IMG/VR virus record: IMGVR_UViG_3300027900_000013 | Span: 1 to 26,510 of that record | Length of the DNA: 26,510 nt | Reading direction: 5' to 3' (one strand) | DNA from: a virus | Part shown: in pieces, positions 1-26,510 of the stretch | How positions within the stretch are numbered: the stretch's first letter is position 1 | Layout: each line of letters starts with the position of its first letter | Position numbers and translations under genes: made by a program | Notes under the pieces: model-generated | Told to the model about the DNA's origin: nothing | Database searches by the model: none | The model's input: the letters and a program-made list of their open reading frames with translations, nothing else

Positions 1-512
1 GCGCCCGCAGACGGGGTACCGGTCGTGGCCTTGCTGTATGCAGAGCCAGCCACCAGAGGCGTAGCGTCTGAACCGGCGAAGGTAGCACCCTGCGTCTGCA
101 ACAGCGAGTCAACCTTCTTCGCCAGCGCGTAGCCAGCGTCGTCGGTGTAGAACGCACGGAACGAGTCGTTGGCCTGTACCGCAGCCAGATCTTCGATCAA
201 GCGGCTGTACTCCCAATGCTGGTCGATAAGGAACTGCTTCTGGACTTCCTGAGCGGCGATCAGCGTGACCGGGGTTTCCGTGGACTTCGCCGTCGGCGAG
301 CCTCGGGTCGGGGCGGGCACGTGGACGGTATCGCCCTTCTTGCCCACCATGTTCATGACGACCACGAGCTGCGGCATGACCAGATTGGCCTTGTACGCAG
401 CGGAGATCTCGTCCGACCACAGTTCCGTGATGAATGCAGAGTTCGACCGAGTGCGCGAAGACGCAGACAGTCGGGTTACGTTGACGTTGTTGTTGCCGTT
501 AAATGCGGCCAT
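1..512 (-). CDS. Major capsid protein, N-terminal part (cut by window edge)
   Basis: About 170 residues are visible, starting at ATG 510-512 behind a GGAG ribosome site, and the frame is open to the left edge. The N-terminus is Asn-rich (NGNNNVNVTRLS), followed by a stretch typical of HK97-fold coat proteins of short-tailed and environmental phages: an ELWSDEI helix, a KKGDTVHVPAP strand motif and an EVQKQFLIDQHWEYSRLIED helix region. Assignment to the major capsid protein rests on this pattern and on position directly after a scaffold-like gene in a terminase-portal-scaffold-capsid order. The C-terminal half lies outside the window. A minor structural protein is the main alternative. Confidence 0.75.
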   Translation of the reverse strand, partial: MAAFNGNNNVNVTRLSASSRTRSNSAFITELWSDEISAAYKANLVMPQLVVVMNMVGKKGDTVHVPAPTRGSPTAKSTETPVTLIAAQEVQKQFLIDQHWEYSRLIEDLAAVQANDSFRAFYTDDAGYALAKKVDSLLQTQGATFAGSDATPLVAGSAYSKATTGTPSAG

Positions 513-534
513 TTCTAGTTACTCCAAGGGTTGA

Positions 535-1350
535 TTAGTCAACAAGACGACCCTCCTCGTAGGCAATGGCAATCGCTTCGGCATGGCCGTTAAGCCAAGT
601 CTGCGCGGCCCTATCGCCCCTGCGGGCGCGGATGCGCTTCTCCATAAGGGCCGATCTGGAGTACTTCTCGTCGAGATCCGGGACACCTGCCCCCGAACTT
701 TCGAGTGTGACTTCCTTGATCGCAGCCTTACGATCCGATTTCGTCTGCCTAGCCTTCTGAGTCTCTTTCTGGTCGTAGTACGTTCCGAGTAGAGTCTCGG
801 CTGCGCTCCAGTCGCCGGTCTGATCCGCCTGCTGCGCGAGGGCCATACGATGCTGCTTTTCCCGGACCCAGTTAAGGAACGCGGGATCTTTCACATCGTC
901 TTCCCAAGTGGGAAACAGCTTAGCAAACTCAGCCTTCTTCCTCTCAATGCGCTCCACGTGGAGCTGCGCTTCGAGGTTCTGGACACGCGCGTCTACCTCC
1001 TGCTTGGCGATTCCCCGAACGGTCTCGTCCGGTCTATCAAGCAAGTCAGACGCCTCGACGGGTTTTGTATTGGGCTTATCCCGTCCCGGTCCTGAATCAC
1101 GCAATTGTAGCTCAAGCATTTCATCGACGGTCTTGCGGAGCCGTCCGAGGTCCTGCGCCTGCCTTGAGTTGAACTTTTCGAGTTCCACGTAGGACTGCGC
1201 GATCTCCTCAGGAGTCTTGCCCTTGAAGCGTTCGGGTATTGCTACCCCGTCTTCTCGGCGCTCGGCGGACTGTGTACCAGCCTGCTCGATCTCCTTGTCA
1301 ATCTCGTCGTTCTGTGCCTGCTGCTTTACGTAATCTTCAAACCTAGCCAC
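535..1350 (-). CDS. Scaffold / capsid assembly protein
   Basis: This 271-residue protein starts at GTG 1348-1350 behind GAGGAG. It is highly charged, rich in Glu, Lys, Arg and Gln, has no Cys and looks mostly helical. The N-terminal 40 residues carry an acidic/Gln-rich segment and IPERFKGKTPEEIAQSYVEL, a phrase recurrent in phage capsid assembly proteins. Residues 100-150 form a probable coiled coil. Such composition, plus its place between portal and capsid genes, fits a scaffolding protein that drives prohead assembly and then leaves the head. No protease motif is seen. Its stop is 22 nt before the capsid start, so the two are probably co-translated. Confidence 0.7.
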   Translation of the reverse strand: MARFEDYVKQQAQNDEIDKEIEQAGTQSAERREDGVAIPERFKGKTPEEIAQSYVELEKFNSRQAQDLGRLRKTVDEMLELQLRDSGPGRDKPNTKPVEASDLLDRPDETVRGIAKQEVDARVQNLEAQLHVERIERKKAEFAKLFPTWEDDVKDPAFLNWVREKQHRMALAQQADQTGDWSAAETLLGTYYDQKETQKARQTKSDRKAAIKEVTLESSGAGVPDLDEKYSRSALMEKRIRARRGDRAAQTWLNGHAEAIAIAYEEGRLVD

Positions 1351-1429
1351 TTGTCAACTCCTCAATGCGGTCCCTTGGGGGGATTGTCCGCGAAAACCTA
1401 CGTACCGGATGCCGTATTCCCGTAGGGTG

Positions 1430-1705
1430 TTATGAGCGTTTCCGCTCGTGCTCGCCACCGTAGCGGCGATTGTTAGAGTCCCACTGTTTACCAGTGTTCT
1501 TCTTCCATTGCATTTTGGTCCACTTCGCTGCCGCTGTCGGCAGACCCATATCCCATCCGCAATTCAAGTAGTCCAGATGCACGGGGGTGATTACCAGCTC
1601 TGCTGTCACCCCGCACGTCGGACATTCGTTTGTGGCACGCTCCCCTACCTTCTTGAGGTCCTCGTGCTCGTGCCCCGATGGGCACTTGTAGCTATAGATC
1701 GGCAT
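1430..1705 (-). CDS. FmdB-like zinc ribbon protein
   Basis: The 91-residue product opens MPIYSYKCPSGHEHE, the hallmark start of FmdB-type zinc ribbons, with the second metal knuckle CPTC at residues 28-31. The first knuckle is C8-x3-H12 rather than the usual CxxCG, so the metal site may be Cys3His. The C-terminal third is basic and Trp/Asn-rich. Small zinc ribbons of this type are frequent in phage head operons, but their role there is not established. The start overlaps the end of the upstream 94-residue gene by 14 nt, which suggests translational coupling. Confidence 0.65.
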   Translation of the reverse strand: MPIYSYKCPSGHEHEDLKKVGERATNECPTCGVTAELVITPVHLDYLNCGWDMGLPTAAAKWTKMQWKKNTGKQWDSNNRRYGGEHERKRS

Positions 1706-1976
1706 TGTCGGCGGCCTCAGCGAGCACCTGCTCCTCGGCCTGAGCCTTCAACATCGACACTACTTCTTCCATGTTGATGATGCGTGAGAGCTGCATTACC
1801 TGCCCCCTCAACTCGCACACCGCCTCCCACGTCCGGGCTTCAAGCACGTCGGCCTGAAACTGGTAGAGCTGAGCTTTAGCTTCCTCGACTACCAGCTTCC
1901 ATCCCGGATTACCGAACAGATCTTCCAGCTTCTCGAAATATTCTAGGATCTCCCTAGGGTTCTCACTCTGTATCAC
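1692..1976 (-). CDS. Small helical protein of the head operon, unknown function
   Basis: A 94-residue acidic protein begins at GTG 1974-1976 behind a strong GGAGG. It is predicted to be all-helical by eye: repeated Glu/Leu/Ala heptad-like spacing, with several Trp and Tyr in the first half (NPGWKLVVEEAKAQLYQF). I do not recognise a family. Its place between portal and scaffold genes is where many short-tailed phages carry a small uncharacterised head protein. It could be an assembly cofactor, a head-tail connector component or a decoration protein. Confidence 0.6.
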   Translation of the reverse strand: MIQSENPREILEYFEKLEDLFGNPGWKLVVEEAKAQLYQFQADVLEARTWEAVCELRGQVMQLSRIINMEEVVSMLKAQAEEQVLAEAADNADL

Positions 1977-1988
1977 GGAAGCGCCTCC

Positions 1989-3923
1989 TTAGTTGCGCGG
2001 TTTCGACCGATTCGCCTCTCTCTGTGCTCGTACCTGATCGCGTCCCACGGCCACCTTGCCGTGCTCCGCCACCATTCGGCCACGCGCGACCCTAACCTGC
2101 TCGGCTGCGATAGCCGAATTGGCCGCGTCGATGTGGACCTTATCGTCTTCCAGACCCGCCTTCACATCCTCGTACCGAGCCTTCGACTGGGCGAGCTGTG
2201 CGTTAGCCTGCGCTTCCGCCGTAAGGGCCTGCTCCTTCTGGAGCTGGACCGTGGCGAGCTGGAATTGCAGCATCTTCATCTGCTGCTGCATCTGCTGTTC
2301 TTGCGGGTCCGGGGGCTGAGACATCGCTGCCACCGCCTTCTTGATGTCGTCCTTCTCCGCCGACGCTGTGTTCATCAGGATGGCAGACAGGATGATGTTG
2401 TGCGCCGGGGACTCCGGGGGCACGTACCCAAGCACGCTCGAAAGGGTGCTGAGTTCCACTTCCTTCGCCATCAAGCCCATCGCGGTCTTGACCGAGAAGA
2501 TCATGTCTTTCGGATACCGCTCGGGGTCGAACTGCATGTAGCGCCACAGGCACCGACGGACCAGCGGCCCGAGGAACCTACGCTCGATGTTCTGCATCGT
2601 GCGCTTGGACCGCTTGAGGAACCCGGCGTTGAGCATGGACATACCGCCCATCGTCTCGTTGCGCCGATTCGTCGAAAGCGGGGAGGCGCTATCCATTGAG
2701 CCCGTGCCCATCTGGACCATGCGCTCAAGGTCGCCCGACTGCTGGAAGGTGAACGCGAGGCCGGAGGCGTCGAATCCGACCTTCTCGATGATTTCTGAGG
2801 GGCGTCCCCGCGTCATGAACACCTTACCCGGCCGCACCCGCATGTCGGGGTTACGAGGCATACGGGTGATGTCTGCCCCAAGCATGGGGGCGGTCACGAG
2901 CGCAAGCGCGTCCATTCGCGCGCGGAGTTCTGAGTCGAGCGCCTTCTGTGGGTTGAAGCCCTTCTCGCAGATGCCCCGACCCCAGAATTCTCCGGGGACT
3001 GTATCGAACTGGAACGCCACAACCGGACGATCTTCCATCCAGAAGGGGTTGGCGCTCTTGCGGAGTAGTTCTGACTCGTTCGCAATCACGACAATGGCCT
3101 CGTGGAGGCCGGGGCCCTTACCGATGTATCGTCCGGGGACCTTCCCGTAGTACTCGGTGATGAGGATGCCGTCGTCCTGCGGGGACACACTGGAGGTCAG
3201 GCCCGTGCCGGTAGGGTCGCCACGCGTCCCCGACCACGGGGCCAACTCCACCATGCGGTAGACGCCCTGCTTCTGCTTCGCCACGATGGTGTGCAGAGGC
3301 TTGACAACTTCGTGCGCGCAGAACGCGGCCTCGTCAATCGTCGTGGCCGATGGGTCGATCACGAACTCGTCCGGGCGGATCGCCTCGGCAACCACCATAA
3401 CCCGCTCGTCGGAGACCGGGCCATTCGGCGTTAGCAGTTTCTCGTTCTTGAGGACCACGTTCAGCTTGGCGATACCCGTCCCATACAGGGCAGCCAGCAG
3501 GAACGTGCGGGAGATACTATCCTCGACGCCCGCGATCTCAAAATCTTCAAGGAGCTGGTCACGGTACGCGATTGCGTCCGCCTTCTCCTCGTCCTTAATG
3601 TCCTCGTCAATGTCAAGCCACGCTTGGCGCGAGAACACCGCCTCCTCGATCTCGGCGACGGACATTTCTACAGCCTGCTGTAGCGCTGGAGAAATGAGTT
3701 TCGACCGCTCGGAGTTCTGGTTCTTGTCCTCGTCCGACCAGAAGCCACGCCACAGGCGCGTGTACTCCGTCCACCGACGGGCGTACTTTGTATCTCGCAC
3801 TTGACGACCGCGCTTGACGCGCTCCATCACGTACGCCACGAGGCTTGTCGAGCCTTCGTCGTCCTTGCGGGCGGACTCCGGGCCTCGATTCTGGCGGTCG
3901 TTATTTGCGAACGGATCGGGCAT
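1989..3923 (-). CDS. Portal protein
   Basis: A 644-residue protein follows the large terminase with only 3 nt between them. The length is in the usual range for portals of podovirus type. The N-terminal third has the Trp/Arg-rich start seen in this family (RRWTEYTRLWRGFW near residue 50) and an acidic segment after SRQAWLDIDED. The middle carries a PDEFVIDPSATTIDEA motif, common in portals of this class. The last 100 residues are Gln/Ala-rich and would form a long coiled coil, matching the barrel-like C-terminus of podovirus portals. It would form the ring through which DNA is packaged and ejected. The start is ATG 3921-3923. Confidence 0.85.
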   Translation of the reverse strand: MPDPFANNDRQNRGPESARKDDEGSTSLVAYVMERVKRGRQVRDTKYARRWTEYTRLWRGFWSDEDKNQNSERSKLISPALQQAVEMSVAEIEEAVFSRQAWLDIDEDIKDEEKADAIAYRDQLLEDFEIAGVEDSISRTFLLAALYGTGIAKLNVVLKNEKLLTPNGPVSDERVMVVAEAIRPDEFVIDPSATTIDEAAFCAHEVVKPLHTIVAKQKQGVYRMVELAPWSGTRGDPTGTGLTSSVSPQDDGILITEYYGKVPGRYIGKGPGLHEAIVVIANESELLRKSANPFWMEDRPVVAFQFDTVPGEFWGRGICEKGFNPQKALDSELRARMDALALVTAPMLGADITRMPRNPDMRVRPGKVFMTRGRPSEIIEKVGFDASGLAFTFQQSGDLERMVQMGTGSMDSASPLSTNRRNETMGGMSMLNAGFLKRSKRTMQNIERRFLGPLVRRCLWRYMQFDPERYPKDMIFSVKTAMGLMAKEVELSTLSSVLGYVPPESPAHNIILSAILMNTASAEKDDIKKAVAAMSQPPDPQEQQMQQQMKMLQFQLATVQLQKEQALTAEAQANAQLAQSKARYEDVKAGLEDDKVHIDAANSAIAAEQVRVARGRMVAEHGKVAVGRDQVRAQREANRSKPRN

Positions 3924-3926
3924 TAC

Positions 3927-5204
3927 TTAGTATCCTGCTACGTCGTCAGTGGGCTTCCACTCGTCGTAAACGTCGGGACCGTCCATCCAAGGATCGGCCA
4001 ACTGGTCGATGTACGCAACCGCGTCTAGTAAGTCATCGTGAGCCAGCGGCGAGGGGAAGTCCTCAGCCTGCTCAAAAAATTCCTTGTTCCACGGTCCACG
4101 TACAACTTGGATTCGACCTTTCTCCGCGCGACCTTGGATTGCCCACGTAATACGGTCGGTTTTCTTGTTATTTCCGTGGGTGAGGTCGTCAACGGTGAAA
4201 AACGTTCCAAGTCGCTGCATTTCGTCGGTGAGATAAGGCAAAACGGCGTTTTTCGCCATTCCTTTCTCGATTCCGATGCGTACCGGGCGGTAATCCCGGA
4301 ACGCTTTAACGATTCTGAGCGCAGTTTCGCGCGTATCCCACTGGCCGTGTATGATTTCCTCAATGCACCACCCGCCAACGTGGTTGAAAACGACCGCAAT
4401 CGCGTGATCGTCCAGTCGTTTGACCTTCCTACCGCCCTCGACAGCCTCAAATCCGGCCAAGTCGATAGCGATGTAGTAGTCTCCGATGTCCGGGCGCTTC
4501 TCTCGGATGGGAAACATATCCCTACGGAGCAGTACGCCAGCTCCGCCCTCGAATGAAGCCTCGTATTCCTGCTTGAACCGGTCGTTTGACAGCTCCGCCT
4601 TGGCGGATGCTATCTCGGACTGGGGCAGGAACGGGTTCTCGGACGACGGGAAGTGCCAACATTTCCACTCCCCCGCTATGTCCTTCAACGCCCGCTGGTA
4701 GATGGTCCAGAAGTGGTTCTTCCCATCGGGGGTCCCGATGAACAGTGCGCCACCTTCGACCCTCGTAAGCGCCGGTCGTATGATGAGGTCCCAGACCTCC
4801 TCCTTCATGAAGGCGAACTCGTCGAGGACCACATACGACAAACCGACACCCCGAAGGGTATCCGGTCTGTCCGAGCCCTTGATGCAGATGCGGCGTCCGT
4901 TGAGGAGTTCCAGCTCCCCCGTGTTCTCCCACTTGTTCTTGATGAGGGAGTGCCCAAGCTCTTTGAGCAGGGGCCACAGGATCTTCTTTCCTTGATCGAA
5001 CGTGGGAGCTACGTAGTAGACCTCCTCAAGAGCAAGGTCCACACGAACGCCGTCCGTGCGGATCTTCGAGGTCTTGGCGGCCTCTACGAACAGCGTGACG
5101 GCAGCGAGGTAACTCTTGCCGAAACGTCGTCCAGCGGCTACTACCTTGTACCGAGCGTCGTCGTAGAAGATTTCCGCCTGCCGTTCGTGCAGGCTAATCT
5201 TCAT
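3927..5204 (-). CDS. terL: Terminase large subunit (packaging ATPase and nuclease)
   Basis: This 425-residue protein has the full two-domain plan. The ATPase has Walker A AGRRFGKS (residues 24-31), Walker B VVLDEF (125-130) and a coupling motif GTPDG (157-161). The nuclease has an RNase H-like fold with D248 (IAIDLAG), E313 (RIGIEKG) and the HDDLLDA acidic pair D390/D391. The length is normal to slightly short for the family, and no key residue is missing. It drives genome translocation into the prohead and cuts the concatemer. Its start ATG 5202-5204 overlaps the upstream small gene by 4 nt. Packaging type (cos, pac or terminal repeats) cannot be read from the window. Confidence 0.95.
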   Translation of the reverse strand: MKISLHERQAEIFYDDARYKVVAAGRRFGKSYLAAVTLFVEAAKTSKIRTDGVRVDLALEEVYYVAPTFDQGKKILWPLLKELGHSLIKNKWENTGELELLNGRRICIKGSDRPDTLRGVGLSYVVLDEFAFMKEEVWDLIIRPALTRVEGGALFIGTPDGKNHFWTIYQRALKDIAGEWKCWHFPSSENPFLPQSEIASAKAELSNDRFKQEYEASFEGGAGVLLRRDMFPIREKRPDIGDYYIAIDLAGFEAVEGGRKVKRLDDHAIAVVFNHVGGWCIEEIIHGQWDTRETALRIVKAFRDYRPVRIGIEKGMAKNAVLPYLTDEMQRLGTFFTVDDLTHGNNKKTDRITWAIQGRAEKGRIQVVRGPWNKEFFEQAEDFPSPLAHDDLLDAVAYIDQLADPWMDGPDVYDEWKPTDDVAGY

Positions 5205-5434
5205 CTATACTTCTGACTGGTCGTAAGACGACGCACCGACTGCTTGTTAGCGCGATCTGCCGCCCAACGTATCCCGGCGTCCGCGTCGCTTTTTCGGAGA
5301 TATCCCTCAAGTCCGGTGGACTCGTTGGCTGCTCGACGGACCATAAGGGCGTGTTCAATTACCGCATCCCCCCACTTGAGGGACGCGTCTTGACTGCGGT
5401 ACTCCCGCCCACCCTGATTCTTTGGCTTCGACAT
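5201..5434 (-). CDS. Small basic protein before terminase, unknown
   Basis: This 77-residue hydrophilic protein is rich in Arg, Lys, Ala and Ser, with no Cys and no membrane segment. It contains GGREYRSQDASLKWGDAVIEHALMVR-like helical sequence in its first half, and the C-terminus is basic (RRLTTSQKYR). I do not recognise a family. Its start overlaps the stop of the upstream gene by one base and its end overlaps terL by 4 nt, so it is part of a tightly coupled string. A packaging accessory or minor virion protein is possible but unsupported. Confidence 0.55.
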   Translation of the reverse strand: MSKPKNQGGREYRSQDASLKWGDAVIEHALMVRRAANESTGLEGYLRKSDADAGIRWAADRANKQSVRRLTTSQKYR

Positions 5435-5667
5435 TAGAGGTCGTCCAGTTCCTTCTTGTGCTGTCGGATCACGTCGGTGACGCGCTTGGCTGCACCGCCC
5501 TCCCCTTCCTTCTGGTAGGTGGCAACTCCTCGCTTCACGTCGTTATTACGACGCGTGGCCTCAGGAGCAGCCTTCGCCTGCTGCGCACCCGAGGAAGCGT
5601 CGGACTCTTTGTCGATCAGGCCAGCCGAAGCAGCCCAATCTTTGATGGTCTTGGCAAGGTCCGACAT
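5434..5667 (-). CDS. Small hydrophilic protein, unknown
   Basis: This is a second 77-residue protein in the head operon. It is Ala/Lys/Glu-rich with a disordered-looking middle (SDASSGAQQAKAAPEATRRNN) and a charged C-terminal helix ending KKELDDL. There is no recognisable domain. The start is ATG 5665-5667. Packing with one-base and four-base overlaps against its neighbours argues that it is translated. Confidence 0.5.
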   Translation of the reverse strand: MSDLAKTIKDWAASAGLIDKESDASSGAQQAKAAPEATRRNNDVKRGVATYQKEGEGGAAKRVTDVIRQHKKELDDL

Positions 5668-5672
5668 GGTAG

Positions 5673-5831
5673 TTACTTCGTCTTACTGTCTTTGCCACGT
5701 GAGTGCCCGTGAGACGGGCCGCTCTGGCCGGACTTGAGGCCGGGGAACGACTGGGTCTGCGACTTGCCCGTGTTTGGGGCGCCGAAGCCCGGACCCGTGC
5801 TCTTGTCGCGCTGTGTATCTTTAGCTGCCAT
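5673..5831 (-). CDS. Very small Gly/Ser/Lys-rich protein
   Basis: This 52-residue reading frame starts at ATG 5829-5831. It is strongly biased: many Gly, Ser, Lys, Gln and Pro, no long hydrophobic run, and a basic end (RGKDSKTK). It overlaps the end of the upstream gene by 11 nt and ends 5 nt before the next start, so it fills the space exactly as a real operon gene would. It looks intrinsically disordered and might bind nucleic acid or the head interior. No family is recognised. Confidence 0.5.
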   Translation of the reverse strand: MAAKDTQRDKSTGPGFGAPNTGKSQTQSFPGLKSGQSGPSHGHSRGKDSKTK

Positions 5832-6237
5832 TTTCAATTACCTCTGCGTCTACGACGTTGATCTGCTGGACTGGACGGATGGTCTGGTTGCCGGAGGAGG
5901 TGATGTTGATTTCAACCTTCTCGACTCCGTTCTCTTGATCTTGGTTCTGCTTACTCATATGGAGTTCAAGCAGGAGCTTAATCATGGCCCGATCCCCGTC
6001 TTGGGCCAGCTCCACCGCCTTCTTCAAGACGGAGAGCATGTCTGGTGCCGCAGCTTCCCTAAGCTGGACTTCTAGAGATTGACGTAGGAGAGTAATCCGG
6101 TTCTTAGAGCCCTTAGGTCTTCCACTAGGGTTGCCGGATTGCCCTTCTACGAATCTCCCGTTGTCCCTCTCCCGGACGGCCGTGGCCGCTTCTTCTACGG
6201 GGGGCGCTACAACGAGCTGATTAGTACTGTCTTCCAC
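5821..6237 (-). CDS. Small terminase-like protein with GNPSGRPKGSKN motif
   Basis: The 138-residue product contains GQSGNPSGRPKGSKNRI at about residues 33-49, the signature of the DUF5681-type segment found in many phage proteins next to terminase genes. A helical region (LLRQSLEVQLREAAAPDMLSVLKKAVELAQDGD) follows, then an acidic tail. Small terminases bind the packaging start site and oligomerise through helical segments, and position four genes before terL fits. The start is GTG 6235-6237 behind AAGGA, overlapping the upstream gene by 17 nt. The small-terminase role is inference from context, and no classical helix-turn-helix is obvious. Confidence 0.5.
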   Translation of the reverse strand: MEDSTNQLVVAPPVEEAATAVRERDNGRFVEGQSGNPSGRPKGSKNRITLLRQSLEVQLREAAAPDMLSVLKKAVELAQDGDRAMIKLLLELHMSKQNQDQENGVEKVEINITSSGNQTIRPVQQINVVDAEVIENGS

Positions 6238-6907
6238 CTTTGTCCTTGAACCTCTGTAGCATCTCGTCGGCCTTCTTTAGGGCCTCGGCTAACGTCTCGT
6301 CGGTTTCCCGCTGCGGCTGGTAGGCCGAGGGCGGTATGTGCTTCGGGAGGGACCGGTACGGCCCATTCCCGATCACGTGGACAGGGATTTGGACATCGTT
6401 CCCGAACAGCTCCTTGATGGCTGTTACCCGGTGACGCCCATCGTGATTGATAATTTTGGGGGTGTTCCCAACCACATCGACCGTGAGGGTCGGTTGGCCG
6501 AGCTTCTTACCATCCGCCAGTCCCTTCTTGATGTAGTCGAGGGAGCGTTCGGAAGGCCGCGAGAGCGGCTCGGCAAGGTGCAGGTACTCGTCCGGGGTCA
6601 TGTAGTGGACGGCACCAAGGTGCTCAACGTCTTGGTTGTTCGGGACTGACCCGATGCCCTTCTCGGCATCGAACAGGTGGTCCATCTTCTTGCCGTACTT
6701 GGCGGCAACCTTCGCTGCCCCTATCCCGGCTATGCCGGGTACCAGACCGAGGGCCGCAAGCCCGAGCCCCTTCGGGTTCTGGTTGTCGGGGTTAGATACA
6801 TCCCCGACGAATCCGGCTACGTCCCCAACCCCCGGAGGGAGTGCCATTGAGGAAAGCGATAGCGCCTCGGATAGCTTCTTGAGTTGTGCGGGGGACAGTT
6901 TGAGCAC
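6221..6907 (-). CDS. ParB/sulfiredoxin-fold-like protein, first gene of leftward operon
   Basis: This 228-residue protein starts at GTG 6905-6907 with only a weak ribosome site. The N-terminal 65 residues have a Gly/Pro-rich pattern (LPPGVGDVAGFVGD...LGLAALGLVPGIAGIG) seen in large phage polyvalent or virion proteins. The C-terminal half holds INHDGRHRVTAIKELFG near residue 155, which matches the GRHR-type core of ParB/Srx-fold domains, preceded by LTVDVVG. In ParB this fold binds nucleotide; in phage relatives it may be a nuclease or kinase. The C-terminal helix is charged. No helix-turn-helix is seen, so it is not a complete ParB. It leads the structural operon. Confidence 0.5.
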   Translation of the reverse strand: MLKLSPAQLKKLSEALSLSSMALPPGVGDVAGFVGDVSNPDNQNPKGLGLAALGLVPGIAGIGAAKVAAKYGKKMDHLFDAEKGIGSVPNNQDVEHLGAVHYMTPDEYLHLAEPLSRPSERSLDYIKKGLADGKKLGQPTLTVDVVGNTPKIINHDGRHRVTAIKELFGNDVQIPVHVIGNGPYRSLPKHIPPSAYQPQRETDETLAEALKKADEMLQRFKDKGGRQY

Positions 6908-6944
6908 GGGCGGAATCCCATCTTAGGATAGGGGGCTACTCTGT

Positions 6945-6978
6945 GGGTCCAGCCTTCAAGGCTGGTTGACCTGTGATG
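6945..6978. promoter_or_regulatory. Hairpin element A, shared with 18948-18978
   Basis: GGGTCCAGCC (6945-6954), a 5-nt spacer and GGCTGGTTGACCTG form a perfect 6-bp stem (CCAGCC/GGCTGG). The same arms and flanks recur at 18948 with a different loop. Here it lies in the leader between the leftward promoter candidate and the first leftward gene. TACTCTGT directly precedes it on the plus strand, as a similar TACTCT precedes the second copy. Function is unknown. Confidence 0.55.
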
Positions 6979-6985
6979 TACCTCG

Positions 6986-7009
6986 GGGCCGCCCCCTAGG
7001 GCGGTGCCC
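6986..7009. promoter_or_regulatory. GC-rich hairpin in leftward leader
   Basis: GGGCCGCCC (6986-6994), a CCTA loop and GGGCGGTGCCC can form a nine-pair stem with a 2-nt bulge. There is no adjacent T tract on either strand, so a simple intrinsic terminator is unlikely. With the hairpins at 6949 and 7030 it makes the 5' leader of the leftward transcript heavily structured. Confidence 0.4.
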
Positions 7010-7029
7010 TACCCCCGTCCCCTCGGTAC

Positions 7030-7053
7030 GGCCGCTCACACGTTTTCGCGGCC
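7030..7053. promoter_or_regulatory. GGCCGC/GCGGCC inverted repeat next to leftward promoter
   Basis: Perfect 6-bp arms at 7030-7035 and 7048-7053 enclose a 12-nt loop containing ACGTTTTC. The right arm touches the promoter-like block at 7052-7068, so on the minus strand the structure sits at or just after the probable transcription start. Confidence 0.4.
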
Positions 7054-7091
7054 TATACAGAGTAAACGAACGGGAAGCTCAAATTATGCAT
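7052..7091 (-). promoter_or_regulatory. Candidate leftward promoter of the structural operon
   Basis: Read on the minus strand, ATGCATAA (7091-7084), a 15-nt gap and CGTTTACTCTGTATAGG (7068-7052) closely match ATGCATAA, 16 nt and CGTTTACTCTATATAAC at 18900-18940 on the plus strand. No convincing sigma-70 -35 is present. The pair is a good candidate for promoters read with the phage sigma factor encoded at 18258. The predicted leader to the GTG at 6907 is roughly 140 nt. Confidence 0.5.
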
Positions 7092-7101
7092 CTGTAATAT
7101 G

Positions 7102-7134
7102 AAATAGTTCGTATGTTAAACAAATAGTTTGTTT
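7102..7134. repeat. AT-rich direct and inverted repeats
   Basis: AAATAGTT occurs at 7102-7109 and again at 7122-7129, 20 bp apart. The second copy is part of a perfect inverted repeat, AAACAAA-TAG-TTTGTTT (7118-7134). This is the most AT-rich patch in the window and lies between the promoter candidate and the DnaA-box region. It could be an operator or a DNA-unwinding element. Confidence 0.45.
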
Positions 7135-7191
7135 GTTATATGTATGCTAACTGTCGTCGCAGATAACGCCCTGTAGTCAGGTTGGAGTCAA

Positions 7192-7249
7192 CGTCGCGTA
7201 GCGACGGCCCTCCTTGGCCTCCAGACCCCCTGTCTGGCCCTACGCGACG
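7192..7249. ncRNA. Possible structured RNA with two alternative folds
   Basis: CGTCGCGTAG (7192-7201) can pair with CTACGCGACG (7240-7249) to close a 10-bp stem that encloses the hairpin CCAGAC-CCCCT-GTCTGG (7221-7237). The same left arm can instead pair locally with GCGACG (7201-7206). The two folds exclude each other, as in switch-like RNAs. No gene is convincing here: the open frames around 7182 lack a ribosome site. Whether the region is transcribed is unknown, and it could equally be a cruciform DNA site near the origin. Confidence 0.3.
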
Positions 7250-7402
7250 ACTATACATCCGACGAAAATTGCCCCGTTGTGCCCGTGAGGGCGCCGCCGC
7301 TGCTCAGGCCTGCGCACAGACGGGTGCCCCCCCTCGCGCGTTATGTCACGTGTTGCGCCGAAACTACACGCTGTTGCGTCAAAGCAACGCACTGGAATGG
7401 TG

Positions 7403-7419
7403 CGTTAACGGTTAACGTT
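7403..7419 (+). repeat. Dispersed palindrome copy 1 (G centre)
   Basis: CGTTAACGGTTAACGTT, intergenic, about 40 bp before the DnaA-box array. It contains the invariant 13-bp core GTTAAC-S-GTTAAC. Confidence 0.9.
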
Positions 7420-7457
7420 ACATAACATTGCACCAAAATGAATCACGCGAAAGGTCC

Positions 7458-7580
7458 TGTGCATAAACTGTGGACAATCGTGTGGATAAACTGTGAACAA
7501 CTCATTCAAACGGGGGGTATGTTGTTTTAAAGCAACCTTACAGATCAATGAGTTACACTTGTGGATAACTCTGTGGATAA
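7458..7580 (+). other. DnaA-box array, candidate replication origin
   Basis: Six 9-mers match the DnaA box read as TGTGGATAA. The first group is TGTGCATAA (7458), TGTGGACAA (7469), TGTGGATAA (7481) and TGTGAACAA (7492), with starts 11, 12 and 11 bp apart. The second group is TGTGGATAA at 7560 and 7572, 12 bp apart. Three are exact consensus. All point the same way and are helically phased. Between the groups, AACTCATT (7499) and AATGAGTT (7547) form an inverted repeat around the near-palindrome GTTGTTTTAAAGCAAC (7521-7536). This is the layout expected of a DnaA-dependent or iteron-like origin. Confidence 0.6.
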
Positions 7581-7727
7581 CTCGCGCCACGCCACGATCG
7601 CGCCTCGGGGCAGGCAAGCGTAGCGGGGAGGGTGCTGCGCGTCGCCACGGGCCTGTAATGCGGCCCAGAGCAAAGGCCGCGACCGTGACCGGGCGCCCGC
7701 GAGCGCACGGGCGCGTCGGGCGCGTGG

Positions 7728-7744
7728 TGTCGGAATACTTTACA
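7728..7744 (+). repeat. 17-bp direct repeat, first copy
   Basis: TGTCGGAATACTTTACA is repeated with one change at 7817-7833, 89 bp away. Both copies lie upstream of the extended -10 promoter at 7858. The TGT...ACA ends suggest partial dyad symmetry and a regulator site. Upstream, 7690-7727 is very GC-rich with repeated GGGCGC units. Confidence 0.5.
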
Positions 7745-7816
7745 CACGTAACCTATTGATTCATATAGGTATTGTGCCAAATGCCACCAATAGTCAAGCA
7801 CCACACATCACCTAAC

Positions 7817-7833
7817 TGTCGGGATACTTTACA
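7817..7833 (+). repeat. 17-bp direct repeat, second copy
   Basis: TGTCGGGATACTTTACA ends 24 bp before the extended -10 at 7858, so a bound activator or repressor would touch RNA polymerase at this promoter. Confidence 0.5.
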
Positions 7834-7837
7834 TTTC

Positions 7838-7866
7838 TTGCATTGTTCGGTGGTACCTGTCATAAT
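7838..7866 (+). promoter_or_regulatory. Extended -10 promoter of the first rightward gene
   Basis: TGT-CATAAT (7858-7866) is an extended -10 with five of six -10 matches. TTGCAT at 7838-7843, 17 bp upstream, is a weak -35. A start near 7873 would give a leader of about 270 nt before the ATG at 8145. Palindrome copy 2 begins about 35 nt after the -10. Confidence 0.5.
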
Positions 7867-7900
7867 GGGCATCGTAAGGTATTGATTTCAAACGGAATCG

Positions 7901-7917
7901 CGTTAACGGTTAACGTT
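7901..7917 (+). repeat. Dispersed palindrome copy 2 (G centre)
   Basis: CGTTAACGGTTAACGTT, in the transcribed leader just downstream of the promoter at 7838-7866. Confidence 0.9.
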
Positions 7918-7945
7918 GGCACGGTTCCTGCATTGTTCCACATGC

Positions 7946-8049
7946 GCCCCGCACCAATTCGCGGGGCAGGGTACCGGAACAGGACGGGTACCTAGACCGA
8001 TCTTTAACAATGCACCACACGCGAACCGCGCCCCGCAAGGGCCGCGCGG
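7946..8049 (+). promoter_or_regulatory. Structured leader of the 8145 gene
   Basis: Two inverted repeats stand in the leader: GCCCCGC/GCGGGGC (7946-7952 and 7961-7967, 8-nt loop) and CCGCGC/GCGCGG (8026-8031 and 8044-8049). Neither is followed by a T tract. GGGTACC occurs twice between them. The leader may control translation or mRNA life, but no known riboswitch is recognised. Confidence 0.35.
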
Positions 8050-8144
8050 GAACCGTGTGATCTTCGCGTGGCGACTAGAGCCGGATGCCTGCTACGCGGA
8101 GCCTAGAAAATCCGGCACAATCCACTACATTGAAAAGGTGATTT

Positions 8145-8828
8145 ATGACCACGGAAAATACTGTCATCGTGTCCGCCTCCTTGATCGAACTGCGCGCCTT
8201 TGGTGCCGGGTCTTTCGACGCGTCGCGCAAGGCTAGCAAGGCCTCGGAGCATTTGGTGCTCGCGGCCATCCTCGGGGCGGATCATTTCGAGGATACGGTC
8301 AAGGCCTTCTATGCGGAGATCCGCGCGAACGAGCGCGGCCTTGCCAAGAAGGTCGGGGCCGAGTCAGCGAAGGATGGCGACGGGTACACGGTACCCGGTT
8401 CGATCCGCGCTCAAGTGTCGCAGGTACTCCGGGCCGTCCGGTTCGGAGTTGACTTGGGAACCGCTGACGCGCCGCGCGGCATCACGGATATCCGCAAGGA
8501 TACCGGCGAAGCTGCCGAAGCTGCCGAGGCCGCGAAAACTCCGAAGGAACTGACAGCCGACGACGCGCTGCGGATGGCGCTGGTTGACGGTCTTTCGGAT
8601 GCGATCAAGGCCGTGAAGGGCGCGGAGGGTACGGTGCTGGAGTCAATCAAGATCGCCACGCTGGAGTATGTCGGCAAGGTGCTGGCAATCCAGAGCAAGG
8701 CCGAAGCTGCGAAGGCGATGGACAAGGCCGAGACGGAAGCGAAGGCCGCACCGACTGCGGGTGGGATGCTGCCGAACGGCAAGGCCGCACGCCGGACCCG
8801 TTCGGAGGCGGTTGCCGCTGCCGCGTAA
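8145..8828 (+). CDS. Ala-rich protein, first rightward gene, unknown function
   Basis: A 227-residue protein begins at ATG 8145 behind AAGGTG. It is rich in Ala, Lys, Glu and Asp, has no Cys or Trp, and looks almost entirely helical after residue 120, with Ala/Glu/Lys repeats such as GEAAEAAEAAKTPKELT. The N-terminal 100 residues (VIVSASLIELRAFGAGSFDASRKASKASEHLV) look more globular. The C-terminus is basic then Ala-only. It has its own promoter, long leader and strong terminator, so it is a separately controlled, probably abundant early product. Candidates are a DNA-binding or host-takeover protein, but no family is recognised. The stop overlaps palindrome copy 3. Confidence 0.8.
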   Translation: MTTENTVIVSASLIELRAFGAGSFDASRKASKASEHLVLAAILGADHFEDTVKAFYAEIRANERGLAKKVGAESAKDGDGYTVPGSIRAQVSQVLRAVRFGVDLGTADAPRGITDIRKDTGEAAEAAEAAKTPKELTADDALRMALVDGLSDAIKAVKGAEGTVLESIKIATLEYVGKVLAIQSKAEAAKAMDKAETEAKAAPTAGGMLPNGKAARRTRSEAVAAAA

Positions 8829-8845
8829 CGTTAACCGTTAACGTT
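8827..8845 (+). repeat. Dispersed palindrome copy 3 (C centre)
   Basis: Full 19-bp AACGTTAACCGTTAACGTT. Its first two bases are the end of the TAA stop of the 8145 gene, and a terminator follows 9 bp later. Confidence 0.95.
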
Positions 8846-8854
8846 CGACCATTT

Positions 8855-8888
8855 GGGGCCGGTCCTTCGGGACCGGTCCCTTTTTTTT
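8855..8888 (+). terminator. Rho-independent terminator
   Basis: An 11-bp stem (8855-8865 with 8870-8880, one G-T wobble) capped by a TTCG tetraloop is followed by eight T. This is a near-ideal intrinsic terminator that isolates the 8145 gene from the operon starting at 9034. Confidence 0.95.
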
Positions 8889-8998
8889 GCCTCGCGGATG
8901 CGCACGTTCCTTTCTTTTGATCTTCGCACGCGATAGGGGTTCTCTCTATTCTCGCGAAAACTCCCATGCTCTAAGTTTGAATCCTCTCTCTTGATTGT

Positions 8999-9027
8999 TT
9001 GACTTTTCTTGATAGATGTGCTATAAT
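8999..9027 (+). promoter_or_regulatory. Strong sigma-70 promoter
   Basis: TTGACT (8999-9004), a 17-bp spacer and TATAAT (9022-9027) preceded by TGC give five of six -35 and six of six -10 matches plus an extended -10. It is the best host-type promoter in the window and would start the long rightward early operon near 9034. The preceding 8889-8998 is pyrimidine-rich and shows no gene. Confidence 0.9.
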
Positions 9028-9064
9028 GGGTGTGTAAAGTGGGAATTCGGGTGATGAAAGCGTA

Positions 9065-9083
9065 AACGTTAACGGTTAACGTT
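9065..9083 (+). repeat. Dispersed palindrome copy 4 (G centre)
   Basis: Full 19-bp AACGTTAACGGTTAACGTT starting 38 bp after the -10 of the strong promoter, inside the leader and upstream of the ribosome site of the 9108 gene. Confidence 0.95.
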
Positions 9084-9107
9084 CGCTCTGACAAAGGAGA
9101 AGGTTGT

Positions 9108-9353
9108 ATGGACGTTAAAAAGGTCTCGGTTCCTCTGACCTTGGGCCAGTGGGAAACCATCTACTTATCCCTCAAGACGGGGGCGCAAGACTCCCGAGAG
9201 TCGGCAGCCAAGAGCCGGGAGTACGTGCCCGACACCGTGGACTGCCCCGAAGATACGTTCGCTGGATTGCAGGCCGAAGCAATGGAAGAATGGGCCGACG
9301 AATGCGATGAACTCGGGGACCTCGTCGCCAAGCTCTCCGCCCTGTTCGAGTGA
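9108..9353 (+). CDS. Small acidic protein, unknown
   Basis: An 81-residue protein with a strong AAAGGAGAAGG ribosome site 5' of ATG 9108. The N-terminus (VPLTLGQWETIYLSLKTG) resembles a short strand-helix; the C-terminal half is strongly acidic and helical (EAMEEWADECDELGDLVAKL). No domain is recognised. As the first gene after the strongest promoter it should be expressed very early. Small acidic early phage proteins often bind and inhibit host enzymes, but that is only a possibility here. Confidence 0.75.
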   Translation: MDVKKVSVPLTLGQWETIYLSLKTGAQDSRESAAKSREYVPDTVDCPEDTFAGLQAEAMEEWADECDELGDLVAKLSALFE

Positions 9354-9365
9354 GGAGTCGCCACT

Positions 9366-9467
9366 ATGAAAATGTCCGACCCATTCTACTGGTTCCTAGT
9401 CTGGTCTGTCTGGATACTGGCAGCCATGCTGTATTTCATTCACTTGACTGACGGCACTTTGCGTTAA
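9366..9467 (+). CDS. 33-residue single-span membrane peptide
   Basis: ATG 9366 follows GAGGAG by 7 nt and the frame encodes one hydrophobic segment rich in Trp, Phe and Leu (FYWFLVWSVWILAAMLYF) with a short polar tail. The TAA stop (9465-9467) is provided by palindrome copy 5. It probably sits in the inner membrane; role unknown. Confidence 0.55.
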   Translation: MKMSDPFYWFLVWSVWILAAMLYFIHLTDGTLR

Positions 9468-9476
9468 CGGTTAACG
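9462..9476 (+). repeat. Dispersed palindrome copy 5 (G centre)
   Basis: CGTTAACGGTTAACG; it supplies the last codon and stop of the 33-residue membrane peptide. The right outer arm has one change (GCT instead of GTT). Confidence 0.9.
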
Positions 9477-9480
9477 CTCC

Positions 9481-9852
9481 GTGCGGTACACAACAAGAAC
9501 CGGCCGGTCTATCCGGCACGGTAAAACGACGCGTGCAAGTCGGGGGGTCAAGAGGCCGAACGTAAAGCCTCTCCCCCTGCACTTGCAATGCCACCCGCAG
9601 GCACTCCACCGGATGCCTGTCCACCCCAACTGTGCTACATACGACCCGGAAACGGGCGCGATGCTTGCGCTCATGCCGTACCAAATTCTCTACGCCACTG
9701 GACGGTGGCTATCTTCGGATTGCCGCCTGCCCGTGCGCGTGGAAGTCGTGAACGAGGGAACGTGGTACCACCACGACCTCACGTTCGCGTTTGCGTGGAA
9801 GAAGGCTGCCGAAAAGGCAGGGTTAACCGTTAACGTGTTCAACAAGGAGTGA
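9481..9852 (+). CDS. Hypothetical protein with LTVNV C-terminus
   Basis: The frame runs from GTG 9481 for 123 residues; ATG 9613 would give 79. Neither start has a clear ribosome site, so the start is uncertain. The N-terminal 40 residues are very basic (many Arg, Lys, Pro) and could be untranslated. The C-terminal part (YQILYATGRWLSSDCRLPVRVEVVNEG) looks like a small beta-rich domain followed by a WYHHDLTFAFAWKKAAEKAG helix. The last residues, LTVNVFNKE, come from palindrome copy 6. No family is recognised. Confidence 0.5.
   Translation: MRYTTRTGRSIRHGKTTRASRGVKRPNVKPLPLHLQCHPQALHRMPVHPNCATYDPETGAMLALMPYQILYATGRWLSSDCRLPVRVEVVNEGTWYHHDLTFAFAWKKAAEKAGLTVNVFNKE
9822..9836 (+). repeat. Dispersed palindrome copy 6 (C centre), intragenic
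   Basis: GTTAACCGTTAACGT within the 3' end of the 9481 gene, read as LTVNV. The left outer arm has two changes. Confidence 0.9.
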
Positions 9853-9856
9853 AGCT

Positions 9857-10072
9857 ATGTCCATCGAAAGTTCTGTGAACCCATCTATCTCGGCTAACGA
9901 CGCCGTGAAGGTGGACAGCCTGTGTGCCCGAATCCTCGGGGACTTGGGCTCAGTCCATATGCGTATCTCCGTGGATACGCCCATGCCCACCGAGCTGGTG
10001 ACGTTGCGCCAGTACGTGAGGAGCGTGCAGGACGCGGTGCGCGACCGCTGCCCTTCCGCTTTCTTCAAATGA
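9857..10072 (+). CDS. Small hypothetical protein
   Basis: This 71-residue protein starts at ATG 9857 behind AAGGAG. It is predicted mostly helical (ANDAVKVDSLCARILGDLG, ELVTLRQYVRSVQDAVRDRC), soluble, and has two Cys. No family is recognised. Its stop shares the ATGA overlap with the next membrane peptide, so the pair is translationally coupled. Confidence 0.65.
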   Translation: MSIESSVNPSISANDAVKVDSLCARILGDLGSVHMRISVDTPMPTELVTLRQYVRSVQDAVRDRCPSAFFK

Positions 10073-10200
10073 TGCTCTGGCTTGAGACTGCGGGGAAACT
10101 CGCAGCTATCTTCGCGCTGATCCTCGTTGTTGCGGGAACAGCAATCTCAATTCTTGGGACCGTCAACGTACTGGTGGACCTTTTCACCAGAAGGAGGTAG
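10069..10200 (+). CDS. 43-residue membrane protein
   Basis: ATG 10069 overlaps the upstream stop. One long hydrophobic span (AAIFALILVVAGTAISILG, residues 12-30) lies between a short acidic N-terminus and a basic C-terminus ending RRR, which would stay in the cytoplasm. Size and topology would allow an accessory membrane or holin-like role, but no lysis genes are adjacent. Confidence 0.6.
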   Translation: MMLWLETAGKLAAIFALILVVAGTAISILGTVNVLVDLFTRRR

Positions 10201-10201
10201 C

Positions 10202-10420
10202 ATGTCCGGTGATCGAATCCGTCGGTACTCATGGCAGCGCGTGCGTCGCCCTCGGGGGTGGGCCGTGCTCATGTTCTCGGGTGCTCCGACGGCATCCCAC
10301 TCTTACCCCAAAAGTGGGGGTTATAGGTCGGTCCGCGCCCACATTCACGAACTGCGTGCTAAAGAGGCGGCCGAGTTTGAAACGTTAACCGTTAACGAAG
10401 GAGTTGAGTCAAATGGCTAA
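10202..10420 (+). CDS. Small basic protein with LTVN near the end
   Basis: A 72-residue product starts at ATG 10202 behind AGAAGGAGG. The N-terminus is Arg-rich (DRIRRYSWQRVRRPRG), then comes a Ser/Gly/Tyr segment and a helix (VRAHIHELRAKEAAEF). Palindrome copy 7 encodes LTVN eight residues before the end, and the ribosome site of the next gene lies inside its last codons. No family is recognised; nucleic-acid binding is plausible from charge only. Confidence 0.6.
   Translation: MSGDRIRRYSWQRVRRPRGWAVLMFSGAPTASHSYPKSGGYRSVRAHIHELRAKEAAEFETLTVNEGVESNG
10381..10397 (+). repeat. Dispersed palindrome copy 7 (C centre), intragenic
   Basis: AACGTTAACCGTTAACG, in frame as TLTVN near the end of the 10202 gene and 16 bp before the next start codon. 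Confidence 0.95.
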
Positions 10421-11402
10421 CAGAAAGCCGATGAAGCGGCCGAATCTCCTGCCGCTTTTCCGCTACTTCTACGATCCGCGTAGGGCTGGCGACAACACTA
10501 CGGACGTGCGGACCTGCATAATCTCGTCGGGGTTCGGGTCGTTCGTTAAGCACATCGTAATGAACCCCGTGTACGGCACGTTCCAGTACAAATCGCTGGA
10601 CGGGAATTGCGCGGGGGTGATCGAGGGGGGCTTCCTGTGGCAGTACATGCACGACTTCTGCGGTGGGATTTTAGTGTCGTCGGCGTGGGCTTCGCTGGAA
10701 CATACCACTGCCCCCGGTGAGGACGAGTGGGGCGTTGGCCACTACTGGAGACGCGTACTTTGGGGAACCGCGGAGGGCAATAACTCGTCCGTCTGTGAAG
10801 ATATACGGAAGCGCGCGTTGCGCGCATCATGGCCAACGTGGGCTACCGTGGTACCAAGCGTGGCTCCGTACGTCGAGAACGAGGAAATGCGCGACTCAGA
10901 CGCGTTGCGCTTGATGCAGAACTCCGTGGCAGGGGCCATCCTCAGCACGGCACGTAGCCTTGGGCGCGGGGGGATCTTTGCCGCTGACCGCATGGAGCGG
11001 GCCGAGACACGGGCGGCAATGGAAAGAGCGGCGGCGCTCCCCCATTCCTATGTCAGTCTCCCGACGTATGGGCACTCCCCCCACTACACCACCCCCTCAG
11101 GGAACGCGCCTAGGGTGGGATCAATGGGTGGCCGAGAGTCCATGATCCACGGTGCGTGGAACGAGACCCTGTGCCGCAACACTGGCATGAAGGCGGGCAT
11201 GGTTCCTCCGTACATAAATCACAATTCGGGGAACCAAGTCGCCCTGCAATGGATCACCGTACATAGGTACACCGACCCCTCCCCAGTCCACCACACCGAC
11301 GATACGGGCAGCGCGTGGTCCCTGACGGGTCCGGGCAAAGAGTGTCTGCGCAGTCCACTCATCTACGATCTGCTGCCCCAGCAAGTGTTCCACAACGCCT
11401 AA
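10413..11402 (+). CDS. 329-residue protein of unknown function
   Basis: It begins at ATG 10413 with GGAG upstream and overlaps the previous gene by 8 nt. The protein has many Trp, Tyr, His and Cys, no membrane span or signal peptide, and looks like a folded enzyme rather than a structural protein. Distinct segments are DVRTCIISSGFGSFVKHIV near residue 31, CGGILVSSAWASLEHT near 84, and a C-terminal PYINHNSGNQVALQWITVHRY around 265. I cannot place it in a family. It lies directly before the amidoligase gene, separated only by palindrome copy 8, so it may be a further enzyme or the substrate partner of that cluster. Confidence 0.75.
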   Translation: MANRKPMKRPNLLPLFRYFYDPRRAGDNTTDVRTCIISSGFGSFVKHIVMNPVYGTFQYKSLDGNCAGVIEGGFLWQYMHDFCGGILVSSAWASLEHTTAPGEDEWGVGHYWRRVLWGTAEGNNSSVCEDIRKRALRASWPTWATVVPSVAPYVENEEMRDSDALRLMQNSVAGAILSTARSLGRGGIFAADRMERAETRAAMERAAALPHSYVSLPTYGHSPHYTTPSGNAPRVGSMGGRESMIHGAWNETLCRNTGMKAGMVPPYINHNSGNQVALQWITVHRYTDPSPVHHTDDTGSAWSLTGPGKECLRSPLIYDLLPQQVFHNA

Positions 11403-11416
11403 CGTTAACCGTTAAC
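11401..11416 (+). repeat. Dispersed palindrome copy 8 (C centre)
   Basis: AACGTTAACCGTTAAC overlaps the TAA stop (11400-11402) of the 329-residue protein and fills the gap before the amidoligase ribosome site. Confidence 0.95.
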
Positions 11417-11433
11417 ACGGTAAGGAGACGATC

Positions 11434-12267
11434 ATGCCGAGAATCACAATCGGTGCCGACCCCGAGTTCTTCATCCGAGACATGGACACGGGGCTGCCCG
11501 TTCCGATCTGCGGGCTGCTCGGTGGCACCAAGTCACAGCCTCTCGTAGTCGGCCACTTCGGGCTGCAAGAGGACAATGTGATGTGCGAGTACAACATCCC
11601 GGTGTGCACCGACACCATGAGGTACGCGCAGCACGTGCTGGGCGGAAGGCAGGCTGTGATGGACAGGCTGCACTCCCTATACCCGAACCGATACATGGAG
11701 GATCTCACGCCTTCCCGCCTGTTCTCCCACGCTATGTTGGAGAGCGATCAGGCGAAGATGTTCGGGTGCTCTCCCGACTTCGACGCGTACTCGCTTGGCC
11801 AAGCCAACCGGAGGATCGACCCGGCCGAGTTGGACGAGGCTCGCGGGGGGTGGAGGTTCTCGGGCGGGCACGTACACGTCGGGTTCCGCGACCTCATGCA
11901 GTTCGACATCCCGCCATATGTGGCAGCCCAGTTCGCTGATGTGTTCATCGGGCTGTACGCTGTGCAGTTCGACAAGCAGGGCAAGCGTCGGCAGTTCTAC
12001 GGAACGGCTGGCCGCTATCGCCCCACCCCGTACGGGATCGAGTATCGCACCCTCTCGAACGTGTGGACCTATCGCAACGACTACGCTGAAATGGTTGGGC
12101 ACTTCGCCATCCAGCTCGGGGCGTTCCTGTGTGGCAAGGAGCCACGGATCAAGAAGTTGTGGGCCGAGATCCCGTGGATGGACGTTAAGCGCGCCATCCA
12201 GACCGAGGATGTCGCTCTCGCACGTACTGCCATTTCCTACTGTCAGTCACTTGGATTGGAGATCTGA
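11434..12267 (+). CDS. phiEco32-like COOH-NH2 ligase (amidoligase type 2)
   Basis: The 277-residue protein has the family's landmark motifs: GADPEFF at residues 7-13, CEYN at 51-54, GGHVHVG at 144-150 and GIEYRTLSN at 201-209. These are acidic, His and Arg residues that in this glutamine-synthetase-like fold bind metal, ATP and substrate. The enzymes are predicted to join a carboxyl and an amine with ATP, making an amide or peptide bond. ATG 11434 follows AAGGAG. The gene heads a run of peptide-ligation enzymes that reaches 17145. Substrate is unknown. The length is normal and no key motif is missing. Confidence 0.85.
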   Translation: MPRITIGADPEFFIRDMDTGLPVPICGLLGGTKSQPLVVGHFGLQEDNVMCEYNIPVCTDTMRYAQHVLGGRQAVMDRLHSLYPNRYMEDLTPSRLFSHAMLESDQAKMFGCSPDFDAYSLGQANRRIDPAELDEARGGWRFSGGHVHVGFRDLMQFDIPPYVAAQFADVFIGLYAVQFDKQGKRRQFYGTAGRYRPTPYGIEYRTLSNVWTYRNDYAEMVGHFAIQLGAFLCGKEPRIKKLWAEIPWMDVKRAIQTEDVALARTAISYCQSLGLEI

Positions 12268-12269
12268 CC

Positions 12270-12344
12270 ATGCACCCTGTCATCTGGTTTGGGGTCGGCT
12301 TCTTAGTCGGCTTCGTCATCGTATACATCACCAACTGGAGGTAA
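12270..12344 (+). CDS. 24-residue membrane peptide
   Basis: ATG 12270 lies 2 nt after the amidoligase stop. The whole peptide is one hydrophobic span (VIWFGVGFLVGFVIVYI) with a short TNWR tail. Its last codons form the GGAGG site of the next gene, so translation may serve coupling. No ribosome site of its own is strong. Confidence 0.45.
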   Translation: MHPVIWFGVGFLVGFVIVYITNWR

Positions 12345-12349
12345 CACCA

Positions 12350-12760
12350 ATGCCCATTCGTGTATTCGTTTACGGCTCACTCAAGAATGGCCGAGGGAAC
12401 CACCGACTGCTAGCGCAGTCCAAGTTCCTCGGTAGGTGCTACATTGAGGGCAAGTTCAGGTTGCTCTCACTCGGCGGATACCCCGGCCTCGTCGCCTCCA
12501 GTAAGGTGAGCGATGGCAGGATCGTAGGGGAGGTCTATCAGGTCAACGAGGATACGTTGCAGACCCTCGACTGGCTCGAAGGGCACCCCCGGTACTACGA
12601 GAGGCAGAAGGTAGCGACCCAGTTCAAGAACGCGTGGGCGTACTTCTTGCCCGAGGAGTACTTGTCGAAAGGACTGCCGGATGCTGGCCCGTGCTGGCAC
12701 CCGACAGAGGACGAGAAGGAGTGGATGAAGGGGATCTTCAATGAATCTGCCTCATCCTGA
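12350..12760 (+). CDS. Gamma-glutamylcyclotransferase-like protein
   Basis: This 136-residue protein starts at ATG 12350 behind CTGGAGG. It shows the GGCT/AIG2 fold signature: YGSLK at residues 8-12, GGYPGLV near 42-48, GEVYQV at 60-65, and LDWLEGHPRYYER with the probable catalytic Glu at 77. Family members open gamma-glutamyl amines or peptides into 5-oxoproline and free amine. Beside two amidoligases it may trim, edit or release gamma-glutamyl adducts. An upstream in-frame extension reaches into the amidoligase gene but lacks a ribosome site and is rejected. Confidence 0.85.
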   Translation: MPIRVFVYGSLKNGRGNHRLLAQSKFLGRCYIEGKFRLLSLGGYPGLVASSKVSDGRIVGEVYQVNEDTLQTLDWLEGHPRYYERQKVATQFKNAWAYFLPEEYLSKGLPDAGPCWHPTEDEKEWMKGIFNESASS

Positions 12761-13124
12761 CAATCGGAAGGACCGGTTCGTAGCCCATGTCGTGATTACC
12801 CCCGACGACGGGGGTGATCCGTACACGGTCGAGACTGAGTTCACAGCTACGAGCTACCCAGCAGCGTGGGAGCACGTCATGGGCTTCGGCCAGAAGTTTG
12901 GGGGGCGAGTGACCTCTCACCGACTGGCTATGGTAGGAGAGAAGGACACTCTCACTCCGCCATTCGTACGCGCGAGTGCCGCTTCTCCCCTGCTCCTTCC
13001 AGCTCCCGCCAAGGAACCAACGTTAACGGTTAACGTCGAGCCGGTGGTTCCTGAGTTCGTATCGAAGTACGAAGTCGGGATGCCAGCTACGATTCCTATG
13101 CCTAATGATGGGGTAATCATATGA
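12741..13124 (+). CDS. Hypothetical protein with internal LTVNV linker
   Basis: This 127-residue protein starts at ATG 12741, inside the end of the GGCT gene (20-nt overlap), behind AAGGGG. Residues 10-70 look like a compact alpha/beta domain (FVAHVVITPDDGGDPYTVETEF...AAWEHVMGFGQKFGG). A Pro/Ala linker follows, in which palindrome copy 9 encodes LTVNV, then a short VPEFVSKYEVGMPATIPMP tail. No family is recognised. It overlaps the next start by the ATGA arrangement. Confidence 0.65.
   Translation: MNLPHPDNRKDRFVAHVVITPDDGGDPYTVETEFTATSYPAAWEHVMGFGQKFGGRVTSHRLAMVGEKDTLTPPFVRASAASPLLLPAPAKEPTLTVNVEPVVPEFVSKYEVGMPATIPMPNDGVII
13019..13036 (+). repeat. Dispersed palindrome copy 9 (G centre), intragenic
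   Basis: AACGTTAACGGTTAACGT, in frame as TLTVNV inside the Pro-rich linker of the 12741 protein. Confidence 0.95.
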
Positions 13125-13786
13125 TCCCGCTTCCAACAGATACTTCGATGCAGGACATCGAACAGTGGTGCAGTCGGGGGGTAGTCATGGTCGTGATGCC
13201 CCACCTTATGGACTCCAGACCTGAGATGGCTTGGGTACCTGCCTTCTACCGATGCGTCTCTCCGGCTCGCGTTGTAGAGGTCCAGTTGTTCGACGGTACT
13301 GGTCTGCTGGCTCCGTACACGACGGTCGCCGTCCACTGGCCTCGGTGCGGGAGTGTCAATCTTCCGGGCAAGGGCTACGCGGTTCACGCTGCACGTATTA
13401 CCGCACGCCAGTATCGTAGGACGTGGCATGCCGGTGGGGTAAAGGTCACTACCCCGAGATCTTGGGAGATTGCGTGCAGGGAGGGAGCCAACTTCCAGAC
13501 GATCACTCTGAGTCCTTCCGATCTGGCCAAGGCGTGCTTCCTCCCGCAGTACCCCACGATTGACGAGGCCGAGGACCGCTTGACCCGAGGCGACGCTATC
13601 ACGGTGGCGCTCACTCCTAGCGTCATCATGGCTGGCGATTCCGAGGGCAAGCGGATGTTTTACCACCACGGTGAACTGGTGGCAACGGGGTACGACCGAG
13701 CGCTGTACTCGGTCGGACGTAACGCCCCGCTCCAGCGGATCATCAAACTCATGGGGGATAGATACCATGTCGCGTGCCATTTCTAG
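13121..13786 (+). CDS. 221-residue protein in the ligase cluster, unknown
   Basis: ATG 13121 overlaps the upstream stop (ATGA). The protein has a beta-rich look with many Val, Thr and Arg: GVVMVVMPHLMDSRPEMAWVPAFYR near residue 24, a PLPGKG-like turn (NLPGKGYAVHAARITARQYRRTW) near 85, and EAEDRLTRGDAITVALTPS near 146. No catalytic motif or family is recognised and no membrane span is present. Tight coupling on both sides, between GGCT and the second amidoligase, suggests a partner or peptide-handling role in the same pathway. Confidence 0.65.
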   Translation: MIPLPTDTSMQDIEQWCSRGVVMVVMPHLMDSRPEMAWVPAFYRCVSPARVVEVQLFDGTGLLAPYTTVAVHWPRCGSVNLPGKGYAVHAARITARQYRRTWHAGGVKVTTPRSWEIACREGANFQTITLSPSDLAKACFLPQYPTIDEAEDRLTRGDAITVALTPSVIMAGDSEGKRMFYHHGELVATGYDRALYSVGRNAPLQRIIKLMGDRYHVACHF

Positions 13787-14759
13787 CATTGCCGAGAACA
13801 CCCTAGGGTGTAGGCCGGGAGAGCGTTACGGCATCGAGGTCGAGGCTGAGCGCCTGTTGCAGGTTGACGACGGACTGCGGTGGAGCGAGGCGTTCCGCAA
13901 GTACTGGTCATTGACCTCGGACGGGTCGCTCCGCCACAACGGAGTGGAGTTCGTCTCAAACCCTCTAGCCAAGACCTCTGTGCCTCCTGCGATTGCGGCG
14001 TTGTGGCCATACTTCGAGGAGGGCAGGATGCGGCCGAGCGTGCGGACGGGCATCCACGTACACGTGTCGTGCCTAGGGTTGAACACGGATCAGGTAATGC
14101 GGATCGCTCTGCACTATGCCCTGATGGAGCCAGTGTTCACGTACTTCGCCGGGCCTGCGCGGGAGGAAAATATCTACTGCATCCCGTGGTACCGGGCGCA
14201 CGACGAGCCGAACGCAGTTCGTACGTTCTTATCGGGGGAGAGGGGGGAGCGCTCCCCGTGCAAGTATTCGGCCCTATTCGTGGGGCCCCTCGCCACGTTC
14301 GGAACTATCGAATTGCGACACGCCCCCACATGGACCGACCCGGAGACCATGCTTACGTGGTGGCGCATGGCGCAGGCGCTCTATCGCACTTACCGCACCG
14401 AGTACGATATTCTGGAGGAGTACTTGCTGGTTGGGCCTGCCGGGTTCGCTCGGCAAGTACTGACCGGCATCGGGGGAGTCGCCATACCTCCGACCTCTGT
14501 GTTCGACGAGTGCGATGTAGAGTCTGTGGCTGAGATACTTGCGGAGGTTCCGCCTACCGTGCACCCTGCATGGGGGCGTACGCCAATGCTGGCTGTCGAG
14601 GGAACCACGTTAACGGTTAACGTGCCCCGCCGCAATCGCTTCTTGATAGAGCCTGAGGAGGCCCGCCCTGATGATGATTGGGAACCTAGCACTGCGGATT
14701 GGGAGCCTAGCCCTCCGGAGTACGACCCCGCCCCCCCGGACTTTGAGGAGGAACGCTAA
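13767..14759 (+). CDS. Amidoligase enzyme (Amidoligase_2-like)
   Basis: Starting at ATG 13767, 20 nt inside the previous gene, this 330-residue protein has the amidoligase pattern: YGIEVEAE at residues 21-28, SDGSLRHNGVEFVSNPL at 51-67, GIHVHV at 95-100 and IELRHAPTW at 181-189. These map to the metal/ATP Glu residues, the His pair and the Arg of the glutamine-synthetase-like active site. It is a second ATP-dependent amide-forming enzyme besides the one at 11434. The last 75 residues are an acidic Pro-rich tail with two DWEPS units; palindrome copy 10 encodes LTVNV at 282-286, at the border of the enzyme core and the tail. Confidence 0.8.
   Translation: MSRAISSIAENTLGCRPGERYGIEVEAERLLQVDDGLRWSEAFRKYWSLTSDGSLRHNGVEFVSNPLAKTSVPPAIAALWPYFEEGRMRPSVRTGIHVHVSCLGLNTDQVMRIALHYALMEPVFTYFAGPAREENIYCIPWYRAHDEPNAVRTFLSGERGERSPCKYSALFVGPLATFGTIELRHAPTWTDPETMLTWWRMAQALYRTYRTEYDILEEYLLVGPAGFARQVLTGIGGVAIPPTSVFDECDVESVAEILAEVPPTVHPAWGRTPMLAVEGTTLTVNVPRRNRFLIEPEEARPDDDWEPSTADWEPSPPEYDPAPPDFEEER
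14607..14623 (+). repeat. Dispersed palindrome copy 10 (G centre), intragenic
   Basis: ACGTTAACGGTTAACGT, read as LTVNV between the catalytic part and the acidic tail of the second amidoligase. Confidence 0.95.
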
Positions 14760-16387
14760 TGTGTGGCATAGTAGGATTCATAACCGAGGAGACCACGGTT
14801 GGAGCGACAGATAGGCGCAAGTGGTTCATCAACGCCCTGCGTGCTGACATCGTACGTGGCGATGACGGGACCGGGGTGTTCATGGTTCACCACGAGGCGG
14901 CTGCAAAGGAGAAGGCCGACTGGTGCAAAATTGGTGGTACCCCCGACGAGCTGCTCTGGTCCGAAGTTGGAGTTGAGAAGCTCGGGGCGCAGGCACCGTG
15001 GGAAAGGATGCGGTGTGCCATTGGGCACAACCGGTCAGCGACCGTCGGCAACGCCAGCACAGCTAACGCTCACCCGTTCCAAGAGGGGCCCATCACCCTC
15101 GTTCATAACGGCACCCTGACATCAATGCACGGGCTGCCGATACCCAAATCCAAGACTAAGGGTGCGGATGTGGACAGTCACGTAATCACGCACAACCTAG
15201 CATCCCATTCCGTTGCGGAGGTAGTGCGGGAACTCGACGGGGCATATGTGCTGGTGTGGCACGACTCGCGCGACCAGTCCGTAAACATCATCCGCAACAC
15301 GCAGCGCCCGCTGCACTTGATGCCGTTGAAGTACCACAAGACGATCTTGATGGCGAGCGAGGCTGAGATGCTGTACTGGCTGGTGCGCAGATCGGCGTTC
15401 ACTGGCGGCGACATCTACTACCCCGAGGCAGGCACACACTTGAAGTTCTTGCCCGAGGCGGGGCTCAAGCCGGTTGCCACAAAGCTGGATATGTACAAGT
15501 GGACCTACTCTGGCTCTAGTTACGGGAGCGGATACGGAGGAGGGTACGGGAAGCGAGGATTCGACGATGACGACTACTCACCGTGGCAGGGAGGGGATGA
15601 CGACGATGTCCCTTTCACCCCTAAGAGCCCGGCCACGGAGGGCTCCAATATGGGAAAAGCGGAGAGGCCGATTCTGGAGGCGCCAAAGATAGCCTCGTCG
15701 GCCCTGAACAAGAAGGTCCCAAAGGGGCTGAGCAAAACTCTCCAGCAGGAGGGACTGGTGCATCTGGACAAGCTACGGATGCGGGTGCAGGCAGTCACGC
15801 AGGTGCACGGCACAAACCACGCTATCGTGATCGGCAGGCTAATCGACCTAGACCGGCCGCTAACGGCCCACATCTACGGCCTGATGTACGACGCGGTAAA
15901 GGGGGCGTGCGGAAGGGAGCCGGAGACGTGGACGGTGGCGCCCAACGGGGTAAAGATGCTCGGGCAGACCTCCGTAGTTCTGTGTCGGCTGCTCTCCCGA
16001 AGCGCCAAGGTGTTGTCTACGACAAGGACCGACCCCTCCTCCACATCCTCACCGGAGTTATCTCCGGTCTCCTCCATTAAGCCGGGGGATGAACTGTGGG
16101 ATGCTCTGACGGACGCGGAGAGGGTGCGATGGTTCGAGAGTCAGGTGTACCGGGACTCTATGGGAAACGTCGTACCGTATCGCACGTGGCTGGTTGACGT
16201 ATCGCAAGGATGCGTGTACTGTAGGAGAGAGATCGTTCCGGAGGATGCGCTGGACATCCAGTGGGACTCCGCCTCGCGCGGTGCCATCTGCCCCGAGTGC
16301 GTGGAGGAGTTTACGCAAGATGACCCGGTAGGAAACAACAACGAAGATGACTTGGAGGATGTGACACAATGCCTAGGAATCGGTTGA
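14759..16387 (+). CDS. Class II glutamine amidotransferase with long C-terminal extension
   Basis: The start codon shares TAATG with the previous stop, so Cys2 of MCGIVGF is ready to be the N-terminal nucleophile. GHNRSAT (89-95), NAHPF (103-107), HNGTL (116-120) and DVDS (137-140) complete a class II amidotransferase domain of about 230 residues, which releases ammonia from glutamine. The remaining 310 residues are unusual: a Gly/Tyr then Asp-rich linker (250-290), a helical domain, a Ser/Thr/Pro stretch and a C-terminal zinc ribbon (C485, C488, C511, C514). The extension may carry the ammonia acceptor site or hold partners. Phage versions are usually much shorter. Confidence 0.85.
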   Translation: MCGIVGFITEETTVGATDRRKWFINALRADIVRGDDGTGVFMVHHEAAAKEKADWCKIGGTPDELLWSEVGVEKLGAQAPWERMRCAIGHNRSATVGNASTANAHPFQEGPITLVHNGTLTSMHGLPIPKSKTKGADVDSHVITHNLASHSVAEVVRELDGAYVLVWHDSRDQSVNIIRNTQRPLHLMPLKYHKTILMASEAEMLYWLVRRSAFTGGDIYYPEAGTHLKFLPEAGLKPVATKLDMYKWTYSGSSYGSGYGGGYGKRGFDDDDYSPWQGGDDDDVPFTPKSPATEGSNMGKAERPILEAPKIASSALNKKVPKGLSKTLQQEGLVHLDKLRMRVQAVTQVHGTNHAIVIGRLIDLDRPLTAHIYGLMYDAVKGACGREPETWTVAPNGVKMLGQTSVVLCRLLSRSAKVLSTTRTDPSSTSSPELSPVSSIKPGDELWDALTDAERVRWFESQVYRDSMGNVVPYRTWLVDVSQGCVYCRREIVPEDALDIQWDSASRGAICPECVEEFTQDDPVGNNNEDDLEDVTQCLGIG

Positions 16388-17145
16388 GGACACGTATCCG
16401 GCTCCTCCCCTACGCGCAGCACTCCGCAAGTGCTCGCGCTGTGGCGAGGGCGGCAGGGGCACTCGTATTGCGGACGGAGGGTAGCGCCTTCCGCCCCCGC
16501 ACTACGGATGTGGTTGTTAACTGGGGAAGTCGGCTCGCCATGCCTTTCGCCAAGGTGTACAACGACCCGCGCAACGTGGAGATCGCGCGAGATAAGCGAC
16601 ACACGCTGGAGTTGTTGCACACTAATGGCGTGCCCGCCGTGGAGTACACGGTGGACATTGCCGAGGCGCAGCGGTGGCTGGATGAGGGGTACACAGTTGT
16701 CCAGCGCAACACAGCGACCGGTCAGGGCGGGACTGGTATCATCCTGCTCAACCCAACGTTAACCGTTAACGTTCGGGCAACGGGAGACGGTGTGCTGTGG
16801 ACCAAGTACTTCAAGCGTAAGCACGAGTACCGCGTCCACGTGTGGGGGGACGAGGTACTGGACGTTCAGCTCAAACGAAAACGGAGGGAGAGCGATGTCA
16901 ACACTTCGATACGTAGCTATAGCAACGGTTGGGTTTTTTGCCGTGACGGGATATCTGCTCCGGCCCGAGTCATTTCTGCGGCGGTTGGGGCTGTTCGTTG
17001 TCTTGGCTTGGATTTTGGCGCTGTTGATGTAGGAGACAACCTGCGCTTGGAGGAGGCCCGCGTGTTCGAGGTCAACACCGCACCGGGGGTGGAAGGCGCG
17101 ACGGTCGAGAAATATGCCAACAAGATCAAGGAGTTAGTAGCATGA
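16369..17145 (+). CDS. ATP-grasp ligase
   Basis: This 258-residue protein starts at ATG 16369, 19 nt inside the amidotransferase gene, behind GGAGG. ATP-grasp landmarks are ARDKRHTLELLHTNGVP (73-89), the glycine-rich loop VVQRNTATGQGGTGI (110-124), EYRVHVWG (153-160), FGAVDV (216-221) and the metal-binding FEVNTAPG (233-240). It resembles RimK-type peptide ligases that activate a carboxylate as acyl phosphate and attack it with an amine. Palindrome copy 11 puts LTVNV at 131-135, a loop after the glycine-rich strand. A second open frame with its own ribosome site lies inside the gene (16895-17032). Confidence 0.85.
   Translation: MPRNRLRTRIRLLPYAQHSASARAVARAAGALVLRTEGSAFRPRTTDVVVNWGSRLAMPFAKVYNDPRNVEIARDKRHTLELLHTNGVPAVEYTVDIAEAQRWLDEGYTVVQRNTATGQGGTGIILLNPTLTVNVRATGDGVLWTKYFKRKHEYRVHVWGDEVLDVQLKRKRRESDVNTSIRSYSNGWVFCRDGISAPARVISAAVGAVRCLGLDFGAVDVGDNLRLEEARVFEVNTAPGVEGATVEKYANKIKELVA
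16755..16773 (+). repeat. Dispersed palindrome copy 11 (C centre), intragenic
   Basis: Full 19-bp AACGTTAACCGTTAACGTT in the ATP-grasp gene, in frame as TLTVNV. No further copy is seen for the next 5.3 kb. Confidence 0.95.
16895..17032 (+). CDS. Possible nested membrane protein inside the ATP-grasp gene
   Basis: In another frame of the ATP-grasp gene, ATG 16895 stands 7 nt after GGAGG and opens a 45-residue frame with two hydrophobic segments, YVAIATVGFFAVTGYLL and LGLFVVLAWILALLM, joined by a basic loop (RPESFLRR). This is a credible helical hairpin membrane protein with a better ribosome site than most neighbours. It spans ATP-grasp residues 176-221, which include conserved motif positions, so both frames would be constrained. 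Chance cannot be excluded. Confidence 0.35.
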   Translation: MSTLRYVAIATVGFFAVTGYLLRPESFLRRLGLFVVLAWILALLM

Positions 17146-17375
17146 TTCACGCTAAGCGATACACCCCATCCAACGAAGATGGCGAAATGTTGCCCGATGA
17201 TGACGGGTACTGGTACACGGAAGATGACTACGACGCCCTCGCGGCGAGGCTGGCGGAGGCGGAGCGGTTACTCTGCCTTACTCGTTCATCTCTCGGCAAC
17301 CGCACGCCACTCCTGAATGCCGAAGTCGATTCTTTTTTGGTACAACCACTCACAGCGCAGGAGGACAAGCCATGA
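17142..17375 (+). CDS. Small acidic protein, Ea22-like style
   Basis: The ATG overlaps the ATP-grasp stop (ATGA). The 77-residue product has an acidic first half with DDDGYWYTEDDYDALAARLAEAERLL, a phrase resembling the Ead/Ea22-like accessory proteins of many phages: a Tyr/Asp stretch followed by a short coiled coil. Function of that group is not established. It starts a run of four similar small coiled-coil genes. Confidence 0.6.
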   Translation: MIHAKRYTPSNEDGEMLPDDDGYWYTEDDYDALAARLAEAERLLCLTRSSLGNRTPLLNAEVDSFLVQPLTAQEDKP

Positions 17376-17542
17376 CTGCCATCGTGACACCGACGATGAG
17401 AGATCGTATAGAGGAATTGGAAGCCGAGGTCGCCGCGCTGCGGGGGCTGCTGCGGGAGGCGCGATGGTGCGTAGAAATGACACACGGAAAATTGGAACTG
17501 CGCGGTCGCATCGACGCCGCCCTCAAGGGAGAGAAGCCATGA
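17372..17542 (+). CDS. 56-residue coiled-coil protein
   Basis: ATG 17372 overlaps the previous stop and follows AGGAGG. The product has the coiled coil RIEELEAEVAALRGLLREAR and a C-terminal RIDAALKGEK. Both ends recur in the protein at 17871, including an identical 22-nt stretch coding for AEVAALR, so the two are recent duplicates. Role unknown. Confidence 0.6.
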   Translation: MTAIVTPTMRDRIEELEAEVAALRGLLREARWCVEMTHGKLELRGRIDAALKGEKP

Positions 17543-17871
17543 CCCTGATCGAGCGGCTGCGCGGAGCATTATTGGACCGCGACAACTACCCGCACATGGA
17601 CACCGAAATTCGCGTGCGTGTTGGACTGGCAAGGGAAGCCGCTGACGCGCTGGAGGCGAAGGACAGGGAGAACGCCGCGCTGCGGAAGCAGTCAGAGTTA
17701 CATCTTGACGCTTACAACGCGCTGGCTGATAAGCACTACGCCCTCGCCGCCGACAACGAGCGGCTGCGGGAGTGGATTGCTGGCGCAAGGCACCACGACT
17801 CCTGCAACGTGGTACGCGGCGATGAGAAATGTATTTGCGGCAGAAACGCCGCCCTCAATGGGGATAAGTGA
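17539..17871 (+). CDS. 110-residue coiled-coil protein
   Basis: The ATG overlaps the upstream stop (ATGA). It has an N-terminal ERLRGALLDRDNYPHMDTEIRVRVGLAREAADALEAK segment, a central coiled coil (ENAALRKQSELHLDAYNALADKHYALAADNERLREW) and a Cys/His-containing end (HHDSCNVVRGDEKCICG) that might bind metal. It resembles accessory coiled-coil proteins found in many phage early regions. No function is known. Confidence 0.6.
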   Translation: MTLIERLRGALLDRDNYPHMDTEIRVRVGLAREAADALEAKDRENAALRKQSELHLDAYNALADKHYALAADNERLREWIAGARHHDSCNVVRGDEKCICGRNAALNGDK

Positions 17872-18128
17872 TGGGTACGGGCGCACACGAAGGATGGCCT
17901 GCTGATATGGCGCACCAGTTACAGACGCAGGAGATAGAGGCTCTGCGAGCCGAGGTCGCCGCGCTGCGGGAGAAGGTCAACGTCGCATTTATGAAATACG
18001 ATGCTCAAGAGGAAGTCATCGAGCGGCTGCAGGAGTTGCTGCGGGAGATCCTGCTGGACGAGCGATCACGAAACGGTTGGTCCCCGCTTGCCCTACGCAT
18101 CGACGCCGCTCTCAGGGAGAAGTCATGA
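17871..18128 (+). CDS. 85-residue coiled-coil protein, paralogue of 17372
   Basis: The start is ATG 17871 (or GTG one codon earlier), touching the upstream stop. It shares EALRAEVAALREKV and the RIDAALREK end with the 56-residue protein, with a longer middle (YDAQEEVIERLQELLREILLDER). The near-identical DNA at 17425 and 17950 points to tandem duplication. Role unknown. Confidence 0.55.
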   Translation: MGTGAHEGWPADMAHQLQTQEIEALRAEVAALREKVNVAFMKYDAQEEVIERLQELLREILLDERSRNGWSPLALRIDAALREKS

Positions 18129-18283
18129 GATCAGATCTGGAATGGGAATTGATGTACCAAGAGTACCTAGCTCGGGTGCCGAAGTCAGTCGCCAAGAACG
18201 ACGCACCCATCAAGACCCGAATCGAAGAACAACTTAAAAGCGAGGTCGAAGAAACAAGTGACGAATCAGAACAGCAGGATTGA
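18125..18283 (+). CDS. 52-residue charged protein
   Basis: The ATG overlaps the previous stop. The product is helical with a basic centre (RVPKSVAKNDAPIKTR) and a strongly acidic Glu/Ser/Gln tail. It ends 26 nt inside the sigma-factor gene. Such coupling suggests co-regulation; an anti-sigma or sigma-binding role is conceivable but nothing in the sequence proves it. Confidence 0.5.
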   Translation: MRSDLEWELMYQEYLARVPKSVAKNDAPIKTRIEEQLKSEVEETSDESEQQD

Positions 18284-18842
18284 AGAAGCGTACCGTCTGT
18301 ACTCCGACAAGATGCTGACCTATGCATCTAGCCGAGTAGACCACGGGGCGGAGGATCTGGTGCACGAGGCGTTCATGGAGGTCATGGCGCTGCCTGAGCT
18401 GCCTGACGGGGACATCGAGGGGCTACTGATCCAGCGACTCAAGTGGAGGATCAGCGATGCTCAGCGGGCTTCTGCGGAGGTCCTAGAGTGTGAGCTTGGC
18501 TCCGTAGAGGAGGACGGAGCAGAGCGTCCTATGGACCTGTCGGACTTGGAGGAAGCGCAGACGCACCACGGGAGCATCCCCCCGTGGCCGGGAGCCATCG
18601 ACTACGACACACCGGAGCAGATCGTGACGGCAGCACAGATGCGAGACTTGATACGACAAGTTGCCGTGGACTATTGCGGGCAGCAGGCGTACTCCGTGTT
18701 CCTTGCGGCCTCTATTGACGGGGTTCCGCAAGCACAGATCGCTAAGGTATTCCGCATGGATCAGGCCACGGTGTCGCGTACCGTCAACTTCGTCCGGTCG
18801 GTGCTGCTTGAGCATCTGGCAATCGACGGATACGAAGTGTAA
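18258..18842 (+). CDS. ECF-like RNA polymerase sigma factor
   Basis: The 194-residue protein has two typical blocks. Region 2 is at about residues 8-65 (AYRLYSDKMLTYASSRVDHGAEDLVHEAFMEVM...LLIQRLKWRISDAQR), with the EDLVHEAF core polymerase contact. Region 4 is at about 135-190 (QQAYSVFLAASIDGVPQAQIAKVFRMDQATVSRTVNFVRSVL), a helix-turn-helix. The linker is long and acidic. Phage phiEco32, known for similar amidoligase genes, also uses an ECF-type sigma factor for later genes. GTG 18258 has a weak ribosome site, so coupling to the upstream gene may matter. It probably redirects host polymerase to promoters such as those at 18900 and 7052. Confidence 0.8.
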   Translation: MTNQNSRIEEAYRLYSDKMLTYASSRVDHGAEDLVHEAFMEVMALPELPDGDIEGLLIQRLKWRISDAQRASAEVLECELGSVEEDGAERPMDLSDLEEAQTHHGSIPPWPGAIDYDTPEQIVTAAQMRDLIRQVAVDYCGQQAYSVFLAASIDGVPQAQIAKVFRMDQATVSRTVNFVRSVLLEHLAIDGYEV

Positions 18843-18874
18843 CGTGCATAACTAAATTCATCGGAAAATCAAGG

Positions 18875-18893
18875 ACTTAAGTTCTGCTTAAGT
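18875..18893. promoter_or_regulatory. Perfect inverted repeat ACTTAAG-TTCTG-CTTAAGT
   Basis: It has 7-bp arms and a 5-nt loop, 33 bp after the sigma stop and just before the promoter-like block. There is no T tract, so an operator is more likely than a terminator. Confidence 0.5.
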
Positions 18894-18899
18894 ATACAT

Positions 18900-18940
18900 A
18901 TGCATAAAATGGGGGTGCTAATACGTTTACTCTATATAAC
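18900..18940 (+). promoter_or_regulatory. Candidate phage-sigma promoter
   Basis: ATGCATAA (18900-18907), 16 nt and CGTTTACTCTATATAAC (18924-18940) match the minus-strand block at 7052-7091. Transcription would start close to the hairpin at 18948 and drive the replication operon. The 18843-19004 gap holds only this, the inverted repeat and the hairpin. Confidence 0.55.
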
Positions 18941-18947
18941 GTCTACC

Positions 18948-18978
18948 GGGTCCAGCCGGGTACGGGCTGGTTGAACTG
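18948..18978 (+). promoter_or_regulatory. Hairpin element B, shared with 6945-6973
   Basis: GGGTCCAGCC, a 7-nt loop and GGCTGGTTGAACTG share both arms and flanks with element A, differing in loop and one flank base. Placed 7 bp after the promoter block, it would form the very 5' end of the transcript. Confidence 0.55.
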
Positions 18979-19004
18979 AACTAACGATGGAGGAAGCACA
19001 ACAA

Positions 19005-19145
19005 GTGCTGACGAACATTGTATTGATCGGACTAATCGCAGCTCTGCTGCTCTGTGCGATTGATTTGGGTTGGCGAATCGTCCAAGCGGTGACGATTCTC
19101 TGGACTAGCTTCGCAGAGGATGAGGAGGATGAAGATGAGACCTAA
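19005..19145 (+). CDS. 46-residue membrane protein with acidic tail
   Basis: GTG 19005 follows GGAGGA; an in-frame ATG 18987 would add six residues but lacks a ribosome site. It has one N-terminal membrane span (IVLIGLIAALLLCAI), a short amphipathic part and a very acidic end (EDEEDEDET). It is the first gene after the promoter at 18900. Function unknown. Confidence 0.55.
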   Translation: MLTNIVLIGLIAALLLCAIDLGWRIVQAVTILWTSFAEDEEDEDET

Positions 19146-19317
19146 GCAGCCAGATGTCCCGTACAAGATACGCATAGGCGATCTTGTCCAGTGGCGCGAG
19201 AGCTACACGGACACCGTGCGAGAGGGGACTGTTACGGACATCCTGTCCACGCAGTTCTTGATCGACGACCGCTCCGGCCACACGCACGTTGTTCCATTCA
19301 AGGAGATCATTCGGTGA
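19135..19317 (+). CDS. 60-residue SH3-like small barrel protein
   Basis: ATG 19135 is 6 nt after GGAGG; earlier in-frame ATGs at 19120 and 19129 would overlap that site. The sequence alternates short strands with turns: YKIRIGDLVQWRES, TVREGTVTDIL, QFLIDDRSGHTHVVPFKEI, the pattern of a small SH3/KOW-type barrel that often binds nucleic acid or proteins. The family match is by pattern only. It overlaps both neighbours. Confidence 0.6.
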   Translation: MRPKQPDVPYKIRIGDLVQWRESYTDTVREGTVTDILSTQFLIDDRSGHTHVVPFKEIIR

Positions 19318-19517
19318 GCAAGAACAGTCCGCGTAAGTCGAACATGCGCTTCGGGCAGTACAGGAGCCTGCGTGCTGCGTACTTGGACCTCAAGCCTGAC
19401 ATCACGTACCTCGCGTTCTACAAGCGCGTGAAGGGCGGTATGGACCCGCTGGAGGCAGCCAAGCTGGGGCGGCAGCGGGGAGGGCGAGCGCGTAAGGCCA
19501 AGCTGCCGTGGGAGTAA
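19314..19517 (+). CDS. 67-residue very basic protein
   Basis: GTG 19314 overlaps the previous stop and follows AAGGAG. The product has about a quarter Arg and Lys, a helical centre (LRAAYLDLKPDITYLAFYKRVKGGMDPLEAAKL) and a basic end (GRQRGGRARKAKLP). The centre looks like a short helix-turn-helix, so DNA binding is plausible. No family is recognised. Confidence 0.6.
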   Translation: MSKNSPRKSNMRFGQYRSLRAAYLDLKPDITYLAFYKRVKGGMDPLEAAKLGRQRGGRARKAKLPWE

Positions 19518-19936
19518 ACCCGTTAGGGGGTCTAGGCGGAAGTGTGTTTCATGGGGACCTGTACGGGCAAGCAGGTCCGTGGTACATGGAGCGAGATTAC
19601 CTGAGGGACCAGATGGTCGCGCACAACCACATCACGCATCAGAGGGTGGCGCTGGACATACAGACGCAGCAGGCCATGCTGGCCCGAGCTGCGGGGATAA
19701 TGTCCATGCAGTACGGGTTCCCTGCCCTGCGTCCCGAGTCGGAGTACCTTCCACAGAAGCCTTACCGGAGAGCGTTCATGGCGAGAGTCAGCTACTTGGC
19801 AGACAAGGCGCGGCTGCGCCACCTGCGGAAGATCGAGAAGGCGGCATGGGTAATGGGATGGGCGTGGGGCGTCATACTCGCGTATGTAGCCACAAGCGCC
19901 CTGCTCCAGTGGGCCCTTCACACAACAATCGGATAG
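19508..19936 (+). CDS. 142-residue protein with C-terminal membrane span
   Basis: The frame opens at GTG 19508, 10 nt inside the previous gene; the ribosome site is weak and GTG 19544 is an alternative. The Gly-rich start is followed by a Gln/His-rich helical part and a basic segment (ARLRHLRKIEKAAW), then a membrane span (VMGWAWGVILAYVATSALLQWAL) close to the end. It looks like a tail-anchored inner-membrane protein. No family is recognised. Confidence 0.6.
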   Translation: MGVNPLGGLGGSVFHGDLYGQAGPWYMERDYLRDQMVAHNHITHQRVALDIQTQQAMLARAAGIMSMQYGFPALRPESEYLPQKPYRRAFMARVSYLADKARLRHLRKIEKAAWVMGWAWGVILAYVATSALLQWALHTTIG

Positions 19937-19946
19937 GAGTACTTGC

Positions 19947-20051
19947 TTGGACCAAAGAGATAAAATGCTGAACATAGTCTGGGCGCTGGCAGGGATCGTG
20001 GTAGCGGTGATGCTCGCCCTCACTATCCGTGCTCTGGTATCGGTGGGATGA
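19947..20051 (+). CDS. 34-residue membrane peptide before primase
   Basis: TTG 19947 is 7 nt after AGGAG; ATG 19965 is an inner alternative. One hydrophobic segment (IVWALAGIVVAVMLALTI) forms most of the product. The stop overlaps the primase start (ATGA), so it may mainly couple translation. Confidence 0.45.
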   Translation: MDQRDKMLNIVWALAGIVVAVMLALTIRALVSVG

Positions 20052-20860
20052 TCGGGAGTGGGCGCGTTCAGGTAGCGATGGAGGGAGCCAGCCTTGAGCG
20101 TGGCGAGTCCGTCCGCATGGTGTGCCCTTTTTGCAACGGAGGTTCGTCAAATGAGAAAAGTCTTTCGATCCATCACAATGAGGATGGAGCAATACTATTC
20201 TTCTGTCATCGGGATCGCTGCGGCGCTAAGGGCAAACTTGGTGGTGGGCTGTGGTCTGGTAATGCACGGCCTGAGCGTCGGGTGCACGCGCCTGTGGTCG
20301 TGGATCCGCAGGCATACATTGCCATATCGCCCGACATCGCCGAGTACGTTAGGCGTACATGGCACTTCGCCGAACTCCCCGTCTACTGGAAGTGGGACCC
20401 GCACCGACTCCGTGTGATGTTTCCGGTGTTCTCCCCGCTCTATGAGCGGAGGGGGTGGGTAGCGCGCAGCCTTGACCGCGAGTGCTATCCCAAGACGGTG
20501 ACGCAGAAGGAGGTACTTGACGAGCCTTGGCTGCATTGGCCTGAGTCCGCGAACGGCAAGAGCGTGTGGATCGTCGAGGACATACCGTCTGCGGAGAGGC
20601 TGTGTCGGACGCGCGAGCAGAGCGTCTGCGCCTTGATGGGAACGCATGCGTCCAACGATGTGAAAGAGGAGATCCTGATGACGGCTCGGGGGCGTCCCAT
20701 TATCGTTGCTTTGGATCGTGACGCTGTGGGAAAGAGCATTGCGCTAATGGACGAGCTGCGTATGCGTCACTCTGGGCCAGTCAATGTGTACGTGCTGGCT
20801 AAGGACATCAAAGACATGACCGCGAGGGAGTTGACTGAGTGTCTGAAAAACGGTTACTAG
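20048..20860 (+). CDS. DNA primase (CHC2 zinc finger plus TOPRIM)
   Basis: This 270-residue protein carries a CHC2-type zinc site CPFC (26-29) with CHRDRC (53-58), then a TOPRIM domain with WIVEDI (Glu177) and ALDRDAVGK (Asp223, Asp225). This is the minimal set for template-directed RNA primer synthesis. Unlike T7 gene 4, primase and helicase are separate polypeptides, with the helicase gene overlapping by 22 nt. It would prime the lagging strand copied by the polymerase at 22047. No essential residue appears missing. Confidence 0.85.
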   Translation: MIGSGRVQVAMEGASLERGESVRMVCPFCNGGSSNEKSLSIHHNEDGAILFFCHRDRCGAKGKLGGGLWSGNARPERRVHAPVVVDPQAYIAISPDIAEYVRRTWHFAELPVYWKWDPHRLRVMFPVFSPLYERRGWVARSLDRECYPKTVTQKEVLDEPWLHWPESANGKSVWIVEDIPSAERLCRTREQSVCALMGTHASNDVKEEILMTARGRPIIVALDRDAVGKSIALMDELRMRHSGPVNVYVLAKDIKDMTARELTECLKNGY

Positions 20861-22047
20861 CATCTTGCATCAAGAGTAGAACCGCATACGACAGGATTGC
20901 TGACCACCTAGAGGACGTAGGACTGACCGAGCAGGGGAAGATGATCCTTACCCATGTTGATCGGTACTACACACGGGATGCGCAGGCGAGGGCCGTAGAT
21001 CCAGACTTGCTGATGTCGGGGATCGCACGAGAGTTGCCCAACCCCAAGCACCACCGGGTACTGGGGGAGATTGTTGCGTCTGTGATGGCTGAGGATGTCT
21101 CGCCCGAGAACGTCGTGGCGGACTACTTGGCCACGAAGCGGGAGAAGGTGGGGAACCAGTTGGCAACGATGCTGGCTGCGGGCAGGCCACCGGGGGAGGT
21201 AGCCCCCCTTGTCGAGCGGTATCAGGAACTTCTAACGACCGAAACAATTGAGAAGGAGGAGACTCGTGTACTCTGCGGAGAGTCCGTTACAAAGCTGGTG
21301 GCGGCGCGGAATCGAGAAGGCGGCCTTATCCAAGTCTTTCCTCAAGCGCTCAATGAGCGGCTCGATGGGGGACTTCTGCGAGGGCACCACATGGTTGTAT
21401 TCGCGCGTCCCGAGGTTGGCAAGACCCTGTTTGCCGTCAACGCAATCTACGGATTCCTCAAGCAAGGACTCCGTACCCTCTACGTCGGGAACGAAGATCC
21501 TATAGAGGACATCGTGCTGCGGGTGGTATCTAGACTGTCGGGCCTGACGCGCCACGAAGTCCTAGACGACCCGGAGACGGCTGACCGAATAGCTAGAGAG
21601 AAGGGGTACAACAACCTTGTCCTAGCGAGTCTGACGCCCGGCACGATCAAGGAGATTGAGGCGCTGGTGATAGAGCACAAGCCTGCGGTGGTGCTGACGG
21701 ATCAGCTACGTAACTTGCAGGTGGGGCAAGAGAACTTCACGAGACAGTTGGAGACGGCAGCGCAAGGGGTGCGTACGATTGGAAAGCGCCACGGGGCGCT
21801 CATGGTGTCGTTCACTCAGGCGGGAGACAGTGCAAGTGGCAAGTCTATTTTGGATATGGGTGATGTGGATAGTTCTAATACTGGCATCCCCGCTCAAGCG
21901 GACGTAATGGTGGGGATCGGGATGTCACGTGAGGACGAGACGATGGGGAGGAGAGTTCTATCCTTGCCAAAGAACAAGTCAGGTGGAAACCACGACTCGT
22001 TCCCGGTAAGGGTGGATCTGCAACGCTCCAAGATGGCATCGGCGTAA
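20839..22047 (+). CDS. DnaB-like replicative helicase
   Basis: A 402-residue RecA-fold helicase starts at GTG 20839 within the primase gene. The N-terminal 140 residues are helical and would contact the primase or form the collar. The motor has Walker A ARPEVGKT (189-196), Walker B VVLTDQL (284-290) and the sensor strand LMVSFTQAG (321-329), as in DnaB and T7 gp4 helicases. It unwinds DNA ahead of the polymerase as a hexamer. The Walker A has Ala-Arg-Pro-Glu-Val in place of the commoner Gly-Arg-Pro-Gly-Met. It ends with TAATG shared with the polymerase. Confidence 0.85.
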   Translation: MSEKRLLASCIKSRTAYDRIADHLEDVGLTEQGKMILTHVDRYYTRDAQARAVDPDLLMSGIARELPNPKHHRVLGEIVASVMAEDVSPENVVADYLATKREKVGNQLATMLAAGRPPGEVAPLVERYQELLTTETIEKEETRVLCGESVTKLVAARNREGGLIQVFPQALNERLDGGLLRGHHMVVFARPEVGKTLFAVNAIYGFLKQGLRTLYVGNEDPIEDIVLRVVSRLSGLTRHEVLDDPETADRIAREKGYNNLVLASLTPGTIKEIEALVIEHKPAVVLTDQLRNLQVGQENFTRQLETAAQGVRTIGKRHGALMVSFTQAGDSASGKSILDMGDVDSSNTGIPAQADVMVGIGMSREDETMGRRVLSLPKNKSGGNHDSFPVRVDLQRSKMASA

Positions 22048-23900
22048 TGGCTGCGTTAACGGTTAACGTTTGGGACAAGCTGCCTCGCTTCGTGAGGGAG
22101 CCTGACCCTAACATCTACCTGACGGGGTCTCCGTTGTTTCTCGACTTTGAGACGACCAACCTAGATAAGGGCGATGCACGCAACAAGCAGAATAGGATCG
22201 TGCTGTCGTGCTGGCAGGAGGGGTGGGATGGGCCACTCGTCCATAAGTGGGGCGGGGAGTACGAACTAGATGACCTGTGTGATGCAGTCACTAGGGCGGA
22301 CTTCCTCGTAGCACACAACGCCAAGTTCGAGTTGAAGTGGCTGCAACGGTGCGGGGTGTCAATAGATAACCTACTGGTCTACGACACCATGCTGGCTGAG
22401 TACGTGATAGGGGGAAACCGGTGGAAAACTTCGCAACTCTCCTTGCAGATGTGCGCCGAGCGACGAGGGCTAGGATCCAAAGGCAAAATCGTGTCCGCCA
22501 TGATGAAGGCGGGCGTACCAACAGAGGACATACCGACACAATGGTTACTCAAGTACTGCGAGCAAGACCTGCGCCTCTCACTATCTCTGATGAAGCGACA
22601 ACTACAGGAGGTAGAGGGGACGCGACTATTGCCCGTGATCTATTCGCGCGCGTTACTATGCGCGACCCTAGCGGACTTAGAGCAGAACGGAATGAGGCTC
22701 TCCGAGGACTTAATCTCAATGACTTCCTCACTGGAATCTCAGCTCCGGGAGTTGGAGTCGAGAGGCAATCGGTTGGCCCAAGGGGTGAACTTGGGGTCCC
22801 CGAAGCAGATGGGGGCATACCTCTACGACCAGCTAAAGTTCTCTGAGCCCACGATTCGGCGGGGCAGGAAGGTACTCCCCGACCGAACGGCCTCGGGTCA
22901 GCGCAAGACCGACAGCGATACGATAGCCGAACTTGAGTGCCGCACGGAGGAGCAACGGGTATTCAAGGCCCTCTACATGGAGGCGAAGGAGGTAGGCCAG
23001 CAGTTGTCAAAGTATCTGAGGAAGTTCGTGGAGTGTCTCACCGACGCGGGCGGTGTGCTGTACGCCAACTTCAATCAGATGCAGACATCAACTCAACGGC
23101 TGTCGTCCTCTGGAGCGGAGTACAAGGTACAGTTCCAGAACTTCCCTCGGGCGTACAAGAAGTTCTTTCGAGCCAAGCGGGACGGGTGGTTGATCGGGGA
23201 GTGCGACGGAGCGCAGATCGAGTTCCGGGTAGCGGGTCATCTAGGCAAAGACCCTCAGGTGAAGGCGGACGTTAAGGGGAAGGTCGATGTTCACGCGTTC
23301 ACAGCAGAGACGCTTACAGGTGCAGGACAGGAGACTGATCGACAGGGGGCCAAGGAGCATACCTTTAAGCCCCTCTATGGAGGATCGTCTGGAACCGAAG
23401 CAGAGCAAACCTACTACCGAGCCTTCAAGGACCGCTACAAAGGAGTGGCGGACGCACAAGCCCGGTGGATTGACCGAGTCCTAGCCAACAAGAAGCTGGA
23501 GACTGAGTGGGGGCTGGTGTACTACTGGCCGGACACGCGGATGGATAGCACGGGGTATATAACCAACACTACCTCCATCTGCAACTACCCGGTCCAAGCG
23601 CTCGCGACGGCAGAGATCATACCGCTCGCGCTGGTCTGTATGTGGCACCGGCTCAAGCGTATGCCTGAACTGCGGATGGAGTTGGTGAATACGGTACACG
23701 ATTCGATAGTGGCGGAGTTCCCGCCCGAGGAGGAGAGGGCGTTCCATGACCTAGCACGCACGTGCATGATCTACGACGCGGAGTACATGGTGAAGCGGCT
23801 GTACGACATTGACCTGTACGTACCCCTTGGCTGTGGCGTGAAAGTGGGGGACCGGTGGGGAACCGGAACCGAGACTAAGTACGAAAAGGAGAGCGAATAG
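22047..23900 (+). CDS. Family A DNA polymerase with 3'-5' exonuclease
   Basis: 617 residues, size and layout like T7 gp5. Exonuclease: Exo I D33 and E35 (FLDFETTNLD), Exo II HNAKFE (90-95) with Glu where Asp is common, Exo III Y170/D174. Polymerase: motif A D387 (CDGAQIEFRV), motif B R432, K436, F440, Y444 (RQGAKEHTFKPLYG) and motif C HDS at 551-553 rather than the usual HDE. F440 matches Phe762 of E. coli Pol I, the type linked to virulent phages in surveys of virioplankton. The start codon is followed at once by palindrome copy 12, which encodes residues 4-8 (LTVNV). Confidence 0.95.
   Translation: MAALTVNVWDKLPRFVREPDPNIYLTGSPLFLDFETTNLDKGDARNKQNRIVLSCWQEGWDGPLVHKWGGEYELDDLCDAVTRADFLVAHNAKFELKWLQRCGVSIDNLLVYDTMLAEYVIGGNRWKTSQLSLQMCAERRGLGSKGKIVSAMMKAGVPTEDIPTQWLLKYCEQDLRLSLSLMKRQLQEVEGTRLLPVIYSRALLCATLADLEQNGMRLSEDLISMTSSLESQLRELESRGNRLAQGVNLGSPKQMGAYLYDQLKFSEPTIRRGRKVLPDRTASGQRKTDSDTIAELECRTEEQRVFKALYMEAKEVGQQLSKYLRKFVECLTDAGGVLYANFNQMQTSTQRLSSSGAEYKVQFQNFPRAYKKFFRAKRDGWLIGECDGAQIEFRVAGHLGKDPQVKADVKGKVDVHAFTAETLTGAGQETDRQGAKEHTFKPLYGGSSGTEAEQTYYRAFKDRYKGVADAQARWIDRVLANKKLETEWGLVYYWPDTRMDSTGYITNTTSICNYPVQALATAEIIPLALVCMWHRLKRMPELRMELVNTVHDSIVAEFPPEEERAFHDLARTCMIYDAEYMVKRLYDIDLYVPLGCGVKVGDRWGTGTETKYEKESE
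22054..22070 (+). repeat. Dispersed palindrome copy 12 (G centre), intragenic
   Basis: CGTTAACGGTTAACGTT begins 4 bp after the polymerase ATG, so a protein bound here could affect both transcription and, as mRNA, initiation of translation. Confidence 0.95.
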
Positions 23901-24499
23901 TGACCATCAAAGGCACAGTGGGTAAGACGTACGCGAAGGATTGGGCGGGCAACGACGGCAACGTCGTGCTGCACTCATTCCAGTTGCAGGGCGACAAGCG
24001 GTACTTCCGTACCGGTACGAAGAAGGTGGTGAACGAGGGGGAGTCTATCTCGTTTGACATCACCGGAAACAACTCGGTGGTGGAGGAGTCGTTGGCGAAG
24101 CTGGAGGGGGGTGTGCAGGCCGCGCCTGCCCCGTCCAACTCGTACCAGCAGAAGCCAGCGTGGGGCGGCAAGGCAAAGACTACCGAGAACTTCGAGGCCC
24201 GGCAGCAGTACTGGACGAATAAGGAGCAGCGGGACATCGAGGTTGTCGAGCCTCGTATCACGTGGTCCTCGGCCCGTACTGCGGCAATCGAGGTCGTGGG
24301 CTTGGCGCTCCAGCACGATGCTCTCGCGTTCGGCAATGCGTCGAAGGGGGCGAAGCTCGGGATCATCCTCGACTTCGTAGACGAGGTTGCGGCGCGGTTC
24401 TACCACCAGTCGATGTCGGCTGCGGAGACTGCGGCGGGCCTTGGGGCCAAGGAAGCCAAGCCGTCTAAGGCTGAGAAGGCGGTGTCCAGCGATGACTGA
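23900..24499 (+). CDS. Probable single-stranded DNA-binding protein
   Basis: GTG 23900 shares one base with the polymerase stop. The 199-residue product starts with a strand-rich part (MTIKGTVGKTYAKDWAGNDGNVVLHSFQLQ style, about residues 1-75) that could be an OB fold. A Pro/Gln linker with aromatic residues follows, then a helical part and an acidic end (SSDD). SSB proteins have this order, with an acidic tip binding partners. Similar proteins lie between polymerase and exonuclease genes in related phages. The family match is by layout and context, not by a firm motif. Confidence 0.55.
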   Translation: MTIKGTVGKTYAKDWAGNDGNVVLHSFQLQGDKRYFRTGTKKVVNEGESISFDITGNNSVVEESLAKLEGGVQAAPAPSNSYQQKPAWGGKAKTTENFEARQQYWTNKEQRDIEVVEPRITWSSARTAAIEVVGLALQHDALAFGNASKGAKLGIILDFVDEVAARFYHQSMSAAETAAGLGAKEAKPSKAEKAVSSDD

Positions 24500-24776
24500 A
24501 CCAGAAGTGGAACGCTCGCAGGAGTTGCTCTACGAGAACGACCGGTACCTCGTGGACATCCTGTACATCAGCCCGGATGCGGAGCCGTACGTGGATGGGA
24601 AGTACGTCTACCGCACGGTGTACGGAGTCTGGAACAAGGAGACGGATGTCATCGAGCACGTGTGCATCCAGCTTCCCGAGGCGATCTTCACGGCGGTGGG
24701 GCTGAACGCCGCTCTGGAGAAGGCCCCGTGGAACTGGGCAAAGGAAGTCGCGGACGCGGCTCCGGCGGCGCACTAA
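24492..24776 (+). CDS. 94-residue acidic protein, unknown
   Basis: ATG 24492 lies 8 nt inside the previous gene. The protein is acidic with many Tyr and Val (RYLVDILYISPDAEPYVDGKY) and ends in a Trp-containing helix (EKAPWNWAKEVADAAP). It looks globular, without membrane span or Zn site. Placed between SSB-like and exonuclease genes, it is probably a replication accessory. No family is recognised. Confidence 0.6.
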   Translation: MTEPEVERSQELLYENDRYLVDILYISPDAEPYVDGKYVYRTVYGVWNKETDVIEHVCIQLPEAIFTAVGLNAALEKAPWNWAKEVADAAPAAH

Positions 24777-24777
24777 C

Positions 24778-25659
24778 GTGAAGATACGTCTGGACGGTGA
24801 TGTGATCGTGTACCGGGCGGGATTCGCTGCGGAGCACACGTTCTGGAAGATCGTCCACGACGGCGAGGAGCGAGAGTTCGAGACCCGGAAGGCTATGTTG
24901 GAGTACGCCGAGGGTCTCGGGCTCAAGCCCGGACAGTACGTGGTAGAGTCAAGGCGGGAGGTTGAGCCCCTACCCAACGCGCTCTACAACGTACGGTCGA
25001 TCATCAACACCGCTGCGGAGGCCATGCAGGCTGACCCGAAGGACGATGTGATCGTCTACTTATCGGGCCCTACTAACTTCCGCAACGGGGTTGCTACGAT
25101 CAAGCCGTACAAGGGCAACCGGGACGCGGCCCACAAGCCAGTCCACGGCCCCGAAATCAAGGCCATGATGCGCCGAGAGTATCGAGTGCATACCTCTGAG
25201 GACGAGGAGGCGGACGACCTGATCGCGTACGAGCACTACGCCGATTGGCTGAGGGACCCGCACTCATCAGTCATCGCGACCATAGACAAGGACTTGGATA
25301 TGGTTCCGGGGCTGCACTATAACTTCGTCAAACAGGAGGCGTACGATGTCACGCCGGAGCAGGGTATCTGGAACTTCTACAAGCAAGTCCTCACCGGAGA
25401 CACCACCGACAACATCCCCGGTCTCGACGGTATCGGTCCCGTACGAGCTGCTAAGATACTTCCGGGAGTTGGATCAGGCGAGGAGGATCTTTTCCGATCC
25501 GTCCTTGCGGCTTACGAAGTGGCGTATGGAGAGGGATCCCGAGACAGGCTATTGGAAGTTTGTCGCCTACTTTGGATCAGGAGACAGCCCGGAGAGTGGT
25601 GGCAGTTCCCAACGTTAACCGTTAACTCAAGCGAGCAAGGGGGTGATGCAGTTGGCTAG
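24778..25659 (+). CDS. 5'-3' exonuclease / flap nuclease
   Basis: GTG 24778 opens a 293-residue protein of the PIN-like FEN family. Metal-binding acids are Asp6/Asp8, the EEADD group (143-147) and DKDLD (170-174). The helical clamp motif GDTTDNIPGLDGIG (207-220) binds the DNA backbone. T7 gp6 and T5 exonucleases are relatives. It removes primers and degrades or processes DNA during replication and packaging. Palindrome copy 13 encodes LTVN at 280-283, after the catalytic core, in a short C-terminal tail. Confidence 0.85.
   Translation: MKIRLDGDVIVYRAGFAAEHTFWKIVHDGEEREFETRKAMLEYAEGLGLKPGQYVVESRREVEPLPNALYNVRSIINTAAEAMQADPKDDVIVYLSGPTNFRNGVATIKPYKGNRDAAHKPVHGPEIKAMMRREYRVHTSEDEEADDLIAYEHYADWLRDPHSSVIATIDKDLDMVPGLHYNFVKQEAYDVTPEQGIWNFYKQVLTGDTTDNIPGLDGIGPVRAAKILPGVGSGEEDLFRSVLAAYEVAYGEGSRDRLLEVCRLLWIRRQPGEWWQFPTLTVNSSEQGGDAVG
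25611..25626 (+). repeat. Dispersed palindrome copy 13 (C centre), intragenic
   Basis: AACGTTAACCGTTAAC, read as TLTVN in the C-terminal tail of the exonuclease; the right outer arm is degenerate. Confidence 0.95.
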
Positions 25660-25711
25660 TAAGAAGAAGTCGAAGTCTAAGACGCCGATGAAAGGGAGCA
25701 AGAAGTGCTGA
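25652..25711 (+). CDS. Possible 19-residue Lys-rich peptide
   Basis: TTG 25652 follows GGGGGTGAT by about 8 nt. The product is almost all Lys and Ser (SKKKSKSKTPMKGSKK). It overlaps the exonuclease stop and contains the next gene's ribosome site. It may be real or only a coupling leader. Confidence 0.3.
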   Translation: MASKKKSKSKTPMKGSKKC

Positions 25712-25992
25712 ACACAACGCTAGCCGCAGGGGTGGCGAGTGCAGCCTTCGTGTTCCTAAAGGCATTCCAGCAGCGGAACGTTGCGTTCGACAACTACGCT
25801 GCTGTGATGCCCGTCTCCTTCCTGATGGCGTGTACGGAAGTATACGTCATCGGGTCGGTGGCGAGCCGGGGGTGGCACTTCCCGCTAGTAGCGGCAATCG
25901 GGGTAGGGGCAGGTCTAGGCTGTATCGCAGCCATGTACGTGCACCACCACATCTTTATCTCTAGGAGAGTCAATTGGCGAAAGTATTTCTAG
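25705..25992 (+). CDS. 95-residue membrane protein
   Basis: GTG 25705 follows AGGGAG. Three hydrophobic stretches can be seen (TTLAAGVASAAFVFLKAF; AAVMPVSFLMACTEVYVIGSVA; LVAAIGVGAGLGCIAAMYV) and the C-terminus is basic. Similar multi-span small proteins occur near exonuclease genes in T7-related and marine phages; their role is unknown. Overlap of 19 nt with the next gene. Confidence 0.65.
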   Translation: MLNTTLAAGVASAAFVFLKAFQQRNVAFDNYAAVMPVSFLMACTEVYVIGSVASRGWHFPLVAAIGVGAGLGCIAAMYVHHHIFISRRVNWRKYF

Positions 25993-26279
25993 ATCGAGAG
26001 ACTGGGGTTACGAACTACATCCTGATCCCCAAGGTCGTCTGGTACACGGTGGAGGTAGAGTTGCCGGACGATGTCGTGCAGGCCATTGAAAAGGTACGGG
26101 GGATGCAGGCAATCCTCAACCAGTACCTTAGCTCGGTCTACGAATCGGCCCGTGCGAACTCTCCGCTCCCGCCCACTACCGAAGATGTCCAGAAGGTGAT
26201 TGACTCATGCGCAGCCCCCGCCGCTCCCGCACCCGCAAAGAAGCAGAAGCAGCAGGGTTCCGCAGCGGCTTCGAGCTAG
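25974..26279 (+). CDS. 101-residue hypothetical protein
   Basis: TTG 25974 follows AGGAGAG. The first 50 residues contain beta-like segments (TNYILIPKVVWYTVEVELPDD), then a helix (VVQAIEKVRGMQAILNQYLSSVYESA), and the end is an Ala/Pro/Lys/Gln-rich disordered tail. The last 73 nt overlap the endonuclease gene, which explains the low-complexity tail. No family is recognised. Confidence 0.6.
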   Translation: MAKVFLDRETGVTNYILIPKVVWYTVEVELPDDVVQAIEKVRGMQAILNQYLSSVYESARANSPLPPTTEDVQKVIDSCAAPAAPAPAKKQKQQGSAAASS

Positions 26280-26510
26280 CCGTAGCTATCAACCTGTCGG
26301 GTCGTGGACAGTACTTTGAGTATGAGCCAAAGGACGAAGTCATGGAGTGGGAGCTTCTTGAGCGCAAGAAGTATCTCCCAGACTTCAAGGTCAACGGGTT
26401 CATACTGGAGTGCAAAGGGAGGCTAACTGCGGCCGACAGGAAGAAGATGGTGGCGGTGAAGTCGCAGCACCCAGATAAGGACATCCGGCTGCTGTTCCAG
26501 TTTGACAACA
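26207..26510 (+). CDS. T7-like endonuclease I (Holliday junction resolvase), N-terminal part
   Basis: ATG 26207 follows AAGGTG and the frame is open to the right edge (101 residues). It aligns by eye to T7 gp3: FRSGFE with catalytic Glu23, LPDFKVNGFILECKG with Asp59, Glu68 and Lys70, then DRKKM and HPDKDIRLLFQ, all in the expected order and spacing. The enzyme cuts four-way junctions and branched DNA before packaging. It starts well inside the preceding gene. The C-terminus lies outside the window. Confidence 0.9.
   Translation, partial: MRSPRRSRTRKEAEAAGFRSGFELAVAINLSGRGQYFEYEPKDEVMEWELLERKKYLPDFKVNGFILECKGRLTAADRKKMVAVKSQHPDKDIRLLFQFDN

What the first reader, a model, noticed from the sequence alone, without database searches (positions are those of the whole stretch)
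7458..7580. Helically phased DnaA boxes in a phage with its own replisome
Six DnaA-box-like 9-mers, three exact, all same orientation, lie 11-12 bp apart in two groups around an inverted repeat. Phages with T7-type polymerase, primase and helicase usually do not need DnaA. Here host DnaA may open the first origin, titrate DnaA to disturb the host, or support a plasmid-like stage.
Basis: partly seen in the sequence, partly recalled or inferred. Interest (0 to 1): 0.68.

Follow-up and report, generated by a model that had tools for sequence, protein, structure and literature searches.

The report
Phage slot of swappable host-regulator sites
The six DnaA-binding sites in this phage are real, and in related phages the same spot carries arrays of sites for other host regulators (sigma-54, Fur and probably LexA), so it looks like a swappable landing strip for host proteins rather than simply a replication origin.

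Summary
Six same-strand TGTGGATAA-like boxes lie at 7458, 7469, 7481, 7492, 7560 and 7572 (three exact, one with two mismatches). Shuffled sequence never gave more than 1 exact or 2 near matches there. They sit in the non-coding gap between the late (-) and early (+) gene arms of a 26.5-kb IMG/VR phage contig with its own PolA-family polymerase, primase and helicase.

The array is not unique. Relatives found by their large terminase carry arrays of up to 11 phased boxes at the same junction, and those examined encode a T7-type replisome. In 87 distinct relatives the slot after a conserved block (TTTTGTGTCTGAG-N31-CCTCCCCCG) holds DnaA boxes (113 seen, 0.25 expected, none in flanks). Others carry sigma-54 -24/-12 sites (66 vs 0.15), Fur-like sites (22 vs 0.45) or LexA-like sites (21 vs 1.1). 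Phages with 85-96% identical terminases have swapped one class for another. This window also carries two copies of a 17-mer matching the PEP-CTERM/PrsR motif and a sigma-54-like site.

A dedicated DnaA-dependent origin explains this poorly. Best reading: a modular array that captures host DNA-binding proteins, here DnaA. Whether it titrates, blocks or regulates is unproven.

The parts
7458..7466 (+). DnaA-box-like site 1, TGTGCATAA (1 mismatch)
7469..7477 (+). DnaA-box-like site 2, TGTGGACAA (1 mismatch)
7481..7489 (+). DnaA box 3, exact TGTGGATAA
7492..7500 (+). weak DnaA-box-like site 4, TGTGAACAA (2 mismatches)
7560..7568 (+). DnaA box 5, exact
7572..7580 (+). DnaA box 6, exact
7521..7536 (.). 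inverted repeat GTTGTTTTAAAGCAAC between the two box groups; similar copy at 7373-7388; binder unknown
6929..7022 (.). counterpart of the conserved junction block of the relatives (GGGTCCAGCC stem-loop ... CCTACCCCCGTCCCC at 7008-7022); L194 has CCTCCCCCG here
7728..7744 (+). 17-mer TGTCGGAATACTTTACA, fits the description of PEP-CTERM upstream motif 1 (predicted PrsR site), copy 1
7817..7833 (+). 17-mer TGTCGGGATACTTTACA, copy 2
7917..7931 (+). sigma-54-like -24/-12 site TGGCACGGTTCCTGC (one base off), about 84 bp after motif-1 copy 2, pointing at the early genes
   Evidence: spacing limits from PMC1569441
7403..7417 (.). CGTTAACGGTTAACG palindrome, one of 13 early-arm copies; possibly independent of the array
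7901..7915 (.). CGTTAACGGTTAACG palindrome, second junction copy
3927..5204 (-). large terminase; the gene that links the window to the array-bearing relatives
6221..6907 (-). first gene of the late arm, left edge of the junction; unknown function
8145..8828 (+). first gene of the early arm, right edge of the junction; unknown function
20048..20860 (+). DNA primase
20839..22047 (+). DnaB-like replicative helicase
22047..23900 (+). PolA-family DNA polymerase

Best explanation
The array is the DnaA version of a modular host-regulator-binding slot in the junction between the late and early arms of a lineage of podovirus-like phages. SHOWN: the boxes are real; the same slot in relatives holds arrays of DnaA, sigma-54, Fur-like, LexA-like or unassigned sites; the class is swapped between close relatives. 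INFERRED: host DnaA binds the phased boxes side by side, and the purpose is to catch and hold a host regulator. I think the likeliest payoff is sequestration. By generally known numbers (about a thousand or a few thousand DnaA per E. coli cell, not measured here), six boxes times about 100 phage genomes could drain DnaA from oriC and from DnaA-regulated promoters, stopping new host replication rounds while the phage copies itself with its own polymerase, primase and helicase. I put the umbrella claim (host-regulator slot, not a dedicated origin) at about 0.75, and the full chain including titration at the value given.
For: Box array far beyond chance. TerL relatives carry arrays 1.3-2.3 kb upstream of TerL: 12 of the 36 TerL loci counted as scorable carry an array or pair. 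In 87 distinct junctions: DnaA 113 vs 0.25 in shuffles and 0 in flanks; sigma-54 66 vs 0.15 and 0; Fur-like 22 vs 0.45; reversed-motif controls about 0. Slots without an assigned class are still repeat-rich: 7.3 repeated 8-mers vs 1.6 shuffled. Class swaps: DnaA (L240) vs a TGCAA array (L258) at TerL identity 95.9%, Fur-like (L254) at 88%, sigma-54 (L255) at 85%. 143 neighbouring intervals cluster at 11/12, 18-23 and 33 bp, 83% same orientation. The window junction itself has two PrsR-like motif-1 17-mers plus a sigma-54-like site; this 17-mer occurs only twice more in 4.0 Mb of fetched phage DNA, both in contigs of TerL relatives, upstream of terL. The phages encode no DnaA but do encode a replisome. 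Decoy transcription-factor sites do titrate regulators in E. coli (PMC7826281, abstract seen).
Against: No binding data. Fur is too abundant in E. coli (general knowledge) for 3 sites times 100 genomes to titrate it, so titration does not explain every class equally well; a roadblock or promoter role explains interchangeability as well or better. The window's array lies about 440 bp from its block, versus about 10-70 bp in the 35-kb clade, and its own sub-clade has no other proven array, so it may be an independent gain.
Confidence: 0.42

Rival explanations
1. DNA-terminus roadblock: the junction is at or near the physical genome end, and any tightly binding host protein (DnaA, Fur, LexA, sigma-54 polymerase) serves to stall DNA entry, shield the end or mark it for packaging. 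The class is free to change because only a bound obstacle is needed.
For: DnaA boxes are reported among the features of the injection stop signal proposed for two-step DNA transfer (PMC13250531; T5-type phages by my own knowledge). T7-group phages carry phased, same-strand arrays at record ends, twice per record in some: Berlinvirus A7 (8 boxes at 22-147) and P483, Eapunavirus Eap1 (5 exact at 71-174), Klebsiella phage ZK1. VpV262's annotated terminal repeats and StenR_269's record ends lie in the same late/early gap. 5 of 10 near-full-length relatives' contigs end within 650 bp of the block.
Against: Ends of this lineage were never mapped; contigs may break at the slot simply because it is hypervariable. 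VpV262 and StenR_269 have no array.
Confidence: 0.25
2. Replication origin: host DnaA binds the boxes, melts nearby AT-rich DNA and lets the phage helicase load for the first round.
For: Same-strand phased boxes with an inverted repeat; AT-rich stretches at 7051-7160 and 7401-7560; GC-skew turning point near the gap; relatives lack a T7-type RNA polymerase (control), so T7-style priming is unavailable.
Against: The slot is filled by sigma-54, Fur-like or other arrays in phages with nearly identical terminases. L194, TerL 86%, lacks the boxes. The strongest AT-rich stretch is about 300 bp away. The skew change coincides with the switch of gene direction, so it proves nothing.
Confidence: 0.18
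3. Promoter control: the sites let host state (DnaA, iron, nitrogen, SOS, exopolysaccharide signalling) gate the divergent phage promoters.
For: The window has a PEP-CTERM-like promoter layout: motif 1 twice, then a sigma-54-like site, upstream of the first early gene. Sigma-54 sites are promoters by nature.
Against: Up to 9 sigma-54 sites in both orientations and 11 DnaA boxes exceed ordinary promoter design; no promoter was mapped, so the distance from array to promoter is unknown.
Confidence: 0.13
4. Chance cluster or relic of a captured host oriC.
For: TGTGGATAACTCTGTGGATAA is a common oriC-type string (own knowledge).
Against: Shuffles exclude chance; recurrence at the same junction in many relatives excludes a one-off capture.
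Confidence: 0.02

Closest known systems
T5-type injection stop signal (ISS)
   Same: Repeats, inverted repeats and DnaA boxes, at the phage-host DNA boundary (PMC13250531).
   Different: ISS phages are unrelated and only the DnaA kind is mentioned; no swapping of regulator class was found. Two-step entry is not known for this lineage.
Arrays at record ends of T7-group phages (Berlinvirus A7, P483; Eapunavirus Eap1; Klebsiella Molineuxvirinae)
   Same: Phased same-strand TTATCCACA arrays in non-coding DNA of phages with their own replisome.
   Different: Those phages encode a T7-type RNA polymerase; only DnaA-type arrays were looked at; different phage group. T7's first 1000 bp has none.
Bacterial oriC
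   Same: Multiple consensus DnaA boxes with 11-12 bp spacing.
   Different: No adjacent unwinding repeats identified; in relatives the DnaA boxes are replaced by other regulators' sites.
datA-type DnaA-titration site
   Same: A cluster of DnaA boxes that could hold many DnaA molecules.
   Different: Chromosomal; IHF-dependent ATP hydrolysis was not testable here.
PEP-CTERM upstream region (PrsR motif 1 + sigma-54 motif 2; Haft 2006)
   Same: 17-mer ending TTTACA, repeated, followed by a sigma-54-like site within the published spacing range.
   Different: Here it lies in a phage and precedes early phage genes; PrsR binding was not tested.

Membership tests
DnaA-box array | several near-consensus TTATCCACA sites beyond chance | tested here: met
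DnaA-box array | binds DnaA | not testable with these tools
   needs footprinting or ChIP
DnaA-dependent replication origin | conserved between close relatives as an essential element | tested here: not met
   slot lacks boxes in L194 and is filled by other site classes in near relatives
DnaA-dependent replication origin | AT-rich unwinding element next to the boxes | tested here: inconclusive
   60% AT around the boxes, 63-68% AT at 7051-7160, about 300 bp away; no 13-mer repeats noted
DnaA-dependent replication origin | replication starts there | not testable with these tools
   needs marker frequency during infection
Modular host-regulator slot (defined here) | same junction beside TerL/TerS genes and conserved block | tested here: met
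   TerL homology and a block counterpart that aligns with L194; the window's block deviates (CCTACCCCCG) and the array is further away
Modular host-regulator slot (defined here) | different host-regulator site classes in relatives | tested here: met
T5-type injection stop signal | lies at the DNA boundary where entry pauses | not testable with these tools
   ends unmapped; indirect hints
PEP-CTERM/PrsR-sigma-54 promoter | 17-nt motif 1 ending TTTACA, 32-92 nt spacer, -24(GG)/-12(GC) motif 2 | tested here: inconclusive
   two motif-1-like copies and a sigma-54-like site at spacer about 84 nt; published logo not readable here

The most novel reading that the evidence does not exclude
A lineage of phages keeps, at a conserved spot between its late and early genes, a rapidly exchangeable array of high-affinity sites for host global regulators (DnaA, sigma-54, Fur, probably LexA, PrsR and others), a DNA-only weapon or docking device that targets a different host protein in different phages.
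Probability: 0.6. Interest if true: 0.9.

Novelty: categorically new. Interest (0 to 1): 0.8.

Why it matters
Phage counter-host functions are usually sought in proteins. A non-coding slot whose content switches between sites for DnaA, sigma-54, Fur and others would be a host-targeting element that gene annotation misses. It gives a direct test of whether phages titrate host regulators with their own DNA, and may show which regulator matters in which host. It also explains the DnaA-box puzzle without invoking a DnaA-dependent origin.

Tried and rejected
Chance cluster: rejected by shuffles. Named close relative: no megablast hit among phage records; the nearest by polymerase, StenR_269 (40%) and VpV262 (38%), have no array. 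Vibrio breoganii phages 1.157.O and 1.167.O, hit by TerL, proved to be distant phages without arrays. Idea that boxes replace a missing T7-type RNA polymerase: the polymerase is absent from the 12 records tested (control works), but T7-group phages with arrays do have it, so it is not a general rule. GC skew is confounded with gene direction. Literature searches for phage-borne arrays of host-regulator sites found nothing on point; the library is open-access only. A T7 end sequence that came to mind was discarded; the fetched T7 record was used.

Full report
OBSERVATION. Six TGTGGATAA-like 9-mers lie on the + strand at 7458, 7469, 7481, 7492, 7560 and 7572; three are exact and the one at 7492 has two mismatches. 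Spacings are 11, 12, 11, 68 and 12. The whole window has three exact boxes (0.1 expected), all here. In 2000 shuffles of 7401-7650 the maximum was one exact and two near matches, against three and five observed. The inverted repeat GTTGTTTTAAAGCAAC lies at 7521-7536, with a similar copy at 7373-7388.

SURROUNDINGS. The window is a 26,510-base IMG/VR record. The array is in a gap of about 1.2 kb between a late arm on the minus strand (terminase, portal, capsid) and an early arm on the plus strand. The early arm encodes a Toprim primase, DnaB-like helicase, PolA-family polymerase and 5'-3' exonuclease. There is no close named relative.

RELATIVES. A scan with an alignment of large terminases brought in 80 viral contigs. 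Counting loci with an array or pair, plus those with at least 3 kb of upstream DNA and none, 12 of 36 have one, 1.3-2.3 kb upstream of TerL, with up to 11 boxes. Array-bearing relatives encode a fused Toprim/DnaB primase-helicase, a PolA polymerase and a gp2.5-like single-strand binding protein. On the TerL tree the array label needs at least nine gains or losses, and the window is the only array-bearer in its 12-row clade. L194 (TerL 86%) aligns with the window junction and has no DnaA box, although it keeps a PrsR-like 17-mer.

THE SLOT. In the relatives the array follows a block TTTTGTGTCTGAG-N31-CCTCCCCCG with nearly fixed 53-55 bp length. A pattern scan gave 87 distinct junctions with at least 220 bp of slot. 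Motif counts in the slot, with shuffled mean, early flank and late flank: DnaA 113 (0.25; 0; 0), sigma-54 66 (0.15; 0; 0), Fur-like 22 (0.45; 7; 0), LexA-like 21 (1.1; 2; 0); reversed motifs were about zero. 46 slots carry at least two sites of one class. The other 41 are still repeat-rich, 7.3 repeated 8-mers against 1.6 in shuffles. DnaA intervals cluster at 11/12, 18-23 and 33 bp. Closely related phages have different classes: L240 DnaA vs L258 TGCAA-type at 95.9% TerL identity, L254 Fur-like at 88%, L255 sigma-54 at 85%.

THE WINDOW AGAIN. The window's block is degenerate (CCTACCCCCGTCCCC at 7008-7022), and its array is further from it. The same gap holds two copies of TGTCGGRATACTTTACA (7728, 7817) and a sigma-54-like site at 7917. 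This fits the PEP-CTERM cis-regulatory layout: a 17-nt motif 1 ending in TTTACA, sometimes repeated, then a spacer of 32-92 nt, then a -24/-12 motif (PMC1569441). The published logo could not be read, so this is a fit to the description. The 17-mer occurs only twice more in 4.0 Mb of fetched phage DNA, both in contigs of TerL relatives (L194, L222), upstream of terL.

OTHER PHAGES. Independent arrays occur at record ends of T7-group phages: Berlinvirus A7 and P483, Eapunavirus Eap1 (five exact boxes at 21-30 bp spacing) and Klebsiella phage ZK1. A 2026 paper mentions DnaA boxes in the proposed injection stop signal of two-step DNA transfer (PMC13250531). VpV262 and StenR_269 have their record ends in the same late/early gap, and 5 of 10 near-full-length relatives' contigs end within 650 bp of the block. 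This hints at a terminus but could be an assembly effect of a hypervariable slot.

MECHANISM. A dedicated DnaA origin predicts conservation of DnaA boxes; instead the class is swapped. Capture of a host DNA-binding protein explains all classes. Titration is my first choice for DnaA and sigma-54 on dose grounds; a bound roadblock near the genome end explains interchangeability at least as well; promoter gating is plausible for the PrsR/sigma-54 part. None is shown. Absence of a T7-type RNA polymerase in the lineage (control) means host polymerase probably does the transcription, which fits dependence on host regulators.

VERDICT. Observation confirmed; interpretation partly supported. The DnaA array is one instance of a swappable host-regulator slot that I could not find described.

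Noticed in passing
window 7403-25627: 13 copies of the odd palindrome CGTTAACSGTTAACG (some one base off), all in the gap and early arm and none in the late arm; several lie in frame inside genes, giving LTVN peptides (e.g. polymerase N-terminus MAALTVNVWDK). Looks like operator or dispersed-repeat sites of an unknown DNA-binding protein.
   Followed up: partly
window 7728-7744, 7817-7833, 7917-7931: PEP-CTERM/PrsR-like enhancer motif twice plus a sigma-54-like site before the early genes; suggests a proteobacterial host with exosortase-linked exopolysaccharide regulation.
   Followed up: partly
L276:22-147, L277:2257-2382, L289:71-174, L290:19-198: Phased TTATCCACA arrays in T7-group phages (Berlinvirus A7, P483, Eapunavirus Eap1, Klebsiella phage ZK1), at or near record ends.
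   Followed up: partly
L315, L364, L387, L258 slots: 11-12-bp phased TGCAA-type arrays (AATGCAACGCA) in the same slot; no regulator assigned.
   Followed up: no
L336, L405, L353 and L358, L380, L409 slots: Other repeated motifs (AAACAAACA..TTGTTTGTTTT; CATACCGAGTATC) in the slot, unassigned.
   Followed up: no
window 11434-17145: Cassette of amidoligase-like, ATP-grasp, gamma-glutamylcyclotransferase-like and glutamine amidotransferase-like genes, with relatives in L002 and partly in StenR_269; may build a modification.
   Followed up: no
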